Under the pieces are notes generated by a model, which saw only the letters and a list, made by a program, of their open reading frames with translations, was not told the origin of the DNA and did not search any database. The position numbers and the translations under genes were made by a program. Shown here in pieces: positions 1-64,000 of a DNA stretch of 64,000 bases; position 1 is the first letter of the stretch; every line of letters starts with the position of its first letter. Source of the stretch: Ottowia sp. oral taxon 894 (GTDB lineage Bacteria > Pseudomonadota > Gammaproteobacteria > Burkholderiales > Burkholderiaceae_C); assembly GCF_001262075.1 (NCBI RefSeq), contig NZ_CP012073.1, positions 620,001 through 684,000 on the forward strand, in the 5' to 3' direction.

Positions 1-1
1 G

Positions 2-874
2 GCCCAGCAAAGCCACTTTTTCAGCGCCCACAGCCACGGCTTTCGCGGCGGCTACGCCAGCTCGCGCCACAGCTTTTCCGTCTCCGTCATCGCGGGCCAG
101 GGCGATGCCATGCAGCGCGACGGCTGGTTCAGCGCCGAACGCAACGCCGCCCGCCTGGCCAGCCCCGAAGCCGTGGGCCGCTACGCCGCCGAGCGCGTGC
201 TCAGCCGCGTGGGCGCGCGAAAAATCAGCACGCGCGAATGCCCCGTGCTTTTCGAGGCGCCCCTGGCGGCGGGCCTGCTGGGCCACTTCGTGCAAGCCGT
301 CAGCGGCGGCGCGCTCTACCGCAAAAACACCTTCCTGGCCGGCTCTCTGGGCCAGCCCGTGTTCGCCGGACACGTGGAAATCACCGAAAACCCCTTCATT
401 CCCGGCGGCCGTGGCAGCGCCCCGTTTGACGGCGAAGGCGTGCGCGTGACGCCGCGCCAGGTGGTGCAGGCCGGCCGCGTGGCGGGCTACTTTCTGGGCA
501 GCTACTCGGCGCGCAAGCTGGGCATGAAAACCACCGGCAACGCGGGCGGCTCGCACAACCTGCGCCTGTACTCGCGCCAGACCAGCGCGCAAGACGATTT
601 GCCCGCCATGCTGCAAAAGCTGGGCACGGGCCTGTTCGTGACCGAACTCATGGGCAGCGGCGTGAACTACGTGACCGGCGACTACTCGCGCGGCGCCAGC
701 GGCTACTGGGTGGAAAACGGCCAGATCGCCTACCCCGTGCAGGAAGTCACCATCGCCGGCAACCTGCGCGAGATGTTCCTGAACCTGCAAGCCATCGGCG
801 CCGACGCCTACACCTACGGCGCCAAAACCAGCGGCTCCGTGCTCATCGCCCGCATGAAGGTGGCTGGCTCCTGA
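2..874 (+). CDS. pmbA: PmbA/TldE metallopeptidase subunit, C-terminal part
   Basis: Partial gene: the reading frame is open from the first base of the window, so the N-terminus lies upstream. PmbA (TldE) pairs with TldD as a cytoplasmic metalloprotease that matures modified peptides and degrades CcdA-type antitoxins. The visible 290 residues carry the C-terminal half typical of the family, including HGFRGGYASSRHS, the GxY/HNL region (NAGGSHNLRLYSR) and the GLFVTELMGSGVNYVTGDYSRGA block close to the end. The product ends in ARMKVAGS, the usual end of PmbA proteins. It lies upstream of guaA, separated by a 458-bp gap with a dispersed repeat, so it is probably not in the guaA operon. The family call is firm; it could only be confused with the paralogue TldD. 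Confidence 0.93.
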   Translation, partial: AQQSHFFSAHSHGFRGGYASSRHSFSVSVIAGQGDAMQRDGWFSAERNAARLASPEAVGRYAAERVLSRVGARKISTRECPVLFEAPLAAGLLGHFVQAVSGGALYRKNTFLAGSLGQPVFAGHVEITENPFIPGGRGSAPFDGEGVRVTPRQVVQAGRVAGYFLGSYSARKLGMKTTGNAGGSHNLRLYSRQTSAQDDLPAMLQKLGTGLFVTELMGSGVNYVTGDYSRGASGYWVENGQIAYPVQEVTIAGNLREMFLNLQAIGADAYTYGAKTSGSVLIARMKVAGS

Positions 875-1332
875 AAGGCTGCTCAAAGCCCGGGAACCCA
901 TCCGCCGCACCCGCCAGGCATCATCAAAAACAGAAGCAAATTCAGGCAGGTAAAAATGCCGCTCTGCGCAGTCTGCACTAGGACATCATGCTATGAATGA
1001 AGGAGCGAAATAAAGCCGCCCGCCCGCAGGCCTGCGGCGCATGCCCTGCCCGTTCCAATCCGCTTCCCCGCAGCCCGCCTTTGAACAGACGCTGAAAAGC
1101 CGCCCGGCTGGCGGCGGCGGAAACAAACCCGGCCTGCGCCCACAAAACACCGCGCCAGCTTCCAGCTCCATTGCCTGACTCCACCGCCCGGCTTCACCGC
1201 TGACTTCACCGCACAACTTCACCGCCTGACGCGCGGCAAGCGCGCGCCGCCCCAGCCGTACGCCCCAGCCGTACCATTCGCCCCTGCCTTTTTTCGCGCC
1301 GCGCGCTGCGGCGCTCCACGTTTTCTCAAAAA
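875..1332. other. Intergenic region pmbA-guaA with one dispersed repeat copy
   Basis: No gene of its own is convincing in these 458 bases. Positions 921-1011 hold one copy of the chromosomal intergenic repeat described separately. The last 100 bases before guaA are GC-rich. No clear -35/-10 pair was found. Confidence 0.6.
921..1011 (+). repeat. Dispersed intergenic repeat, copy 1
   Basis: About 90 bases beginning ATCAAAAACAG-AGC-AATTC and ending CTAGGACATCATGCTATGAA then GGAGCGAAAT. Three further copies lie at 59221-59312 (reverse), 60177-60265 and 62791-62881 (reverse). Each copy has a GGAGCGAA-like word near both ends and an inner CACTAGGAC core. All copies lie between chromosomal genes and none is in the island. 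Confidence 0.75.
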
Positions 1333-2952
1333 ATGGCCCATCACAAAATCCTCATCCTCGATTTCGGCTCTCAGGTCACCCAGCTCATTGCCCGCCGCGT
1401 GCGCGAGGCGCACGTGTATTGCGAAGTCCACCCCTGCGACGTCAGCGACGAATGGGTGCGCCAATACGCGGCTGACGGGCAGCTCAAGGGCGTCATCCTC
1501 TCCGGCAGCCACGCCAGCGCCTATGAAGACAGCACCGACCACGCGCCGCAAGCCATCTTCACGCTGGGCGTGCCCGTGCTGGGCATTTGCTACGGCATGC
1601 AAACCATGGCCCAGCAACTGGGCGGCAAGGTGGAAGGCGGGCACAAGCGCGAATTCGGCTACGCCGAAGTGCGCGCCCACAGCCACACCGCGCTTTTGAA
1701 GGGCCTGCAAGACTTCTCCAGCCCCGAAGGCCACGGCATGCTCAAGGTGTGGATGAGCCACGGCGACAAAGTGGCCGAACTGCCGCCAGGCTTTGCGCTG
1801 ATGGCCAGCACGCCCACCTGCCCCATTGCGGGCATGGCCGACGAAGCGCGGCACTTTTACGGCGTGCAATTCCACCCCGAAGTCACGCACACCGTGCAAG
1901 GCCGGGCCATGCTGGAGCGCTTCGTGCTCGATATCTGCGGCGCCCAACCCGACTGGGTGATGCAAGGCCACATCGCCGAAGCTGTGGAATCTATCCGCCA
2001 GCAAGTGGGCAGCGAAGAAGTCATCCTGGGCCTCTCAGGCGGCGTCGATTCATCCGTGGCCGCTGCGCTCATCCACCGCGCCATTGGCGACCAGCTCACC
2101 TGCGTGTTCGTCGATCACGGCCTGCTGCGCCTGAACGAAGGCGACATGGTCATGGACATGTTCGCGGGCAAGCTCCACGCCAAAGTGGTGCGCGTCGATG
2201 CCAGCCAGCTCTTTCTCGATGCCCTCAAAGGCGTGAGCGACCCCGAACAGAAGCGAAAAATCATCGGCAAGCTCTTCGTCGATGTTTTCAAGGCCGAAGC
2301 CGAAAAACTCAAAGCCAGCGACGCCACACGCAAAGGCGCCGCCTTCCTGGCCCAAGGCACCATTTACCCCGACGTGATCGAAAGCGGCGGCGCCAAAAGC
2401 AAAAAAGCCGTCGTCATCAAAAGCCACCACAACGTCGGCGGCCTGCCCGAACAACTGGGCCTGAAACTGCTGGAGCCGCTGCGCGATTTGTTCAAAGACG
2501 AAGTGCGCGAACTCGGCGTGACCCTGGGCCTGCCCCACGACATGGTCTATCGCCACCCCTTCCCCGGCCCCGGCCTGGGCGTGCGCATCTTGGGCGAAAT
2601 CAAAAAAGAATACGCCGACCTGCTGCGCCAGGCCGATGCCATCTTCATCGAAGAACTGCGCTCCACCATCGAGCCGAACAGCGGCAAAAGCTGGTACGAC
2701 CTCACCAGCCAGGCCTTCACCGTGTTCCTGCCGGTCAAGTCCGTTGGTGTTATGGGCGATGGCCGCACTTACGACTACGTCGTCGCCCTGCGCGCCGTGC
2801 AAACGAGCGACTTCATGACTGCCGATTGGGCGGAATTGCCGTATGCGCTGCTGAAAAAAGTTTCTTCAAGAATCATTAATGAAGTGCGGGGGATTAACCG
2901 GGTGACGTATGACGTTTCCTCCAAGCCGCCGGCGACGATTGAGTGGGAGTGA
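1333..2952 (+). CDS. guaA: GMP synthase (glutamine-hydrolysing)
   Basis: Cytoplasmic enzyme of purine synthesis that converts XMP, ATP and glutamine to GMP. It has 539 residues, close to the usual 525. The class I glutamine amidotransferase domain (about 1-205) has its nucleophile Cys86 in GICYGMQ and the His181/Glu183 pair in QFHPEV. The ATP-pyrophosphatase domain has its P-loop LSGGVDSS at 234-241, and the C-terminal dimerisation domain ends PPATIEWE. The ATG follows a run of A residues and no strong Shine-Dalgarno is seen. The 3' end is the integration site of the island. The last 110 or so bases use noticeably less GC-rich codons than the rest of the gene, and a decayed second copy of the 3' part lies at 54849-55291. 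The final codons may therefore have come with the inserted element. Confidence 0.97.
2937..2952 (+). other. attL-like core at the 3' end of guaA
   Basis: The last 16 bases of guaA, GATTGAGTGGGAGTGA, recur as 15 of 16 bases at 51655-51670 and in a weaker form at 55274-55291. Tyrosine-integrase islands that use guaA normally recreate the gene's end on one side and leave a short direct repeat on the other. The integrase gene begins 307 bases downstream. Confidence 0.7.
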
Positions 2953-3259
2953 TTCGGCGTCTGGCACTGGCTGGCACCTAGTGGCACGAAAACACACCTA
3001 AGCCCGCGTAAATGCGGGCTTTTTTTTGATTTCATTCGGCACCGCCTGGCAACATTTGGCATCGCCAAGCACCGTTTTTTCATGGCATGATGGATGGCAT
3101 TGAATGCTTCTATGCCATGAGAAGTCGCCGATACCATGCAACCACCTTGTGGGTGTTCATGGTATTGAATTGGCGTAACGCAATGATTTTGTTGTTGTTT
3201 TACGCCAGGATAGACCGATTTTCGGATCATGGTATTTGAGCTGAATCAGGGCGAGAACC
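2953..3259. other. Island left end: att-adjacent short repeats
   Basis: This 307-bp gap contains the terminator and many short repeats: several TGGCAC/TGGCAA words at 2960-3075, TGGCATGATGG-ATGGCAT near 3090, and the inverted pair ATACCATG (3132) and CATGGTAT (3158), with a further CATGGTAT at 3228 before the integrase. Such clusters are typical of arm-type integrase and excisionase binding sites. That role is inferred. Confidence 0.5.
3000..3028 (+). terminator. Rho-independent terminator after guaA
   Basis: Stem AGCCCGCG-TAAA-TGCGGGCT followed by eight T residues, 48 bases after the guaA stop. It lies on the island side of the att core, so after integration the element supplies the terminator for guaA. 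Confidence 0.85.
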
Positions 3260-4480
3260 ATGCTGACCGATACCAAGCTGCGCAACCTCAAGCCGAAGGA
3301 CAAGCTCTACAAGGTGAATGACCGTGACGGCCTCTATGTAGCCGTCACGGCCGCCGGAGCGATCTCATTCCGCTACAACTACTCGATCCACGGTAGGCAG
3401 GAGACCATCACCTTCGGCCGCTACGGTGTCGGCGGCATCACCCTGGCGGAAGCCCGCGAGCGGTTGGGCGAGGCCAAGAAGATGGTCGCGGCCGGGAAGT
3501 CACCGGCCAAGGAGAAGGCGCGGGATAAGGCCCGCGTCAAGGACGCGGAGACATTCGGGGCCTGGGCGGAAAAGTGGCTGCGCGGCTACCAGATGGCCGA
3601 CTCCACCCGCGACATGCGGCGCTCAGTCTACGAGCGCGACTTGAAGCCGAAATTCGGCAATCAGAAGCTGGTGGAGATTACCCACGAGGACTTGCGGGCA
3701 CTGACTGATGCCATCGTGGAGCGCGGCGCGCCGGCAACGGCAGTGCATGTCCGCGAGGTGGTGATGCAGGTCTATCGCTGGGCCATCGAGCGTGGCCAGA
3801 AGGTCGAGAACCCGGCGGAGCTGGTGCGTCCAACGTCCATCGCCAAGTTCGAGCCGCGCGACCGTGCGCTGACGCCCGACGAGATCGGCCTGATGTACCA
3901 GTACATGGAGCGCATTGGCACAGCGCCATCCATTCGGGCGGCGGCCAAGCTGCTGCTGTTGACGATGGTGCGCAAGAGCGAGCTGACCAACGCGACTTGG
4001 AGCGAGATTAATTTCAGCGACGCGCTTTGGACGATCCCGAAGGAGCGGATGAAGCGGCGCAATCCGCACCTGGTGTTTCTGTCCCGCCAGGCGCTGGACA
4101 TCTTCATTGCCCTGAAAACCTTCGCCGGTGGATCGGACTACGTGCTGCCGTCCCGGTACGACTCGGACCTACCCATGAGCAGCGCCACGCTCAACCAGGT
4201 GCTGACGCTGACGTATCGGCTGGCGCAGAAGGAAGGAAAGCCGCTCGCCAAGTTCGGGCCGCATGACTTGCGGCGCACGGCCAGCACGTTGTTGCACGAG
4301 GCCGGCTACAACACGGACTGGATCGAGAAGTGCCTGGCGCACGAACAGAGAGGCGTCAGGGCCGTCTACAACAAGGCCGAGTACCGCGAGCAGCGGACGG
4401 CGATGTTGCAGGACTGGGCGGACATGATCGACGAATGGACGCTCAAGCGGCCGAAGCTTAAGTCAGAGGAGGTCAGGTAG
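3260..4480 (+). CDS. Tyrosine recombinase, P4-type integrase targeting guaA
   Basis: A 406-residue site-specific recombinase expected to integrate and excise the island at the guaA 3' end. The N-terminal domain (1-85, LTDTKLRNLKPKDK) is the DUF4102 arm-binding type of P4 integrases, followed by a core-binding region (95-190) and the catalytic domain. Catalytic residues are visible: Arg238 (VRKSEL), His335 and Arg338 in HDLRRT, His361 in LAHEQRG and Tyr370 in AVYNKAEY, nine residues further on. Length and order match intact integrases, so it is probably active. It reads away from guaA and stands alone. Its promoter probably lies in the repeat-rich 3030-3250 interval. Confidence 0.95.
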   Translation: MLTDTKLRNLKPKDKLYKVNDRDGLYVAVTAAGAISFRYNYSIHGRQETITFGRYGVGGITLAEARERLGEAKKMVAAGKSPAKEKARDKARVKDAETFGAWAEKWLRGYQMADSTRDMRRSVYERDLKPKFGNQKLVEITHEDLRALTDAIVERGAPATAVHVREVVMQVYRWAIERGQKVENPAELVRPTSIAKFEPRDRALTPDEIGLMYQYMERIGTAPSIRAAAKLLLLTMVRKSELTNATWSEINFSDALWTIPKERMKRRNPHLVFLSRQALDIFIALKTFAGGSDYVLPSRYDSDLPMSSATLNQVLTLTYRLAQKEGKPLAKFGPHDLRRTASTLLHEAGYNTDWIEKCLAHEQRGVRAVYNKAEYREQRTAMLQDWADMIDEWTLKRPKLKSEEVR

Positions 4481-4517
4481 GCAGCGCCTCCAGAACAGCG
4501 ACCTTGGCCTCGGCAGT

Positions 4518-4556
4518 CATTGACACTTGAGGGGCGCTGCGTTTTAGCCGCTAAAA
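4518..4556. repeat. 39-bp inverted repeat (left copy) with RK2-type iteron and KorB operator
   Basis: This 39-bp segment is repeated perfectly in inverse orientation at 8181-8219, so the pair brackets the IncQ-like replication module. It contains TGACACTTGAGGGGC (4521-4535), which fits the TrfA iteron of RK2 oriV, and TTTAGCCGCTAAA (4543-4555), which fits the KorB operator consensus TTTAGCSGCTAAA. Confidence 0.85.
4543..4555. promoter_or_regulatory. KorB-type operator 1
   Basis: TTTAGCCGCTAAA is a perfect match to the 13-bp palindrome bound by KorB of IncP-1 plasmids. It overlaps the stop codon of the alpA-like gene. No korB gene is present in the window. Confidence 0.8.
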
Positions 4557-4796
4557 AGCGGTGGCTGCGACCGATGGGGTGAAGCCGGGCCGCATGGCCT
4601 GCGTGCCCGATGACTTGCGTGCCTCGATCCATTCCTCGACCTCAGCCAAGTCCCAAGCGACGTTTCGGCTGGTGAGTGCGATCCGGCGTGGGAACTCCCC
4701 GCGTTGCTCCATGTTGAAGATCGTGCGCTCAGACAGCGGGATCATCGCCAGCAGCTTCTTGCGGTTGATGAGTGTCTTGCTTGTCGTTGCCTGCAT
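4551..4796 (-). CDS. AlpA-family excisionase/regulator
   Basis: An 81-residue helix-turn-helix protein of the AlpA type, the usual excisionase or activator partner of P4-like integrases. The sequence MQATTSKTLINRKKLLAMIP and LSERTIFNMEQRGEFPRRIAL shows the winged-helix core, followed by WDLAEVEEWIEARK. I chose the ATG at 4796, which has AGAGG about nine bases upstream, over a GTG 21 bases further upstream. It is convergent with the integrase. It probably represses or activates int and opens the excision attachment site. The family call is firm and the precise role is inferred. Confidence 0.85.
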   Translation of the reverse strand: MQATTSKTLINRKKLLAMIPLSERTIFNMEQRGEFPRRIALTSRNVAWDLAEVEEWIEARKSSGTQAMRPGFTPSVAATAF

Positions 4797-4917
4797 CCCT
4801 TGGCCTCTTTCGGTCACTAGCGAACATGTGCCAGATGGTGCTTGGTAATGCGGATCAGGTCGGCCGAATAGTTGTTCACTTTGGTTGACATCGAAAGAGA
4901 TCAGAGAACGCGCGCTT

Positions 4918-5922
4918 CTATTGCTTTTTCAGATGAAAATTTTCGGGAATCGATGCCAGCGCTTTAAGTGCCTTAGACACTGCTTGGCGCGTCAGCGGCC
5001 GTTGATCGTTTCTCGAAAGCTGTTCTGCAATCTCCGACTGATTGAGTCCGGAATACTGGAGCACAAGAATCTTCTTCTTGGCGTCCGACAGCTTCGAGTC
5101 CACCATCAATCGCGCCAGGTCTCGAAGCTCAGCCATGTCGGCTGGCTGCAAGGTCTGACCCAGCATGTAGTGAAAGAAGTAGTTATCAACCAGCTTGTCG
5201 CCGGACGCCGCCGCATGGGGCGTGGCTCGCTTCGCGCATTGCCGCTTGAGCCTTGCCAGTTCGATATCGAACTGCGCGACGGATCGTTTTGCTTGTCTAT
5301 AGGCAGGGTTGCCTGCACCGCTCAGCAACTTCGGCTGATGAGCAACGCAGTACAGGCTGCTCAACCGAAGTGTGTCAGCGGCCCCGCGCAGTTGAGACTC
5401 ATCGCCTGCAAATGAAGCGAGCGCGGTGAGCTCTCCGCAAAACCGACAAAATCCTTGCCTGCGTCTTCCATTCAAGCCCCGTGACTTTCCGTCGGAGCCT
5501 CGTATTGGAGAGTCCACCGGCTGTTTGCAGGCGCAGGCCCATATCAGCTCAAACAGCGATTCGAGAGTCGCTGTAAACCGTTTGTCCCTTGCGCTTGTGC
5601 AGTCCTCCTGACGGATGAACCTTCGTAGCAGTTCCCGTTGCAGAGGAACCATCGCATCAAATCCGATCAATCGAATGATGCCGCTCAGGCCCACCCCTGT
5701 CCCAGCTCCGGGGATGTGGCCCAAGAAGCGCAGTGGAAGCTTTTCCGTGTACTTGGCCACAGCGGGGTCGATCAACTCTTCTACCAGCCGAACGATTGGG
5801 TGCTGCTTCGACGATGCGGAGTAGGGCAGCCACCGATCATGGAACTGCTTGATGGCTTCCGCGACGGTCGGATCGCATTCTTCGGAAATGATGGTGGGTT
5901 TCGCATTTCGCATGTCAACCAT
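4918..5922 (-). CDS. Putative HTH regulator with cysteine pair, function unknown
   Basis: About 334 residues; I do not recognise the family with certainty. The C-terminal 60 residues (LSDAKKKILVLQYSGL, then NQSEIAEQLSRN and LTRQAVSKALKAL) form a clear LuxR/sigma-like helix-turn-helix. A mid-protein segment has FCRFCGEL and, about 35 residues later, LYCVAHQPK. This resembles a Cys-Cys...Cys-His metal site. The N-terminal part is rich in hydrophobic helices (RFLGHIPGAGTGVGLSGIIRLIG). The ATG at 5922 was chosen; a TTG lies nine bases upstream. It is divergent from the replication operon, with about 80 bases between, so it may control it. Confidence 0.55.
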   Translation of the reverse strand: MVDMRNAKPTIISEECDPTVAEAIKQFHDRWLPYSASSKQHPIVRLVEELIDPAVAKYTEKLPLRFLGHIPGAGTGVGLSGIIRLIGFDAMVPLQRELLRRFIRQEDCTSARDKRFTATLESLFELIWACACKQPVDSPIRGSDGKSRGLNGRRRQGFCRFCGELTALASFAGDESQLRGAADTLRLSSLYCVAHQPKLLSGAGNPAYRQAKRSVAQFDIELARLKRQCAKRATPHAAASGDKLVDNYFFHYMLGQTLQPADMAELRDLARLMVDSKLSDAKKKILVLQYSGLNQSEIAEQLSRNDQRPLTRQAVSKALKALASIPENFHLKKQ

Positions 5923-5960
5923 TGTGGACAACTAAATGGGTGTTGGCAACTCTAACAACG

Positions 5961-6001
5961 CCTAACCTTCGTTGTACTTCAGTTGATAACGGAGGTTTAC
6001 G
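5961..6001 (+). promoter_or_regulatory. Shine-Dalgarno-sequestering leader hairpin, copy A
   Basis: The leader of the replication operon. UAACCUUCGUU can pair with AACGGAGGUUUA (11 pairs, one bulged U), and this buries the GGAGG ribosome-binding site at 5991-5995. The same 41-bp leader with compensatory end changes is repeated before traK at 8646-8686. Confidence 0.6.
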
Positions 6002-6003
6002 CA

Positions 6004-6237
6004 ATGACGATGGAAGACACGCTGCTGCAACGCTTCGGCCCGCTGCTGAGCATCGCGCAGCTCGCCACTGTCCTGGATCGTTCGCCTGATGGATTGCGGA
6101 TCAGCTTGCGCGCGACGAACGAGTGGACGCAGCGAATCAACAAGGCCCGCTTGAAGATCGGCCGGCGGGTTTACTTCCGAACCTCGCAGATCGCCGAGGT
6201 GCTGAGCGACGAATCCCTGTACGGAACGGGGAACTGA
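6004..6237 (+). CDS. Small DNA-binding-like protein of the IncQ-type replication operon
   Basis: A 77-residue basic protein (MTMEDTLLQRFGPLL, then SIAQLATVLDRSPDGLRISL and IGRRVYFRTSQIAEVL) that looks like a winged helix, similar to small plasmid proteins upstream of IncQ repA. The ATG at 6004 sits eight bases after GGAGG. An upstream in-frame ATG at 5983 lies inside the leader hairpin and was rejected. It is three bases from repA, so the two are co-translated. A role as repressor of the rep operon, as for the small repressor in RSF1010, is inferred. Confidence 0.7.
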   Translation: MTMEDTLLQRFGPLLSIAQLATVLDRSPDGLRISLRATNEWTQRINKARLKIGRRVYFRTSQIAEVLSDESLYGTGN

Positions 6238-6240
6238 GTC

Positions 6241-7119
6241 GTGGCGATTGATGTCCTGGCGGCGTTCGAGTGCGAACCGCCGGTGCTGGATTTCATATGG
6301 CCGGGCTTCCTGGCGGGGACAGTCGGCGCGCTCGTTGCTCCAGGAGCCACGGGTAAGAGCTTCTGGGCGCTCGAAGCGGCCATGAGCATCGCATGCAACG
6401 TTTCCGGTGGCGATCTCGTTGGCCTGGCCCCCGCGCGTACCGGGCGAGTGGTCTATCTGGCCGGGGAAGACCCACCGCCCGCGCTTGTGCGGCGCATTCA
6501 CGCCATCGGCCAGCACCTCGGACACACAGCCCGCCAAGCCATCGCAGAGAACCTTGCGGTTGAGCCGATCATGGGCAAGCGCTTGAACATCATGGACGAT
6601 GCCCACTTGCGCCGCGTTGTCGAGTACAGCGCCGGGGCGCGGCTGATCGTGCTGGACACCCTGAGTCGCATTCACGCCCTCGATGAGAACAGCAACGGCA
6701 ACATGGCCCACCTCGTCGCCGTGCTGGAGCAGGTCGCGGCTACTACGGGCGCATCCGTGCTCTACCTGCACCACGTCAGCAAAGGCAGCGCCCGCGAAGG
6801 GCAGACCGACCAGCAGCAGGCCGCGCGTGGCGCGTCCGCGCTGATCGACAACGCCAGATGGTGCGGCTACGTCGCCCGTATGACCGAGGACGAGGCCAGG
6901 CGTCTCAGCGACCGCGCTCATGACCGGCAGCCTATCGGCAATGAGCGCCGCGGCTACTTCGTGCGTTTCGGTGTCAGCAAACAGAACTACGACACTACGC
7001 CGCTTGATCGCTGGTACATGCGGCACGCGGGCGGCGTTCTGGTGCCGGTGGAGCTGCATGAGGCCAGCAGGAATGAAGAAAAGGGACGTGATGGCCGGAG
7101 GCGAGGCGATGGCTTTTGA
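6241..7119 (+). CDS. repA: RepA-like replicative helicase (IncQ type)
   Basis: A 292-residue RecA-fold ATPase similar to the hexameric 5'-3' helicase RepA of RSF1010. The Walker A motif GATGKS is at 35-40 after FIWPGFLAGTVGALVAP. A Walker B-like strand is at RLIVLDTLSRIH, and the segment SVLYLHHVSKGSA follows. It starts at GTG right after the upstream small gene. The next gene, repC, begins inside its 3' end in another frame, the same arrangement as in IncQ plasmids. It would unwind an oriV opened by RepC. The IncQ primase RepB is not present here, so priming must come from elsewhere. Confidence 0.9.
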   Translation: MAIDVLAAFECEPPVLDFIWPGFLAGTVGALVAPGATGKSFWALEAAMSIACNVSGGDLVGLAPARTGRVVYLAGEDPPPALVRRIHAIGQHLGHTARQAIAENLAVEPIMGKRLNIMDDAHLRRVVEYSAGARLIVLDTLSRIHALDENSNGNMAHLVAVLEQVAATTGASVLYLHHVSKGSAREGQTDQQQAARGASALIDNARWCGYVARMTEDEARRLSDRAHDRQPIGNERRGYFVRFGVSKQNYDTTPLDRWYMRHAGGVLVPVELHEASRNEEKGRDGRRRGDGF

Positions 7120-7978
7120 CCTCACCCATGCCAGGCACGATCCAATGCACTGCTTGGTCCCCGGCTTGTTCCGCAGTCTCAAACGCGGCGAACGGAAGAG
7201 GCTCAAGCTCGATGTGACGTATCACTACGCCGAGAATGAACAAGCGAGGTTTGTCGGCTTCGAGCCTCTTGGTGCTGATGACATGCGACTGCTGCAAGGT
7301 CTTGTTGCTCTTGGAGGGCCGAAGGGCATCATCCTGACGCCAGAGCCAACAGCAGAGTTGCCGAGGCAACTGCGTCTATTCCTTGAGCCGAAGTTCGACG
7401 CGGTAGGGCAGGATGCGCTTGTTGTGCGAGAGAGCATGACAAGCCTGCTAGCCGAAATCGGCTTGACCGATGGTGGCGACAACATCAAGGCCATCAAGGC
7501 GTGCTTGCTGCGCATGGCAAACGTGACCGTGGTAGTCACCAAGGGGGGCAGGCAAAGGTCTTTTCACCTGATGAGCTATGCCTTCGACGAGGAAGACGGG
7601 CGGTTGTTCGTCGCACTGAATCCACAGATCGCGGAGGCGATTCTTGGGAGGCGCCCGTATACCCGCATCGAGATGGTCGAAGTACGGGCGCTACAAACCG
7701 ACCCGGCCCGCCTGATTCACCAACGGCTATGCGGCTGGATCGATCCCGGCAAAGCCGGGCGCGTAGAACTCGATACCCTTGCTGGCTACGTCTGGCCAGA
7801 CGAGGCGAACGCCGAGGCCATGAAGAAGCGCCGCCAGAAGACCCGCAAGGCTCTGGCCGAGCTTGGCTCCGTGGGCTGGAAGGTCAGCGAGTATGCGACA
7901 GGGAAGTGGGAAATTGGCAGGCCAAAGCCCGTAGTAACGTTCCCCAAGCTCCGTAGCAATGATCCCCTTCATCCGTAG
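7073..7978 (+). CDS. repC: RepC-like replication initiator (IncQ type)
   Basis: A 301-residue protein closely resembling RSF1010 RepC, the iteron-binding initiator. Conserved blocks include HDPMHCLVPGLFRSLKRGER, GADDMRLLQGLVAL, RQLRLFLEPKF, RLIHQRLCGWIDPGK and GYVWPDEANAEAMKKRRQK. The start ATGAAGAAAAGG at 7073 overlaps repA by 47 bases, and an in-frame ATG at 7091 is an alternative start. The downstream 700 bases contain palindromes and RK2-like iterons but no IncQ 20-bp iteron array that I could see. Where RepC binds is therefore unclear. Confidence 0.9.
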   Translation: MKKRDVMAGGEAMAFDLTHARHDPMHCLVPGLFRSLKRGERKRLKLDVTYHYAENEQARFVGFEPLGADDMRLLQGLVALGGPKGIILTPEPTAELPRQLRLFLEPKFDAVGQDALVVRESMTSLLAEIGLTDGGDNIKAIKACLLRMANVTVVVTKGGRQRSFHLMSYAFDEEDGRLFVALNPQIAEAILGRRPYTRIEMVEVRALQTDPARLIHQRLCGWIDPGKAGRVELDTLAGYVWPDEANAEAMKKRRQKTRKALAELGSVGWKVSEYATGKWEIGRPKPVVTFPKLRSNDPLHP

Positions 7979-8180
7979 CAACGTTCCCCGCCTCAAGCCG
8001 GAAAATACAGCAACGGCGCGGGATTGGGGCTGGTTCGCAAATTGCATCCATGATCTTCCAAGATCATCCACTAGGCGCGGCACTTGCCGCCGCCCTGTAG
8101 GGCGACGCCAAGCCCTTGCAGGCGGTCGGCCTTCGGCCGTTGGGTTGTACGCCAGAAGGGTGGTTGGCTCCGGCCGACCC

Positions 8181-8219
8181 TTTTAGCGGCTAAAACGCAG
8201 CGCCCCTCAAGTGTCAATG
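8181..8219. repeat. 39-bp inverted repeat (right copy) with KorB operator 2
   Basis: Exact reverse complement of 4518-4556. It includes TTTAGCGGCTAAA (8182-8194), a KorB-type operator, and the reverse complement of TGACACTTGAGGGGC (8202-8216), an RK2-type iteron. Confidence 0.85.
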
Positions 8220-8226
8220 GACTGGC

Positions 8227-8258
8227 GTTGTATGTTGTAGCGCGCTACAACATACAAC
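8227..8258. repeat. Perfect 32-bp palindrome
   Basis: GTTGTATGTTGTAGCG is followed directly by its reverse complement. It has no loop, which suggests a dimeric protein-binding site or cruciform rather than a terminator. It lies eight bases after the inverted repeat and iteron, within the putative origin region. Confidence 0.85.
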
Positions 8259-8319
8259 AGTTCAATTCGATTCCCGGCCACGTCATGAGGCCGGCCCTTC
8301 TTTCGCGCGCACGTCGAGC

Positions 8320-8475
8320 TGCAGCATCGCTATTTCCGGCGAGGCTGGCCACAATCGGGGCACGGTCGACCATCGCCACATCCGACGATGCACCGAGGGG
8401 CCCCATCGCTAGTTCTGAAGATTACGGCCGCCGGCGCTCGAGCTCGCATCGCCGCTTCTGAGGATGCGATCCGCT
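8320..8475. repeat. CATCG-stem hairpin cluster 1
   Basis: A run of short imperfect hairpins with CATCG/CGATG stems, for example GCATCGCCGCTTCTGAGGATGC at 8446-8467 (quoted whole, 22 bases including loop), and CATCGCTATTTCCGGCG at 8325. A similar cluster lies at 15085-15240, so the pair brackets the mobilisation and trb block. Confidence 0.5.
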
Positions 8476-8477
8476 CT

Positions 8478-8493
8478 TTGACACTTGAGGGGC
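8478..8493 (+). repeat. Orphan RK2-type iteron
   Basis: TTGACACTTGAGGGGC is the third copy in this block of the iteron bound by TrfA in RK2 oriV. The next bases diverge from the other two copies. No trfA gene is in the window. Confidence 0.7.
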
Positions 8494-8645
8494 CGAGCGG
8501 CGGGGGTTCTCCCGGCAACTCCCTCTTGGCGTTCAACTTTCCGTGCTATGAGCTCCCGTCCCTGTCTTCGATAGGCGTGCCCGTGTCATCGACTCCATGT
8601 CAACCATTTCGGCCAATTATTGGACTGTTGTGTAGGCCGGCACTC

Positions 8646-8686
8646 CGTAACCTTCGGAGTAGTTCAGTTGATAACGGAGGTTTACG
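8646..8686 (+). promoter_or_regulatory. Shine-Dalgarno-sequestering leader hairpin, copy B
   Basis: Near-identical to the leader at 5961-6001. The stem CGUAACCUUCG pairs with CGGAGGUUUACG and masks GGAGG (8676-8680) before the traK ATG at 8690. The end base pairs differ between the copies but pairing is kept. Confidence 0.6.
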
Positions 8687-8689
8687 GAC

Positions 8690-8968
8690 ATGGTGACGAC
8701 AGAAAGCAGCTACCCCGACGAGCTGGCCGCACGGCTCGATCATCAGCAGCAGACCTCGCAAATAAAGCGGAGGGACTACCTGGCTGCATTCATGGCGGCG
8801 CGCACGGACGTGTCGGCAGCGATTGAGGCTGGCTACGCGCTCAAGATCATCTGGGAGCACATGCGCGAGATCGGGCGAATCCCTTTCCGCTATGAGACGT
8901 TCCTGAAATACGTTCGCCAGCACATCACCAATGCACCGCCTGGCTCCACGGGTCAGAGCACGAAGTAA
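8690..8968 (+). CDS. traK: TraK-like oriT-binding protein (IncP type)
   Basis: A 92-residue homologue of IncP TraK, which wraps oriT DNA and helps relaxosome formation. Family hallmarks are YPDELAARL near the start, RDYLAAFMAARTDVSAAIEAG, and IIWEHMREIGRIPFRYETFLKYV. It is shorter at the C-terminus than RK2 TraK (about 134 residues). The ATG at 8690 has GGAGG nine bases upstream within a duplicated leader. In RK2 traK points away from oriT, whereas here it points towards it on the same strand as traJ, so the block has been rearranged. Confidence 0.85.
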   Translation: MVTTESSYPDELAARLDHQQQTSQIKRRDYLAAFMAARTDVSAAIEAGYALKIIWEHMREIGRIPFRYETFLKYVRQHITNAPPGSTGQSTK

Positions 8969-9129
8969 GCAAAGTCCCATGCTCTATCGCTGCAAGCGCA
9001 TGGCTGAAACGCTGTTACCGGCCTCTTGGATCGCTGCAAGCACACGGACGTTGGCAATTTCCGTTGGTTTTCCCGCTGCTGGCGCGCTGTTGCGAAGCAA
9101 TGGTGCGGTTACAGCGCGAAATTCGATGA

Positions 9130-9290
9130 GGCATACGAGGCAAAAACAACGCCGAAAGGCGGGCAGGATGTGTGAAGTAGGCCCACCGCGCAAGCGCAGT
9201 GTTCCTCTTCACTTTCCCTTATTCGCGCCTACGGCGCTCAACGGGCATCCTGCTCTGCGAGGCATCCGGCGACCGCCGGCAACGACATGA
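9130..9290 (-). other. oriT: IncP/RK2-type origin of transfer (oriT)
   Basis: The minus strand reads GGGCCTACTTCACACATCC followed by TGCCCGC. This matches the RK2 nic region, in which cleavage follows ATCCTG (here near 9164-9167). Next to it, minus strand GAATAAGGGAAAGTGAAGAG (about 9215-9234) matches the TraJ-binding arm of RK2 oriT, and CGCCGAAAGGCG (9150-9161) forms the small hairpin beside nic. The spacing to traJ is as in RK2. This is the strongest evidence that the island can be mobilised by IncP-type machinery. Confidence 0.9.
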
Positions 9291-9300
9291 GGACGCCAAG

Positions 9301-9675
9301 ATGGAGGTCAACGAGAACAAGGTGACGAGGAAGGGCAGCCCGCCCATCAAGGTCTATTGCCTGCCCGAAGAGCGGGCCGAGATCGAGGCGAACGCCAAGA
9401 GGGCGGGCGTCAGCGTGGCGCGCTATCTGCGCGACGTGGGCCAGGGCTACCAGATCAAGGGTGTCATGGACTACCGGCACGTGCGCGAGCTGGTGCGCGT
9501 CAACGGCGACCTTGGCCGTCTTGGCGGTTTGCTCAAGCTCTGGCTGACGGATGACGCGCGCACGGCCAAGTTCGGCGAGGCCACCATCCTGGCGTTGCTG
9601 GGCCGGATCGAATCCACACAGGACGAAATGAGCCGCCTCATGAAATCCGTGGTGCAGCCGAGGGCGGGGGCATGA
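9301..9675 (+). CDS. traJ: TraJ relaxosome accessory protein (IncP type)
   Basis: A 124-residue protein of the TraJ/MobC family that binds oriT next to nic and loads the TraI relaxase. Typical features are PPIKVYCLPEERAEIEANAK, an Arc/MetJ-like ribbon-helix-helix start, then AGVSVARYLRDVGQGY and LVRVNGDLGRLGGLLKLWL. The start is ATG at 9301. A KorB-type operator lies just after the stop (9680-9692), in the short gap before traI. Confidence 0.9.
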   Translation: MEVNENKVTRKGSPPIKVYCLPEERAEIEANAKRAGVSVARYLRDVGQGYQIKGVMDYRHVRELVRVNGDLGRLGGLLKLWLTDDARTAKFGEATILALLGRIESTQDEMSRLMKSVVQPRAGA

Positions 9676-9679
9676 TTTT

Positions 9680-9692
9680 TTTAGCCGCTAAA
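9680..9692. promoter_or_regulatory. KorB-type operator 3, before traI
   Basis: TTTAGCCGCTAAA lies 18 bases upstream of the traI ATG, after the traJ stop. The perfect match to the IncP KorB site suggests that the block was once under the IncP global regulators. Confidence 0.8.
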
Positions 9693-9709
9693 ACGCTGGC
9701 GGGCCGGCC

Positions 9710-11524
9710 ATGATCGCCAAACACGTGCCGATGCGCTCGCTGGGCAAGTCCGACTTCGCCGGCCTAGTGAACTACGTCACCGACGCGCAGAGCAAGGATC
9801 ACCGGCTGGGCCAGGTGCAGATCACGAACTGCGATGCCGTGTCCGTGCAGGACGCCATCACCGAGGTTCTGGCGACCCAGCACACGAACACGCGGGCCAA
9901 GGGCGACAAGACCTATCACCTGATCGTCAGCTTCCGGGCCGGCGAGCAGCCCGGCGCCGACACGCTGCGCGCGATTGAGGAACGCATTTGCGTCGGGCTG
10001 GGCTATAGCGAGCATCAGCGCGTCAGTGCCGTCCACAACGACACCGATAACCTGCATACCCACATCGCCATCAACAAGATTCACCCGACGCGGCACACGA
10101 TGCACGAGCCGTACTACTCGCACCGGGCGCTGGCGGAACTCTGCATGACCTTGGAGCGCGACTACGGCCTGGAGCGCGACAACCACGAGCCGCGCCGGCG
10201 CGGTGCGGAGGGGCGGGCCGCCGACATGGAGCGGCATTCCGGCCAAGAAAGCCTGTCCGGCTGGATCAAACGTGAATGCTTGGCCGAGATCAAGAGCGCG
10301 GCGAGTTGGGCCGAACTGCACCAGGTCATGCGTGAGAACGGTCTGACGTTGCGCGCCCGAGGCAATGGCTTGGTCATCGAAGCCGACGACGGCACCACGA
10401 TCAAGGCCAGCACCGTCGCCCGTGACCTGTCCAAGTCGGCGCTGGAGAAGCGTTTCGGGGTCTTCGAGGCTTCGCCCGAGCATCAGGCCGCGCCGACGCG
10501 GCGCGGCTATCAGAAGGGCCAGCCGATGCGCTTGCGTGGTGGGCTGGACACGACTGAGCTTTACGCCCGGTACAAGGACGCACAGCAGGGCCTCACGGCG
10601 ACCAGGGCCGGCGCACTGGCCGAGGCGAAGCGCCAGAAAGACAAGGCCGTGGAGAACGCCAAGAAGGCGGCGGCGATGAGGCGGGCGGCGATCAAGCACC
10701 TGACCGATGGCCGGCTGACCAAGCGACTGCTGTACGGCCAGGCCAGCGCGGCACTGCGCGCCGATCTGGCGGCGATCCACGAGCGCCACAACCAGGAACG
10801 GGCAGCTATCTATCTGGCGCACAGCCGGCGCACGTGGGCCGACTGGCTCAAGCAGCAGGCAATCGCCGGCGACGGCCAGGCCATCGATGCCTTGCGCGCC
10901 CGTGAGGCAGCTCAGGGCCTCAAGGGGGACACCCTTCAGGGTGAGGGTGTGGTGAAGGCCGGTCGTGCCTTGGTGATCGACAACATCACGAAGAAGGGCA
11001 CCATCATCTACCGCGCCGGCAGCTCAGCCGTGCGTGATGACGGCGAGCGCTTGGCCGTGTCCAGTGAGGCCGACCGCGCCGGCGTGTTAGCCGCCTTGCG
11101 CATGGCGATGGAGCGTTACGGCGAACGCATCACCGTCAGCGGTAGCGTGGCGTTCAAGGCCACCGCGATCCGGGCGGCCGTGGATGCGCGGCTGCCCATC
11201 GTCTTCACCGATCCGATCCTGAAGCGTCGGCGGCTGGTCGAGGCCGCGAAGGCTCAGGCCAGAGTCCGTCCCGGCGCGCCACCTGTCGGCCGGCAACCAC
11301 CGCCGCATCGTCGGCATGGCCTGCGCACGCTGGGCCAGCTCGGCGGTCTGTACATCGAGGGCGGAGCCCAGCGGCCGGCGCAAGCGCCGAGGCCAGCGCC
11401 GATGCCAGCCAAGGTACGACCATCAGCACCGTCCGAACTAGCGCAGCGCGAGGCGCGGCTGCGGGCGCAGATGGAGGCCAAGAGGGCCAAACGCCAAGAG
11501 AACGGCAAGGGGCGTGGTCGATGA
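9710..11524 (+). CDS. traI: TraI relaxase (MOBP, IncP type)
   Basis: A 604-residue nickase that cleaves oriT and stays covalently bound to the 5' end of the transferred strand. The N-terminus is almost the same as RK2 TraI: Tyr22 (active site, in VNYVTDAQ), Ser74 in LIVSF, and His116/His118 in HTHIAINKIHP are all at the RK2 positions. The middle contains an Ala/Lys-rich coiled coil (about 280-340), and the C-terminal part (about 425-510, LVIDNITKKGTIIYR to LPIVFTDP) is an LPD7-like domain. It is shorter than RK2 TraI (732). The catalytic domain is intact. The primase and traG (coupling protein) are not present, so transfer needs a helper. Confidence 0.93.
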   Translation: MIAKHVPMRSLGKSDFAGLVNYVTDAQSKDHRLGQVQITNCDAVSVQDAITEVLATQHTNTRAKGDKTYHLIVSFRAGEQPGADTLRAIEERICVGLGYSEHQRVSAVHNDTDNLHTHIAINKIHPTRHTMHEPYYSHRALAELCMTLERDYGLERDNHEPRRRGAEGRAADMERHSGQESLSGWIKRECLAEIKSAASWAELHQVMRENGLTLRARGNGLVIEADDGTTIKASTVARDLSKSALEKRFGVFEASPEHQAAPTRRGYQKGQPMRLRGGLDTTELYARYKDAQQGLTATRAGALAEAKRQKDKAVENAKKAAAMRRAAIKHLTDGRLTKRLLYGQASAALRADLAAIHERHNQERAAIYLAHSRRTWADWLKQQAIAGDGQAIDALRAREAAQGLKGDTLQGEGVVKAGRALVIDNITKKGTIIYRAGSSAVRDDGERLAVSSEADRAGVLAALRMAMERYGERITVSGSVAFKATAIRAAVDARLPIVFTDPILKRRRLVEAAKAQARVRPGAPPVGRQPPPHRRHGLRTLGQLGGLYIEGGAQRPAQAPRPAPMPAKVRPSAPSELAQREARLRAQMEAKRAKRQENGKGRGR

Positions 11525-11737
11525 CGAGCGCTTTCACTACCTGGGAGGTGCAGTGCGAGCTTCACCCCCGTACACCGATGTTCAACAGAAATGGCCGGGC
11601 GCTACGGTGTCGCTCAGGTCGGGGTACCGGGACAGCGATACGGCGTGCTGTCTCTGTGATGGCCCAACGCCGCCAGTTGCCGACCAGGCAGCCGGCAGGC
11701 GCAGTGCAGCCGCTCATCACATTCCAGGAACTCGACC
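11525..11737. other. Gap between traI and trbJ
   Basis: 213 bases. One 81-codon frame is open here, but its composition and lack of a ribosome-binding site argue against a gene. The region probably carries the trbJKL promoter, since a KorB operator overlaps the start of trbJ. Confidence 0.4.
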
Positions 11738-12523
11738 ATGAAACACGTCCGTTTTTTAGCGGCTAAAACCGCGCTTGCCGCCTCCCTCCTTGGCGTCATC
11801 GTGACCACGCCGGCCTCGGCCGGCATCCCCGTCATCGACGGCGGCAACCTGGTGCAGAACGTCATGACGGCCATCGAGTCGGTGGCGCAGACGCTCAAGC
11901 AGATCGAGCAGTACCAGACCCAATTGCAGCAGTACGAGAACATGCTGCAAAACACGATGGCCCCGGCGGCCTACATCTGGGATCAGGCGCAGTCCACCAT
12001 CAACGGGTTGATGAATGCCGTCAACACGCTGGACTACTACAGGAACCAGCTCGGCAGTCTCGACACCTACCTGGGCAAGTTCCAGGACGTGAGCTATTAC
12101 CGCAGCTCGCCGTGCTTCTCGGCTGCCGGGTGCTCGGATGCCGAGCGCGCCGCGATGGAGCAAAACCGCCGCCTGGCGAGCGAGAGCCAGAAGAAGGCGA
12201 ACGACGCGCTTTTCAAGGGCCTGGAGCAACAGCAGCGCAACCTGACCGCCGATGCTCGCCAGCTCGAACGGCTCCAGTCCGCCGCGCAGGGTGCGAACGG
12301 CCAGATGCAGGCCATCGGCTTCGCCAATCAGCTCGCCGCCAACCAGGCAAACCAGCTTCTGCAAATCCGCGGCCTGCTGATCGCGCAGCAGAACGCCGCG
12401 ACCGCCAGGATGCAGGCCCAGGCTGATCTTGAGGCCCGGCAGCAGGCGGCGCACGCGACAGCGACGGAATCCAGGATCGGCAAAACAGCCAGCCCGAGAA
12501 ACTGGCTTGAGCTGATCCGCTGA
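11738..12523 (+). CDS. trbJ: TrbJ, VirB5-like pilus-associated protein
   Basis: 261 residues with an N-terminal signal peptide (to about TTPASAG). A long helical region then follows, with GGNLVQNVMTAIESVAQTLK and IEQYQTQLQQYENMLQN, the hallmark of TrbJ/VirB5 proteins that act at the tip of the conjugative pilus. Cysteines CFSAAGC sit in the centre. In this copy codons 6-11 (FLAAKT) encode a perfect KorB operator, so the operator is inside the coding sequence. It is followed closely by trbK and trbL but not by the trbB-I core genes. Confidence 0.9.
   Translation: MKHVRFLAAKTALAASLLGVIVTTPASAGIPVIDGGNLVQNVMTAIESVAQTLKQIEQYQTQLQQYENMLQNTMAPAAYIWDQAQSTINGLMNAVNTLDYYRNQLGSLDTYLGKFQDVSYYRSSPCFSAAGCSDAERAAMEQNRRLASESQKKANDALFKGLEQQQRNLTADARQLERLQSAAQGANGQMQAIGFANQLAANQANQLLQIRGLLIAQQNAATARMQAQADLEARQQAAHATATESRIGKTASPRNWLELIR
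11755..11767. promoter_or_regulatory. KorB-type operator 4 inside the 5' end of trbJ
   Basis: TTTAGCGGCTAAA spans codons 6-10 of trbJ and is translated as part of the signal peptide. It is a perfect consensus match at an unusual, intragenic position. Confidence 0.78.
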
Positions 12524-12539
12524 TCGGGGGGCAGACACC

Positions 12540-12815
12540 ATGCAAAAAACGCTGCTGATCGCCGCCCTCATGGCGGCCTTGCTGGCTGGCTGCGAGAAGC
12601 AGCCACCCGCGCCGGTCATGCCCGAAGTGAGCGACGCCAACTGTCAGCTTCCCAGGATCATGGAGATCAAGGACAAGGCGACGCGAGAAGCCTTTGCCGG
12701 GAAGTGCGCACGCCGCTCGCTCACCGGCGGCGGCATTGCACCGACCAAAGACCCGAAGAACTGGCTGGAGCTGATCGACCAGACGACCCCGAAGGGGCAG
12801 GAGGCAAAACCATGA
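12540..12815 (+). CDS. trbK: TrbK-like entry-exclusion lipoprotein
   Basis: A 91-residue protein with a lipoprotein signal peptide: LIAALMAALLAGCEKQ, with the lipobox LAGC. It sits between trbJ and trbL as in IncP plasmids, where TrbK is an inner-membrane lipoprotein that blocks entry of a second related plasmid. Its stop overlaps the trbL start (ATGA). Mature-part cysteines in ANCQLP and GKCARR fit TrbK. It may protect the host from redundant transfer even though the T4SS here is incomplete. Confidence 0.82.
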   Translation: MQKTLLIAALMAALLAGCEKQPPAPVMPEVSDANCQLPRIMEIKDKATREAFAGKCARRSLTGGGIAPTKDPKNWLELIDQTTPKGQEAKP

Positions 12816-14473
12816 AAGCACTGCACAAGGCGGCGCTGATCGGCGTCGCCCTCGCGCTCTACTCCACCGCCGCATCGGCCCAGCTCACCAACCAGGGGAT
12901 GCTTGACCAGGTAGTGACGGACTTCGCCTCAGCGGCGAGTTCCTGGCAGGTCGCCGTGATGAATGCGGCCATGTTCTTGTTCTGGACGCTGGGCACAATC
13001 TCGCTGGTCATCACGTTCGGCTTCATGGCGCTGCGCAAGGCCGACATTGGCGAGTTCTTCGCCGAGTTCATCAGGTTCATCCTGTTCTTCGGCTTCTTCC
13101 TCTGGCTGCTGCGCTACGGCCCGACCTTTGCCGGCTCGATCATTCGATCACTGCGTCAGCTCGGGGAACAGGCTTCTGGCGTGTCCTCGGTGACACCCTC
13201 GGGCATCGTGGATGTGGGGTTCCTGATCTTGAAACAGGCCCTTGCCAACCTGTCGGCCTTCTCGCCTGTCGATAGCGTCATTGGTGTGGCCTTGAGCCTC
13301 GGCATCCTGATCCTGCTGACCATCGTTGCCGTGAATATGTTGCTGCTGCTCGTGTCGAGCTGGATTTTGATGTACGCGGGCATCTTTTTCCTGGGGTTCG
13401 GTGGCTCGCGTTGGACGTCCGACATGGCGATCAACTACTACAAGACCGTGCTGGGTGTGGCCGTGCAGATCATGACGATGGTGCTCCTGGTCGGCATCGG
13501 GAATGATCTGCTTACCAGCTTCTACGCCAGGATGAACACCGGCACGCTGAACTTTGAAGAGCTGGGCGTTATGCTGGTTTTCTGCGTGGCGCTGCTCATG
13601 CTGGTCAATCGTGTGCCCCCTCTGGTCGTCGGCATCATCACCGGCTCGGGTATCGGCGGCGCGGGTGGCATCGGCAACTTCGGCGCAGGTGCTGCCATTG
13701 GTGCGGCTATGGGCGCGGCGAGCATGGCCGCCGGTGCGGCAAGCGTGGCCGGCGCGGCCGTGATGGGTGGTGCGGCCTCGGCCGCCGGCGGCATGTCGGC
13801 GATCAAGGCAGCGTTCGAGAAAGCAGGGTCTAGCGCAGGCGGTGAATCGGGCGGAATGCCCATGCTCGGCGGTGGCTCCGACTCCGGTAGCGATGCAGGC
13901 TCGTTTGCGCAAGCTGCTGGCTTTGGTGGCGGGTCAAGCTCAGGTGCGGGCACCACTACACCACTTGCACAGGCCGCCGGTTTCGGCAGCAGCTCGGGCA
14001 GCGGTGCCAGCGGCTCAGGTGGAAGCAATGGGCAGCAGCCCGGTAAATCGGGTGGAGGTTCCAGCTCGAAGGGTGGCGACGAAGCCGGCAGCAAGAAAGC
14101 CCAGCAAGGCGGCCAGCAGGCCGCACCAGGCAGCACCGGCCCCGGCTTGCTGGCCTCGGCCGCATCGGCGCTTGGCACGGCGGGCCGCGTGACAGCCGAC
14201 GCCGGCGCGAACCTGATGCAAGGCGTCGGAGAGGTTGCGAAGGCCAAGGCCGTCAGCATCCGCGACGCCGCCGCCGAGCGCATCGCCGACACCACCGGCG
14301 GGAAGATCGCGGCGGCGATCAGGGCGAGCGCGGAGAGCGACCAGGCCGGCGCTGTCGAGGCGGTGCCGACATTCGGTGGCAACAACCTGGCAGGGGCCGA
14401 TTCGGCCGCTGCCGATCCTGATGATGAAGTGGCCGCGTTCGCCAACCGCGAGCACGGTAAATCGGAGGCGTGA
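12812..14473 (+). CDS. trbL: TrbL, VirB6-like inner-membrane T4SS protein
   Basis: 553 residues with a signal peptide ending near AASAQL and about six hydrophobic segments between residues 50 and 310 (for example FLFWTLGTISLVITFGFMAL and FILFFGFFLWLLRYGP). A long Gly/Ser/Ala-rich tail from about 310 onwards contains two copies of an AQAAGFG motif. This is the layout of TrbL/VirB6, which forms part of the inner-membrane channel. It starts at ATG 12812, overlapping the trbK stop. It is the last T4SS gene here, and trbB-I are missing. Confidence 0.9.
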   Translation: MKALHKAALIGVALALYSTAASAQLTNQGMLDQVVTDFASAASSWQVAVMNAAMFLFWTLGTISLVITFGFMALRKADIGEFFAEFIRFILFFGFFLWLLRYGPTFAGSIIRSLRQLGEQASGVSSVTPSGIVDVGFLILKQALANLSAFSPVDSVIGVALSLGILILLTIVAVNMLLLLVSSWILMYAGIFFLGFGGSRWTSDMAINYYKTVLGVAVQIMTMVLLVGIGNDLLTSFYARMNTGTLNFEELGVMLVFCVALLMLVNRVPPLVVGIITGSGIGGAGGIGNFGAGAAIGAAMGAASMAAGAASVAGAAVMGGAASAAGGMSAIKAAFEKAGSSAGGESGGMPMLGGGSDSGSDAGSFAQAAGFGGGSSSGAGTTTPLAQAAGFGSSSGSGASGSGGSNGQQPGKSGGGSSSKGGDEAGSKKAQQGGQQAAPGSTGPGLLASAASALGTAGRVTADAGANLMQGVGEVAKAKAVSIRDAAAERIADTTGGKIAAAIRASAESDQAGAVEAVPTFGGNNLAGADSAAADPDDEVAAFANREHGKSEA

Positions 14474-14475
14474 CT

Positions 14476-14733
14476 ATGAAACGTAGTGGCTTTTTCGACT
14501 GCTTGGCGCTCGACCAGGTGCAGCGGCTGGCAGTGGAGTTTGAGCAGCCTGGCGATCAATCAACCGAGCTTGATGCAGCGGCGGAAGTTTCGGCCTTTGT
14601 TGATCGCTCTGCTCCGTCTGCCATCGAGGCCACCAGGCCGGCGGCCAGGTCATCGAGCAACAGCTACAGCGGCAGCAACAGGAACACGCCGCTAGCAGAA
14701 GCTGCCGGCTTCTACAGCAGCGGCCAGCGGTAA
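14476..14733 (+). CDS. Small hypothetical protein after trbL
   Basis: 85 residues, two bases after the trbL stop, so probably translated with it. The sequence is Ser/Ala-rich and ends NTPLAEAAGFYSSGQR, which mirrors the TTPLAQAAGFGSSSG motif in the tail of TrbL. It may be derived from a duplicated trbL tail. No known domain; trbM does not match. Confidence 0.6.
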   Translation: MKRSGFFDCLALDQVQRLAVEFEQPGDQSTELDAAAEVSAFVDRSAPSAIEATRPAARSSSNSYSGSNRNTPLAEAAGFYSSGQR

Positions 14734-14796
14734 AGCGCGCCGGCCGGCGTGGGGCCGGCCGACACTTCCACAACCCACCTGATAGAGAGGTGAATC

Positions 14797-15030
14797 ATGG
14801 CAACCCTGAATCCTACCAACGCAATCGCAACCCAGGCAGTTCATCATGCGGCCGCGCAACTCGCCGCCCTGGACTGGATCGACCAGGACGCGGCGCGGCA
14901 ACTCTCACCGATGGCTGAGGCCGTCGCCAATATGTTCATGGTGCTGTACTACCAGGCCGAGACGGGCCGAGCCACGCGGGACGATTTCCGCCAGGCCCTG
15001 GATGCGGTGCGGCAGTCACTCGCCGCGTAG
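14797..15030 (+). CDS. Small hypothetical protein, last gene of the trb operon
   Basis: 77 residues with a good ribosome-binding site (GAGAGG) and the start MATLNPTNAIATQAVHHAA. It is helical, with the pattern DWIDQDAARQLSPMAEAVANMF. It is followed at once by a strong terminator (15051-15080), which supports its being real and the last gene of the transcript. Function unknown. Confidence 0.65.
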   Translation: MATLNPTNAIATQAVHHAAAQLAALDWIDQDAARQLSPMAEAVANMFMVLYYQAETGRATRDDFRQALDAVRQSLAA

Positions 15031-15050
15031 GCTCGCGCACCAGGAACAGC

Positions 15051-15080
15051 AAGGGCGGCCGGTGGCCGCCCTTGTCGTTT
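15051..15080 (+). terminator. Terminator after the trb operon
   Basis: AAGGGCGGCC-GGT-GGCCGCCCTT is followed by GTCGTTTTC. A strong GC stem lies 20 bases after the last gene of the operon. Confidence 0.85.
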
Positions 15081-15084
15081 TCGG

Positions 15085-15240
15085 GCCTGCATCGCTGGAA
15101 GCGACGATGCGCGCCGGCGTGCTCGAGCATCGTCAGATCGAGCGATGACGGCCGCCCTGCGCCTTCCCCTTGGAGTGGATCTCGCATCGTCATTTCCGGC
15201 GATGAGATCCACCTGCAGCACCGCCAGAAATGGCGATGCT
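15085..15240. repeat. CATCG-stem hairpin cluster 2
   Basis: Four successive short hairpins with CATCG/CGATG stems: 15088-15107, 15124-15143, 15186-15205 and 15216-15235. The last is CACCGCCA-GAAA-TGGCGATG, with a GAAA tetraloop. Similar elements, including ATTTCCGGCGA and a GGCTGGCCA-like word, are in the cluster at 8320-8475. Confidence 0.5.
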
Positions 15241-15251
15241 GGCCAGCTTCG

Positions 15252-15599
15252 CTATTTGATACCGTGCATGGCCCGCGCACATGCCGCAACTTCGCGGGCG
15301 TGCTGGATACAGGCCGGGTCGGCCGTGGCTTCGGCATCGGCCAGGAACGCGGCTATGGCTTCGACGGTTTGCAAGTCCTCGGGCAGCAGCTCACGGCCAA
15401 CGGCCGGGGCATCCACCCATTCGCGCTGCTCCGGCGGCAATGGATACTGGCCGGATGCTTCGGCTTCGGCCAGCAGCTCATCAAGCGTGTAGCGCACCCG
15501 GTCGGCCGAGACGGCGCGGGCCGGGTCGGCTTTGAGCGCGTCATGGGCCGGGCCGGCCTTCTCATGCAGCCAGGTTGCCAGGTTCTTCGGGTCAATCAT
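15252..15599 (-). CDS. Plasmid-maintenance-like protein of a two-gene operon
   Basis: 115 residues starting MIDPKNLATWLHEKAGPAHD, then RAVSADRVRYTLDELLAEAEASGQ. Its start overlaps the stop of the upstream HTH gene by four bases (ATGA-type), so the two form an operon. Antitoxin/toxin-like pairs of this kind sit in plasmid backbones, but I cannot name the family. It is acidic, has no catalytic motif that I recognise and ends with Cys-rich AACARAMHG. Confidence 0.5.
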   Translation of the reverse strand: MIDPKNLATWLHEKAGPAHDALKADPARAVSADRVRYTLDELLAEAEASGQYPLPPEQREWVDAPAVGRELLPEDLQTVEAIAAFLADAEATADPACIQHAREVAACARAMHGIK

Positions 15600-15961
15600 C
15601 GGCTGGCCTCATCGAGCAGCGCCGCCAAGCGTTCCAGGTCATCGACCGAATACCCACGGAAGCGGCCGGCCAGCAGCTCGCCCAGCTCGGCCAGCGTCAA
15701 TCCAAGAGCCGCCGCCGCTTGGTCGTTCGACAACTGCCGCGCCGTGATCGCCTGGCTGATCTTGGTTACGAGCGTGGTCTTGGCCTGCATTTCGTCGGCG
15801 CCGGGGCGGCCCAGGTCGGCATAGACGTTCGTGCTGCCTTCATCAATTTCCGGCGTGTCGTCGGCGTTCAGGTCGGCGAACAGGGCTTCGACGGAATCGA
15901 GCCGCTTCAAGCCGCCCCGTCGGGCTTCTCCAATTGCTTCCTCGGTTTCCTTCTTGCCCAT
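15596..15961 (-). CDS. HTH domain protein, antitoxin-like
   Basis: 121 residues. The C-terminal half (TTLVTKISQAITARQLSNDQ, AAAALGLTLAELGELLAGRF, SVDDLERLAALL) is an XRE-type helix-turn-helix of the HigA antitoxin kind. The N-terminal half (MGKKETEEAIGEARRGGLKR) is charged. I chose the internal ATG at 15961, because the 42 codons upstream cover the promoter-like intergenic DNA shared with kleE. It is probably autoregulating. No toxin of the RelE type is visible next to it. Confidence 0.62.
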   Translation of the reverse strand: MGKKETEEAIGEARRGGLKRLDSVEALFADLNADDTPEIDEGSTNVYADLGRPGADEMQAKTTLVTKISQAITARQLSNDQAAAALGLTLAELGELLAGRFRGYSVDDLERLAALLDEASR

Positions 15962-16099
15962 CGCATACCTCACGCTGATTGTCTTGCCCGGCTTATTGAA
16001 GCTGTCACATTGAGCTAGGGCGCATATAGATTGCACTTTGTTAAATGCGCCTGCCGGGCTATAGTAGGCGCACTTAGGTATACCCAAACGCGCCTATCC

Positions 16100-16429
16100 A
16101 TGTCCAATGTCATCAAGTTCCCCAAGAAGGTCGAGCAGCCCGCCGCGCCCGAGCCGGTGAAGCCGGCCCCAGCTTCCGTGCCTGGCGTTCAGAAGGTTGA
16201 TGGTCATGGGCTGCTGGCCGGCCTGGTCAAGTTCGTATGGATGGCGACGGTACTGGTCTGGCCGATCTTCAGATGGATGGTGTCCCTTGAGGTGCTGTTC
16301 CAACTCCTGCGGATGTTTTACCACTGGCGCACGCCGGGCGTGCATGCCGGCTGGACGTTCCTGCTGCACTTCGCCGCGCTGACCGCGCTCACCTACTTTG
16401 TCTCCGTCTACAAGCCGAAGGGGCTTTGA
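16100..16429 (+). CDS. kleE: KleE-like plasmid stable-inheritance protein
   Basis: 109 residues starting MSNVIKFPKKVEQPAAPEP and ending LTYFVSVYKPKGL, with two hydrophobic segments (FVWMATVLVWPIFRWMVSL, GWTFLLHFAALTALTYFV). This fits the small membrane protein KleE of IncP kle operons, which are host-range and stability genes. A promoter-like TTGCAC ... TATAGT pair lies at about 16032-16065, and the palindromic GGTATACC at 16076 may be its operator. It ends one base before the resolvase gene. Confidence 0.7.
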   Translation: MSNVIKFPKKVEQPAAPEPVKPAPASVPGVQKVDGHGLLAGLVKFVWMATVLVWPIFRWMVSLEVLFQLLRMFYHWRTPGVHAGWTFLLHFAALTALTYFVSVYKPKGL

Positions 16430-16430
16430 C

Positions 16431-17147
16431 ATGAATGCCAGCCCAATGATGGCGCGGGTCTATCTGCGTGTCAGCACGGACGCGCAGGATTTGGAGCGCC
16501 AAGAGGGGATCATCACGGTCGCGAAGGCTGCTGGGTACTACGTCGCCGGCATCTACCGCGAGAAGGCATCCGGCGCGCGCGCCGACCGGCCCGAGCTGCT
16601 GCGCATGGTGGCCGATCTGCAATCGGGCGAGGTGATCATTGCCGAGAAGATCGACCGAATCAGCCGCCTGCCGCTGCCCGAGGCCGAGCGCCTGGTGGCC
16701 TCGATCCGGGCCAAAGGCGCACGCCTAGCCGTCCCCGGCGTGGTCGATCTATCCGACCTGGCGGCCGAGGCCAAGGGCGTTGCCAAAATCGTTCTGGAGG
16801 CCGTCCAGGACATGCTTTTGAAGCTGGCCCTCCAGATGGCCCGTGACGACTACGAAGACAGGCGCGAACGCCAGCGCCAAGGCATCGAGCTGGCGAAGGA
16901 CGCCGGCAAGTATCGGGGCCGCCGCGCTGACCCGAAGCGCCATGCCCAGGTTGTCGCACTGCGCAAGTCCGGCCACAGCATCACCCGGACGGCCGAACTG
17001 GCCGGGTGCAGCCCATCCCAAGTGAAACGGATATGGGCAGTCGAAGTGAGCCAGGCCGAGGCGGTGCGCATGGGGGCCTTCCGCGAGGACGCATTGACCG
17101 AGGCTGACGCGATGGCGGCTGCCGATCAGGAGGGTACGAAGGTATGA
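16431..17147 (+). CDS. Serine recombinase of the ParA/resolvase type
   Basis: A 238-residue small serine recombinase resembling the IncP-1 ParA multimer resolvase. The catalytic Ser15 lies in YLRVSTDAQD, and the conserved Arg block is present at EKIDRISRLPLPEAERLVAS. The C-terminal helix-turn-helix is HAQVVALRKSGHSITRTAEL then AGCSPSQVKRIW. It would resolve plasmid dimers. It lies 300 bases from the left junction of the nested 28.5-kb element. Together with the TnpR gene on the far side it is a candidate for the integration of that element. The ATG at 16431 follows the kleE stop directly. Confidence 0.88.
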   Translation: MNASPMMARVYLRVSTDAQDLERQEGIITVAKAAGYYVAGIYREKASGARADRPELLRMVADLQSGEVIIAEKIDRISRLPLPEAERLVASIRAKGARLAVPGVVDLSDLAAEAKGVAKIVLEAVQDMLLKLALQMARDDYEDRRERQRQGIELAKDAGKYRGRRADPKRHAQVVALRKSGHSITRTAELAGCSPSQVKRIWAVEVSQAEAVRMGAFREDALTEADAMAAADQEGTKV

Positions 17148-17446
17148 GAAACGGACACTACTCCTTGCCACCGCTCCGTCCCGAGCTGCAAGCAGCGTGT
17201 GAGGAGATGAACGCCAAGGAAGATTATTTCGCCTATGCCGTGTGCCGCACCCATGACGGCCAAGCGTGGGAGGTGAACTACCGGATGGGCGGCATGTGTT
17301 TCGCGCTCGACGGCCAGTATCTCGACCGCGACGAGGCAATGGCCGCCGGCGCGGCCTGGTTGCTGGAGCAGCTCAACCGTGAGCCGACCGACGATGAGAT
17401 GGCCTACCGGCGACTATGGGAAAGCCAGAAGGCTTTCATGCTCTGA
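17144..17446 (+). CDS. Hypothetical protein co-translated with resolvase
   Basis: 100 residues, start overlapping the resolvase stop (ATGA). Soluble and acidic: NAKEDYFAYAVCRTHDGQAW, EVNYRMGGMCFALDGQYLD, and a C-terminal helix PTDDEMAYRRLWESQKAF. No family is recognised. It is the last gene before the junction with the nested element at 17474. Confidence 0.65.
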   Translation: MRNGHYSLPPLRPELQAACEEMNAKEDYFAYAVCRTHDGQAWEVNYRMGGMCFALDGQYLDRDEAMAAGAAWLLEQLNREPTDDEMAYRRLWESQKAFML

Positions 17447-17464
17447 TCGACGTCAGATCGTTGT

Positions 17465-17524
17465 TCATAAAACGGTGGTTTTGCCGACGCCGCCTTTTGT
17501 GGCGACAACACCGAAAACAAACAT
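17465..17524 (-). pseudogene. parA: parA 5' fragment (N-terminal 17 residues)
   Basis: On the minus strand ATG opens MFVFGVVATKGGVGKTTVL and a stop. This is the N-terminal strand and Walker A motif (KGGVGKTT) of a ParA ATPase, broken off right after the motif. The missing rest begins with KTTIAANLGG at 45990. Both pieces share the 9-bp word GGTGGTTTT (17474-17482 and 45982-45990, plus strand). The pieces are in circularly permuted order, so the intact gene existed when the 28.5-kb element was a circle. Confidence 0.88.
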
Positions 17525-17837
17525 TTGAACCTCGCTGAACTGTGGCTTAAAACCACAATCCAACGAGGCAATGAACGCAAACTGACTATGAAACTACCAA
17601 AGTATTAATTGGCGAACCTAGAACACACATCGTATAAAGTCATAAAGACTTCAAAAAAGGCTCATAAGCCCGTGATTTACTTCAGTTTTTTCAATCGGTC
17701 GAGTCTGCAGCCATTGCCCCGCTGAACTGCACACGGCGCCCACTCTACGACCACCAGCGGCCCGTGTCAACTTTTCTGCTTTGACTTCCATAGCATGCCC
17801 GGCGCTTGTCTGGCGCATGGCGGATGTCGAATCTGCC
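17525..17837. promoter_or_regulatory. parA upstream region with inverted repeat
   Basis: Intergenic DNA upstream of the parA start. An inverted repeat, CCTCG-CTGAACTGTGG ... CCACAATCCAACGAGG, spans 17530-17568 and begins five bases before the parA start codon. It may be the ParA/AlpA operator or the parS site of the former circle. The remaining 270 bases, up to the relaxase-tail gene, are AT-richer and show nothing else that I can name. Confidence 0.5.
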
Positions 17838-18755
17838 TCAGTTTCCTTGCATCAACCTGAGCACCGGATTGGCGGGCGGCACCGGCAGCACCCAGCGATC
17901 CGGCGCCATCAGAACGATGGCAGAGAGCCGGCCAACGCTGGCTCCGCCTCGGCCGAGTACCTCGTAGCGCAGGATGTTGACCTTGCTGCGGCCCTGGCCG
18001 GCGCCCATGCGGTGCCAGCCGGCCTTGATGACTTCGCGCTGCACTTGAAGGCCGGTGGCCTCCGCTTCGGACTCCAGGCCGGTTTCCCGGGCATACAGCT
18101 TGAAAATCAGCGGCGAGACCAGTGCCATGCCTTCTTCGGTGAAATGCACGGGGGCGCCTGATTCGTTGTACTTGATGACGCGGGCAGCCAGGCCCTGCTG
18201 GAGCCAGTGCACGAACGCGATGGCCTTCTCACTCGGCTCCGCCTTGCGAGAGGCGGTGTCCTGCGGCAGCTCGGGCAAGCTGGGCGTGAGCACGACAGGG
18301 GCTGTGACGGCTGCGCGTGCAGTCGTGTGCGCGCCGGCATTCGATGCCAGGCCTGGCGCCTGGAACAGCGGTCGAACGGCTGCGCTTTGGCGGGTTTCCG
18401 ACGGGGTTTTTGCTTCGATTTGCAACGGCGCTTTTGCTCCGGGTTTCCCGGCGCTCCGTTCGGGGTTCGTCCTGGCCTGGCGGGTTTCGCCGCTTCCGAC
18501 GGCGGTACGTGCTGCGACAGCTTCTGGAGACCTCGGCATTGCCGCAGGCGTGGGCGCCTTGACGGGGCGGGCTGGCGCCGTTGGCTTCATGGCCCTGACC
18601 TTTGGTGTGGCCGCGCCTGACAGGCTGCGCACGTCATCGTCCTCATCCAGCCAGCCGCTGTCAGGCGCATCCATGATGAAGAGTTGAACTACGGCACTGC
18701 CTGGTCTGATTTCCATTAGATCCGTCAGGAACTCGTTGTAGGTCAGGTCATCCAT
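17838..18755 (-). CDS. MobH relaxase C-terminal domain protein (TraI_2_C-like)
   Basis: 305 residues. The last 130 (KAIAFVHWLQQGLAARVIKY, APVHFTEEGMALVSPLIFK, VIKAGWHRM, NILRYEVLGRGG and PVPPANPVLRLM) match the C-terminal domain of MobH/TraI_2 relaxases of PFGI-1 type ICEs. The N-terminal HD-type nickase domain is missing. In its place are 45 unrelated residues and a long Ala/Pro-rich linker, so this is either a truncated relaxase or a stand-alone accessory version. It overlaps the upstream gene by eight bases. Confidence 0.72.
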   Translation of the reverse strand: MDDLTYNEFLTDLMEIRPGSAVVQLFIMDAPDSGWLDEDDDVRSLSGAATPKVRAMKPTAPARPVKAPTPAAMPRSPEAVAARTAVGSGETRQARTNPERSAGKPGAKAPLQIEAKTPSETRQSAAVRPLFQAPGLASNAGAHTTARAAVTAPVVLTPSLPELPQDTASRKAEPSEKAIAFVHWLQQGLAARVIKYNESGAPVHFTEEGMALVSPLIFKLYARETGLESEAEATGLQVQREVIKAGWHRMGAGQGRSKVNILRYEVLGRGGASVGRLSAIVLMAPDRWVLPVPPANPVLRLMQGN

Positions 18756-19113
18756 GGCTGTGGTACTCCCTGACCTTGTCGCGCCATTCCTGGCATGCCA
18801 CGGGCGCGAGCGTCAGAAATGCCAGCGGACAGCTGTAGCGGTACGGGTGCATCGACTCGTCCATGGGTTTGTAGCCCCACTGCCCACCGCTGCATTCCAG
18901 GAGGTTGCAGCAAATGATGCAGTGCTTGCGGGGTGCCTGGTCTGTGCTGTCTGCATCAGGTGCAAACCGAAGCTCGACCACGGACCAAAGAACGCTCTCC
19001 GCTTCGTTGAAGACATAGGCCAGGGTGGTGCTGGTGCCCTTTTCGCTGGCCGATGCGCGTGTCAGCGCCTGGATCAGCTCGGAGCGTGACTTGGTGGTGA
19101 ATAGCCATCCCAT
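18748..19113 (-). CDS. ICE-associated conserved hypothetical protein
   Basis: 121 residues, starting MGWLFTTKSRSELIQALTRA, with a central Cys pair CIICCNLLECSGGQWGYKPM and the ending CQEWRDKVREYHSHG. Small proteins with this MGWLFT start are common in ICEs (I associate them with DUF6927, but I am not sure of the number). It overlaps the downstream relaxase-tail gene by eight bases and has a structured leader of the shared type upstream (19114-19185). Confidence 0.62.
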   Translation of the reverse strand: MGWLFTTKSRSELIQALTRASASEKGTSTTLAYVFNEAESVLWSVVELRFAPDADSTDQAPRKHCIICCNLLECSGGQWGYKPMDESMHPYRYSCPLAFLTLAPVACQEWRDKVREYHSHG

Positions 19114-19185
19114 TTCGGGTCTCCTGTGAAGAATGCTGGAGCACCTCGCCCGGCCGGGACAGGGTTGCCCAGCGGGGTCGATGAA
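19114..19185 (-). promoter_or_regulatory. Shared structured leader, copy 1
   Basis: Minus strand: TTTCATCGACCCC, then a GC hairpin with CTGTCCCGGCCGGG, then AGGAGA before the ATG at 19113. It has the same layout as the leaders of six other genes in 19-25 kb. Confidence 0.55.
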
Positions 19186-19246
19186 ATGCCTGCCTGCCAG
19201 GCAGGTGGCTCAGGTCCGGAAACCTGGTGGATTGGTTGCAGGCCGC

Positions 19247-19618
19247 TCAGGCCAGGTGTTGCCTGAGTTGCTGCCAGGCCGTCACCAGCAAATACCAGCG
19301 GCGGTCAACCATGACGAATGGTTCGAGGTAGAAACGGTGCCGGGCCATGGCCGCCAGGTGATGCAGTGGCACGGCCAATGCGTCCGGCAGCCGGTTGCGC
19401 CACCGGGGCGCCGGCCAGCGCGCTTCAATGCGCATGCCCGCAGGCAGGCCGCCAGAGCCATCGCCGGAGACGGTGATCAGGGTGCGAAGCACACCGTCAT
19501 TGCCACGGCTGGTCTCCAGGACAATCACGTCCTTGCTGTCGGTCTGGGATTGGGCATAGCCCGTGAGGCGCCCGGTCGTGCGCGAACGAACGTAACCGGA
19601 ACGGGTGTAGTTCTTCAT
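19247..19618 (-). CDS. ICE-associated hypothetical protein
   Basis: 123 residues from the ATG at 19618, which has AAGGAGA upstream. A frame extension further upstream covers the structured leader and was rejected. It starts MKNYTRSGYVRSRTTGRLTG, is basic, and has strands such as DVIVLETSRGNDGVLRTLIT and a C-terminal FVMVDRRWYLLVTAWQQL. No family recognised. It is monocistronic, with its own leader of about 170 bases. Confidence 0.6.
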   Translation of the reverse strand: MKNYTRSGYVRSRTTGRLTGYAQSQTDSKDVIVLETSRGNDGVLRTLITVSGDGSGGLPAGMRIEARWPAPRWRNRLPDALAVPLHHLAAMARHRFYLEPFVMVDRRWYLLVTAWQQLRQHLA

Positions 19619-19790
19619 GGTGGTTCTCCTTGAACAAAAAAGGGACCACCGGCCCCGGCGGGACATGGTGGCCCCGCTGGGTGGATGAAGGTGCGATGCG
19701 TACCCGGCCGGCTTTCGTTGGCCTGCCGCGCTTTCAGGGTTGAGCGCGGCTGAAACCGTTCTTTCGGTTGCGTGCAGAAGGTTTCCCGGA
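19619..19790 (-). promoter_or_regulatory. Shared structured leader, copy 2 (two-domain)
   Basis: Minus strand, 5' domain: CGCGCTCAACCCTGAAAGCGCG (an inverted repeat around CAACCCTGAA), then a GGGTAC word. 3' domain: CTTCATCCACCC, then GCGGGG-CCACCATGTCCC-GCCGGGG, then AAGGAGA. Copies at 21934, 23121 and 24586 have both domains. Confidence 0.65.
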
Positions 19791-19888
19791 AGCCACTGCC
19801 CAAGGCAGAACGTGGACGGAGGCTTCGGGGAACCCATCTGCGATGGGTTCGACATGCGGTCCATTGTGGCCGCAGGCAGGTGGGCAGG

Positions 19889-21016
19889 TCAACTGATCCT
19901 GACGATCTGGCCCAGGCGCTCGCCTGGCGTCAACTCGATGGCGTTGATCACGGGTACGAACTTGTCGATCATGGTGATCGTCTCCGTCACCTGGCCTTCG
20001 GCATCCGTGTCGTAGCTGACGCTGCGTTCCTTTTTCTTGAAGGTATCGCCCTTGATGAGAAAGGTGCGTCCGTCGGTGGACTCGATGCGGCCCGTGACCT
20101 GACCGGCCGCCAGGGCCAGTGCCAGGTGCCACTGGCTCATGTTGCGCAGCGGCCGGCGATGGGCCGAGCGTGCCTGGTTGAAGCAGTTGCCAAAGCCGGG
20201 CCACAGCAGACTGTGCTGCCAGCGCTTCAGTTCCTCGGCCAGCTGTCCTGCGTCCAGGCGAACGGCATGGAAGTCGAACTCGCTGCCTTCGGCAATGTGC
20301 GGCAGCTGGTAGGGCTGCTCGTGCCAGTGCGGTGGCAGCACCTGCTCGCGCAGCCCGCCAGCCTGCGCCTGGCAGAGCATGTCCAGCACGTCCTTGCGGG
20401 GATGTCCTGGCCGGCTCTTGACGCCGAAGATGACGCATTGCTGGAACTGCTGCTCAGGCGCCATGAAAAACCGCAGCGCCGTGAAGTGGCGGGCCAGGTA
20501 GGTCCGGATTTCGTCATCGAGTGCGTAGTACGGCACGATGAAGACCAGGATGCCGCCTGGCATGAGCAAAGGCGCGGTTTTCTTGAGAAAGGTGCGCTCC
20601 AGCCGTTCCGCACGGTCGGCGTCGCCATTGGCCTGACTGCTGCCCACGTTGTCCTTGAGGCCGTAGCCGTAGGGCGGGTTCAGAAACAGCAGGCCGATGC
20701 TGCGGGGCTTGACCACCACGTCATGCACGTCGGCGTGGATGACCCGGTCCAGCAGGGTCTTTGCGTGCCAGGCCCGTTCGCGGTCGAACTCGATGCCCAG
20801 GGTTTCAATGCCGGCGCCCTCCTCCTGGCCCTGCTGCCGCAGGCCGTGGGCCAGATCGGCCAGCGCGGTGCCTTCGCCGCAGCACGGGTCCAGCAGCCGC
20901 ATGGGCATCTGAGCTGGTTCCAGCGCATTCTGGATGCGCTGCAGGGTTTCGGCGTCCGTGGGGAAGTAGCCGTTCTTGATGAAGTTGCGCGCCAGGCGCG
21001 CGAACATGAGTGCCAT
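19889..21016 (-). CDS. DUF6094-like class I SAM-dependent DNA methyltransferase
   Basis: 375 residues. SAM-binding motif I is DPCCGEGTALADLA (from residue 43), and the catalytic NPPYG (113-117) is the N6-adenine/amino-methyltransferase motif IV. Between them lies GIEFDRERA (motif II). The C-terminal third (PYQLPHIAEGSEFDF onwards) is specific to the ICE-borne family. In these elements the enzyme probably modifies the element's DNA against host restriction, or acts in replication; its target is unknown. No restriction gene accompanies it. A compact leader hairpin precedes the ATG. Confidence 0.82.
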   Translation of the reverse strand: MALMFARLARNFIKNGYFPTDAETLQRIQNALEPAQMPMRLLDPCCGEGTALADLAHGLRQQGQEEGAGIETLGIEFDRERAWHAKTLLDRVIHADVHDVVVKPRSIGLLFLNPPYGYGLKDNVGSSQANGDADRAERLERTFLKKTAPLLMPGGILVFIVPYYALDDEIRTYLARHFTALRFFMAPEQQFQQCVIFGVKSRPGHPRKDVLDMLCQAQAGGLREQVLPPHWHEQPYQLPHIAEGSEFDFHAVRLDAGQLAEELKRWQHSLLWPGFGNCFNQARSAHRRPLRNMSQWHLALALAAGQVTGRIESTDGRTFLIKGDTFKKKERSVSYDTDAEGQVTETITMIDKFVPVINAIELTPGERLGQIVRIS

Positions 21017-21085
21017 GGGTATCTCCTGTCACAAATGGAGGCAGGAGATGTCCCCGCAGGGACATGCCCTGCCGGGTGGGTAAAG
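21017..21085 (-). promoter_or_regulatory. Shared structured leader, copy 3 (short form)
   Basis: Minus strand: TTCTTTACCCACCCGG, then CAGGGCATGTCCCTGCGGGG nested in GGCAGG/CCTGCC, then CAGGAGA before the ATG at 21016. Confidence 0.5.
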
Positions 21086-21113
21086 AAGGCTGGCCACACG
21101 GGCCAGGCTGGGT

Positions 21114-21494
21114 TCAGTCTTCCATGACCCGCTCGTGGTCGATGATTCGCCACTGGCGGGCCAGCTCTTCGAACTTGCGGCCACCGTCGTCAAGGTAGGC
21201 GTGGACTTCCTGTCTGCAGACACGGGCATCCATGTGCAGCACCCTGATGCAGTGCTCAAAGAGGCTGCTGTCCAGCATCCGAAGATCCGTCAGGTTGAAT
21301 GGAAAACGTGAACCGTTGTACAGGCCCAGCAGGAAGGCCGCGATGACACGGCACTGCCCTGAATGGCCACACGCCGCCTCGTACAGCGTCCTGAGCGACT
21401 CGACGCCACGGGCCTCGATTTCCGGTCTGGCCTGGCTTTGTGCATGGGCTGCTTCCAGCGCGCTTAACAGATGGTCTTGTTCTGAAGAATTCAT
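21114..21494 (-). CDS. ICE-associated conserved hypothetical protein
   Basis: 126 residues, starting MNSSEQDHLLSALEAAHAQS. It has the distinctive core FLLGLYNGSRFPFNLTDLRM and LDSSLFEHCIRVLHMD, followed by AYLDDGGRKFEELARQW. Proteins with this core recur in SPI-7-type elements (possibly DUF7673). Function unknown. AGGAGAG precedes the ATG. Confidence 0.65.
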   Translation of the reverse strand: MNSSEQDHLLSALEAAHAQSQARPEIEARGVESLRTLYEAACGHSGQCRVIAAFLLGLYNGSRFPFNLTDLRMLDSSLFEHCIRVLHMDARVCRQEVHAYLDDGGRKFEELARQWRIIDHERVMED

Positions 21495-21654
21495 GGTCGG
21501 CTCTCCTGGTTGTGAAGGTGTTTTGTTGCTGCGACACTTGCGGGCATGACTGAACGCCCACGCCTGACGACGATTGATGGTGGTGATGCTCCCCGGCAGG
21601 TCGATCTGACCGACCTGCTGGAGAACATGGACCTGAGGGACGCCTTGCCGCTGC

Positions 21655-21933
21655 TCAGGCAGCTCGGGCGCCGGCGCAAGCCTGCGGCCAATGCCGCTCT
21701 CGCAGCAGTTGGTGCAGGGACGCCGGCAACTGGGTCACCAGCACGGGATCGGCCAGACAGCCACGCACCAGCCTGATTGCCGAACACACCTGGTGGGGTG
21801 CGAACTGCTCACGGGCCTGCTCCAGCTGCTGGTATTCGTCCTCTCCGGCCGCAGAGAGCCAGTCGTTGAAGATGGCGTGAAACTGCTTGCGCAGCTTTAC
21901 TTCCTGCTCGCTGGGATTGCTCTTGAAACTCAT
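21655..21933 (-). CDS. ICE-associated hypothetical protein
   Basis: 92 residues from the ATG at 21933 (MSFKSNPSEQEVKLRKQFHA, then IFNDWLSAAGEDEYQQLEQA). A frame extension upstream is the structured leader. Helical, with one Cys (QVCSAIRLVRGCLADP). No family recognised. Confidence 0.6.
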   Translation of the reverse strand: MSFKSNPSEQEVKLRKQFHAIFNDWLSAAGEDEYQQLEQAREQFAPHQVCSAIRLVRGCLADPVLVTQLPASLHQLLRERHWPQACAGARAA

Positions 21934-22080
21934 GGTCGTCTCCAATGGAAAGTGCGGGGACGGCCCTTCCCTGCGGGGATGGCGCATCCCCACGGGGTTG
22001 ATGAAATGACGTGTACCCGGCCGGCTTTCGCCGGCATGACGCGCTTTCAGGGTTGAGCGCGCCTGAAACCAGTCCCTGGT
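21934..22080 (-). promoter_or_regulatory. Shared structured leader, copy 4 (two-domain)
   Basis: Minus strand 5' domain CGCGCTCAACCCTGAAAGCGCG then GCCGGCGAAAGCCGGC (a perfect stem with a GAAA tetraloop) and GGGTAC. 3' domain TTTCATCAACCCC, GTGGGGATGCGCCATCCCCG, then TGGAGA. It is the cleanest copy. Confidence 0.68.
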
Positions 22081-22181
22081 CTGGCATGGATGGTTTCCCC
22101 AAATCCTGCAGGACACCGGGCAGGACTTGGGGAACCCATCGGGATTCCCAGGCTTGGAAAACGGTTTGAACATCTACCCCC

Positions 22182-22508
22182 TCGCTGCAGGCCAGGCACA
22201 ACGGTGTCCCTGGAGGATCTGCATGCGGATCGCCGAAGTCGGAGGTCGAGGCGATCAAGGAATGGCGCGAGGGTCAACGGCTCCGGCTTGGCTTTCGCCG
22301 GGCACGGCCCATTCGCAAAGCTGCGGCGCATGAGGTCGCCGCCACCCAGCTCGAACGCCGCCCGCGCCGCTCAGGGCGCAGGGCTGGCCTGTGGACCGCG
22401 TTGTTCCCTGCCTCTCATCCAGGCGGCGAGCGACCCACAGGCCAGCCCTGCGCGCGTGTGCGCACGGGCCGGGCAAAGAGTGGCGTCAAGCGTCAAGCCA
22501 CTCTGGCG
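22182..22508. other. Noncoding gap with a 19-bp inverted repeat
   Basis: No convincing gene. GCGCAGGGCTGGCCTGTGG at 22376-22394 is repeated exactly inverted at 22435-22453, with a 40-base loop. It lies between the end of the DUF3275 gene and the next leader on the minus strand, and could be a transcriptional barrier or a recombination scar. Confidence 0.55.
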
Positions 22509-23120
22509 TCATGGTGCAAACCAGGTCTGCTGCTTGGAGTCGAAGCGGTAGCCACGGGCCTTGAGGTCTGCGGTCTGCTCACGAAGGATCGTCCGGTCGA
22601 TGGTGAGATCGAGCTTGATGGGTTCGCCCTGCTCGATGGCTTGCAGCATCTCGCTGTCATAGATGGCGCTGGCCTGTGCCGTGCCGGCGCAGGAACTGGC
22701 GCTGGCAACGCCCGCGAGTTTCTTCTTGAGGTTGGCCAGGGCACTGGCCGGTCTGGACCCGGATGCTTCTTGCGCTGCCGCGGCCGCTGAAGCCGTGGCG
22801 CGCGGGGGCGCTGGTTCATCCACCGGATCAAGTTCCACGGGTTCCGCTGCCAGCTGACGCTGGTCCTCGGTATGTACCTGCAGGTCATGCAGACGTGCGC
22901 GGATTTCCGTGACGGCCTTGCCGTAGGCGATGTACTGGCCCAGGTAGATTTCGCTAATCCACACGGTTGCCTCGTATTCGCCTTCCTCGAACTGCTCCAG
23001 GATGGCGTCCTTGACCTTGAACTCGCCAAAGTCGGTGGTCAGGTCGGCGACACAAAAGGGGCCGTTGCGGCTTTGCCGGATGTGCTTGATGCGCAGTACG
23101 GCGTTTTCTGCGGTGATCAT
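22509..23120 (-). CDS. DUF3275 family protein
   Basis: 203 residues from the ATG at 23120, with CAGGAGA upstream. The N-terminal half matches the ICE protein family DUF3275: AVLRIKHIRQSRNGPFCVAD, LTTDFGEFKVKDAILEQFEEG and YEATVWISEIYLG. The C-terminal part has a Pro/Ala linker and the sub-domain DLKARGYRFDSKQQTWF. The N-terminal fold suggests an OB-like DNA-binding protein. Function unknown; it is part of the conserved accessory set of PFGI-1 type elements. Confidence 0.82.
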   Translation of the reverse strand: MITAENAVLRIKHIRQSRNGPFCVADLTTDFGEFKVKDAILEQFEEGEYEATVWISEIYLGQYIAYGKAVTEIRARLHDLQVHTEDQRQLAAEPVELDPVDEPAPPRATASAAAAAQEASGSRPASALANLKKKLAGVASASSCAGTAQASAIYDSEMLQAIEQGEPIKLDLTIDRTILREQTADLKARGYRFDSKQQTWFAP

Positions 23121-23395
23121 GGCGGCATGTCTCCTGATCAAGCCGGACCACGTGCCTCCCCTTTCGGGACGGCCTGGGTCCCGGCTGGGTTGAATGAAAG
23201 GAAACGCCCGGACCGCTTGGAGCAGTCAGGGCGTCCCATGGGCTTGAAGTGTCTGGCAGGCTTGCGAGCCTGTCAGGTTTGGCACGGGATTCGTTGAGTG
23301 TGTGCAGTTCAGCGAAACGTGCCTACGTGTACCCCGGCGCACAAGGCGCGTACACGCTTCAGGGGTTGACGTGTCTCATGGCCCGAGGGCCGTGG
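23121..23395 (-). promoter_or_regulatory. Shared structured leader, copy 5 (two-domain, long)
   Basis: Minus strand 5' domain ACACGTCAACCCCTGAAGCGTG with GTACGCGCC...GGGGTAC. There is a middle hairpin around GACAGGCTCGCAAGCCTG. 3' domain CTTTCATTCAACCC, then GCCGGGACCCAGGCCGTCCC, then CAGGAGA. Confidence 0.6.
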
Positions 23396-23462
23396 CGGTT
23401 GTTCCAGTGATACCGCCAAACACTCGCAAAGAGGCTGAATTATCGGGTGAAATCTTTCGATT

Positions 23463-23789
23463 TCAACCCGCCCTGCCCCCGACAAGCGCCAAGGCTCGCG
23501 GGGTCAGCTGCCATACCTCGGCCATGACGCAGCCCGTGGGAACGCGTCTTCCGGTGTCCCTGAACAGGCCTGTCGCCAATGCCGGCTCCCTGAACGGCTC
23601 GTTTTCGCTCCAGGTCTTGACCAGAATCTCGTCCGGCCCGATTGAGGCCTCCGGGATATTGACGGTCAGAACACCGTAAGCCTCGCCTTCATCCGGTTGA
23701 AGAAAATGCAGGGCCAGCCGCTTGTTCCGGTAGCAGTCGGTATGGATGTCAAGTTCTTGCCCATAGGCATGCAGACTTCCGATGCGCAT
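23463..23789 (-). CDS. DUF4313-like protein
   Basis: 108 residues from the ATG at 23789 (MRIGSLHAYGQELDIHTDCY, GEAYGVLTVNIPEASIGPDE, VKTWSENEPFREPALATGLF). It matches the small DUF4313 family found in mobile elements. It has a beta-rich fold and no catalytic motif. It lies downstream of the STY4534 gene, separated by a terminator and a hairpin leader. Confidence 0.72.
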   Translation of the reverse strand: MRIGSLHAYGQELDIHTDCYRNKRLALHFLQPDEGEAYGVLTVNIPEASIGPDEILVKTWSENEPFREPALATGLFRDTGRRVPTGCVMAEVWQLTPRALALVGGRAG

Positions 23790-23845
23790 GATGGTCTCCA
23801 GTAAAACGGAGAGCGCCCCCTTGGGGATGGCTCCCCTTGGGGTGG
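23790..23845 (-). promoter_or_regulatory. Shared structured leader, copy 6 (short form)
   Basis: Minus strand: TTATTTCCACCCC, AAGGGGAGCCATCCCCAAGG, then TGGAGACC before the ATG at 23789. Confidence 0.5.
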
Positions 23846-23849
23846 AAAT

Positions 23850-23892
23850 AAGAAAACCCCTCGATCCGCCATCAAGCGAATACGAGGGGTTG
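23850..23892 (-). terminator. Terminator after the STY4534-family gene
   Basis: Minus strand: AACCCCTCG, a 20-base loop, CGAGGGGTTTTCTTATT. It lies 15 bases after the stop of the 23908-24585 gene and isolates it from the DUF4313 gene. Confidence 0.75.
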
Positions 23893-23907
23893 GAGGACTG
23901 ACCTGTA

Positions 23908-24585
23908 TCAGGCGGCTGCGCGATAGCGTTCACCCCGGAAGGTGTGGCCTGCGCTGGCTGGCTGATAGGCACGTCCCTGCGGGCGTGCCTGGCGGGTCAT
24001 GGCTTGTGGACGCGCTTGCTGCTGGCCGTTAGGCTGCATGCGTGTCGTGGCCGGGCGCTGCGGTGCTGGCGCTGCGTCCCCGGGCACGCCGGCATCGGAT
24101 TCGCTGTCGCCGGCCTCTTCAGGCATGGCTTCAGCTTCGGGCGGCGTAGCGTCGGGATCGCGTCGGTACACGCTCTCGCCGTCAACGGTGATGCTGTTGA
24201 TCAGAAGCAGGCGTCCCTTGATGAGAGACGCCATTTCCTTGCGGCCGGTCGGGCGACCGTCCTGATCGCGCTCATCACGCTCGTATACGTGGGGATAGAT
24301 GTCACCCACGCGAAACGAGACAAAGACCTTGCGTCGTGCCTCGACCGCCTCCTGCAGTTGCTCGACCATCTGGATGGCTTCGCTTCCGCTGACCCGAAGG
24401 TCGAAGTAGGTGGTGTTCGGCTCGTTGGCATCGCCGCGCAGGGCGTTGATGCTGCAGGCAAGGAAAGGTTGGCCACGGCGACCAGCTTTCTTGCTGGATT
24501 CAACCCAACGGATACGGTTTAAGTATCCCACGCCGTTGACGTGCAGGTTGAAGTGGCTGGATTGGGCTTGTGCGGAAGCGTTCAT
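23908..24585 (-). CDS. STY4534 family (DUF3577) ICE replication-associated protein
   Basis: 225 residues. The first 150 match DUF3577/STY4534, a conserved ICE protein thought to act in element replication: FNLHVNGVGYLNRIRWVESS, FLACSINALRGDANEPNTTYFD and RVSGSEAIQMVEQLQEAVEA. The tail is Ala/Gln/Arg-rich and disordered (RPATTRMQPNGQQQARPQAM). It has the fullest leader of the cluster. A conserved RNA upstream of DUF3577 genes has been described in the literature. I cannot verify that this is the same one. Confidence 0.85.
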   Translation of the reverse strand: MNASAQAQSSHFNLHVNGVGYLNRIRWVESSKKAGRRGQPFLACSINALRGDANEPNTTYFDLRVSGSEAIQMVEQLQEAVEARRKVFVSFRVGDIYPHVYERDERDQDGRPTGRKEMASLIKGRLLLINSITVDGESVYRRDPDATPPEAEAMPEEAGDSESDAGVPGDAAPAPQRPATTRMQPNGQQQARPQAMTRQARPQGRAYQPASAGHTFRGERYRAAA

Positions 24586-24770
24586 GATGGTCTCCAAGAA
24601 AGTGGACTCGGAAACCACGCAGCCCAGCACCAGCCTTGAGGCCGGGGACAGGGATGCGCGATCCCTGTCCGGGTTGCAAAGATGAAGGTACTCTGGAGCC
24701 GGCCTTGGGAGCCGGATCGTGCGCCTTTCAAGAGTTGAGGCGCCTCGTGTTGCCTTTCGGCAGATCACGA
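24586..24770 (-). promoter_or_regulatory. Shared structured leader, copy 7 (two-domain)
   Basis: Minus strand 5' domain GAGGCGCCTCAACTCTTGAA then AGGCGC, and GGCTCC/GGCCGG. 3' domain CTTCATCTTTGCAACCC, a perfect stem GGACAGGGAT-CGCGC-ATCCCTGTCC, then TTGGAGACC before the ATG at 24585. Confidence 0.68.
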
Positions 24771-24945
24771 GAGCAAAGATAGCGCAAGTCTTAAACGCCT
24801 GTCAAGCACGTTCTTCACTGCCTCCCGTTTTCAAATAATGAATGCGTGCTTGACATCATCGCCGAAACCGACGATGAATTGAGAGCAAAAATCAAGCAAT
24901 AATGCTTCATCATTACAGCGTGACACCAGCCTTACTTGGCATTTT
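24771..24945. other. AT-richer gap upstream of the accessory cluster
   Basis: About 175 bases containing GCTTGACATCAT (24846) and the repeated word AATAATG/AATGCTTCATCATT. This is probably a promoter region for the leader-STY4534 unit; on the minus strand a TTGACA-like box was not certain. No gene. Confidence 0.35.
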
Positions 24946-25386
24946 TCACTGTGCTGTTTGACATGCCGCTTTATTTTGATGGCATATGCTTGCGCGATCA
25001 GGAATCTTCATTGCATACGGTCTCGCTTTCCTTGCAATCCTTTTGCAAATCGAGCCGTGAAAGCAGAGATCGCAAGCAGTTGCCGAAACACCCCTTGTCT
25101 GAAAGACCAAATGCGAGCCCCTTGAATTAATCGGTATCCCTATAGGATTACTTTCTGGTCCTAGCGGCCAACAGTCCTCGCGAACTTTGCCCCTGATCCT
25201 CCAAGTGGAGCCAATTTCCAATATTGATGGCACTTGCCCAATCGCCACCACTAAATATCTGACCCCAGCACCCTCAAGATAAACCGCTCGTTTATTCTGA
25301 TCGAGGATTTTCGCTTGAAAAATGGCGCTCAACACATTCCGAGGGATGCCAAAAAATCGACAACTGATCTGCATAGACGGAGTCAT
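24946..25386 (-). CDS. Hypothetical protein in AT-richer cargo edge
   Basis: 146 residues. The first 95 (ISCRFFGIPRNVLSAIFQAK, RAVYLEGAGVRYLVVAIGQV, STWRIRGKVREDCW) look protein-like. The Cys/Lys-rich end looks like read-through. Codon use is less GC-biased than that of its neighbours. It resembles the tail of a larger DNA-processing protein, so it may be a gene remnant. Low confidence. Confidence 0.35.
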   Translation of the reverse strand: MTPSMQISCRFFGIPRNVLSAIFQAKILDQNKRAVYLEGAGVRYLVVAIGQVPSILEIGSTWRIRGKVREDCWPLGPESNPIGIPINSRGSHLVFQTRGVSATACDLCFHGSICKRIARKARPYAMKIPDRASICHQNKAACQTAQ

Positions 25387-25534
25387 CTCCTGCGCTCCGC
25401 CAATTCATGAAATCTGCTTGCAGTAAATGCATTTGCCCCTCAGCCAGTCCAATTTAAAACTCTTGAGGACTTATTTTCATCCATATCCATCAATTTATTT
25501 TCAATCAACAACCCGGGATAAACCCATTTCAACC

Positions 25535-25945
25535 TTAAGCCTTATTTTTTCCAAAAAATAATTTTCCTAAACTTTCCATGAAAATACGAGCCGTAAAATA
25601 TACAACCCCAGAAACAAAGGAGACCAAATGTACTACTTCTCCCCCATTCAGCCACCTCCTCAAGAGCAAAGTGGAAAAAAGCAAACCCAAGACTGAAAAA
25701 AATATACGCTTCCGGCTCACATTGTTTGATATTTCATTCATGAAGTTCCCGGACAAGGACATCATAACACACAAAAAAACCACTTCGGCAGCATATCTTT
25801 GATCAATATTCCAGAGGAATCCAAGAAATAAGCTGCCAGAGAGAATCATTGCGACAGCGAGTTCGGCAGCCGAAATGTCCCCATTTTTAAACTGATCTAT
25901 AGATGAGTAGAAAGGAACCCAATGCCTGGGATTGTATTTATTCAT
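25535..25945 (-). CDS. Small membrane protein, possible immunity partner
   Basis: 136 residues from the ATG at 25945, overlapping the stop of the transglutaminase-like gene (ATGA), so translationally coupled to it. Hydrophobic segments: ELAVAMILSGSLFLGFLW, AEVVFLCVMMSLSGNF, IFFSVLGLLFSTLLL and VVHLVSFVSGVVYF, giving four predicted membrane helices. The gene is AT-rich compared with its neighbours, a frequent property of immunity genes. The immunity role is inferred from position only. Confidence 0.65.
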   Translation of the reverse strand: MNKYNPRHWVPFYSSIDQFKNGDISAAELAVAMILSGSLFLGFLWNIDQRYAAEVVFLCVMMSLSGNFMNEISNNVSRKRIFFSVLGLLFSTLLLRRWLNGGEVVHLVSFVSGVVYFTARIFMESLGKLFFGKNKA

Positions 25946-28900
25946 GGACAGAATATCCTGTTCCCCTTTAATCCGCCAGTAACGCCCTGATGAAATGCAG
26001 AGATCAGATATCCTGCTGCAGCAAAGGAAACGGCTATCCCTACACCAGAAAAAAATAATCCCCCCAAAAAAACACCCAAAGCAAGCAAAGAAAATAGCCC
26101 TGCCATTGCTGGTCCACCACATCCCTCAGAAGTAATATTCATTATATCATAATATAATGATGTGGCAGATATGGCGAGCGACATCAATAAAAATACAGCC
26201 CCTAAAAGTCCGCCCACACCAGCCAGCAATCCAAGCACCAGGGCAGCAATAGCCGACCAACCAGGGTTGTTTTTGATCCACTCGGCCAAATCCATCCACC
26301 CGCCATTTCCCTTGCCTTCGATGATGTAGCCCCCGGCACCCGTATCCGGATCAACGACGACATACCCATACCCCGTCCAGCCATGTGAGTTGATTGGACT
26401 TTGATGTACGGTCACCTCTTTACCTGCCTGAATGGCGTTTCGGATTTCTGCTCCTGTGTCTCCCCCCACCGGGAGCTTCGGCAAAGCCATGGCCGCATTG
26501 TTCCGGTTGATCGTGTAAATCTTCTGTCCTTGGCTCTGCGCTATGGTAATGGCTTTGACAGCCGATATTCCTTCCGCACACGGTCGCAGCGCTGGATTCT
26601 TAATAATGCCGTTTTCATCGGTGTGCTTGCACTGGTTCTTGTCCACCCAGAACTGCTCCGGCACCGCATGCTCCATGGCACTGCTGTAATGCCCCCTCAT
26701 CTTGTTGTAGGCAATCCAGCGGTTCTGCGCCGCACTTTTGCCATTAGCGGTTAGCTCAGGCTTGTTGTTGATGGCTGAGCTTGGGTTGTCATCCTTGACC
26801 CAGCGCATGTGTCGCAGGTGCCCCACGTCCATGTTCAAGCCTTGGAAGGTGATGCCTGTGGTCACGATGCCGTACAGCTTGTTGGGGCGCACTTGCGCAT
26901 GGAATAGGCCGTAGCTCAAGGCTGGGGCATCGAACATCTGCGCCTGACCTGAGGCAAGGACGCCGTGGCTTTGCAGGCTGGCGAAGTAGCCCCAGATGGT
27001 GGCTGTCAGCAGGTCGCCGGTGAGCTGATCCCCCGTGACGCCTTTGAGGATGGCTGCTCGCTGGCTCTCCGGTGCTGCTTGTGCCCGCTCCAGGATGGCC
27101 TTGGTGTCTTCCATGCGTTTTTTGAGGCTGTCCAGCTGGGCTTGGCTGATGCCCTGGATGCTCAGGCCCAGCGCGGTTTGCTGCCCCGCAATGAGCTGAT
27201 CCTGCGTTTCGTCCCACTGGCTGGCACCGTATCTGGTGAAACCGCCGACAGCCACGGGCTCGCTGCCGGCGCGTAGGCCATAGCCCTCGGCCTTGACTTG
27301 GCCATCTACCAGTATCTGCGGTTTGAGGCTGATGCTGGCGGGGATGATCCGAGGCAGTTGGCTTGGATCAGTAACGTTGGCGGGGATGAGCGCTTCGATG
27401 GCTCTTTGATCCGCCGCGCTGGCCGCTACCCACGCCAGGGTGAGTTTCTTGCCGGCCAGGCTGGCGGTGGGGGCGGTGAAGCTCAGGATCGGGCTGTCGC
27501 CCCAGGCAGCGCTCCTTTGATCCATGTGGATGCTGTACTTGAATTTGGCCCGCAGGCTGTCGGGGACTTCGCTGAATTGCTGGGTGCGGGCCTTGACGGT
27601 GTAGGGCAAGGTACCGGCCAGGTAGGGCAAGGGGTCGATCTGGGCGTTGCGCTGGCCTAGCACGTCACCGACGGTGCTGTTGCCGGCGTTCTGGCTGTCG
27701 ATGTAGGTTTTGAGGCGGGCCTGGTAGGCGTTGAGCTGGCTTTGCAGGGCGGCGGTGTTGAGGTTTTGCACCCAGCCTTCGGCCTGGTTGGTCTGGGCGC
27801 CCTGTTGGGCGGCATTCAGGAGGGCGTTGGCGTCGAGCGGAACTGCGGCGGCCAGATCCATGCCGGGCTTGAAGCTGTATTGCTTGTAGCTGCCGTCCAT
27901 GGGCACCCAGGTGTCGGGCTGGCTTTGGCCGGGCACGTGCCGGGCGCCACGGCCAGGATGGTATTGGATGAGGGCTTCGACCCAGACGTGCTCGATGCGC
28001 ACGGCGCTGATCTTGCCGCCGGAGACGAGGGCGACGTTGGGGATACCGCCTTGCCCCAGCACCTGCTGGGCGGCATCAATGGTCTTGGCGCCGCCGACCC
28101 AGTTCATCATCTGCTCGGCGGGCACTTCGACGCTGCCGTAGACGTAGCGCGCCGGGATGCCAGCTGCGCGCAGCAGGGCTATGAGCAGGCTGGCAGTGTC
28201 GGTGGCGTTGCCGGCTTTCTTGTCCAGGGTGTCTTGCGCGCCTTGCACGCTGCCGTGGGTGGGCTGCCAGTAGATGTTGTCGTGCACCCACTGGTAGATG
28301 CGGTGCGGGTTCTTGCCCAGGTCGGCTGCCAGCTTCTTGATGGTAGAGGTGTGGGGAGCGTCGAGCGTGGGGGCCAAGTCATCAGCGGTTGGCGCGGTGG
28401 CGTTCTTGGGGAACGGGCGCTGGTTGGCCGTCGTTTTGTTGCTCTGAGTTGCGCTGGCTTTCTTGGGCGCGGGCAGGCGCAGCTTCTTTTGCAGCGCTTC
28501 TTCCGTGGCGGCCGGCTCGGTCTTCACCGGCTTGAGCACCTGCCAAGGCATATTGTTCAGGTTGATGGGCAGGTGCGTGGGCTTGGGCATTTCCTTGCCC
28601 AGGAAGTCGGCCAGAGCCTTGCGTTCGGCGCCGCCGCCGGTTTTGGCGGCGCGGAACAAGGTCATGAACTGCTCGTGGCGGGTGCGGAACTCTTTTTCGA
28701 TGAGCTGCTGGCGCTCGACGATGGCGGCGCTGACGCCGGCGGTTTTCCATTGGGCGCGAAGGGCGTCCCACTGGGCCTGGATGTTGTCGGCGTAGCTTTG
28801 CAGGGTGTCGGGGTTGCCCAGATCGGGCGCGGGCATGCGGGCGTTGGGGTTGATCGGCCGGCTGGCTTGGTCGTAGATGCTGCGCAGCGCATCGGCGTAG

Positions 28901-29127
28901 CTTTGCTCGTCAGTAGTGCTGGCCTTGAACGTGGCGGCTTGGCTGCGCTTGAGCTGGGCTGCGCTGACCAGCGGTGCCAAGCTGGTGTTGACGACGGCGG
29001 CTATGACGATGGCGGTAACGCCACGCAGGAAGCGCCGACCCATGCCCATGAAGGGCGGGCGGTTCACGCCGCCGTGGGTCAGCGCCATAGGGCGCGCGTC
29101 GGAGGGGGGCATGGGAAACGGCTTCAT
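25942..29127 (-). CDS. Large exported transglutaminase-like protein with C-terminal membrane helices
   Basis: 1061 residues. The N-terminal signal region is RRFLRGVTAIVIAAVVNTSL then APLVSAAQ. A transglutaminase-like core lies at about 270-410: IYQWVHDNIYW, NATDTASLLIALLRAAGIPA, RIEHVWVEALIQY and WVPMDGSYKQYSF. The His and Asp of the triad are visible, but the usual Cys position reads Thr/Asp (NATDTAS), so it may not be a cysteine enzyme. After about residue 760 comes a cargo-like region (LRHMRWVKDDNPSS, HSSAMEHAVPEQFW-type segment), and the last 120 residues have three or four membrane helices. It follows the 1549-residue gene with an ATGA overlap. Confidence 0.75.
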   Translation of the reverse strand: MKPFPMPPSDARPMALTHGGVNRPPFMGMGRRFLRGVTAIVIAAVVNTSLAPLVSAAQLKRSQAATFKASTTDEQSYADALRSIYDQASRPINPNARMPAPDLGNPDTLQSYADNIQAQWDALRAQWKTAGVSAAIVERQQLIEKEFRTRHEQFMTLFRAAKTGGGAERKALADFLGKEMPKPTHLPINLNNMPWQVLKPVKTEPAATEEALQKKLRLPAPKKASATQSNKTTANQRPFPKNATAPTADDLAPTLDAPHTSTIKKLAADLGKNPHRIYQWVHDNIYWQPTHGSVQGAQDTLDKKAGNATDTASLLIALLRAAGIPARYVYGSVEVPAEQMMNWVGGAKTIDAAQQVLGQGGIPNVALVSGGKISAVRIEHVWVEALIQYHPGRGARHVPGQSQPDTWVPMDGSYKQYSFKPGMDLAAAVPLDANALLNAAQQGAQTNQAEGWVQNLNTAALQSQLNAYQARLKTYIDSQNAGNSTVGDVLGQRNAQIDPLPYLAGTLPYTVKARTQQFSEVPDSLRAKFKYSIHMDQRSAAWGDSPILSFTAPTASLAGKKLTLAWVAASAADQRAIEALIPANVTDPSQLPRIIPASISLKPQILVDGQVKAEGYGLRAGSEPVAVGGFTRYGASQWDETQDQLIAGQQTALGLSIQGISQAQLDSLKKRMEDTKAILERAQAAPESQRAAILKGVTGDQLTGDLLTATIWGYFASLQSHGVLASGQAQMFDAPALSYGLFHAQVRPNKLYGIVTTGITFQGLNMDVGHLRHMRWVKDDNPSSAINNKPELTANGKSAAQNRWIAYNKMRGHYSSAMEHAVPEQFWVDKNQCKHTDENGIIKNPALRPCAEGISAVKAITIAQSQGQKIYTINRNNAAMALPKLPVGGDTGAEIRNAIQAGKEVTVHQSPINSHGWTGYGYVVVDPDTGAGGYIIEGKGNGGWMDLAEWIKNNPGWSAIAALVLGLLAGVGGLLGAVFLLMSLAISATSLYYDIMNITSEGCGGPAMAGLFSLLALGVFLGGLFFSGVGIAVSFAAAGYLISAFHQGVTGGLKGNRIFCP

Positions 29128-32100
29128 TGGGCATCCTCCTGGCTCGAACGCTGGCCGGTGGCCACATCTGCTCTCCTATGGTTTCTTTTGCGGGCGGCCC
29201 CAGCAGCCAGGGCAAGCATCACTGCCAGCAACGCCAGGCCGCCTGGGGAGGTGGCGGGTACTGCCGTGATTCCATCGCCCGCGCCTGCCGGGCCGTTGAC
29301 TCGGAATGTGGTGGTAGCGCTGGCCAACTCCACATCAACGTCATACGCCTTGGAAAAGGGGGGCCAGAACAAGGAGCGCGAAGCCTGCCGCTTGAGGTTG
29401 TTGCCATTGCCCAGCAACCTGGCCTTCACGGTGTAGGTGCCCCCAGGCGCATTTCGAAGCATCTGGGTCACATCTGAAGCTCGAATGGCGGTGGTGTTCA
29501 ACTGGCCCAGCGTGTGGACGTGAGTGAACACCTGTCGGCCAGCCGGGTCTTGCACATGGATCATCACGCGCGCTTCGTCAATCAAGGTATTAGCGGTAAG
29601 GTTGCGCGCAAGAGTGTTCAAGCGCACCCGATCATCAGGCTGGTATTCAGCTTTGTCGGTGGCTACCGACAAGGCACCTTTGGGCGCACCAGCGGCCCCG
29701 CTGCCCGAAATGATAGCAAACAGCGTACTGGCGGTGCCCACGATCTCGCCCCGCACGTTCAAAAGATCGGCGATCAAGGTGTAGCTGCCTGCCGGGTAGG
29801 TCGCTGTGTTCCAGGGCTCCTCATGCTGGGCACTGGCACCTGGGGCCACATTCCCGAGCGCACGGCGCGCAAAGCGAACTACCTCGGAGCCTTGCGCATC
29901 GTTGATGCGCAGCACGACTTGCAGATTGGCGTCATTTCTGCCCTGGTTGGTCACCGTGGCTTGCAGTCGGGCCGCTGTTTGAGCCGGATAGCTGGGTTGA
30001 TCGGTGGCGGCCACGATACTGGTCACCACGGGATCAGTGGAAGAGGCCCCTGTCGAGTAGTCGACACCGATGATGGTGTGGTAGCTGTCGTCGGTCGAGA
30101 AGCCGGAAATCGTCGCCAGGAAGGCCTCGTCCGCACTAATACGGCCTGGCCCGGCAGCGATGGCAATCCTGCCCGTGCTGTAGACCGTGCCAGCCACAAC
30201 GCGGAAATCCGCTGCAGCCACAGACGCGCCGTTCAGTTTCAGGCTACCCAAAGCTTTTGTGGGGATCGCGATATTAAGGAAGTTCTCGTCGTACTTCGCC
30301 AAATTGACCGGGGCTGTGAACACGTAGTCGCGCAGGGTTTGCCGGATACCAGCGATAAAGCTGAACGCTGGATCGCCAGTGCCCGCTGCCGTTCGGCCTT
30401 TCAGGTATTGCCCGACCAGAATCGGCTGGCTGGCACTGATGTGCAAGTCCCGAGCCGTCTCGATTTCATGAATTTGACCGGCGTTGAGGATGATCGGCAC
30501 CGCGCCGTTAATAGTGAGTTGCGTACCATCGGCGTGCGCCAGAATGCGCACCAGGTTACCGACGGAATCAGTTCTCGCCGTCTCTGGGACGATGTACTCA
30601 CTGGCCCAATGCTGGATGGGGGGTATTTGCGAGAACAAGTGGTCGCAGTAAGCTACCCCGCTTGGCACATTGGAGCACTGAAAGCCACCAAATACCGCCA
30701 GTGGTTTACTAGATTGCACCAGGGTCCCCGTTAGATCACTACCCGAGCCAGCGGTGTAATAAACCGACTGTCCTTTGTTCAGCGTGATGTCGAAGGCTTT
30801 GCCGGCAGCTTGGCCGCTGGTGAAAGATTTGGCTGGCGTAATGGTCGCAACAGTCCCATCCGCTACCGCCGTAAGCGACATCTGCACGTAACCAATACCA
30901 TTTCCCCAGGTCATGACACGGTGGCTCGTGCCCAGGGCTGGCACGTCCAGCAGGTAGCTCATGTCAGTCGTGAACTGCTGCCGATTCAAGAATGAGGCGC
31001 TAATAGGTTTGCTCGCATAAACCAGCATCGCCTTGTCCAGCACCGCGCCCGATGGGCTGAGGAACTGGCTGCTGGGCACCATGATCTCGGCCACGCCGCT
31101 GGCATCAATACTGAAATCATGGTTGACACGGCGATCGTTGCTGACCACCAACCCGCTGGTGCCAGGGGTTCCAAAGATGAAAAGGTAACCTACTGCGCCG
31201 CCTGAGTTGTTCGGATGTCCGACGGCGATCGTGCGCAAGGTCTGATCAACGCCCTGATTGCCGCGCTCTGGCGTGAGCAGGAGATCGAATTGCGTGCTGC
31301 CTTGTAAATCAAAGCCACGGCTGGTGCCTCGGTAGCCTGTCGCCGTCGCCGACAGGTTCCAGCGACCGGCGGTGATGCTGGCGAATTCGTAACGCCCTTG
31401 GGAATCCGCCACTGTTTCCCTGCTGTCGCTACCCGAGAACACCACCTTGGCACCCGCCACCGGACGGCGGCTTTGTGCGTCCAGCACCGTCCCGTAAACC
31501 CTTTGGCTGCCAACTACCGCCGGCTTGAGTTCGATCGGAATTTCGTAGCGCTGGCCGGCTTGCAGATCGACTGAGAACGCCACCGCGTCGTAGCCTAGCG
31601 CTGTCACCCGGAACTGCGTGGTGCCAGCATTCACCCCCGTAACCTGTGCCTCTCCGGATGCACTGGTTTGAACCTTGTGGGGGTTGCTTCCGCTCAAGGT
31701 GATCTGTGCGCCCTGAATGGGTTGACGTGTGGCCTCGTTACTGACCCGCAGCAGCAACTCAATGGGTTGACCCGGGCGAGCCACCGCTTTCAGTGGGACG
31801 TCAAATTGATGCTTGGCTCCTGCCGTCAACGCGATGGTCTGTGCGTGGCTTTGATAGCCGGGTTTTTCGATCAGAATCTCCCGGCTTCCGGCCAAACCGG
31901 AACTGGCGCTGACGGCATAGCGGCCCCGCGCATCGGTCAGAGCTTGAAGTCCAGTACTCTGAACACGGACGGTCGCGCCCGATAGCGGCAATGCCGTATC
32001 GGCATCCGTCACCACTCCTTCGAGAACTGTTTGATTCGGGGGCAACGCCGAAGCCGCAGCCAGCGTGATGGGCAGAATCACGTTCTGGCGACCCTGAACG

Positions 32101-33773
32101 TTGAAAGTGATGATCCTCGTTCCGTGTCCCGATGCAGAAGCCGTGACGGTGTTTTCGCCAGCGTTCACTCCGGTAGCAAAATAAGCCTCGCCATTGGCGT
32201 TCGCTTGGCGCTGGATCCCATTGAGCACCACGTTGGCACCCGCAATGGGCGCGCCGGCTTGCTCGCTGGCAACCACCACTTTCAGCGTACTGCCAGTCGC
32301 TCCGCGAACAAACTTCGGATCGAAACGCACCTGCTGACCTGCTTGCGCCGTAAAAGATGCTGTGACAGGCTGATAGCTTGAATAGGTGGCACGCAACGAC
32401 GCTGCACCAGGCGGTACGTTCGCCAAGGTGTATTCGCCATTCGCATTGGTGGTTGTGCTCAGTGCCCCGACGGTAATGACGGCATTGGCCGCATTGCGCC
32501 ATGCCACACCGTCATCAGAATATTGAGCGACCCCCGTGATGGTGACCGTGCTGGCGTTGCCGCCGCTGATCGCACGTAAAACGATGGTGCCAAGGTCCAA
32601 TGCCTGTCCCTTGGACAGCTGAATATCCGTCACGAGGCCAAGAAAGCCTGTGGCCTGAATCGAGACTCGGGCAGAGCCCTCGGCGAGTTGAGTGAAACTG
32701 AACCGACCTTGAGCATCAGTGATGGCCTGTGCTCCTGCAGGCGCCAATTGCACCGTGACCCCGACCAAGGGTTGCCGCGCTTCGTTGACAAGTTGCCCCG
32801 TCACACTGGCCAGATCAGGGTTAGTGGCTGGTTGAGCCGCCAGCCAGAGGGCGCGCAGCGCCAAGGCGGTAAGGTGTGGTTCACTCGCCCAACTGCCGTC
32901 TGCTCGTTGCGATTGGCGCAGGGTATCCAGAGCCGGCCTCACGGATGTCGCGTTGTCCAAGCCTGGCAGCACGGCCAGCAGCGCTTGAGCCGTGCGCAAA
33001 TCATCCCCCCACGCATGCTGCGCAGTTCGCTGATCCATCAGCCAAGTGCGCGCTTTGGTGAGCACGGCGCGAACAGCAGGCTGTTGCCGATACAAAGTCA
33101 AGGCCTGAACGGCCAATGCTGAGGTCACGACAGCATCACCATCGGGCATCAATGGCCATGCACCATCGACCTGCTGTGTGGCGGCCAGCCAGCCAAGGGC
33201 TTCGGACGCGGCTGCGCTGGATGCCCGGCTGGCGGCTAGGGCATGCAATGCCCAGGCGGTATCTTGCGGGTTGCCAGGATAGCCTGCGGCAGCGCCGAAG
33301 CTGCCGTCGGTGTTCTGCAGGGCGATCAGTGCGTCCAGCACAGCGGCATCAGCTGTGCCAGCCAGTTGGCGTGCCATGGCCCTGCGCGCCAAGTATTCGG
33401 TAGTGTCGGCAGAAAGGCTGTCGATAGCGCTGAACAGCGTGGAGGGCAGTGGCTGAATGGACAGTGCCTTGAGCGTACGTGCCGCTTCAGAGCGGGCTTG
33501 CAGTGGCAGCGCAGCAGAGGCTGGCTCGGACGCCAAGTGCCCATTGCTCTGGACTTGTGCCTGAAGCCAGCTAGCCCCGCGCTGCAATGCAGCATCGGCC
33601 GGTGTTTGCGCCTGCACCCGGGCATTGAAAACAGTGAACAGGCATATCAGCAGGAAGAAGCAAGCAGGCAAGCATTTCCTGATGCCCGGAAACAATGATG
33701 TCGCGTGATGCACTGCAAGCCTCCCCGTGCTGCCAAAGCGGTTGAATGGCTGACAAAGGCGATCATGAGCCAC
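29124..33773 (-). CDS. Giant cell-surface protein: prenyltransferase-like repeats, carboxypeptidase-regulatory repeats, IgGFc-binding domain
   Basis: 1549 residues. Signal peptide near CLPACFFLLICLFTVFNARV. Residues 55-320 are alpha/alpha-toroid squalene-cyclase/TED-like repeats (ALIALQNTDGSFGAAAGYPG, WLAATQQVDGAWPLMPDGD). From 325 to 900 lie several carboxypeptidase-regulatory-like beta domains (VTGQLVNEARQPLVGVTVQL, GVVTDADTALPLSGATVRVQ, YGTVLDAQSRRPVAGAKVVF). From about 910 to 1240 there is an IgGFc-binding-type domain (GTSGLVVSNDRRVNHDFSID, CDHLFSQIPPIQHWASEYIV). Two CARDB-like domains follow, and a C-terminal membrane anchor (GGLALLAVMLALAAGAARKR). The start is a GTG with no clear ribosome-binding site, so the N-terminus is uncertain. 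It is probably an adhesin or delivery scaffold. Confidence 0.78.
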   Translation of the reverse strand: MAHDRLCQPFNRFGSTGRLAVHHATSLFPGIRKCLPACFFLLICLFTVFNARVQAQTPADAALQRGASWLQAQVQSNGHLASEPASAALPLQARSEAARTLKALSIQPLPSTLFSAIDSLSADTTEYLARRAMARQLAGTADAAVLDALIALQNTDGSFGAAAGYPGNPQDTAWALHALAASRASSAAASEALGWLAATQQVDGAWPLMPDGDAVVTSALAVQALTLYRQQPAVRAVLTKARTWLMDQRTAQHAWGDDLRTAQALLAVLPGLDNATSVRPALDTLRQSQRADGSWASEPHLTALALRALWLAAQPATNPDLASVTGQLVNEARQPLVGVTVQLAPAGAQAITDAQGRFSFTQLAEGSARVSIQATGFLGLVTDIQLSKGQALDLGTIVLRAISGGNASTVTITGVAQYSDDGVAWRNAANAVITVGALSTTTNANGEYTLANVPPGAASLRATYSSYQPVTASFTAQAGQQVRFDPKFVRGATGSTLKVVVASEQAGAPIAGANVVLNGIQRQANANGEAYFATGVNAGENTVTASASGHGTRIITFNVQGRQNVILPITLAAASALPPNQTVLEGVVTDADTALPLSGATVRVQSTGLQALTDARGRYAVSASSGLAGSREILIEKPGYQSHAQTIALTAGAKHQFDVPLKAVARPGQPIELLLRVSNEATRQPIQGAQITLSGSNPHKVQTSASGEAQVTGVNAGTTQFRVTALGYDAVAFSVDLQAGQRYEIPIELKPAVVGSQRVYGTVLDAQSRRPVAGAKVVFSGSDSRETVADSQGRYEFASITAGRWNLSATATGYRGTSRGFDLQGSTQFDLLLTPERGNQGVDQTLRTIAVGHPNNSGGAVGYLFIFGTPGTSGLVVSNDRRVNHDFSIDASGVAEIMVPSSQFLSPSGAVLDKAMLVYASKPISASFLNRQQFTTDMSYLLDVPALGTSHRVMTWGNGIGYVQMSLTAVADGTVATITPAKSFTSGQAAGKAFDITLNKGQSVYYTAGSGSDLTGTLVQSSKPLAVFGGFQCSNVPSGVAYCDHLFSQIPPIQHWASEYIVPETARTDSVGNLVRILAHADGTQLTINGAVPIILNAGQIHEIETARDLHISASQPILVGQYLKGRTAAGTGDPAFSFIAGIRQTLRDYVFTAPVNLAKYDENFLNIAIPTKALGSLKLNGASVAAADFRVVAGTVYSTGRIAIAAGPGRISADEAFLATISGFSTDDSYHTIIGVDYSTGASSTDPVVTSIVAATDQPSYPAQTAARLQATVTNQGRNDANLQVVLRINDAQGSEVVRFARRALGNVAPGASAQHEEPWNTATYPAGSYTLIADLLNVRGEIVGTASTLFAIISGSGAAGAPKGALSVATDKAEYQPDDRVRLNTLARNLTANTLIDEARVMIHVQDPAGRQVFTHVHTLGQLNTTAIRASDVTQMLRNAPGGTYTVKARLLGNGNNLKRQASRSLFWPPFSKAYDVDVELASATTTFRVNGPAGAGDGITAVPATSPGGLALLAVMLALAAGAARKRNHRRADVATGQRSSQEDAQ

Positions 33774-33924
33774 TCAACTTAATCTTACAAAAATTGCGGA
33801 CCACAAAGATCTCGTGACTACTACTCTTTCCTGATCGCAAGCAGCTTTAAGTCCGGCATTGCCAATGCATGATAACTAGCCAGTTTCGCGTAGCAACAAA
33901 AAAGCTCTCTCACGAATACGCATC

Positions 33925-35733
33925 TCACGGCAGTTCTGCCCTGACCGCCTCCACCACATCCTGTTCCGTTTCCTGCTTGCTTTCCAGCAGGCGCCAGATG
34001 CCTTCATCGATCGTGCCCGAAACGAGTGGCACGATGACAAGCACGTCCCGCTTCTGACCCAAGCGATAGGCTCGATCCTCCGCCTGGCGCATCAGTGCCG
34101 GTGTCCATGGCAGCGAGGCGAAAGCCACATAGTTCGCCGCTGTCAGCGTGATACCTACGCCCGCCGCCGAGGTGGTCCCGATGAAAACCGTCACGTCCGG
34201 ATCGTTCTGGAACGCGTCAATCGCTTTCTGGCGCTTGGCGCCGGAATCGGCACCCACCAGGGTCACACAGGCAATGCCGGCGGCGACCAAAGCCGACTGC
34301 ATGGCCTCCACGGTAGCCATGTACTCGCAGAAGATGATGATCTTGTCGCCTTGCGCGAGGCTTTCAACGGTCTCGATCAGAAATGGCGTCTTCAGCGCCT
34401 CCAGGCATTGCCTCAGCCGGGTGATCTTGGGCATGGCCTGCAAGCTCATGTCGCTGTAGATCTGCCGATACGTGCCCAGCCCTTCGGCTGGCGAGATCCA
34501 CCGAACCTGTCGTGACTTGCCGCCCAGGTCCTTGAGCACGTCCTTGCGCCGGCGCAGCATCCAGCCCTGGAGTGCCGCCGCCAGCACGGCACGTCTGTCA
34601 CGATCACCCGTGTAAGCCTTGCGGAAATCCTTGAGCAGCATGCGTCCCAGCGGGTGGCCCGTCAGACGCAGCAGGGTATGCAGCTCGATCTCCCGGTTGA
34701 GCAGCGGCGTACCAGTGATGACGTAGCGGCGGGGAATGCGCGTCGCCATCACGAAGGCGTTGCGCGTGCGGCCGGCCTGATGCTCTTTCAGATAATGCGC
34801 CTCATCCACCGCCATGACCGCGAACCTCAGGCCTGTCTCGCGAACCAGGCCACCCAGGCGCTCATAATTCGCAATCACCCACTGACAGCCATACAGCGTG
34901 GCCACCACGGTCTGGCGGCTCTTGCCCAGACCCATGTCGTCACCCAGACAGGCGCCGCTTTGGCCCAGCAGGTGGCGCACACCGACGAGCTGGTAGTCCC
35001 GCAGGCCCGCGCTTTGCCCTGCTTCTGCCAACAGATCCTCATCGACTGGCAGCAGCCCGCTCTCATCCAGCTCGGCCGACAGAAAGCCCGTGCCGACAGG
35101 TTCCTGCGGTGCAGACTCCCCCCGCTCTGGCGTTGCGCCCGGAACCTGGATGGGAGAGCTGCCTGAGCCGGCCGCTGCCAGGCTTTCCAGCACCACAGGC
35201 TGCTCATGCACGAATACGAACTCGGGCGCCACGCCCGCCAGGCGTTGCAGCGATGCGAGGATCTTCTCAGCACCGCCCTGGATCTGCCAAGCCGCGGCCG
35301 GCTTGTGAAAACGCCCACCCAGCGCCCGCATGGCCTGCACGCAGGGCACGTCATAGGCAAAGCTCACCGCATGCTCGCCCTGGCCGGGGTGAACCAGGGG
35401 AAAGACCTGCACATCCAGCAGCTGGGTGAAGTAGTCCGGCTCAGGCGCGGCCAGGGCCGCCGTCAGCAGCCGGTCCGCGCCATCCAGGTCCACATGCTGG
35501 CCCGCGTAGAGCCGTTGCAGCCAGGCCAGGCACTGGCCCGCTTCCGCCAGATGCACCGTCCACATCCGCCGGCCGGGATGCCACCAGGCACCTGCCCTCG
35601 CCAGCTCTCGTCCCATGCCAGGCACGGCGTGCAGCTGCATGCCCAGCCGGCGACCATCGCTGACCGCGTGGATGAGCAGCTCAGGGGGACGCAGGGCAAT
35701 GGGGGAAAATAATTCTGGCAACTTGCGATTCAC
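33925..35733 (-). CDS. SNF2/DEAD-like DNA helicase of ICE backbone
   Basis: 602 residues. Superfamily 2 motifs: GDDMGLGKSRQTVVATL (Walker A), VMAVDEAHYLKEH (DEAH box), VITGTPLLNREIEL (motif III), LAQGDKIIIFCEYMATVEAM (motif IV) and MRQAEDRAYRLGQKRDVLVI (motif VI, as in SNF2 proteins). The N-terminal 200 residues hold HARP/SMARCAL1-like repeats (MQLHAVPGMGRELARAGAWW and FHKPAAAWQIQGG). Such ATPases remodel or anneal DNA at replication forks. I chose the GTG at 35733, which overlaps the upstream stop (GTGA). An extended frame to 35781 would run into the antisense zinc-ribbon gene. Confidence 0.85.
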   Translation of the reverse strand: MNRKLPELFSPIALRPPELLIHAVSDGRRLGMQLHAVPGMGRELARAGAWWHPGRRMWTVHLAEAGQCLAWLQRLYAGQHVDLDGADRLLTAALAAPEPDYFTQLLDVQVFPLVHPGQGEHAVSFAYDVPCVQAMRALGGRFHKPAAAWQIQGGAEKILASLQRLAGVAPEFVFVHEQPVVLESLAAAGSGSSPIQVPGATPERGESAPQEPVGTGFLSAELDESGLLPVDEDLLAEAGQSAGLRDYQLVGVRHLLGQSGACLGDDMGLGKSRQTVVATLYGCQWVIANYERLGGLVRETGLRFAVMAVDEAHYLKEHQAGRTRNAFVMATRIPRRYVITGTPLLNREIELHTLLRLTGHPLGRMLLKDFRKAYTGDRDRRAVLAAALQGWMLRRRKDVLKDLGGKSRQVRWISPAEGLGTYRQIYSDMSLQAMPKITRLRQCLEALKTPFLIETVESLAQGDKIIIFCEYMATVEAMQSALVAAGIACVTLVGADSGAKRQKAIDAFQNDPDVTVFIGTTSAAGVGITLTAANYVAFASLPWTPALMRQAEDRAYRLGQKRDVLVIVPLVSGTIDEGIWRLLESKQETEQDVVEAVRAELP

Positions 35734-36485
35734 AATGGTTTTTTCCCGGCCCCAACCCAATTCAGGAGGTCCAGATGGCACTTCGTCACTGCCAGGAATG
35801 CAATCACTCCATCAGCACAAGCGCTCAGTTTTGTCCCGCCTGCGGAAGCAGCGATCCATTTGGATGGAAACGCGCAGCCAAGAAACGGGAACTCTGGGGA
35901 CTGCTTCTGGCCAGTCTCATCATGTTGCTCTTGGGCCTGGCTCTCAAATTTGGCTGGATCAGCCTGCCAACGCTCAGTCAATACCTTCACAAGATCAGAT
36001 AGTGTCCTGAAATCCCTTTTCAGCTTCTTTCTGGCACTTGGCCACCATCCATTTATTTCCTGGCCTGGAGCCAGGCGAAATCTAAAGCCTCCCTGTCGAT
36101 CAAAAAAACCACCGATAATCCAGTAGTAGTGCAGATGCGGTTTAACGCGCGCCGCATCCTGCTCCAGATACATACTCAAGACCTGGGCAAAATCAAATCC
36201 CGACTCAAAAACCACATAAGGTGCGGCAAGACATGATATGAACCCGTGCCCTTCGCAGCTGGCAAACGTGGAGCAAACTCCGACCACGTTCAGTGAATCC
36301 ACCAAGCACCTGATTCGAGAGTCAATGACGTTTTCCGCCAGAGCCTGGACATAAGGGCGCGGAGCGCCATATGGAGTTCCGGGTTGCATGACGATTACTG
36401 ATGGCAACAAAGGGCGGGAGAGAAAGCCAAGCAAAGGCTGCCCGAGGGCATTTCCCCCAATGCCCTCAGAGGCGTTCTCTCCCAT
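35730..36485 (-). CDS. ICE-associated hypothetical protein, extended C-terminus
   Basis: 251 residues. The central part (SRIRCLVDSLNVVGVCSTFA, SCEGHGFISCLAAPYVVFES, HYYWIIGGFFDRQGGFRFRL) is the conserved portion of a family common in mobile elements. The last 80 residues (from about QADPAKFESQ on) are antisense to a well-formed zinc-ribbon gene on the plus strand and look like read-through. The stop overlaps the helicase start (GTGA), which argues that the frame is translated to the end. Function unknown. Confidence 0.6.
   Translation of the reverse strand: MGENASEGIGGNALGQPLLGFLSRPLLPSVIVMQPGTPYGAPRPYVQALAENVIDSRIRCLVDSLNVVGVCSTFASCEGHGFISCLAAPYVVFESGFDFAQVLSMYLEQDAARVKPHLHYYWIIGGFFDRQGGFRFRLAPGQEINGWWPSARKKLKRDFRTLSDLVKVLTERWQADPAKFESQAQEQHDETGQKQSPEFPFLGCAFPSKWIAASAGGTKLSACADGVIAFLAVTKCHLDLLNWVGAGKKPL
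35775..36002 (+). CDS. Zinc-ribbon membrane protein on the opposite strand
   Basis: 75 residues with an excellent AGGAGGT ribbon-binding site, that is, a Shine-Dalgarno sequence five bases before the ATG. MALRHCQECNHSISTSAQFC then PACGSSDPFG is a classic CxxC...CxxC zinc ribbon, followed by a membrane helix (LWGLLLASLIMLLLGLALKF). It is fully antisense to the C-terminal third of the 35730-36485 gene. It looks like a genuine insertion of a small gene into the ICE backbone. Confidence 0.72.
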   Translation: MALRHCQECNHSISTSAQFCPACGSSDPFGWKRAAKKRELWGLLLASLIMLLLGLALKFGWISLPTLSQYLHKIR

Positions 36486-36488
36486 GAA

Positions 36489-36716
36489 TCACGTTCTGGC
36501 CGCATAGAACCTGTGGCCGTTTTCATTCCTGCACTTGACGCGGCCATCCGCCACCAGCTGCAACAACGCCATCTGCGTTGTTTCCCTGCCCCACCCCGTG
36601 GCTTTTGTCAGGCGATCCAGCGTATCCGGCTCGATTGAAATTAGCTTGAAAAGCGTTTCCTTTTTCGCCTGGGGGCTTTCATTTTCCCTGCTGACCGGTT
36701 GAATTGAATTGGACAT
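36489..36716 (-). CDS. Small winged-helix protein
   Basis: 75 residues: KETLFKLISIEPDTLDRLTK, ATGWGRETTQMALLQLVADG, RVKCRNENGHRFYAA. A compact winged helix, probably a DNA-binding accessory protein or regulator. It lies between ssb and the gene above, three bases from it, in the ICE replication operon. Confidence 0.65.
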   Translation of the reverse strand: MSNSIQPVSRENESPQAKKETLFKLISIEPDTLDRLTKATGWGRETTQMALLQLVADGRVKCRNENGHRFYAART

Positions 36717-36784
36717 TTTGGCTCCTTGCTTTGGAAACTGGCGATGCCTTGACCAAGGAGTCCATTCACTCTATTTTTTTGCTT

Positions 36785-37171
36785 TTATTCGCTGTTTTCC
36801 CGGCTCTTGGGTGTGGCAAACGTGATTGACTCGATGCGGGTCAGCTGCAGGGCAACATCCTCGGCCACCACCTTGATGACCTGCACCTCCGTGCCATCCT
36901 CATTGCGCGCCTGGAATTCCCGTTCCTCGCCAATGACCAGTACCCGCGCGCCCTTGCGCAGCAGCTTGGCACAGGCCTCGGCCTTGGCGCCGTAGATTTC
37001 GACCTCGCGCCAGAACCCGCCAACCTGCTCCACGTCACCCGCATCGTTCTGGCCGAAGCGGGCAAACATGACGCGCATGGTTGCCACCACGAAATCACCA
37101 TTGCGCCCGGCCACAGTCTTCAGATGTGGTGAGTCGCCCAGATTGCCTTTGCCGATAAAGAGGTTCTGCAT
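36785..37171 (-). CDS. ssb: Single-stranded DNA-binding protein
   Basis: 128 residues, an OB-fold SSB of the short ICE type. The ATG at 37171 has AAGGATG upstream. Motifs MQNLFIGKGNLGDSPHLKTV, FVVATMRVMFARFG, GGFWREVEIYGAKAEACAKL, LRKGARVLVIGEEREF. It has no acidic C-terminal DDDIPF tail, so it may not recruit the host partners of SSB. Conserved neighbour of the PFL_4669 and DUF3158-like genes in PFGI-1 type elements. Confidence 0.9.
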   Translation of the reverse strand: MQNLFIGKGNLGDSPHLKTVAGRNGDFVVATMRVMFARFGQNDAGDVEQVGGFWREVEIYGAKAEACAKLLRKGARVLVIGEEREFQARNEDGTEVQVIKVVAEDVALQLTRIESITFATPKSRENSE

Positions 37172-37258
37172 TTGCCATCCTTCTTGCGGTGCGGTTTCCC
37201 AGGACATGACGGCTGCACCACGACCGACATATCCGCATGACTGCGCCGTGCTCCCCTG

Positions 37259-37678
37259 TCAGGGCGGCACCGGCCGCGCGTACAGCCGCATTTCGCTGGC
37301 GCTCGCGCGTGCCTGCAGGCTCCGGCAAGCCTTGCGCACCTGCAGATGCCTCGCATTGGCCTCCATCGCCTGCCGGGCCAGTTGCGCATACCAGCTGCGC
37401 AGCGGTTCGGCATAGGACTGGTAACGAGTGGCGCCCTCGTCCCATGACAGGTGACGCTTGCGCCCGCTGACCTCGCGCCAGCGCAGGAACACGTAGCCGG
37501 TGGCGTGCCGCTGATGCAGCATCAGGTACAGCTGGGCGCCCGCCACCGCCTTGCTGGCCGCAGCCAAGGCCCGCATGTCCTGCTCCACCGTGTCAAGCTT
37601 GGCGTGGGCCTGACGCAGCTCATGACGGATGCCCCTACCCGTAAAGGCCTTTGTGTCAACGTGCTCTTGACACTTCAT
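37259..37678 (-). CDS. DUF3158-like ICE protein
   Basis: 139 residues from the ATG at 37678. Helical: ELRQAHAKLDTVEQDMRALA, AGAQLYLMLHQRHATGYVFL, RWREVSGRKRHLSWDE. Its position between ssb and the PFL_4669-family gene, and its size, fit the DUF3158 family. The assignment rests as much on context as on sequence. A role in DNA replication or processing of the element is likely. Confidence 0.62.
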   Translation of the reverse strand: MKCQEHVDTKAFTGRGIRHELRQAHAKLDTVEQDMRALAAASKAVAGAQLYLMLHQRHATGYVFLRWREVSGRKRHLSWDEGATRYQSYAEPLRSWYAQLARQAMEANARHLQVRKACRSLQARASASEMRLYARPVPP

Positions 37679-37855
37679 GCTGCTTTCCGGGTCCGATGCC
37701 TGCCGCCCACGATTGACCGTCTCGCCCTGCCGCAGCCTGGTGCCCACTGCCCTTTCGATACCCTGCCCTTTCAAAACAACGCCCTTTCCTGACGAACGCC
37801 TTGCATTGCCGCAGCTTCCTGCCTGCACAGATACCGCTGAATCAGCACACGCACC

Positions 37856-38992
37856 TCAGATCAGCCCTGCATCAGATTCCTGCGTCTCCCCGGCCGGAAC
37901 GACCTGATCCAGCCCTTGTTCTGCCTCCTGCAGTTGCGCACCAACCGTTTGCAGCAGCTGCCGCTCGGCCACAGAGATTTGCAGGCGACGCCGTGAATGA
38001 CGCGGCTGCAGTCGCGCGGTGAACACCTCGCTGGGCACGGTCCCGAATACGCCTGATGCAAACTCCACGCGCTTTGCAGCCTCCTCGCCTGCCTCTGGCA
38101 CGAAATCGGCCCGGCATAGCCGTCTTACCTCCTCACGGGTGAGCCAGCGGTCGAAACGGGTGGTCTCGTTGAAAACGCGCCGGATGAAGCGCGTCATCTC
38201 CGTGATGGACTGCCGGACCTGCTCGTCAGAGCGCAGGTTCTTGCGTGCCAGGGTCTTTTGCAGGCGCACGTAGTAGTCGAAATCCACGATGAGACTGGAG
38301 ACGGCGTAGCCATACGGCGAGCGGTATCCCAGGTTCAGCACCTTGGGCTCAGCCGATTGCAGCAGCGAATAGTTCAGCCCCTTCTTGCGCTGCTCCGCCA
38401 GCAGCTCGGTGGCTTCACGGGTTTCACGGGCCAGCCGCTTCTCGATCTCCTTGATCGTCTGTTCGTGACGCAGCAGTGCCCAGTCGGCATAGGGGTTGTC
38501 ATTGCCAGTGAGCAGCCACAGGCCGCGCAGCGCAGCCGCCACCCGCTTGCCGCCCACGATGGGTGCGGCCTCCTTGCCCGGCTCCCGCATGCGGCCCATG
38601 AACATGCGGAACGCTTCCTTGGTGTGCAGCGTCATCTGGTCCACGCCGTCATCCACCAGCGCGCCCAGCTGGTCCATGCCGCGTGCCTCCTCGGTCGGCA
38701 CGATGGCCTCCGCACCCTTGCGGGCATCGAACTGCCTGCGCATGTTTTCCAGGCGCTCCTTGCGGTCTTCCAGCTCGATGTAGCTGTCGTATAGCGGGTC
38801 GCTTTCCGGCATCTCGCCTGCCATGAATCCGGCCAGCGCCGCTTCCTCTCCCGCAATGCTGTAGCCGTCGGGGAACGGAGAGTTCGGCTCCGTCACGAAG
38901 CCGGTTCCTGATGCCGGAGGCACCATTGCGGCATCCTCCTGGGCGGGTTTTGCTGCGGCAGGCTTGCTGCCGCCTGTTTTCCTGGTAGCCAT
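37856..38992 (-). CDS. Integrating conjugative element protein, PFL_4669 family
   Basis: 378 residues from the ATG at 38992. The core matches TIGR03761: LHTKEAFRMFMGRM, GGKRVAAALRGLWLLTGNDN, PYADWALLRHEQTIKEIEKR, LNLGYRSPYGYAVSSLIVDF, DYYVRLQKTLAR and FTARLQPRHSRR. It is one of the best markers of SPI-7/PFGI-1 type ICEs; its biochemical role is unknown. The N-terminal 60 residues are Pro/Ala-rich and disordered. Confidence 0.88.
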   Translation of the reverse strand: MATRKTGGSKPAAAKPAQEDAAMVPPASGTGFVTEPNSPFPDGYSIAGEEAALAGFMAGEMPESDPLYDSYIELEDRKERLENMRRQFDARKGAEAIVPTEEARGMDQLGALVDDGVDQMTLHTKEAFRMFMGRMREPGKEAAPIVGGKRVAAALRGLWLLTGNDNPYADWALLRHEQTIKEIEKRLARETREATELLAEQRKKGLNYSLLQSAEPKVLNLGYRSPYGYAVSSLIVDFDYYVRLQKTLARKNLRSDEQVRQSITEMTRFIRRVFNETTRFDRWLTREEVRRLCRADFVPEAGEEAAKRVEFASGVFGTVPSEVFTARLQPRHSRRRLQISVAERQLLQTVGAQLQEAEQGLDQVVPAGETQESDAGLI

Positions 38993-39032
38993 GTTGGTAA
39001 TCCTTGCGTAAAGCGGTTGAAACGTTTCCGGC

Positions 39033-39641
39033 TCAGGGCTGCGCGTGCCCGGTGGCTGCAGAGCGGGCCAGCAGCCAGGCATTCACCCTGCGGTCAGCCC
39101 AGGGCCAGAGGACAAAATGAATCCAGACGGCGGCAAAAGCCGAGGCAAGGCAAATGCCGCTCAGCAGCCAGATGGCGTGCTGATCGAGGAGGAGAAAGCC
39201 GCCGGACTGGCAGCTTCCCAGCACCAACCGCGCCGCCGTGTCCGTGTGGTCCTGCCCGCCAATGCCATGCCAGATGACTGGTAGCATCAGCACAGCGAGC
39301 ATGGTGACGGCCCGGTGCCCGCCCTGCATCGCGACGGCTGCTGCCTTGTGGCGATGGATATTCAGCCCAGTCCCTGCGCCACGCTTCAGGCCCGGCATCG
39401 CATGGCGAAGCTCAAACACCGCCAACCCTGCCAAGCCTGTCAGGAAAACCAGGACACCCATGAGCATCAATGCCAGCCCCATGACATCCAGGGTTTGAGA
39501 AGGACTGCACATGCCAATCAGCGTCCCGGAAGTCATCTGCTCCGCCCTGGTCATCTGTGGACTTGTCGTTGCTGCCGCAGTCGTGGCGGCGCTTATCAAG
39601 ACGGATAGCACCGAGACAGAGAAGTAGCCAGCGCGGCGCAT
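39033..39641 (-). CDS. Membrane protein with signal peptide
   Basis: 202 residues from the ATG at 39641. A signal peptide (AGYFSVSVLSVLISAATTAA), then three hydrophobic segments (TLDVMGLALMLMGVLVFLTG, AVTMLAVLMLPVIW, IWLLSGICLASAFAAVWIHF). It sits inside the cytoplasmic replication gene row, between the winged-helix and PFL_4669 genes, as an insertion into the backbone. No family recognised. Confidence 0.65.
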   Translation of the reverse strand: MRRAGYFSVSVLSVLISAATTAAATTSPQMTRAEQMTSGTLIGMCSPSQTLDVMGLALMLMGVLVFLTGLAGLAVFELRHAMPGLKRGAGTGLNIHRHKAAAVAMQGGHRAVTMLAVLMLPVIWHGIGGQDHTDTAARLVLGSCQSGGFLLLDQHAIWLLSGICLASAFAAVWIHFVLWPWADRRVNAWLLARSAATGHAQP

Positions 39642-39642
39642 C

Positions 39643-40014
39643 TCACGGCTCCTCAGCCACGTTGCTGTTGACGTGATCCAGGAATGGAAACCCATCAGCG
39701 CGCAACCCAGGCAGAAAGGGACTGACGGGCTGCCGCAGCAGAGCCATCACTGCGTCGCGGTCCACTTTGATGTGGGTGCGGTAATTGGAGTGAACTTGAA
39801 CCTCCAACAAACCCCAATCCACCATTCGATCCAATGACCGCTGAACCTGTTTTTTCTCAACTCTGCCACCTAGGTAGTCAAGGGAAATCTTGGCGGCAGT
39901 GGTCTTGAAGTCCACCTCATCCGCATGCTGATGCAGCGCGACATAGAGCACCGATGCATCTACGTAATTTCGAAGACGGTGCATTAACTCAATAAAAAGA
40001 TATTGGCTTTCCAT
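39643..40014 (-). CDS. Winged-helix protein beside the replication gene
   Basis: 123 residues: FIELMHRLRNYVDASVLYVA, TTAAKISLDYLGGRVEKKQV, QRSLDRMVDWGLLEVQVHSN, VDRDAVMALLRQPVSPFLPG. The wHTH fold is clear. It is one base from the downstream membrane-protein gene and follows 300 bases of repeats. It may bind those repeats to control replication or copy number (inference). Confidence 0.65.
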   Translation of the reverse strand: MESQYLFIELMHRLRNYVDASVLYVALHQHADEVDFKTTAAKISLDYLGGRVEKKQVQRSLDRMVDWGLLEVQVHSNYRTHIKVDRDAVMALLRQPVSPFLPGLRADGFPFLDHVNSNVAEEP

Positions 40015-40328
40015 TCCATCTCCATGCTCAAAAAATAGTCAACTGGGACAAAACGGGCCACGCGGCACGCCGTGCCGTGTGGGACAATTTGTCCCACCCG
40101 CCTGCTGTATTTATGAACATAAACTGACTCAAAACGGGCCACCCCCCTGCTGTGGCTGTCATTGCTCAGCCCCTCCGCTTATGTTCAGTGGTGCAAAACG
40201 CTCTACGCGGCACGACGTGCCATGTGGAGCGTTTTGCTCTACCGTGTCTTTGGTGAATTGCCATCCGAGTCTCCTTGCCCATTTATTGGGCAAGGAGACC
40301 AAAACGGGCCACTTCCCTGCTGTGGCTG
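40015..40328. repeat. Repeat- and palindrome-rich region next to the replication gene
   Basis: No gene. CAAAACGGGCCAC occurs three times (within 40047-40061, 40128-40142 and 40297-40312), twice followed by CCTGCTGTGGCTGTCATT. Palindromes: GTGGGACAATTTGTCCCAC (40079-40097), CTCCTTGCCCATTTATTGGG then CAAGGAG (40271-40297), and a long hairpin AAAACGCTC ... GAGCGTTTT with GGCACGACGTGCC inside (40196-40237). The repeats resemble the iterons at 40941-41055. Possible copy-control, parS or termination region. Confidence 0.75.
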
Positions 40329-42140
40329 TCATTTCGCAACTCCTCCACTTGTGCGCGCTCTGAACTCCTGTCGGAGTTGGCGCAGCTTTTCCAGAACCTC
40401 GGCCGGAGGGGACTCTTTCGGTTCAGCCCGGGGTTCAGGCATTGGTCCTGTTGTGCTGCCACTTGCTTCGGCCGCCTTGACGGCCTGGGCCAGACGCTCG
40501 CGATGAACCCGGTCACTGGACACCTTGTCGGCGAGCGCCAGGGCCAGGTCGCCCTTGGCGTGGCGGCGTACCAGGGCATGCAGATAGCCCACCGGGTTCG
40601 CAATCGTCTTGCCCTCCATGCCGAGCTGCCCCTCCAACTCGTCCAGCAGGCGCTGCCTGACCGCCACAGGAGCACAAGACACCGTGCGCAGCACGCCGGC
40701 ATGCCATTGCCGGGGCAGCCTGTAAGGCAGGATGAGGGAGCTGAGCTGGGGGTCCTGGTCAGCCGGGTCGTCACGCTCCGGTGCCGGCTGCATGGCATCG
40801 GCATTCACCTGCGGCCGAAGGGTTGGGAGGGGATCTTCATGATTCCGACGACGACCTGCCGTTTCGTTGAAACTGGACGCTTGCGTGCTCGCGCGCGCGG
40901 TAGTTGTCGTTTTTTTATAGTTTTTATCTTCTTTTATTTGGTTTCGACAAAAGGGCAAGTTAGTTTCGACAAAAGGGCCAGCCAGTTTTGCGTTTTGGGC
41001 AACCTGGGGGCCAGGTTTTGACGAAAGGGCAGACTCCAGTTTCGACAAAAGGGCAAATGGTTGACACGGCTCTCCAGAGGGAGCGTCGGCCCATGCTTGT
41101 CTGGTTTGCACAAGACCCGCCCCAGCATCGGACGGTGCCAGGAACATGCGCCGCACCTGCGCGATGGCTGTTGCTGCGTCCGGATCACTGGATGCCAGCC
41201 AGCGCCCAAAAAGGCTTTGCTGGCGTTTCGTGGCGTTCGGCCCTGTCGGACCCAGCCAGCGGCTGATCTGAAGCCTGCCGTCGGTCCTGTCAGCGCCTGA
41301 AGCGACTGCCTCCGGGTTCGCCTGCGCATGAGCTTTCTGCGGCCCGTCCTGGACCAGGCGCAGCTTCTGCGGCGGACTGGCCTTCGGTTGTGCCCCCTGG
41401 CCCAGATGCGCCATGATGGCGGCCAGATTGACCTGTACGTACCCGGCGCGCTCCTGCACCAGACCCAGGCTGCGCAGGCGCTCACGCGCATTGCGCTGCA
41501 CCTTGGAGCCAAGGCACAGGGCAATACGGATGTCGTCCTGAGTGATCCGGAAGAACCCGCCTGTTACCGCCGTCCCTGACAGCACGGCCTGGCGCTGGCA
41601 TTGCAGCAGGTGGGAGAGGTAGAGACCGGCGGCCAGGGAGCCGGCCAGATCCGCCAGGGGCCGATAGAAACTGACGCATCCCCGGAGCCAGGGCGCGAAG
41701 GCCTCCCAGCTGATGAGGCTGCCGCCTTCGTCATCCGCCTGCAGGCCGATCCACCCGGCCAGCACGGGCAGGTTGAGCTTGTAATGCAGCTTGGCGGGTC
41801 GTCCCGCCAGGGATTCGGACAACACGCCATGCGCCACCAGCTGCTGGCGCACCGAGGATTGCTCCCTGGCCGTCAGGGCGGTGGCCTGCTGGCATTGCTG
41901 GGCGGTCATGTACCACCACCCCGCACGATCCGGATAGCGCAGCGCCAGATGGCGTGTCCAGTACAGGGCATGACCCAGAAAAACGGCCGCCTTGAAGCTG
42001 CCCAGGCGCTCGGCCAGGGCAGGATGGAACTGCACCCAGCCCGAGGCCGCCAACTGCTCTATCGCCATCTCAGGCGACAGCCGTGCGGCCACGGATGAGG
42101 CGGCGGCAGTGGATTCAGCCAGTTGGTGGGCCAGGCGCAT
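40329..42140 (-). CDS. STY4528-like ICE replication protein containing iterons
   Basis: 603 residues from the ATG at 42140, eight bases after the upstream stop; a frame extension upstream overlaps that gene. The N-terminal 270 residues hold two winged-helix-like parts (FLGHALYWTRHLALRYPDRA, GWWYMTAQQCQQATALTARE, GGFFRITQDDIRIALCLGSK). The C-terminal end has a helical region (LYALVRRHAKGDLALALAD-like). This fits the STY4528 family of island replication proteins. Codons about 362-400 carry a 17-bp iteron array. The segment LSKLESALSSKPG is the protein shadow of these repeats, next to an AT-rich run, so the gene probably contains its own origin. Confidence 0.75.
   Translation of the reverse strand: MRLAHQLAESTAAASSVAARLSPEMAIEQLAASGWVQFHPALAERLGSFKAAVFLGHALYWTRHLALRYPDRAGWWYMTAQQCQQATALTAREQSSVRQQLVAHGVLSESLAGRPAKLHYKLNLPVLAGWIGLQADDEGGSLISWEAFAPWLRGCVSFYRPLADLAGSLAAGLYLSHLLQCQRQAVLSGTAVTGGFFRITQDDIRIALCLGSKVQRNARERLRSLGLVQERAGYVQVNLAAIMAHLGQGAQPKASPPQKLRLVQDGPQKAHAQANPEAVASGADRTDGRLQISRWLGPTGPNATKRQQSLFGRWLASSDPDAATAIAQVRRMFLAPSDAGAGLVQTRQAWADAPSGEPCQPFALLSKLESALSSKPGPQVAQNAKLAGPFVETNLPFCRNQIKEDKNYKKTTTTARASTQASSFNETAGRRRNHEDPLPTLRPQVNADAMQPAPERDDPADQDPQLSSLILPYRLPRQWHAGVLRTVSCAPVAVRQRLLDELEGQLGMEGKTIANPVGYLHALVRRHAKGDLALALADKVSSDRVHRERLAQAVKAAEASGSTTGPMPEPRAEPKESPPAEVLEKLRQLRQEFRARTSGGVAK
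40905..41055. other. Candidate replication origin: iterons plus AT-rich run
   Basis: GTTTCGACAAAAGGGCA at 40941-40957, 40963-40979 (last base C) and 41039-41055, a two-mismatch copy at 41015-41031 and a degenerate copy at 40985-41001. The first three are spaced exactly 22 bp apart, two helical turns. Immediately beside them, 40907-40940 is almost pure A/T (GTTTTTTTATAGTTTTTATC type), as expected of an unwinding element. All of it is inside the replication gene. Confidence 0.75.
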
Positions 42141-42147
42141 GGTTTGT

Positions 42148-42696
42148 CTACGCGATGTGTCTGGCCAGGCCGGTGTTGGCGGCGGCCGCGTCGATCTGCT
42201 CCAGCTGCTGTGCCAGCAGTCCAGCCTGCTGGAGCAGCCCGCGAGCGATCCGATCCAGATGGAGCCGGTAGACGATGGTCTTGCGCTGCTCGGCCTGCTC
42301 ACTCAGCAGCCCGCGCCCGATGAGGTGCCGGCGGCAACCGGCCTGCTGCGCCCGGGTGATGCCCGTCTCCATTTCGCAGTCGGCTGCCGACATGGCGAAC
42401 ACGAAGTCGCCGTTGTCCTCGAACGCACTGGCGTGCGCCCTGGCCACCCGGCTCATGGCGCTGGATAGCCATAGCGCCGGCAGCACGCCACCGGCGATGT
42501 CCACGTAGACCCGGTGGAATGCGATGGGCGACTGGCCGAGCCATTCCAGAAGGGCCGCTTGGCCCAGGAAGTTCGGCAGTCGTCTGACCTGGCTGGCCTG
42601 CGCTTGCGCCGGCTCCTGCGGCGTGAATGCCGTATGGGTACGCGCGATCTTACGCCGGCGCTGCTGGCGGTTTTTGAGGATGGAGATCTGGTTCAT
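42148..42696 (-). CDS. ICE replication-operon protein with wHTH-like fold
   Basis: 182 residues: FLGQAALLEWLGQSPIAFHR, VYVDIAGGVLPALWLSSAMS, DCEMETGITRAQQAGCRRHL, IGRGLLSEQAEQRKTIVYRL. The C-terminal winged helix is clear. Its position between the DUF2857 and replication genes is conserved in SPI-7 type islands. Role probably DNA binding during element replication; the family name is uncertain. Confidence 0.68.
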   Translation of the reverse strand: MNQISILKNRQQRRRKIARTHTAFTPQEPAQAQASQVRRLPNFLGQAALLEWLGQSPIAFHRVYVDIAGGVLPALWLSSAMSRVARAHASAFEDNGDFVFAMSAADCEMETGITRAQQAGCRRHLIGRGLLSEQAEQRKTIVYRLHLDRIARGLLQQAGLLAQQLEQIDAAAANTGLARHIA

Positions 42697-42730
42697 GAGA
42701 GCTTCTCCTGCAGGCGAGCCGCGACGCTGG

Positions 42731-43321
42731 TTAATGCAACCCGCCCAGGTCGCTGACCAGCCAGGCCGACTCCGATTCGAATTCGTTCAGCAGGCGGCAC
42801 AGGGTGTCGATGCGCAGCTGGGGGAATGACTGATGGAGCTGGTAGAGCCGCTCGCGCGGCGTGACGACCGGGAGCGTCGTGGTGATCTCCCGCCAGCGCC
42901 GGTAGATCGCATCGCGCACGTCGTCCGGTGGCATCCGCTCACGCCCGCTCAATGCCTCGGGCGGCAACAGCTGGGCACGCAGTGCGCGTGCCTCCTCGGC
43001 TGTGACCTTGAACAGGTCGCAGATGAGCCGGACGGACGCGCCATGCACAACGAAATACTCCCGGAGCACCGCGTCACGCCGCATCTGGTCGAGCTGGTGC
43101 AGAAACGAGGTGATGGTGTGCTCGTTGATGCGGATGCGAATGTCGAGGTGCGGAAACTCCGCCAGCTTGATGAGATCCCGTGCAGGCCGGTGCCGGACCA
43201 GATCCAGGAACTCGGCCGAGAACCCGGCCTGGAGCAGCTCGTCGATGCCGCCGGTGTCGATCATTTCGACGATCTGTTCCAGGATCAGCCGCTTGATGAC
43301 GGTATTCGTGAGAGCGATCAT
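42731..43321 (-). CDS. DUF2857 (STY4526) family protein
   Basis: 196 residues from the ATG at 43321; a GTG overlapping the parB stop at 43333 is an alternative. TNTVIKRLILEQIVEMIDTG, GIDELLQAGFSAEFLDLVRH and LREYFVVHGASVRLICDLFK match DUF2857. The last of these is an HTH resembling FlhC-type regulators. Conserved gene following parB in these ICEs. Confidence 0.82.
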   Translation of the reverse strand: MIALTNTVIKRLILEQIVEMIDTGGIDELLQAGFSAEFLDLVRHRPARDLIKLAEFPHLDIRIRINEHTITSFLHQLDQMRRDAVLREYFVVHGASVRLICDLFKVTAEEARALRAQLLPPEALSGRERMPPDDVRDAIYRRWREITTTLPVVTPRERLYQLHQSFPQLRIDTLCRLLNEFESESAWLVSDLGGLH

Positions 43322-43329
43322 CGGCGGCC

Positions 43330-45084
43330 TCACTCCTGGTCGTGGCGACGCGGCGCAAAAAGTGGCACGTGGCCATCACGCATCCGCTGCGGATGGTGCA
43401 AACGCATCTGCTCCATCTTTGTGAGCAGCAAAACTATGGTGTCACCCACCTGCGGGTCGGACAGCACCACCGAGAGTTCATGCAGGCCCATCAGGGGCAT
43501 GCCATCGCTGGCCGTCTGTGTCCTGACCCGTGCGGCACATTCCATCGCAAACGCTTCTGCACCCTGCTCAACAGTTCCACACCAGTCAATGCCGGCCTTC
43601 GTTTCGGGCGTCAACGCCTCGCTGAAACGCTGATCGCACTGGCCAGACAGCGCGGTCAGAACCTTCCACAGGGCGGCACGCAGCGCTGGCTGCTGCACAG
43701 GTGCGCCGTCCACGGCCGTGATGTCCACTGGCAGGTCCGTCATGTAGCCAAACGGCAGCGACTCGGACGCCAGCAGCACGTCGTGCAGCGGCACCACTGC
43801 ATTCAGCTCCCCCAGCAGGTTCCGAATGGCCTCCAGAAGGCTGGCAGCACTGGAGGCGGCAGCCTCGGTGCCTTGCTGCTTGCGGCCAGCCGTGCTTGGC
43901 TTTGGAGGCACCGCCACCAGCATGGCGCCCAGTGGGGGCTGCTCTGGCCGATGGGTGACAGGCATTCCGGCAGGCGCCTTGGCCAGCGTGGTCGCCGGCC
44001 GCCCCGCCAACGCGCCTGCATCCGCAGGCATCGCCTCGACGGCAGGGACGGACAGCAGCTGCTGCGTGGTCAGCCTGGGCTGGCTGGCTATGGCGTGGAC
44101 CATGGCCTGCACCCTGGCCTGATCAACCCCGAGCAGGCTGGCCAGCGTCTCCTGCAGGTCGTCAATCAGTTTTGGGATGTCCAGCTCCGGCATCGCCTGC
44201 TCAGAGGGGTCCAGCCGCTCGGCCTCGCGAACCATGTCCAGCCTGTGCCGCTCCAGCACATCGCGCATCCGTGCCTGGAACTGGGCGGACTGGCTGAATT
44301 TGGTGGCCAGCTCCATCAGCCCTGAAACTGCCGGCCTGATCACGGCGTTGACCTCCGTGGCCATCAGCCAGGGGCCTACGGGCGTCAGGTGTTCCACACT
44401 GAACGCGAAGTTCTGGAGCACTCTGACGCTGTAGCTCAGTCCTCGCTGTTTCAGCTCCTTGTTCAACTCGCCAGCGGTGAGTGGCTTGCCGGATTCCTTT
44501 TCGTATTCCGCCTTGAACTTCTGGATGCCCTGGGCCTTCTCCCAGAACGTGATGTCGCCACGGTTCTCGTTTTCGACCAGGTGGGCGGTGATGACCTGGG
44601 CATCACCGGGCCACTGCTTGACGACCACCTGCAGCGTGGCGAAGCGCTGGTCTCCAGCGGCATGCAGCTCCTTGGCGATGCGCAGACGGGTGTTGCCGCC
44701 GCCATAGGTGGTGTACTTGTCGTGTTGGCTGCGCCGGGTGACGGTCAGCATGTTGGTGATGCCGTCGGCCATGATGCTGGCCTTGATCTCGTCATAGCGC
44801 GGGTTGGTGCCGGTTCGCGGGTTGTGCTGGTAGGGTTCGATCTGGTCAATCGGCAGAACCGCGAAAGACATGTCTGCATCCGTGCCTGGATCAATGTCGG
44901 CCGTGGCATTGCGCTGCCCGCCAGGCTGGCCCAGGGCCAGGAGTGAACGCCGGGCCTGGGCCTCGGCACGCTGTTGCTGCTTGCTCATGGGGTTGGTTCC
45001 TGCCTCAGCCGTGCTGGAGGCGTGCAGATTCAGCCGCTGCGCCCGCTGGGCAGCGGTGAGCGTTTCCGGGGTACGGGAGGACAT
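43330..45084 (-). CDS. parB: ParB-family partition protein, PFGI-1 class
   Basis: 584 residues. The ParB/Srx-like nuclease-fold domain is at about 72-190: LPIDQIEPYQHNPRTGTNPR, KASIMADGITNMLTVTRR, GGGNTRLRIAKELHAAG, VVVKQWPGDAQVITAHLVEN. An HTH follows (GELNKELKQRGLSYSVRVLQ). The C-terminal half is specific to ICE ParB proteins. It would bind parS sites and stimulate ParA. It lies 15 bases from parA, so originally in one operon, but the promoter end of parA now lies 28 kb away at 17.5 kb. Confidence 0.88.
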   Translation of the reverse strand: MSSRTPETLTAAQRAQRLNLHASSTAEAGTNPMSKQQQRAEAQARRSLLALGQPGGQRNATADIDPGTDADMSFAVLPIDQIEPYQHNPRTGTNPRYDEIKASIMADGITNMLTVTRRSQHDKYTTYGGGNTRLRIAKELHAAGDQRFATLQVVVKQWPGDAQVITAHLVENENRGDITFWEKAQGIQKFKAEYEKESGKPLTAGELNKELKQRGLSYSVRVLQNFAFSVEHLTPVGPWLMATEVNAVIRPAVSGLMELATKFSQSAQFQARMRDVLERHRLDMVREAERLDPSEQAMPELDIPKLIDDLQETLASLLGVDQARVQAMVHAIASQPRLTTQQLLSVPAVEAMPADAGALAGRPATTLAKAPAGMPVTHRPEQPPLGAMLVAVPPKPSTAGRKQQGTEAAASSAASLLEAIRNLLGELNAVVPLHDVLLASESLPFGYMTDLPVDITAVDGAPVQQPALRAALWKVLTALSGQCDQRFSEALTPETKAGIDWCGTVEQGAEAFAMECAARVRTQTASDGMPLMGLHELSVVLSDPQVGDTIVLLLTKMEQMRLHHPQRMRDGHVPLFAPRRHDQE

Positions 45085-45099
45085 GGCTCATCCTCCCGC

Positions 45100-45990
45100 T
45101 CATTTGGTGGCGCCTTCGGTGGCAGCTTCGTCGCTTTCGCCTTCCGGTTTGGGAGGCCGCAACGACTCTGGCAGCTCTCCCCGGTGGTTGGCTGCGAACT
45201 TGTTTTCCAGCGAGGGGATCAGTTCCCAGAGCAGCGCATGCATGACATCTCCCGCCTTGTGGGGGTCGATCCAATGCACGGGAACCTGTGCTGTTGCCGC
45301 TTTCTTGTACGCCACTGCCGAGGGAACCATGGTCTTGAGCACATTGACCCGGCCCCGCAGTGTGAGGAACTGCTCCCTGATCAGGGATGACATCGTGCGG
45401 CTGTCCACCGTGTTTTCGGCGCGGTTGATGACTGCCCGCATGCCCGGGACCGTGAAACCCATGTTCGCGGAGGACTCGTGACGGTCGAGCAGCTTGAGTG
45501 TGCCGTCAACGAACTCGCGGGCAGACACGATGTCTGGCGATGCCGGGGTGATCAGCAGGTCTGATGCATTGACGGCCGCATCCTGCAAGTGGCCCACGGC
45601 ACCCTGGGTGTCGATGATGGCCACGTCGTAGCGCTCGGCGACCGTGGTGTTCTTGATGGCAATGCGGATACGCACCAGGCGGTCCAGCCGGTTGGACAGC
45701 CAGTCCTGCAGCTTGCCGTCGCGTGTGTCAGACGTGACGATGTGCAGAAATCCACCCTGCGCGTTCAGGCGCGAGTGGTCGCCGGCAAAGTTGTCCGGGG
45801 GAAATTCAATGTGACTGATGCAGTCCGGCGTGAGTGCGCCGGACATGACCATCCTCGTCAGGCCGTGCTCGGCCCGATGGGAAAGGGCAAAGTACCTGGA
45901 TAGAGACGGCTGAACGTCCGCGTCAATGAGGAGAACGCGGTAGCCGATATCGGCCAGCAGGCCGCCCAGATTGGCGGCTATGGTGGTTTT
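45100..45990 (-). pseudogene. parA: parA 3' fragment (296 residues, lacks start and Walker A first half)
   Basis: The frame runs from KTTIAANLGGLLADIGYRV at 45990 to the stop, with Walker A' and B strands (VLLIDADVQPSLSRYF and VAIIDTQGAVGHLQDAAVNA) and a complete C-terminal part. An internal ATG at 45852 could start a 250-residue product without a P-loop, which would be inactive. The missing N-terminus (MFVFGVVATKGGVG) is at 17524, and the two join in frame through the shared 9-bp core. The gene was cut by recombination, not by decay. Confidence 0.88.
45982..45990. other. Right crossover core of the nested element
   Basis: GGTGGTTTT, identical to 17474-17482. To its left is parA sequence (GGCTAT); to its right is foreign sequence (CTAGACACTCAGTAGTGTGC) that leads to the tnpR res-like region. 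Codons: Lys-Thr-Thr of the Walker A motif. Confidence 0.8.
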
Positions 45991-46082
45991 CTAGACACTC
46001 AGTAGTGTGCCGTTTTCGGATCGCCAAAGTCGTCGATGAATGTTAATATACCCGTCAAGTTTTCAATGTCCTGATTGCGTCA
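45991..46082. other. res-like region upstream of tnpR
   Basis: 92 bases between the junction and tnpR, with AT-rich TGTTAATATACCC and the ends CTAGACACTCAGTAGTGTG and GATTGCGTCAATG. Resolvase subsites normally lie in this position; I cannot place their exact borders. Confidence 0.4.
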
Positions 46083-46649
46083 ATGAATCAACGTATAGGG
46101 TACGCCCGCGTATCGACCGATGACCAGCATTTGGACCTGCAGCGCGACGCGCTCACGCGGGCAGGGTGCAGCGCGATCTACGAGGAAGCGGCCAGCGGTA
46201 AGAGCGCAGCCCGCCCGGAGCTTGAACAGTGCCGAAAGGCTCTGCGGGCTGGGGACACCCTTGTCGTCTGGCGGCTGGATCGGCTTGGCCGCAGTTTGCC
46301 CGACTTGGTGCAGATCGTGGCCGATCTTGAGCGGCAAGGCGTGGGCTTTGAGAGTTTGACGGAGAGGATCGAGACGGGCAGCGCGGCGGGTAGGTTGGTT
46401 TTCCACGTGTTCGCGGCATTGGCCGAGTTCGAGCGCGGCTTGATTCGGGAGCGCACGCAGGCCGGGCTTGCTGCCGCTCGCGCAAGAGGCCGGGCCGGTG
46501 GTCGGAGACCGAAACTGGACGAACAGCAGGTGCGTGAAATCAAGGTGTTGTTGCGCGACCCTGGCATTCAGGTGGCCGACGTTGCTCGTCGTTATGGCGT
46601 GTCTCGAACAACCTTGTATAAGCACGTGGGCGTCGTCGCTCCCAGGTAA
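46083..46649 (+). CDS. tnpR: Tn3-type resolvase (serine recombinase)
   Basis: 188 residues, complete. MNQRIGYARVSTDDQHLDLQ has the catalytic Ser11 and Arg9. GDTLVVWRLDRLGRSLPDLV is the second Arg cluster, EFERGLIRERTQAGL the E helix, and VADVARRYGVSRTTLYKHVG the DNA-binding helix-turn-helix. No Tn3 transposase gene accompanies it, so it is a stand-alone resolvase or invertase, or a transposon relic. It stands at the right border of the nested element and may have catalysed its integration or now resolve the island. Its TAA overlaps a downstream ATG. Confidence 0.92.
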   Translation: MNQRIGYARVSTDDQHLDLQRDALTRAGCSAIYEEAASGKSAARPELEQCRKALRAGDTLVVWRLDRLGRSLPDLVQIVADLERQGVGFESLTERIETGSAAGRLVFHVFAALAEFERGLIRERTQAGLAAARARGRAGGRRPKLDEQQVREIKVLLRDPGIQVADVARRYGVSRTTLYKHVGVVAPR

Positions 46650-46699
46650 TGAGGACACAGGATGCCTACAATGGAAACCTGCACGGCACTGGTGGAGGA

Positions 46700-47590
46700 A
46701 TGAGTATCTACAGCGCAGCACAACTTTCCGCCTTGACTCGGCTGTTCTCCGCCACAGTTTTCCGTGAAATGGCGAAGAAGGGACGGTCCGGCTTGTTCCG
46801 TCGATTGCTCGGGCAAACTGATTTGATCGAGCGTGTTGGGCCGTGCGCGACTGTCGGTGATACTTTCGATTCCGCGTTCAATATTCTGAAAATCGCGGGG
46901 CATCGTGACGAATATATCTATCGAGCAGCGATCAGTCAGAAAGTGCTGATGGGAACACATTCGCTCCGCACTGCCTCAATGCTTAATGAGTTTCGCGTTG
47001 GTAGCTGCAAAGCTGATCTCGTCATCTTGAACGGTACTGCGACCGTCTATGAGATCAAGTCGGAGCGGGATTCTCTTGCGCGGCTTGTCAACCAGGTCGA
47101 GAACTACAAGCGGGTTTTCGCCAAAGTGAATGTAATCGCGAGCGAAAGCCATATCGACGGTGTACTGAATACGATTCCTGACGATGTAGGAGTGATGTGT
47201 CTTTCCAAGCGCTACCGGATTACATCAGTGCGCGAAGCAGCAGACCGTCCGGAGCGAATCTGTCCGGTGACTGTGTTCGAGTCGTTACGTATGGCCGAAG
47301 GTATCTCAATTTTGCGGGCGATGGGTGTTGCGGTACCGGAGGTTCCCAATACACGGAAGCATACGGCGATGCGTGACCTCTTTGCCATGCTTGACCCAAT
47401 TGCGGTACATGCGGAGATGGTGCGGACGCTCAAGCGGACGCGTGACCTTGCACCACTCGGCGGCTTTGTCGACCGATTGCCTAAATCCTTACTGGCTGCG
47501 GCGTTGTCGGTATCGGTACCTCGTTCTGATCATTCGAGGCTGATTGACGCTACAGCCACCCCGTTGCGCGTGGCCATGACTTGGAGCTGA
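46700..47590 (+). CDS. sce7726 family protein, nuclease-like
   Basis: 296 residues from the ATG at 46700; an alternative start at 46649 overlaps the tnpR stop. The core (LRTASMLNEFRVGSCKADLV then ILNGTATVYEIKSERDSLAR) has D-x11-E-x-K, the layout of PD-(D/E)XK nucleases: Asp in KADLV, Glu and Lys in YEIKS. The family occurs beside sce7725 proteins in variable islands, and its target is unknown. It is the first gene of a tight three-gene operon (7-bp gap to the next gene), and I infer a conflict or defence role. Confidence 0.8.
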   Translation: MSIYSAAQLSALTRLFSATVFREMAKKGRSGLFRRLLGQTDLIERVGPCATVGDTFDSAFNILKIAGHRDEYIYRAAISQKVLMGTHSLRTASMLNEFRVGSCKADLVILNGTATVYEIKSERDSLARLVNQVENYKRVFAKVNVIASESHIDGVLNTIPDDVGVMCLSKRYRITSVREAADRPERICPVTVFESLRMAEGISILRAMGVAVPEVPNTRKHTAMRDLFAMLDPIAVHAEMVRTLKRTRDLAPLGGFVDRLPKSLLAAALSVSVPRSDHSRLIDATATPLRVAMTWS

Positions 47591-47597
47591 CCCACGT

Positions 47598-48533
47598 ATG
47601 TACCATCCCTATTTTCGCGGAAAACAATTCGAGCTCATCACGATTCGCGAAATGGCCGAGTTGCTCGCCAAGAAAAATTTCGTGCCCGTGATTGAACCTG
47701 TCCGCGAGTCGCTCGGCGGGCTTAAGAAGACGTTAAAGACGGTATGCGACGCTGGTGGACGTGCAATTGTTATCGTGAATCCCTACCACGGCGATCATCA
47801 GGAGGACGGGGCGAGCATCACCGGTCTCCTACAAGAAGATTTCAAGAGCGGTGGCAATATTTTAGCTGGCATCCTACTGCGTAGTGACATGACAGTTGAC
47901 GAAGTCATGACGTGCTATCACCAACATGCTGATCATCACCCTGTTCTAATCCACGCAGGCTTCACCGATCCCAAGGCCTTGGCGGCAAAGCTGGAAGACG
48001 GCATGCCCGGTCTCACTAACGTTTTCATCGAAGATCATGCCAAGCTTCTTTACCGGAAACACTATGACCAGAGCACCTGCATTCTAGTGCGTGACGGATT
48101 TAAACGACTGCGCAATGCCGATTACCCTCCAATGGAGGAATTTTCTGATCTCCACGTTACCTATGGTGATCTCGGCATGGTGGGTTTTGGGGATTTCCTG
48201 ATCGTTGGCGACGTCTATAGCGAGGGTGGAGGTCCTGCCTATGCTGTCGCAATTCACCTGACTTTCATTGATCCTGACAAGGACGATGTCATGTATGTCT
48301 ATCACTTTGTCTCGGACACGAGGGACACGCCGACTGACCCTGCCGGCAAGTTCGCGCAGGCGTTGGCGAAGTTGATAGCAAAGTTGGACAGTGGAACCTC
48401 TCACATTCTTGAGACCGAAGCGATCAAGGAGTTTCGGGAATTCCACGCCAAAGGTCATTTCCCTGGTCTTGGTTACGTCAAAAAGCTCTCGATGAAACAT
48501 CACATCGAGACGCTTGCTGCTTATGTCGACTGA
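47598..48533 (+). CDS. sce7725 family protein
   Basis: 311 residues, starting MYHPYFRGKQFELITIREMA, with ILVRDGFKRLRNADYPPMEE and DLHVTYGDLGMVGFGDFLIV later in the protein. It matches the uncharacterised sce7725 family that regularly follows sce7726. The repeated beta-alpha pattern in residues 1-160 (FVPVIEPVRESLGGLKKTLK, RAIVIVNPYHGDHQ, HHPVLIHAGF) suggests a barrel-like fold. Co-occurrence with the PD-(D/E)XK-like partner and the RES protein suggests that the three form one system. Confidence 0.8.
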   Translation: MYHPYFRGKQFELITIREMAELLAKKNFVPVIEPVRESLGGLKKTLKTVCDAGGRAIVIVNPYHGDHQEDGASITGLLQEDFKSGGNILAGILLRSDMTVDEVMTCYHQHADHHPVLIHAGFTDPKALAAKLEDGMPGLTNVFIEDHAKLLYRKHYDQSTCILVRDGFKRLRNADYPPMEEFSDLHVTYGDLGMVGFGDFLIVGDVYSEGGGPAYAVAIHLTFIDPDKDDVMYVYHFVSDTRDTPTDPAGKFAQALAKLIAKLDSGTSHILETEAIKEFREFHAKGHFPGLGYVKKLSMKHHIETLAAYVD

Positions 48534-48542
48534 GCCAGTTGC

Positions 48543-49568
48543 ATGGCAAAGCGTTTTTGTTGCCCGGAATGCTTCGACGATCACGCCTTGCGTGATCAAC
48601 TTTTTCCTTCGCTTAATCCTGGTCATGGGGTATGCGACTTCTGTGGGACCACGGATACCCAACTCGTTGAGCCAAGCAGGCTTGCCAACTATTTCGAGCT
48701 ACTAGTCAATGTCTATGAACCGAGTGAAGATGGGAAGCTGCTGGTCGAATGGATGAAAGATGACTGGCAGCTTTTCAGTCATCAGCGCATGGACATCGCC
48801 CATGCGAAAGAGCTTCTCGGCGAGATACTTGACGATGGTGAAATTGTTCGGCGCAACTTTGTACCGTCGGCGAGCTATATCAGTGAAGGTCTCGCGCAAT
48901 GGGATATGTTGCGCGACGAGATGATGTATGGCAACCGCTGGTTTCTCGATGTTGCTATTGACTTAGATCGTCTCCGCCAACTGCTCGACATGCTGCTTGG
49001 CCAGAAGTTACCGCAGCAGTGGTATCGCGCTCGAATTCGCACCGACGACGATGTTTTCCCAATCGAACAAATGGGGGCACCGCCGAAGCGGCGTTCCTCA
49101 CATGGTAGGGCCAATCCGGCCGGTATTCCTTACCTTTACCTAGGGTCGCTTCCAGATACGGCTGTGGCTGAGATTAGGCCACATACTGGCGAGTTTGCTT
49201 GTGTCGCCGATTTCAGGGTTCCAGAAGTCAAAGCTGTGGATTTACGCAATCCACGTAAGCTCGTGTCTCCATTTATCTTGACCGACGCGAGCGAGATAGG
49301 CCAGTTGCGTGCCGATTTGCCTTTTCTTGAGCGTTTAGGTGAGGAGCTGACGCGTCCAGTTCAGCCGGCAGGGGCAGCGATTGACTATATTCCAAGTCAG
49401 TATCTCTGCGAGTTCATCAAGAAGAGCGGCTTCGATGGTGTCGTTTATCGAAGTTCGGTGAGTGACGGCATCAATCTCGCCTTATTTAACCCTGAGCAAG
49501 CGGTAGGTGGTTGCGTTGAGCTATACAGCGTGGCCAAGGTGTCGGTCCAGGTTGCTGCCTCCAAATGA
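48543..49568 (+). CDS. RES-domain NAD+-cleaving toxin-like protein with N-terminal HEPN-RES-like region
   Basis: 341 residues, nine bases after sce7725. The N-terminus has two Cys pairs (CCPEC at 6-10, CDFC at 31-34) and a helical region of about 110 residues as found in HEPN_RES proteins. The RES domain is at about 155-330: WYRARIRTDDDVFPIEQMGA, YLYLGSLPDTAVAEIRPHTG (Glu210) and FDGVVYRSSVSDGINLALF, with the conserved Arg, Glu and Ser in order. RES proteins such as MbcT and Xre-RES toxins degrade NAD+. There is no Xre-type antitoxin here, so its control must come from the two partner genes. Confidence 0.82.
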   Translation: MAKRFCCPECFDDHALRDQLFPSLNPGHGVCDFCGTTDTQLVEPSRLANYFELLVNVYEPSEDGKLLVEWMKDDWQLFSHQRMDIAHAKELLGEILDDGEIVRRNFVPSASYISEGLAQWDMLRDEMMYGNRWFLDVAIDLDRLRQLLDMLLGQKLPQQWYRARIRTDDDVFPIEQMGAPPKRRSSHGRANPAGIPYLYLGSLPDTAVAEIRPHTGEFACVADFRVPEVKAVDLRNPRKLVSPFILTDASEIGQLRADLPFLERLGEELTRPVQPAGAAIDYIPSQYLCEFIKKSGFDGVVYRSSVSDGINLALFNPEQAVGGCVELYSVAKVSVQVAASK

Positions 49569-49636
49569 GGTTTCATTCAGAATCGCTTGGCGGACCAAAA
49601 TCGCCGCACAGAATCAGTGGATAACAGGGGCTAGAA

Positions 49637-50677
49637 ATGAGCGAACGTGATGACCTGCTCGCTTCCGTCGCGAACGAGATCAGGACCTACCGAAAAGGGG
49701 ACCTCCCCGAGCCGACGCCGGAGCACGTCGATCGTTGGCTTCATCAGTTCACGCCCGCTCAGCAGTTGCCGTTCCTACGCGAGTTCGAGCACGTCATCAA
49801 ACAGACCTTCTTCACGCGAAAGAACGTGAAGGACTTCCTACGCTCCCTCGTTACCAACCAGAAATTGGCCGGGGACGACCCTTCGGCGTACTGGTCGTCA
49901 GCGAACTTCCTGAACATCCAGCAGAACGGGCAGAGCCAGAAGGAGATGCTTAAGCTCTTCTCGAAGTGCCTTGCAGATGAATGTAGCCTCGACCTGGATA
50001 ACTGCGGAGAGGCTGGCGGCGACTTCATCTATCTCGACGACGTCATGTTCAGCGGCAACCGCGTGGGCAATGACCTCGAGCCGTGGATCGTCAACGATGC
50101 ACCTCAATCGGCCACGGTCCATGTCATCGTTGCTGCCCTTCACTCGGGAGGCTCGTACCTAGTCGATAAGAGGCTCAAGGCCGTGATCGCGCAGTCGAGG
50201 AAGAAGATCGCTGTCAAGTATTGGCGTGCCCTCGAGATTGAGAACCGCAAGTTGTACAAGAACAGTTCGGGAGTGCTCTGGCCCACTGCGGCTCCAAACG
50301 TGGCCGAGGTTCAGGCATACATGGCCCTGCCGGCGAAGTTTCCCTTCGAGCCTCGGCAGCCGAGCGCAGCAGCGATCCAACCGTTCTCCTCGGAAGCGGG
50401 CCGCCAGGTCTTGGAGAGTGAGTTCCTTATCGCCGGCGCCAAGATCAGGGCGATGAGCGAGAACCCGAAGCAGTCCATGCGCCCTCTAGGCTTCAGCCCG
50501 TTCGGCGTGGGCTTTGGCTCGATGATCGTCACCTACCGGAACTGCCCGAACAACTGCCCGCTTGCAATGTGGTGGGGAGATCCGGAGGCGACCTCGGGCG
50601 CCCTGCACTGGTATCCGCTGCTACAGCGTGAGGGCTATTCCTCCGCGAGGAACATCTTCGATGACCTCACGCTCTAG
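49637..50677 (+). CDS. Phosphoribosyltransferase-like protein (PRTase-CE type)
   Basis: 346 residues. The PRPP-binding loop is FIYLDDVMFSGNRVGNDLEP (130-149), a DD-x-SG variant of the type I PRTase motif. The N-terminal 110 residues are helical (FTPAQQLPFLREFEHVIKQT). The C-terminal part has PLGFSPFGVGFGSMIVTYRN and CPNNCPLAMWWGD. It matches PRTase-like proteins of predicted conflict systems that accompany NADAR proteins. It overlaps the NADAR gene by 17 bases. A role in making or sensing a nucleotide signal from PRPP is inferred. Confidence 0.72.
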   Translation: MSERDDLLASVANEIRTYRKGDLPEPTPEHVDRWLHQFTPAQQLPFLREFEHVIKQTFFTRKNVKDFLRSLVTNQKLAGDDPSAYWSSANFLNIQQNGQSQKEMLKLFSKCLADECSLDLDNCGEAGGDFIYLDDVMFSGNRVGNDLEPWIVNDAPQSATVHVIVAALHSGGSYLVDKRLKAVIAQSRKKIAVKYWRALEIENRKLYKNSSGVLWPTAAPNVAEVQAYMALPAKFPFEPRQPSAAAIQPFSSEAGRQVLESEFLIAGAKIRAMSENPKQSMRPLGFSPFGVGFGSMIVTYRNCPNNCPLAMWWGDPEATSGALHWYPLLQREGYSSARNIFDDLTL

Positions 50678-51314
50678 CACCGATCAACCTGAGAACAACC
50701 TCCTGCGGACCTATGTCCGCAGCGAGGTCGTTGTCGTCTACAAGACGAAGGAGGACTTCGGCGGCCTGTCCAACATGGCCTCGGGGTACCCCTTACAGAT
50801 CAACGGCGTCCGTATCCTGACGACGGAGGCTCTTTATCAGGCATGCCGCTTTCCCCACATGCCGGAAGTCCAGCGGGAAATCATCGGGCAGCATAGCCCG
50901 ATGACCGCCAAGATGAAGAGCAAGCCGCATCGCAAGGACTCAAGGTCGGATTGGGACGAGGTCAGATACAAGGTTATGCGTTGGTGTCTCCGTGTGAAGC
51001 TTGCGCAGAATTACGCAGAGTTCGGTCGGCTTCTGCTGGCCACGCGCGATCGGCCGATCGTCGAGCAGTCACGCAAGGACGACTATTGGGGGGCCAAGTT
51101 GGCGGATGAGGCCGGTGACACCCTAATTGGGCAGAACGTCCTAGGCAGGCTTCTGATGGAGTTGCGGGAGAAGCTTAAAGACGACACGGATGGCATGCTG
51201 AAGACCGTGCCGCCTCTCGGTATCCCGGACTTCCTGCTGCTGGGCAAACCAATCGAGACCGTCTCGGCCAGGAGCTCAGGCAATGGGCAGAAACCGCAAC
51301 CCGCATTGTTTTAG
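50661..51314 (+). CDS. NADAR/YbiA-like ADP-ribose glycosidase family protein
   Basis: 217 residues from the ATG at 50661, inside the 3' end of the PRTase gene. NADAR features: YKTKEDFGGLSNMASGYPLQ, INGVRILTTEALYQACRFPH, then a helix with YKVMRWCLRVKLAQN and ending GQNVLGRLLMELREKL. The NADAR fold cleaves N-glycosidic bonds of ADP-ribose derivatives. Characterised members remove ADP-ribose from guanine bases and can act as antitoxins. Placed after an NAD+-cleaving RES gene and a PRTase, it is a likely immunity or processing enzyme. Confidence 0.85.
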   Translation: MTSRSSTDQPENNLLRTYVRSEVVVVYKTKEDFGGLSNMASGYPLQINGVRILTTEALYQACRFPHMPEVQREIIGQHSPMTAKMKSKPHRKDSRSDWDEVRYKVMRWCLRVKLAQNYAEFGRLLLATRDRPIVEQSRKDDYWGAKLADEAGDTLIGQNVLGRLLMELREKLKDDTDGMLKTVPPLGIPDFLLLGKPIETVSARSSGNGQKPQPALF

Positions 51315-51364
51315 CTGACAAGGTATGAAGGCCGATAGCCAGGACGCACGCCGGAGGACATGAG

Positions 51365-51571
51365 ATGACAAAACTGCACCAGGACAATCAAGCTGAGCCG
51401 TTCTTCATTACTGAGGACGTGGAGGCGGAGTTGACCGCCGCCGGTTACGAGTTCGAAATGCCGGGCCATGCGCGAACGGCGAGCATCCGCGAGTTGTTTG
51501 GGTGGCGGCCCGGCGAGACGTTGGCCGAGGCCGTCAACCGCCTCCAGGCCAAGCCATGTTCACTCTCATGA
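51365..51571 (+). CDS. Small hypothetical protein, last gene of the island
   Basis: 68 residues: TKLHQDNQAEPFFITEDVEA, ELTAAGYEFEMPGHARTASI, RELFGWRPGETLAEAVNRLQ. Acidic, good ribosome-binding site (GGAGG). Function unknown; 84 bases before the att-like repeat at 51655. Confidence 0.55.
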   Translation: MTKLHQDNQAEPFFITEDVEAELTAAGYEFEMPGHARTASIRELFGWRPGETLAEAVNRLQAKPCSLS

Positions 51572-51654
51572 CCTGCACGTGGTATTTAACATGGCATCAA
51601 TCGTCACGCAATCCATAACTATTTGATTTTAAAGTTGTTTTTGTGATTGTTGAT

Positions 51655-51670
51655 GATAGAGTGGGAGTGA
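51655..51670 (+). other. attR-like repeat of the guaA 3' end
   Basis: GATAGAGTGGGAGTGA matches the last 16 bases of guaA in 15 positions and lies in an AT-rich gap without other function. It marks the probable right end of the first island. The DNA to its right is much AT-richer. Confidence 0.65.
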
Positions 51671-51803
51671 GCCATTATTTCTACAGCAGCGATAGATGTT
51701 ATTCCATTAGATTACGGATAAATATAAATTTTAATTGCTGCTTATTTATTGTATGGACTGATAACCCTAGAATCATCTTGGATAATTAATTTTATTAAAA
51801 GCG

Positions 51804-53267
51804 ATGCGCTTCATTCTAGATACAAACATTCTAATTCCTCTTGAGGATTCGCAGCGCCCACTCGAGCCGAGCCTCGCTAACTTTGTTAGATTGGCCAATG
51901 AAAATGGACATGTTTTGCTTTATCACCCGGCTTCAGAAGAGGATATCAAGCAGGACAATAATGCAGATCGTCGTACTCAGACACTTTCTCGACTGAGTCA
52001 ATATACTAGACTGGAGTCGTTGCCTACTTGCCCATGGAATACAGCCGATACAGATCGAAATGATGCCGCAGACAATGAAATTCTTCATGCGATTTTTCTT
52101 AATGCTGCCCATGGGTTGGTCACGGAAGATCGTGGCATCCATAAAAAAGCGAAAGAGCATGGACTATTGGAACGCGTCTATACCATTCAAACGGCAGAAG
52201 ATTTGTTGCGTCGCCTGCACGGACGAGTTTCAGTGCAGTTGCCGAATATTGAAAATGTTCCCCTTTTCAGTTTAGATTCACACTTGGGAGGCCAATTTTT
52301 TAATAGCTTGAGAGAGGGATATGAAAATTTTGACAACTGGTTTAGAGAAAAAGCGAAAGAAGGGCGGAATGCTTGGGTAAACTGGGAGTCGAATGGAGTT
52401 CTTGGAGGCATTTGCATTTATGATCAGCAACATAATGAAAGAATTACAGACGAGATAATGCTTGAAGGACCTGCACTAAAATTAGCAACCTTCAAAGTTG
52501 GAGAAAATAGCCGGGGCAAAAAAATAGGAGAACTTTTTTTAAAGGCCGCATTCCTCTATGCTACAAAAAATAGATTGGAAAATATCTTTATTCATGGCGA
52601 TAGCGATCGACATCATTTTCTTTTTGAAATGCTTGAGGACTTTGGGTTTAAAAGGGTAGGCTTTGATCCTGGAAGTCAGGGGCGTGATGCTGTCTATCTT
52701 AAAAGGCATCCTGTAAATCCGCCACAAGAAGAACTCCCTTCTTTTGATTATTTACGTTTTTATTTTCCACATTTTCGTCACGATGAAAACGTGGAGAAGT
52801 TCATTGTTCCTATAAAACCCGAGTATCATCAGATACTATTTATAGATTATCCAGGCCAGCAAATGAATATATTCTCTTCGCAGAGTTCTGTAGGGAATGC
52901 CATAAAAATGGCGTATTTATGCCACGCCCCAACTAAGAAAATTCGCCCTGGCGATATAGTGCTGTTCTATCGATCAGGAGACGAGCAGGCAATAACTAGC
53001 ATTGGTATTGTTGAGAGTTATGAAACATTAAGTGTAGCAGAGGATATCGTTTCCAGAGTTAAGCGTCGTACTGTTTATTCGATGCCTGAGATTAAATTAA
53101 TGGCTGAAAAGCCTACGCGTGTTATGCTGTTCAGGTTAGTTAAACATCTTTCGACTCCTTTGCCGCAAGAGTGGCTTGAGCGGCAAGGCGTGCTCAAGGG
53201 GGCACCACAAAGCATTACTAAAATTAGTCACCAAAGTTTTGAAAGAGTTTTATCTCATGAAAACTGA
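51804..53267 (+). CDS. PIN nuclease-GNAT acetyltransferase-EVE/PUA-like fusion protein
   Basis: 487 residues in three parts. Residues 1-125 are a PIN domain with the acidic set Asp6 (FILDTNIL), Glu45/46, Asp90 (AADNEIL) and Asp109 (TEDRGIHKKA). Residues 160-305 are a GNAT fold with the CoA loop near SRGKKIGELFLKAA (236-249) and HHFLFEMLEDFGFKRVGFDP. Residues 330-487 look like an EVE/PUA-type base-reading domain (CHAPTKKIRPGDIVLFYRSG, TSIGIVESYETL). A toxin (RNase), a modifier and a nucleic-acid sensor are thus fused. The gene is strongly AT-rich and begins an operon with overlapping genes. Confidence 0.8.
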   Translation: MRFILDTNILIPLEDSQRPLEPSLANFVRLANENGHVLLYHPASEEDIKQDNNADRRTQTLSRLSQYTRLESLPTCPWNTADTDRNDAADNEILHAIFLNAAHGLVTEDRGIHKKAKEHGLLERVYTIQTAEDLLRRLHGRVSVQLPNIENVPLFSLDSHLGGQFFNSLREGYENFDNWFREKAKEGRNAWVNWESNGVLGGICIYDQQHNERITDEIMLEGPALKLATFKVGENSRGKKIGELFLKAAFLYATKNRLENIFIHGDSDRHHFLFEMLEDFGFKRVGFDPGSQGRDAVYLKRHPVNPPQEELPSFDYLRFYFPHFRHDENVEKFIVPIKPEYHQILFIDYPGQQMNIFSSQSSVGNAIKMAYLCHAPTKKIRPGDIVLFYRSGDEQAITSIGIVESYETLSVAEDIVSRVKRRTVYSMPEIKLMAEKPTRVMLFRLVKHLSTPLPQEWLERQGVLKGAPQSITKISHQSFERVLSHEN

Positions 53268-53688
53268 CGTTGTGCTAATTTCAATTCGGCCAGAGTATGC
53301 CAAAAAAATACTAATTGGAGAAAAAAGGCTCGAATTTCGCAGACGATGGACTTCGAAACAGGTTAGTTGTTTGGTTATTTACGTAACGTCGCCTGTCCAA
53401 AGGATAGTGGCCGCTACTCATGTCGAAAAAGTTCACTGGGGGTCAAAAAATCATTTATGGGAACTCGCCAAAAAGAAAGGGGGGGGAATTAGTCGTCGAA
53501 AGCTATTCGCATATCTAGAGGGTAGAAGTGAAGGGGCTGCTATTGAGCTTGCAACGGTCTCTAACTTTAGCGAAGGGGCGCTGAAGCCATCTCAAGTGTT
53601 TGGAGAAAATTTTAGACCCCCACAATCTTTTCGTTATCTCAGTTTAGATGAGGTTGAAAAATTGAATTTCTATTTTGGAGTGGAATAG
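53257..53688 (+). CDS. ASCH-domain protein
   Basis: 143 residues from the ATG at 53257, overlapping the upstream gene by 11 bases. DVVLISIRPEYAKKILIGEK, RLEFRRRWTSKQVSCLVIYV, SPVQRIVAATHVEKVHWGSK and then FAYLEGRSEGAAIELATVSN form the ASCH (PUA-like) fold, which binds modified RNA or nucleotides. Known small ASCH proteins act on N4-acetylcytidine. That fits the GNAT (acetyltransferase) domain of the neighbour, but this link is an inference. Confidence 0.82.
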   Translation: MKTDVVLISIRPEYAKKILIGEKRLEFRRRWTSKQVSCLVIYVTSPVQRIVAATHVEKVHWGSKNHLWELAKKKGGGISRRKLFAYLEGRSEGAAIELATVSNFSEGALKPSQVFGENFRPPQSFRYLSLDEVEKLNFYFGVE

Positions 53689-53691
53689 CTG

Positions 53692-54234
53692 ATGCGTATC
53701 ATATTTGTAGGCGGAGTTCATGGTGTAGGCAAAACCACTTTATGCCATCATGCTGCGAAATTGCTGGGACTCGATTATTTCAGCTCCAGTAAAGTGATAA
53801 GCTCTGAGAAGGCTGAGGCTGCTTTAGCCGCGGATAAATTGGTTTCCGATGTTATGGAAAACCAATCGTTGCTAATTCAAGGAATTCGTAAACTTTACAA
53901 AAATCATAATAAGATAATTCTTCTTGATGGACATTTTTGCTTATTGGGAGCAAATCATGATTTTCAAGAGATTCCGGTTGATGTGTTTAGAGAATTAAAT
54001 CTTCAAGGAATTGTGGTTCTTCATGATGCGCCACTGGCCATTTATCAAAGATGGGGCGATAGAGACAATAATATATCCCAAGATCCAGTTATCATAGAAA
54101 AGTTTCAAGAACTGGAGTTAAGGCAAGCGCACCTAGTAGCGAACAACCTCAATATTCCTATTCGGGCATTGAAGGCGCTTGATAAATTTAAATTTACGGA
54201 GGCGATTTCCGAATGGATTGCCTCGTCCGATTAA
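53692..54234 (+). CDS. P-loop nucleotide kinase-like ATPase
   Basis: 180 residues, three bases after the ASCH gene. MRIIFVGGVHGVGKTTLCHH carries Walker A GGVHGVGKTT; KIILLDGHFCLLGANHDF is the Walker B/lid region, and DAPLAIYQRWGDRDN, with nearby Arg residues, resembles the lid of small kinases (AAA_18 type). It may phosphorylate a nucleotide, RNA end or toxin. It completes a three-gene AT-rich operon that I do not recognise as a described system. Confidence 0.8.
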   Translation: MRIIFVGGVHGVGKTTLCHHAAKLLGLDYFSSSKVISSEKAEAALAADKLVSDVMENQSLLIQGIRKLYKNHNKIILLDGHFCLLGANHDFQEIPVDVFRELNLQGIVVLHDAPLAIYQRWGDRDNNISQDPVIIEKFQELELRQAHLVANNLNIPIRALKALDKFKFTEAISEWIASSD

Positions 54235-54848
54235 TCTCAGTTTAATTTCCCAATACTGAACGCAATACACCTTTCATAAAGGGAATAAAATTTTGAAATA
54301 AATAAAACGTCAACAAGATCAATAATCTGGATAGATTAATAATATCCATCGTATTTCTACTCGCCCTCATCATTAGCAAAGGTGCAACCTTTTCCGCTTT
54401 GTTATTAATGGTCGCATCAACGTTCTGCTCCGCGCCGCAGGCGCCAGTGGTGACGCTGGTGAGATGGACGCAAGTAGTGGAGTCTATGTCTTACAGGCAA
54501 TCAAATGGGGCGTATTGCGCCTTAGCGCTTTCGTCGTCGTAGGCGCCGTGGCAGCGGTGCAGATTCCAGCGGCAGACGAGCGGGCCGGGCCACAGCGTCC
54601 TCAGCAGGGCAATTGCTCTTCAATTGGCGGCTTTTTGGGTATGCAGGCCCAAGCGGTAGGTAATGGGGTTGCCACTGGCTTGGCGTGCAGCGCGCAAGGC
54701 TTGCGCCAGCAGCGGGGCGTGTGTGGGCGCTAAAAAGCCAGCATCACGCATTTCGCGCGTAATCACGCCATCAAGCGCAAGCGGGGCCAGCGGTGGCAAG
54801 GCGGCCAGTAAACGGCCGGTGCGTCCGATCCACGCAGACAAACCATTC
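54235..54848. other. Relic DNA between kinase gene and guaA remnant
   Basis: The first 170 bases are AT-rich, belong to the operon's tail and hold no gene. From 54420 on the composition turns GC-rich and chromosome-like. On the minus strand a frame at 54620-54841 (LDGVITREMRDAGFLAPTHA, PLLAQALRAARQASGNPITY) followed by LLRTLWPGPLVCRWNLHRCH after a stop looks like a broken gene of unknown family. Otherwise nothing. Confidence 0.4.
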
Positions 54849-55291
54849 GCGCGATTTGTTCAAGGATGAAGTGCATGAATTGGGCGGGGCCTTGGGCTTC
54901 CCCTCGGCGTGGCCTATCGCACCTCTTTCCCAGCTTAGGCCTGGGTGTGCGCAAATACGCCGTCCTGCTGCACCAAACTGACGCCATCTCCATTGAAAAG
55001 CTGCGCTTTGCCATCCCCCCACAGCGTCAAAAGCTGCTACGGCCTCGCCAGCAATGCCCTCACCGTCTTCCTGCCGCTCCAATCCGTCGGCGTCATGAGC
55101 GATAGCCGCACTGCGGCTACGTGGCAGCCCTGCGCGCCATACTGGCCAGCGATTTCATGACTGCCGATAGGGCTGAGTGCCGTATGCGCTGCTGAAAAAG
55201 CGGGCTGCGCATCACCCGCGAAATGCGCGGCCATCTGGCGCGTGACGCATGACATTGCCAGCACAAGCAGACTGCGACGATTGAGCGGGAG
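54849..55291 (+). pseudogene. guaA: Decayed copy of the 3' third of guaA
   Basis: Clearly homologous to guaA 2486-2949: CGCGATTTGTTCAA at the start, TTCCTGCCGCTCCAATCCGT in the middle, AGCGATTTCATGACTGCCGA and GTATGCGCTGCTGAAAAA, ending GCGACGATTGAGCGGGAG. It has several frameshifts and stops and a lost ATP-pyrophosphatase core. Its guaA-like end shows that it is the displaced original 3' end, left behind when an element supplied a new guaA end, or a relic of duplication. Confidence 0.9.
55274..55291 (+). other. Third guaA-end att-like repeat
   Basis: GCGACGATTGAGCGGGAG matches guaA 2932-2949 in 17 of 18 bases and lies at the end of the guaA remnant, marking the outer border with the chromosome. 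Confidence 0.6.
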
Positions 55292-55346
55292 CCAGTTTGC
55301 GTTCAGCCTTGCGACAATCGCCGTTTTTCAAACCACTTCTTGCAAC

Positions 55347-56114
55347 ATGAACAAGCGTTCGTTTTCCCGCGTTTTGCTCGGCGCCGTCGCTGGCGCATTT
55401 CTGCTTCCTGCCGCTGCGCTGGCGCAGGCCAAAACCCTGGTGGTGGCCTCCAGCGCCACGTATGCGCCTTTTGCCTTTGAAAACAAGGACAAGCAGATCG
55501 TCGGCTTTGACATCGACATCATCAACGCCATTGCCAAAAAGCAAGGGCTGGCGCTGCGCATCGTCAATACGCCGTTTTCCAGCATCTTCGCCTCGCTGGG
55601 CAATGGCGATGTGGATTTGGTAATTTCAGGCGTCACTATCAACGACAAGCGCAAGCAAAGCTACGATTTTTCCGACCCCTACTTTGACGCGCGGCAGCTC
55701 ATCGCCGTGGCCCAGGGCAGCAGCATCGCTTCGCTCAAAGACATTGCGGGCAAGAAAGTGGCCGTTGTGAGCGGCTCCACGGCTGACGATGTGAGCAGCC
55801 GCGAATTCGGCAAGGCCAGCCCCAACATCCGCCGCTTTGAAAGCACGCCGCTCATCATCTCCGAGCTGGCATCGGGCGGCGTGGATGCCGCCATTGGCGA
55901 CAACGGCGTGATTGCCTACCGCGTTTCGCAAACCCAGGGCCTGAAAACCGTGGAAGACCCTCATTTCCCGAAAGAATATTTCGGCATCGTGCTTCGCAAG
56001 GGCGACAAGGAATTGCGCGACAAAGTCAATGCCGGCCTGGCCGCCATCAAGGCAGACGGCAGCTACGGCGCCATTTACAAAAAGTGGTTCCATCAGGAAT
56101 ATGCGCCGCAATAA
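55347..56114 (+). CDS. Amino-acid ABC transporter, periplasmic binding protein
   Basis: 255 residues with a signal peptide (LLGAVAGAFLLPAAALAQA). Family 3 solute-binding protein (SBP_bac_3): TYAPFAFENKDKQIVGFDID, ANLNGDVDLVISGVTIND-type core, YDFSDPYFDARQLIAV, GGVDAAIGDNGVIAYRV. It would bind a polar amino acid (arginine, glutamine or histidine class) in the periplasm. The ATG at 55347 is preceded by a poor ribosome-binding site. A terminator-like hairpin follows at 56149. The permease gene comes next. Confidence 0.9.
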   Translation: MNKRSFSRVLLGAVAGAFLLPAAALAQAKTLVVASSATYAPFAFENKDKQIVGFDIDIINAIAKKQGLALRIVNTPFSSIFASLGNGDVDLVISGVTINDKRKQSYDFSDPYFDARQLIAVAQGSSIASLKDIAGKKVAVVSGSTADDVSSREFGKASPNIRRFESTPLIISELASGGVDAAIGDNGVIAYRVSQTQGLKTVEDPHFPKEYFGIVLRKGDKELRDKVNAGLAAIKADGSYGAIYKKWFHQEYAPQ

Positions 56115-56148
56115 GCCTGCCCGAAAATAAAGCGGCAAAAGCAAAAAC

Positions 56149-56188
56149 GGGGCAAGATTTTTGATGAATCTTGCCCCGCATTTGTTTT
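56149..56188 (+). terminator. Hairpin after the binding-protein gene
   Basis: GGGGCAAGATT-TTTGATG-AATCTTGCCCC, followed by GCATTTGTTTTG. This is an attenuator between the abundant binding protein and the permease. Confidence 0.8.
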
Positions 56189-56321
56189 GCCCCATTTTGC
56201 CTGGCCAAAGCCATTCGCCTGATCAGCCAGTCGCCTGAAATTTCCATTCAGCGGAAACGGCAGCCGCTTTCATCAGGCCCCTATTTGAATCAATTAATCA
56301 AAAGCGCACAAGCGCCATCGC

Positions 56322-57098
56322 ATGGAAGAAAACGCACCGGTCATGTGGTTCGGGTGGTTCCGCCCGGACATTCTGGTTGAATACCGGCAACTGTTCTGGG
56401 AAGGCATGCTGGTCACCGTCGGCATGACCGTGGCCTGCATTCTCATGGGCTGCACGCTGGGCCTGTTGATTGCGCTGGCGCGCCTGGCCCATGCCCGGCA
56501 TCAGCCCTGGAAATCCTTTTGCAAATACCTGCTGCGCTGGCCTTCCACGGTTTACGTGAGCTTTTTTCGCGGCACGCCGCTATTCGTGCAGATTCTGCTG
56601 ATGCACTTTGCCGTCATGCCGCTGCTGGTTCACCCGGCAGACGGCCTGCTGATCTCCGGCGAGCTGGCCCGCGAACTCAAGCAAAGCCACGGCGCGCTGC
56701 TCTCCGGCGTGGCCGCGCTCACGCTCAATTCAGCCGCCTACATTTCTGAAGTTTTTCGCGCCGGCATTCAGTCCATCACGCGCGGCCAGCGCTTTGCCGG
56801 CATGTCGCTGGGCATGACGCCCGCGCAAGTCATGCGCTACGTTGTGCTGCCGCAAGCCTTTCGCCGCATGCTGCCGCCGCTGGGCAACAACATGATTGCC
56901 CTGCTGAAAGACACCTCGCTCGTTTCAGCCATCGGCCTGGCCGAACTGGCCTACGCCGCCCGCACCGTGGCCGGAGCCTATGGCCGCTATTGGGAGCCTT
57001 ATTTGGCCGTGGCGCTGATTTACTGGCTGATGACTTTCGTGCTGACTTTGGGGCTGCGCAAGCTGGAAACGCATTTGGGGCGCAGCGAATTAGGGTAA
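56322..57098 (+). CDS. Amino-acid ABC transporter permease (HisM/GlnP type)
   Basis: 258 residues with five predicted membrane helices (LVTVGMTVACILMGCTLGLL first). It has the SFFRGTPLFVQILL signature of the family, the EAA-loop-like segment MSLGMTPAQVMRYVVLPQAF, and ALLKDTSLVSAIGLAEL. It forms the inner-membrane channel for the preceding binding protein. No ATPase gene follows, so the ATP-binding subunit must be elsewhere. Confidence 0.92.
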   Translation: MEENAPVMWFGWFRPDILVEYRQLFWEGMLVTVGMTVACILMGCTLGLLIALARLAHARHQPWKSFCKYLLRWPSTVYVSFFRGTPLFVQILLMHFAVMPLLVHPADGLLISGELARELKQSHGALLSGVAALTLNSAAYISEVFRAGIQSITRGQRFAGMSLGMTPAQVMRYVVLPQAFRRMLPPLGNNMIALLKDTSLVSAIGLAELAYAARTVAGAYGRYWEPYLAVALIYWLMTFVLTLGLRKLETHLGRSELG

Positions 57099-57277
57099 TT
57101 AGGGTAATCCAATGCGCCTGCGCTGAAAGAGGCGGCTATTGCTTGAATGATGCGCGCAATGAATCGCCCGGTTGCGGCTTATTCATGAAACATGAATATC
57201 GCAAATAAAACCGTCAAATGTCTTTTTGACAAAGCGCCATGAGGATATGGGCAGGCGCTTTGTCCTGTTCATCCTGT

Positions 57278-59047
57278 TCACAAGGCGCTGTTTGGCATAT
57301 CCGGCGCCACTGCCTTTTCCATTAACCGCCCCTGCTTCACCGCTTCCAGATAAGCGGGCGCCGCCGCTTGCGGATCGCGGCCCAGTGCGCGGACCACGCA
57401 GATGCCGCTGGCGCCGGTTTGGGCGGCGGCGGCGGCTTGTTCGGGGGTGAGGATGCCGCCGATGGCGGTGACGGGGCGGCCTGCGGCGGCCACCCAGAAG
57501 GCGAGGTTGCCCAGGCCTTGCGGGCGCCAGGGCATGTTTTTGGTGGTGGTGGGCCAGATGGGGCCGCAGGCGATGTAGGCGGGGGCGAGGCTGCGGGCGC
57601 GGGCCAGCTCCCACAGGCTGTGGCTGCTGATGCCCAGGGGCAGGCCGCTGGCGGCCAGGCCCTGGCGCTGTTCGGTGGTGAGGGCGGCAAGGTCTTCCTG
57701 GCCCAGGTGCAGGCCGGTGCGGGCGGCGTGTTCGGGGTGTGCGCTGATGAGCTGGCGGGCCAGTTGCCAGTGGTCGTTGATGAACAGGCGCGCGCCGGCC
57801 CGGGCGCAGGCGGCCATGCCTTGGGCGAGGGTGTCGCGCAGGGCGGCGCGCCAGGCTTCGTCAGGCGCAGGCGGGGTTTTGATGCGCAGTTGCAGGGTGG
57901 GCACGCCAGCGGCCAGGGCTGCTTGCAGGGCGGGGGCGTTGTCCACGATGGCGTAAAGGCCGATGTCCGGCGGGTTGGGTTGATGGCCGCTGGCGGGCTG
58001 AAAGAGGCTGGCGGCCGCTTCGGCTTGCAAGGCGGCGCTGAAGGCCCGGGCGGGGTCTTCGTGGCCGAAGGTGAGCAGCGGCATGTAGCGCGGCCCGCTG
58101 GCAAAGCCGGGGGCTGCGGCGGCGGGGCCTGCTCCTTGCCCGGCGGCGTAGCCGTGGGCGATGGCGTGGGCAGTGGCGGCCTTGGCGAGCACGAGGGCAT
58201 CGGCCGCCACGAAGCCCAGCGCCAGGGCGCTGGCGGCGCTGCTGGCGAAGGTGCAGCCGGTGCCGTGGGTGTGGCGGGCTTGGCGCAGGCGCGGCAGGGC
58301 CAGCCAGCCGCTGGCGTGGGGGGTATCCATCCAGTCCAGCGCCCAGCCGGGCCATTCGTCTGGCGCGGCGGATGCGGCCAGGCCGCCGTTTTCATCGGCC
58401 GCCAGGGCGTCGCCGCCGGTCACGCAGACGGCTTGTGCGCCCATGTCGAGCAGGCGGCAGGCGTGGCGCGCGGCGGCGGCCATGCTGCGCGGGCGGTCTG
58501 GGCCGCCTTCGCCGCACAGGCGGGCGGCTTCGGCGGCGTTGGGGGTGATGAGCGTGGCGCGGGGCACGAGCAGCTCGCAATAGGCGCGCAGCACGGCGTC
58601 ACTGGCAAAGGCCGCGCCGGTGCTGGCGCCGAGCACGGGGTCGATCACCAGGGCCACGGGCGCGCGCTGGCGCAGGGCATCTACCCAGCGGGCCACGGTT
58701 TGCACGTTTTCCACGCTGCCCAGCAGGCCGGTTTTGATGGCGGCGGGCGGCATGTCGCCTGCCAGCGCGGCCAATTGGGCCTCCAGCTCTTGCGCAGGCA
58801 AGGGGGTGACGCGGGTAACGGCCTGCGAGTTCTGCGCCGTGACGGCGGCCACCACCGGGCACAGGTGCACGCCGAAAGCGAGCGCCGCGCGCTGGTCGGC
58901 CGCCAGGCCCGCGCCGCCGCCGCTGTCGTTGCCGGCGATGCTCCAGAGAATGGGTTTGCGGGCGGGTTCGCGGCCGGGTTTGTGGGCGGGTTCGTGGGCG
59001 GGTTCGCAATCCGCTTCGCGGCCAGATTCATGTGTGGATTCAGTCAT
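57278..59047 (-). CDS. thiDE: Bifunctional HMP-phosphate kinase/thiamine-phosphate synthase
   Basis: 589 residues from the ATG at 59047. The ThiD part (about 30-310) has AGNDSGGGAGLAADQRA, VIDPVLGASTGAAF and HGTGCTFASSAASALALGF; it phosphorylates HMP and HMP-P. The ThiE part (about 365-570) has LQLRIKTPP, LFINDHWQLARQL, GLHLGQEDL, GPIWPTTTKNMP and GNLAFWVAAAGRPVTAIGGI; it joins HMP-PP and HET-P to thiamine phosphate. The N-terminus carries a low-complexity EPAHEPAHKPGREPARKP tract from a 12-bp tandem repeat. This fusion is a common Burkholderiales arrangement. Confidence 0.93.
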   Translation of the reverse strand: MTESTHESGREADCEPAHEPAHKPGREPARKPILWSIAGNDSGGGAGLAADQRAALAFGVHLCPVVAAVTAQNSQAVTRVTPLPAQELEAQLAALAGDMPPAAIKTGLLGSVENVQTVARWVDALRQRAPVALVIDPVLGASTGAAFASDAVLRAYCELLVPRATLITPNAAEAARLCGEGGPDRPRSMAAAARHACRLLDMGAQAVCVTGGDALAADENGGLAASAAPDEWPGWALDWMDTPHASGWLALPRLRQARHTHGTGCTFASSAASALALGFVAADALVLAKAATAHAIAHGYAAGQGAGPAAAAPGFASGPRYMPLLTFGHEDPARAFSAALQAEAAASLFQPASGHQPNPPDIGLYAIVDNAPALQAALAAGVPTLQLRIKTPPAPDEAWRAALRDTLAQGMAACARAGARLFINDHWQLARQLISAHPEHAARTGLHLGQEDLAALTTEQRQGLAASGLPLGISSHSLWELARARSLAPAYIACGPIWPTTTKNMPWRPQGLGNLAFWVAAAGRPVTAIGGILTPEQAAAAAQTGASGICVVRALGRDPQAAAPAYLEAVKQGRLMEKAVAPDMPNSAL

Positions 59048-59826
<779 letters not shown>

Positions 59827-60336
59827 CCCCGGCCCCAGGCTCCGCCCGCCAGCCGCTTCTTCAAACCGCGCAATGCGCAAACAACCGCCTCACCCGGCGT
59901 TTTTTTACGCCTGCGGCAAGGCGGCGCAAGGCTGAAAAGCCGCTTTCACCCGGAAACGGAAAGCCAGGCCCCAAACCGCCGCCCCCCGCCCGCCCCCCGC
60001 CCGCACTCCGCCCGCACTCCGCCCGCATCCGCGCGCTGGCCCTGCGGGCGGGCGTGAGCAGGCTCTCATGGCAGGGCGGATTCGGGGAAACCGGCTGGCC
60101 CGCGTTGCGCCCTGCCCCCGGCTTTGCCTTCATGTCTTTTCGCCCCTTGGGGCAGTCCATGAAGAATGCCTGACCGCATCAAAAACAGGAGCTGATTTCG
60201 GGGCATGAAAATAGCTCTTGCGCTCATTCCACTAGGACCTCACGCTATGGTTTGAGGAGCGAAATTCTTGCGAGGCAAAAGCCGCCCGACCTCCCTGGCC
60301 GCCCTCTCGGGCTGCTGGCCCAGGCCGCCTGGCCGC
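59827..60336. other. Convergent gap glnB-EamA with repeats
   Basis: 510 bases, no gene. It has a short tandem GCCCGCACTCC/GCCCGCCCCC tract (59976-60030) and dispersed repeat copy 3 (60177-60265). Nothing else is seen. Confidence 0.5.
60177..60265 (+). repeat. Dispersed intergenic repeat, copy 3
   Basis: CATCAAAAACAGGAGCTGAT, then TTCCACTAGGACCTCACGCT and GAGGAGCGAAAT. The middle part differs from copies 1 and 2. Confidence 0.7.
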
Positions 60337-61272
60337 TCACCGCGCCCGGCTGAACAGGCCGATGCCCGCCAGCACCAGCGCCGTGCCCGCCGCCAGCCAG
60401 GGGGTGAAAGGCTCGTCCAGAATGAGCACGCCCATGCCAATGGTGGCCAGCGGGCCGATCAGGCCGATTTGCGCGGCCAGGCTGGCGCCCAGGCGCTCCA
60501 CGGCCATCATTTGCAGCAGCACGGGCACGGCAGTGCACAGCGTGGCGTTCAAAACCGAGAGCCACAGCACCGGCGCGGGCACGGCGGCCGCAGCCAGCGG
60601 GCGCGTGATCAGAAAGTGGCCGATGCAGCACAGGCAGGCCACCACCGTGGCCAGCCCCACCAGGCGCATGGCGCCCAGGCGGCGCACGAATTCGCCGCTG
60701 AAAAACAGATACGCGGCGTAGCTGGCCGTGCCCGCCAGCACCAGCGCCGCGCCCAGCGCCGTGCCCGCCGTGTGGGGCAGCTGCATCTCGCGCCCAAACA
60801 CCAGCAAAGCGCCGCTGTAGCTCACCGCCACCGCCAGCCAGTGCCGGCGCGTGGGCCGCTGGCCGCGCAGCGCCCAGGCCAGCGCCATCACCAGCGTGGG
60901 CGTGAGATACAGAATGAGCCGCTCCAGACTGGCGCTGATGTATTGCAGCCCCAGAAAGTCCAGCAGGCTCGACAGGTAGTAGCCCGACACCCCCAGCCCC
61001 AGCACGCCCAGCCAGTCGCGCCCCTTGAGCGCGGGCCGCCCGCGCCCGGCCCACCAGGCCATGACGGCAAAAAAGGGCAGCGCCAGCAGCATGCGGTACA
61101 TCAGCAGCGTGACCGCATCCGCCCCGTGCCGGTAGGCGAGCTTGACCACGATGGCCTTGCCGCTGAAGGCAAACGCGCCCAGCACGGCCAGCGCCATGCC
61201 CAGGCCCAGGCTGGCAGGCGGCGCCGCTGAAGCGGCAGAGGCAGAGGAAGAAGCAGGCGTGTTTTCAGACAT
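60337..61272 (-). CDS. EamA/DMT-family transporter
   Basis: 311 residues with ten hydrophobic segments in two EamA repeats (LGMALAVLGAFAFSGKAIVV to SGALLVFGREM, then LGAALVLAGTASYAAYLFFS to LAAGTALVLAGIGLFSRA). It is an inner-membrane exporter of the drug/metabolite superfamily, probably of amino acids or related metabolites. The N-terminal 20 residues are Ser/Ala-rich. It is followed 52 bases downstream of the RidA-like gene on the same strand. Confidence 0.9.
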   Translation of the reverse strand: MSENTPASSSASAASAAPPASLGLGMALAVLGAFAFSGKAIVVKLAYRHGADAVTLLMYRMLLALPFFAVMAWWAGRGRPALKGRDWLGVLGLGVSGYYLSSLLDFLGLQYISASLERLILYLTPTLVMALAWALRGQRPTRRHWLAVAVSYSGALLVFGREMQLPHTAGTALGAALVLAGTASYAAYLFFSGEFVRRLGAMRLVGLATVVACLCCIGHFLITRPLAAAAVPAPVLWLSVLNATLCTAVPVLLQMMAVERLGASLAAQIGLIGPLATIGMGVLILDEPFTPWLAAGTALVLAGIGLFSRAR

Positions 61273-61323
61273 GGCGGCAACAAGGCGGGCAGGCGGCGGG
61301 CGGCCGGGCTTGGCTCCGGCGGC

Positions 61324-61779
61324 TCATTGCACCTCGGCGATCAGCTCGATTTCCACGCAGGCATCCAGCGGCAGCCGGGCCACGCCAACGGCGCTACGGG
61401 CATGCGCGCCACGCTCGCCAAACACTTCCATCATCAGCTCGCTGGCCCCGTTGGTGACCAAGTGCTGCTCCACAAAGCCTGGGGCCGAGCTGACGAAGCT
61501 GACGAGCTTGACAATGCGGCGCACCTTCTCCAGCCCGCCAGCGGCCGCATGCAGCGTGCCCAGCAGATCAATGCCAATGCCGCGCGCGGCGGCCTGGCCC
61601 TCTTGCGTGCTGATGCCTGCGCCAAGCTGGCCCGTCCACACCGCGCCGTTGCGGCGGGCGATATGGCCAGACAAATAAACCAGATTTCCCGTGCGCACAA
61701 AAGGCAGGTAAGCGGCGGCTGGCGCGCTGACGGCGGGCAAGGCAATGCCCAGGCGGGCGAGGTTTTCCTGTGGCGTCAT
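61324..61779 (-). CDS. RidA/YjgF-like protein
   Basis: 151 residues from the ATG at 61779, with GGAAAGGA upstream. LARLGIALPAVSAPAAAYLP, FVRTGNLVYLSGHIARRNG, GIDLLGTLHAAAGGLEKVRR and ARSAVGVARLPLDACVEIEL form the RidA fold. The catalytic Arg of enamine deaminases (in the ARSAVGVARLP motif) is present in this longer RidA subgroup. It would remove reactive enamines/imines. A frame extension upstream overlaps the promoter region and was rejected. Confidence 0.88.
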   Translation of the reverse strand: MTPQENLARLGIALPAVSAPAAAYLPFVRTGNLVYLSGHIARRNGAVWTGQLGAGISTQEGQAAARGIGIDLLGTLHAAAGGLEKVRRIVKLVSFVSSAPGFVEQHLVTNGASELMMEVFGERGAHARSAVGVARLPLDACVEIELIAEVQ

Positions 61780-61833
61780 GGTGTCGTTCCTTTCCTGTGA
61801 ATGATGACAAAGACGGCGCAGTATGACCGCCCC

Positions 61834-61886
61834 CATTGCTGCTTCATCGCTGCTTCATCGCTGCTTCATTGCTGCGTCATTGCCGC
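61834..61886 (+). repeat. 12-bp tandem repeat in the divergent promoter region
   Basis: GCTGCTTCATC/T repeated about four times between ridA-like and the RNA methyltransferase gene. A slippage-prone tract near the start region of two divergent genes. Confidence 0.65.
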
Positions 61887-61982
61887 CCGCAGGCGTGACA
61901 AACGCCGCGCGCGCCGGAAAAATCGCGTCAGCGCAAGACAATCCGCCCTTTCCACCTTCTCGCGCCGCCCCGCCGCCTGCTC

Positions 61983-62774
61983 ATGCCCGCCCCCGCGCAG
62001 CACATCCACTCGCCCGCCAACCCTCTTTTCAAAGACCTGCGCCGCCTGGCGCAAGACAGCGCCGCCAGCCGCAAGCAAGGCCGCGCCTGGCTCGAAGGCG
62101 ACCACCTGGCCCGCGCCGCCCGCGCGCGCCAAGTGCGCCCGGCGCTGGCCGTGTTCGCCGAAAGCAGCTGGCAGCAAAGCGCGCACGAATGGGCTGGCCT
62201 GGCGCGCCAGAACATCGTGCTGGCCGACCCCCTCTTTGCCGCCCTGAGCGCCCTGCCATCGCCCGCCCGCATGGGCATCGTCATCGAACTGCCCCTGCCC
62301 GCGCAACCCGCCCGCTTCGCGCCCGGCGCGCCCACCCTCGTGCTCGACCGCGTGCAAGACGCAGGCAACACCGGCTCCATGCTCCGCAGCGCCGCCGCCT
62401 TCGGCTTCACCCAAGTGCTGGCCCTGCAAGGCACCGCCGCCCTCTGGGGGCCGAAAGTAGTGCGCGCGGGCATGGGCGCGCACTTCGCGCTGCACCTGTT
62501 CGAGGGCCTGCAGCCCGAAGACATCGAACAGCTGGCCGTGCCCCTGCTGGCCACCAGCTCGCACCAGGGCCAGTGGCTGCACCGCACCGCCCTGCCCTGG
62601 CCCTGCGCCTGGCTCATGGGCCACGAAGGCCAGGGCGTCAGCGCCGCACTCGCCCGCCAGGCCAGCGCCCACATCCGCATCACCCAGCCCGGCGGCGAAG
62701 AATCGCTGAACGTGGCCGCCGCCGCCGCCATCTGCCTGCACGCCAGCGCCGCTGGCCGCGAGACGGGCGAATGA
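61983..62774 (+). CDS. SpoU-type rRNA/tRNA 2'-O-methyltransferase
   Basis: 263 residues. An N-terminal substrate-binding region (IHSPANPLFKDLRRLAQDSA, SRKQGRAWLEGDHLARAA), then the knotted SPOUT domain from about 115: LVLDRVQDAGNTGSMLRSAA (motif 1), ALWGPKVVRAGMGAHFALHL, WLMGHEGQGVSAAL (motif 2) and ITQPGGEESLNVAAAAAICL (motif 3). It methylates ribose 2'-OH of an RNA; substrate not certain (RlmB/TrmH/TsnR-like). Confidence 0.92.
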   Translation: MPAPAQHIHSPANPLFKDLRRLAQDSAASRKQGRAWLEGDHLARAARARQVRPALAVFAESSWQQSAHEWAGLARQNIVLADPLFAALSALPSPARMGIVIELPLPAQPARFAPGAPTLVLDRVQDAGNTGSMLRSAAAFGFTQVLALQGTAALWGPKVVRAGMGAHFALHLFEGLQPEDIEQLAVPLLATSSHQGQWLHRTALPWPCAWLMGHEGQGVSAALARQASAHIRITQPGGEESLNVAAAAAICLHASAAGRETGE

Positions 62775-63242
62775 GCGAACGCCCCACAGTTATTTCGCTC
62801 CTACATCAATAGCAAAGCGTCCTAGTAGAAACTGCGCCGAATGGCGCTTTAACCCCCTCGAATTCGCTCCTTTTTTGATATACAGGGGCGAGGGTGACGC
62901 TTTGGAACCTGCTTGCAATCCGTCCGCGAGTGCAGAAGGTGTGGATTTGGGCGCGGCCCCGGACGCTCTGCGGCGTTGCAAACCCCCGATGGGCCACAAG
63001 GCCCGTTTGTGGTTTGTGTTTTGCAGCCCATCTCGATTCCCAGGCTTTCGCCCCTCGCGGCCAGATCATGAACAGCCCTCCAGTTTCAGGCCAACCCTTT
63101 TTCTCTCCGTTCTTTTTTCGTGCTTGACCGAAAATCCACATTCCGTATTCCGGCAAGATACGCATGCGAATTCATCCCTCAAAATCCGAGGCGTTATCCT
63201 GATGACAAGATTCCTCATGCGGGATTATTTTGATGCGGGCTA
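62775..63242. other. Convergent gap with repeat copy 4
   Basis: 468 bases. Copy 4 of the dispersed repeat at 62791-62881. The rest contains a GGGCCACAAGGCCC palindrome and no believable gene; a 190-codon frame starting here runs antisense over the zinc-finger membrane gene. Confidence 0.45.
62791..62881 (-). repeat. Dispersed intergenic repeat, copy 4
   Basis: Reverse orientation. Minus strand: ATCAAAAAAGGAGCGAATTC, then GTTTCTACTAGGACGCTTTG and GTAGGAGCGAAAT. It adds GCGCCATTCGGCGC, a small hairpin in the middle. Confidence 0.72.
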
Positions 63243-63602
63243 TCAGGGTTTATCGTGCGGAATGAGTTGGGCGCAGTATAGACGGATTACTTTCACTAAA
63301 AGGTATAACGCCGGGTATGATGCAAGTACACATAGCATTCCGGTTCCACCGAGATGTAGTGTCTCGGCGCTAAAAAGGAGTGCCTTGAACCAGACAATTG
63401 TCCCTGTGAGAAGCATCAAATACCAAATGAGGAATGATGAGAAATAGGATCTTTTCTTGCAGTACGGGCAGATAATGCGGCGGGGCACTCGCGAATGAGG
63501 GGTCAAGGGCCATCCGGGTTCATAATCCAAAGACCAAAAAAGCCATACGCGCAACGGAAATTCAATGTTGAAAGAACAAAAGGGGCATTTCTTTTTGATC
63601 AT
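63243..63602 (-). CDS. Small zinc-finger membrane protein
   Basis: 119 residues. KKCPFCSFNIEF and IICPYCKKRSYFS give two CPxC pairs (a zinc site), followed by two membrane helices (LIWYLMLLTGTIVWFKALLF and LCVLASYPALYLLVKVIRLY). It lies in less GC-rich DNA. Function unknown; it could be a membrane sensor or an effector/immunity-like protein. Confidence 0.65.
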   Translation of the reverse strand: MIKKKCPFCSFNIEFPLRVWLFWSLDYEPGWPLTPHSRVPRRIICPYCKKRSYFSSFLIWYLMLLTGTIVWFKALLFSAETLHLGGTGMLCVLASYPALYLLVKVIRLYCAQLIPHDKP

Positions 63603-63917
63603 TCGGGCAGACCTCGGGTTTCAGATACGGGCAAATGATTTTACCAGCACGGCCAGACGCTGAACGGTTTTTTAAACAAACATGAAAAGCCCCCGGGCTG
63701 CAACCTGCAAACACGCACGGCTGGCGGTTTGGATCATGCGGCCGGTGAAATGAATGCGCCCCGCAAGCCGCACATTTCACTCTGTTTGCGAGAGCGAATT
63801 TCAGGCGCGGAAAACGCCTTTCTCGCACGGTTCGACTGGATTTACTGCTATCAAAACGGCGGCGAAATAAACGGGCGGTTTGCAAGGCTGGCGCGCGGCC
63901 CGCCTTGCGGCCGGTTT
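63603..63917. other. Gap between zinc-finger gene and TonB receptor end
   Basis: 315 bases. A frame on the minus strand at 63562-63885 has Cys residues (CAACG, CFAGC-like) but overlaps the next gene and has poor composition; not accepted. No repeat copy or RNA gene seen. Confidence 0.4.
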
Positions 63918-64000
63918 TCAGAACGTGGCGGTCAGAGAAATGTTGAAGCTGCGGCCGGGCTGGGCGGCCAGCTGGAAGCGCCGCCAGTCGGCGGCGGAGC
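63918..64000 (-). CDS. TonB-dependent receptor, C-terminal end
   Basis: Partial. The minus strand reads SAADWRRFQLAAQPGRSFNI then SLTATF and a stop. PGR(S/T)F.(I/L)SL...F is the final beta strand of TonB-dependent outer-membrane receptors and ends in Phe as required by the BAM complex. The rest lies outside the window. Substrate unknown. Confidence 0.75.
   Translation of the reverse strand, partial: SAADWRRFQLAAQPGRSFNISLTATF

Follow-up and report, generated by a model that had tools for sequence, protein, structure and literature searches.

In riboswitch expression platforms and in translational attenuators, an anti-Shine-Dalgarno strand is common to two mutually exclusive helices. Metastable leaders are also a feature of type I toxin mRNAs such as hok and aapA, where an upstream mimic of the Shine-Dalgarno (SD) sequence competes for the anti-SD strand. 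The leaders described here, located in a window of 64,000 nucleotides from Ottowia sp. oral taxon 894, differ from riboswitch platforms in that the leader itself is without a conserved ligand-binding domain and is carried by many unrelated genes of one element. They differ from the hok and aapA leaders in sequence and in gene context, the downstream genes here being those for DUF3577, RadC, DUF3275, DUF6094 and others, and neither a toxin peptide nor an antisense RNA was seen beside them.

The radC RNA (RF01754), which Weinberg et al. (2010; PMC2864571) rated as certain to be an RNA and as probably cis-regulatory, its status as a switch being left open, resembles the leader as an orphan cis-regulatory candidate ahead of the same kinds of genes in the same elements. 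It is a separate domain of 149 nt, and its Rfam model stops before the leader; it occurs in one of 274 genomes, against 23 of the same 274 for the leader. The STAXI motif is described in the same survey as structured, with repeated UUCG-loop pseudoknots, near ssb, topoisomerase, antirestriction and integrase genes (Weinberg et al., 2010). This gene neighbourhood is similar, whereas the pseudoknot repeats with UUCG loops are unlike the leader. The third candidate relative is DUF3085 RNA (RF02959), whose consensus end, CAACCCacCGGG, resembles the start of the leader. Its weak match at 21072-21158 overlaps the leader of gene 21016 (19.7 bits, E 6, gathering score 40.6). Sought as a further 5' domain, it matched none of the 274 genomes, and control genomes gave no match either.

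Results

A first-pass annotation of the window had proposed one leader design upstream of the starts at 19113, 19618, 21016, 21933, 23120, 23789 and 24585, all on the minus strand, and the design was present at all seven. In this layout the leader reads, from its 5' end, pyrimidine-rich UUUCAUC, C1 (ACCC), X (GGGGA and variable letters), C3 (UCCCC) and G4 (GGGG). G4 is followed by Y (variable letters and UCUCC), a U-rich loop, Z (GGAGA and variable letters) and AUG. Seven genes of an eight-gene module (18748..24585, minus strand, assigned by Pfam and R1) carry a leader. The exception is the DUF7673 gene at 21494, where an AGGAGA site is present without a leader; the TraI_2_C fragment after the module (17838-18755) is also without one. 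The covariance model, R1, was trained on 70 leaders from other loci (alignment A2: 70 of 91 leaders, within length limits, out of 148). Its matches were full-length, lay on the minus strand and had their 3' ends at exactly the seven starts. The sole further match in the window up to E 10 was a plus-strand stretch of 32 bases within leader 21933. When the whole genome of 2.9 Mb was searched, five of the seven leaders passed E 0.1 and no other site did.

The cleanest copy belongs to gene 21933 (21931..22008, minus strand; X 21980-21991, Y 21955-21966, Z 21934-21943; R1 E 4.1e-12), with duplexes of -20.3 kcal/mol for X:Y and -10.4 kcal/mol for Y:Z. The next-best match is the leader of gene 19618 (19616..19692, minus; X 19666-19675, Y 19641-19651, Z 19619-19629; E 1.9e-11; X:Y -20.1 and Y:Z -11.9 kcal/mol), which has six T directly after Y. 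These two top matches have near-identical relatives, from L018, in the training set of R1. Strong matches, together with duplexes, were also obtained for genes 23789 (23787..23853, minus; X 23829-23836, Y 23807-23817, Z 23792-23799; E 5.8e-7) and 19113 (19111..19188, minus; X 19160-19170, Y 19137-19147, Z 19115-19124; E 1.6e-6), and for the DUF6094 gene 21016, assigned by Pfam (21014..21087, minus; X 21059-21070, Y 21042-21053, Z 21017-21026; E 3.5e-6). The two weak matches precede the genes assigned by Pfam to DUF3275, 23120 (23118..23200, minus; X 23171-23182, Y 23144-23157, Z 23123-23134; E 0.02, with duplexes), and to DUF3577, 24585 (24583..24684, minus; X 24656-24665, Y 24609-24621, Z 24586-24595; E 0.052). 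The DUF3577 leader is divergent, with an extended hairpin 1 and a Y:Z duplex of -14.3 kcal/mol.

The 5' hairpin reported for four of the leaders was found at 19618, 21933, 23120 and 24585, in variant forms, all on the minus strand. Before leaders 19618 (19726..19749) and 21933 (22040..22062) it has the loop UCAACCCUGAAA, with relatives in L018. Leader 23120 is preceded by the variant UCAACCCCUGAAG (23352..23375, about 230 nt upstream of the start), and leader 24585 by the variant UCAACUCUUGAAA (24721..24744). At 21933, a GCCGGC-GAAA-GCCGGC hairpin (22020..22035, minus) lies between the 5' domain and the leader.

The leader recurs in other elements, as had been expected. The core pattern gave 266 matches in 97 sequences, whereas a single dinucleotide-shuffled version of these sequences gave 2. 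These matches include near-duplicate loci; 251 precede an ORF of at least 50 codons, and 230 of the 251 are unique. Among 274 genomes of the class, 23 had the family, which also occurs on pKLC102 and ICEHin1056. A non-redundant set of 148 leaders from 59 loci was defined by a k-mer similarity cut-off, with L001 excluded as a copy of the window. The genes served are indeed unrelated accessory genes, namely DUF3577, RadC, DUF3275, DUF6094 and others (140 of the 148 downstream proteins scanned). All 125 non-redundant leaders of L018-L097 lie on the same strand as DUF3577.

Y is an anti-SD strand with two complementary partners: Z, which comprises the SD and start region, and X, made up of the 5' arm and loop of hairpin 1. 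Thus, beyond what the first-pass annotation had seen, the strand ahead of the ribosome-binding site complements that site or, alternatively, hairpin 1. The GGGG...CCCC hairpin is not by itself the functional core of the leader, Y being common to two exclusive helices. In a swap test, the pairing energy of each leader's own segments was compared with that of partners swapped among the 148 leaders (2000 swaps). Own Y:Z energy was -11.20 kcal/mol against -8.54 for swapped partners (sd 0.16, 0/2000, z about -17), and own X:Y energy was -13.47 against -10.05 (sd 0.18, 0/2000, z about -19). The same held for P1 (-6.56 against -5.82, sd 0.10) and P2 (-9.14 against -7.81, sd 0.11), each with 0/2000. 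When only variable letters were swapped the outcome was still 0/2000. The X-paired and Z-paired parts of Y overlap by at least half in 130 of the 148 leaders. X:Z gave 195/2000, and a pairing signal was absent between the 5' flank and the region before the SD, R (1924/2000), on the same 148 leaders.

Smaller sets gave the same picture for Y. The z values were -4.6 (Y:Z) and -4.7 (X:Y) for 25 DUF3577 leaders. For the 15 leaders of pKLC102 and ICEHin1056 they were -5.4 and -7.5 (0/20,000); R1 matched 17 starts on these elements at E values up to 0.7, of which 48769 and 26219 were excluded. In the latter elements, SD variants GGAA are accompanied by a matching change in Y. An alignment of 50 of 51 DUF3577 leaders (L013, with a long insert, excluded) gave covariation scores of 0.171 against 0.128 in shuffles for Y:Z and 0.274 against 0.177 for X:Y, with 0/500 each. 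A single X:Y pair in it occurs as AU22 CG13 UG4 GC3 GU2 UA1. P1 and P2 showed no excess covariation in this alignment, and neither pairs changed on both sides nor further pair types were clearly above shuffles. RNAalifold on a MAFFT alignment recovered the P2 core only. For the seven window leaders, with hand-chosen segments, 72 and 5 of 5040 permutations were counted for Y:Z and X:Y, respectively.

The bias of the swap test was estimated from six random-DNA sets of 148 on both strands, which gave z from +0.8 to -2.7. A control from other starts (148 of 334, and 102) was not flat, at z -3.2 and -6.5; it used plus-strand starts, and missed leaders may be among them. The minus-strand control was flat (64 starts, +0.3 for Y:Z; 17 starts, -1.1 for X:Y). 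The copies do not stem from recent duplication: the 148 leaders of low similarity remain complementary although their letters differ, and the swap tests on dissimilar leaders rule out recent duplication without compensation as their origin. The suggestion that selection acts on structure is supported. Covariation shows the pairings Y:Z and X:Y and, when families are compared, also C1:G4 and X:C3.

In predicted folds, the probability that the SD is unpaired was 0.13 at leaders and 0.29 at 400 other starts. The closed fold was lower by a median of 5.4 kcal/mol, and in 50 of 148 leaders the difference was within 4 kcal/mol, the state energies being computed with soft penalties on forbidden pairs. 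With Y:Z and P2 forbidden, the best fold leaves 24% of the GGAG letters unpaired, against 11% in the closed fold. The closed state is predicted to be the default in most copies.

No gathering-level match to a known Rfam 15 family covers a leader in the window or in the seven other loci scanned at that level. That a conserved RNA motif has been reported for DUF3577, as the first-pass annotation stated, was not confirmed: no Rfam match was so named in any scanned sequence, and a literature search for DUF3577 with an RNA motif found no paper. Gathering-level matches were limited to traJ-II and PtaRNA1 in the window and to radC RNA in seven leader-rich loci (143 kb). Scans by E-value (the region, 15 loci, 3 loci) gave sub-threshold matches at chance level only, besides radC in L002. 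At its gathering score (40 bits) radC RNA has no match in the window, the best match of its own model (E 0.092) lying inside a gene. In the seven loci, 19 gathering-level radC matches lie 5' of leaders, and at least two of them (L049, and L054 at 8213-8367, among the 300 of 354 matches listed) overlap the leader's 5' part. In the set of radC loci from which the near-copies L062, L068, L072, L083 and L089 were excluded, 81 cases were counted: in 44 the 3' end of radC RNA was directly 5' of a leader, and in 72 the two were no more than 600 nt apart; 150 of 159 R1 matches were kept for this count, and the L002 match stands outside it. Most leaders are without radC RNA. No near-match of the radC leader was found in E. 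coli genomes.

Discussion

We propose that these mRNA 5' leaders of about 70-90 nt probably act as a two-state translational switch before individual genes of DUF3577/STY4534-type mobile elements. In the closed state, C1:G4 and X:C3 would form one long hairpin, and Y:Z pairing would conceal the SD site and the bases ahead of the start codon. In the open state, Y would switch to X and C3 to G4, leaving the site uncovered by Y, with the SD still predicted to be largely paired; this state would switch translation on. Alternative pairing that controls an SD site or a terminator, as expected of riboswitches, is indicated by the covariation of X:Y and Y:Z via the common Y. C1 together with the unpaired 5' flank might serve as the controlling strand, its release or retention depending on a trans factor, on an upstream domain (radC RNA, for instance) or on a ribosome terminating just upstream. 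There is no single 5' domain: radC RNA accompanies 44 of the 150 leaders in radC loci and the UCAAC hairpin 16 of 148, and at 56 of 142 leaders no 5' domain is possible, the stop of a long upstream ORF being at most 40 nt away.

The same strands could instead form a transcription attenuator, with X:Y enclosing C3:G4 and the U-rich stretch as intrinsic terminator and C1:G4/X:C3 as antiterminator. The X:Y helix is GC-rich and part of the leaders have a T-rich tail: T makes up 42-57% per position, at least five of the 8 bases following Y are T in 43 of 122 tails, and T runs are clear in window leader 19618 and several ICEHin1056 leaders. The tails of this third of the leaders fit a terminator. 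Overall we regard the attenuator as unlikely: 22 of the 122 tails have two T or fewer of 8, and it leaves unexplained the covariation of Y with the SD region, located 3' of the proposed stop point. Slightly less likely still is constitutive hiding of the site combined with translational coupling, in which Y:Z would keep initiation low until ribosomes from the preceding gene open it, and X:Y would be a by-product or accessory of opening. The predicted closure of the SD and the 56 leaders close behind an upstream ORF agree with coupling. However, the remaining 86 leaders lie farther away, the 150-nt RNA domain intervenes at the 44 leaders with radC RNA, and X:Y covariation is at least as strong as that of Y:Z. 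An operator role of hairpin 1 for an RNA-binding protein, with the likeness of X to Z (longest common word 2.86 against 2.51 swapped) making a second site for feedback by an element-encoded protein, is improbable; the UUUCAUC-ACCC-GGGGA letters are conserved, yet X and Z also have variable letters that change between leaders while matching their own Y, and one protein is unlikely to read them all. A structure that acts in DNA, on the single strand passed on in transfer (a single-strand promoter, for example), accords with conjugative elements and with structures confined to one strand, and is very improbable, as the pairing that is conserved involves the SD and start codon, which are relevant only in mRNA.

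For the translational switch, the position of radC RNA directly 5' of a leader in over half of those 81 cases means that the leader may be its expression platform, which offers radC RNA a candidate for this part. The occurrence of one kind of leader, able to pair in two exclusive ways, before many unrelated genes suggests that the element controls the leader genes jointly at the RNA level; a regulon in the sense of joint control by one signal is an inference and, if real, would be a post-transcriptional one borne by the element itself. Tentatively, and with considerable doubt, the leader could be the general expression platform of such an element-wide regulon, with orphan 5' domains (radC RNA, UCAACYCUGAAA) or a trans factor reading UUUCAUCAACCC flipping the genes together. 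If so, establishment and anti-restriction-type genes would be switched jointly, e.g., upon entry into a new cell, and elements of the pKLC102/ICEHin1056 type would bring their own RNA-level master switch. For leaders that precede numerous genes in a major group of integrative and conjugative elements, the switch would provide a mechanism, testable in few constructs because X, Y and Z of each leader are exchangeable by design.

An element-encoded antisense RNA to UUUCAUCAACCC was also considered and rejected, no recurrent antisense site being found. The search, allowing one mismatch at most, gave 7 matches in the window against 4.2 expected, and in the wider search 28 matches inside leaders on the list and 20 elsewhere (13 on the plus strand, 7 on the minus strand). 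Several of these 20 were themselves leaders missed by the core pattern.

Leaders in the window and their architecture

The design that the first-pass annotation had described as recurring at seven gene starts was present at all seven (minus strand, 18.8-25.2 kb). A covariance model of 80 positions and 8 pairs, containing the helices P1 (C1:G4) and P2 (X:C3) only and trained on 70 leaders from other loci, matched the window at exactly these seven starts; five of the matches were strong and two weak. Its other matches lay only on the opposite strand inside one leader. When the whole genome was searched, five of the seven leaders passed E 0.1, and nothing else did.

The dual complementarity of one strand is a feature beyond that description. 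It was recognised from leaders of DUF3577 homologues in 15 genomes of the class. Strand Y lies just 5' of the ribosome-binding site and has two complements: Z, i.e., the site and the bases 3' of it, and X, formed by the 5' arm of hairpin 1 and its loop. Thus X resembles Z, and since both X:Y and Y:Z use strand Y, they are mutually exclusive. The parts of Y used by X and by Z overlap.

Pairing statistics

In these leaders selection acts on mutually exclusive pairings, of which Y:Z covers the ribosome site. A swap test on 148 non-redundant leaders combined every strand with its own partner and with partners from other leaders. Own partners won for Y:Z, X:Y, P1 and P2 (0 of 2000 permutations each), but not for X:Z or the 5' flank; the outcome was the same with variable letters alone. 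The z values were about -19 for X:Y and -17 for Y:Z, and the bias of the test on any DNA was small (+0.8 to -2.7, six random sets of 148). Other gene starts of the same loci, used as a control, showed a deviation (z -3.2 and -6.5). Minus-strand starts showed none (z +0.3, n=64; -1.1, n=17), and we therefore suspect that the former control contained leaders missed by the pattern.

Both pairings still won among DUF3577 leaders only (z -4.6 and -4.7). Pair counts in 50 such leaders gave an excess covariation score for Y:Z and X:Y (0 of 500 shuffles); the excess was not seen in every measure, and P1 and P2 had none. Both pairings also won in the 15 leaders of pKLC102 and ICEHin1056 (0 of 20,000), the latter with widely different letters because the host is AT-rich. 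The Shine-Dalgarno sequence (SD) is GGAA at 13738 in ICEHin1056 and at 21374 in pKLC102, with Y altered to match.

Predicted states and proposed mechanism

Folding predicts that the leader is closed by default. In leaders the SD had a predicted mean unpaired probability of 0.13, compared with 0.29 for 400 other starts. The closed state (P1, P2 and Y:Z) was predicted to be lower by a median of 5.4 kcal/mol, within 4 kcal/mol in 50 of 148 leaders, and the X:Y state to be favoured in 18 of 148. When X:Y is formed in the best fold, the SD frequently pairs elsewhere and 24% of its letters are free; that the ribosome site is released is therefore what we infer. Opening would occur when C1 and its G-poor 5' flank are captured, whether by a domain upstream, a ribosome terminating nearby or a trans-acting factor. 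Because part of the leaders have a U-rich tail, the leader could possibly act as a terminator. The literature search returned no paper on such a leader; subscription journals were thinly covered, so this absence is weak evidence.

Optional 5' domains

The leader forms the shared core, to which 5' domains are optional additions: they are present only in part of the leaders, and none is possible at others. A model of the published radC RNA (RF01754) found 89 copies in 93 sequences. Of 81 copies counted, 72 had a leader within 600 nt 3', 44 of them directly at the 3' end, and nine had none; 44 of 150 leaders of these loci carried radC RNA directly 5'. Each of the three radC RNAs of pKLC102 lies 0-20 nt 5' of a leader. 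Burkholderiales leaders, including those of the window, can carry a different 5' hairpin with a UCAACYCUGAAA-type loop; it preceded 16 of 148 leaders versus 0 in five shuffles. At 56 of 142 leaders the end of a long ORF is no more than 40 nt away, too close for a 5' domain to fit. In a Pseudomonas group (loci L043, L052, L059 and relatives; 9637-9985) the radC RNA lies 5' of the leader of the DUF3577 gene without adjoining it, and the gap is constant (124-127 nt).

Spread and downstream genes

DUF3577 relatives were found 288 times in genome contigs, and the best 80 of the 288 loci were fetched with flanks of up to 10 kb; the closest of these 80 was from Comamonadaceae bacterium OH2545_COT-014 (L018), with an identical DUF3577 protein. 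Apart from the GGAG letters, the core pattern requires no pairing of X with Y or of Y with Z; it had 266 matches in 97 sequences and two in one shuffled set. At E 0.01 the covariance model gave 354 matches in 93 sequences. Among 274 genomes of the class, the leader occurred in 23 and DUF3577 in 15, with 14 genomes having the two together (Fisher p 1e-16); radC RNA occurred in one. In a phylum sample 9 of 299 genomes had the leader, one of them outside the class. Nine genomes had the leader and no DUF3577 match (G107, G051, G077, G089, G152, G154, G179, G249 and G263), so the leader is also on elements without that gene.

The downstream proteins (n=140) included 26 DUF3577/STY4534, named ICE replication protein in NCBIfam, 13 RadC, 7 DUF3275, 5 DUF6094, 3 SNF2-type helicases and 3 DUF932. 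In the pKLC102 stretch the leader stood at 10 of 12 plus-strand genes between 20.9 and 28.8 kb (eight at E 0.0015 or better, two weak) and at none of the 32 other annotated genes, pilus and transfer genes among them. A leader-like match at 22559-22632 of pKLC102 (E 0.0007) ends at no annotated start and perhaps marks an unannotated small gene. ICEHin1056 had leaders (E 3.5e-6 to 0.49) at its STY4534, DUF3560 and radC genes, at 14301, 48769 and 49210, and at 49985, the gene of a zincin-like metallopeptidase.

Other features of the window

A mosaic island lies beside a GMP synthase gene (1333-17147, plus strand), with genes on the same strand for an integrase (3260-4480), RepC (6920-7978), a relaxase (9710-11524), TrbL (12704-14473) and a resolvase (16398-17147), together with a traJ-II RNA (9161-9264). 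PtaRNA1 antisense RNA and its toxin gene occupy 14733-15030 (RNA match 88.3 bits); the RNA overlaps the start of the ptaRNA1_toxin gene (14797-15030), and the two look like an intact type I toxin-antitoxin pair. The leader module is immediately followed by a TraI_2_C domain protein of 305 aa (17838-18755), which may be what is left of a larger transfer protein.
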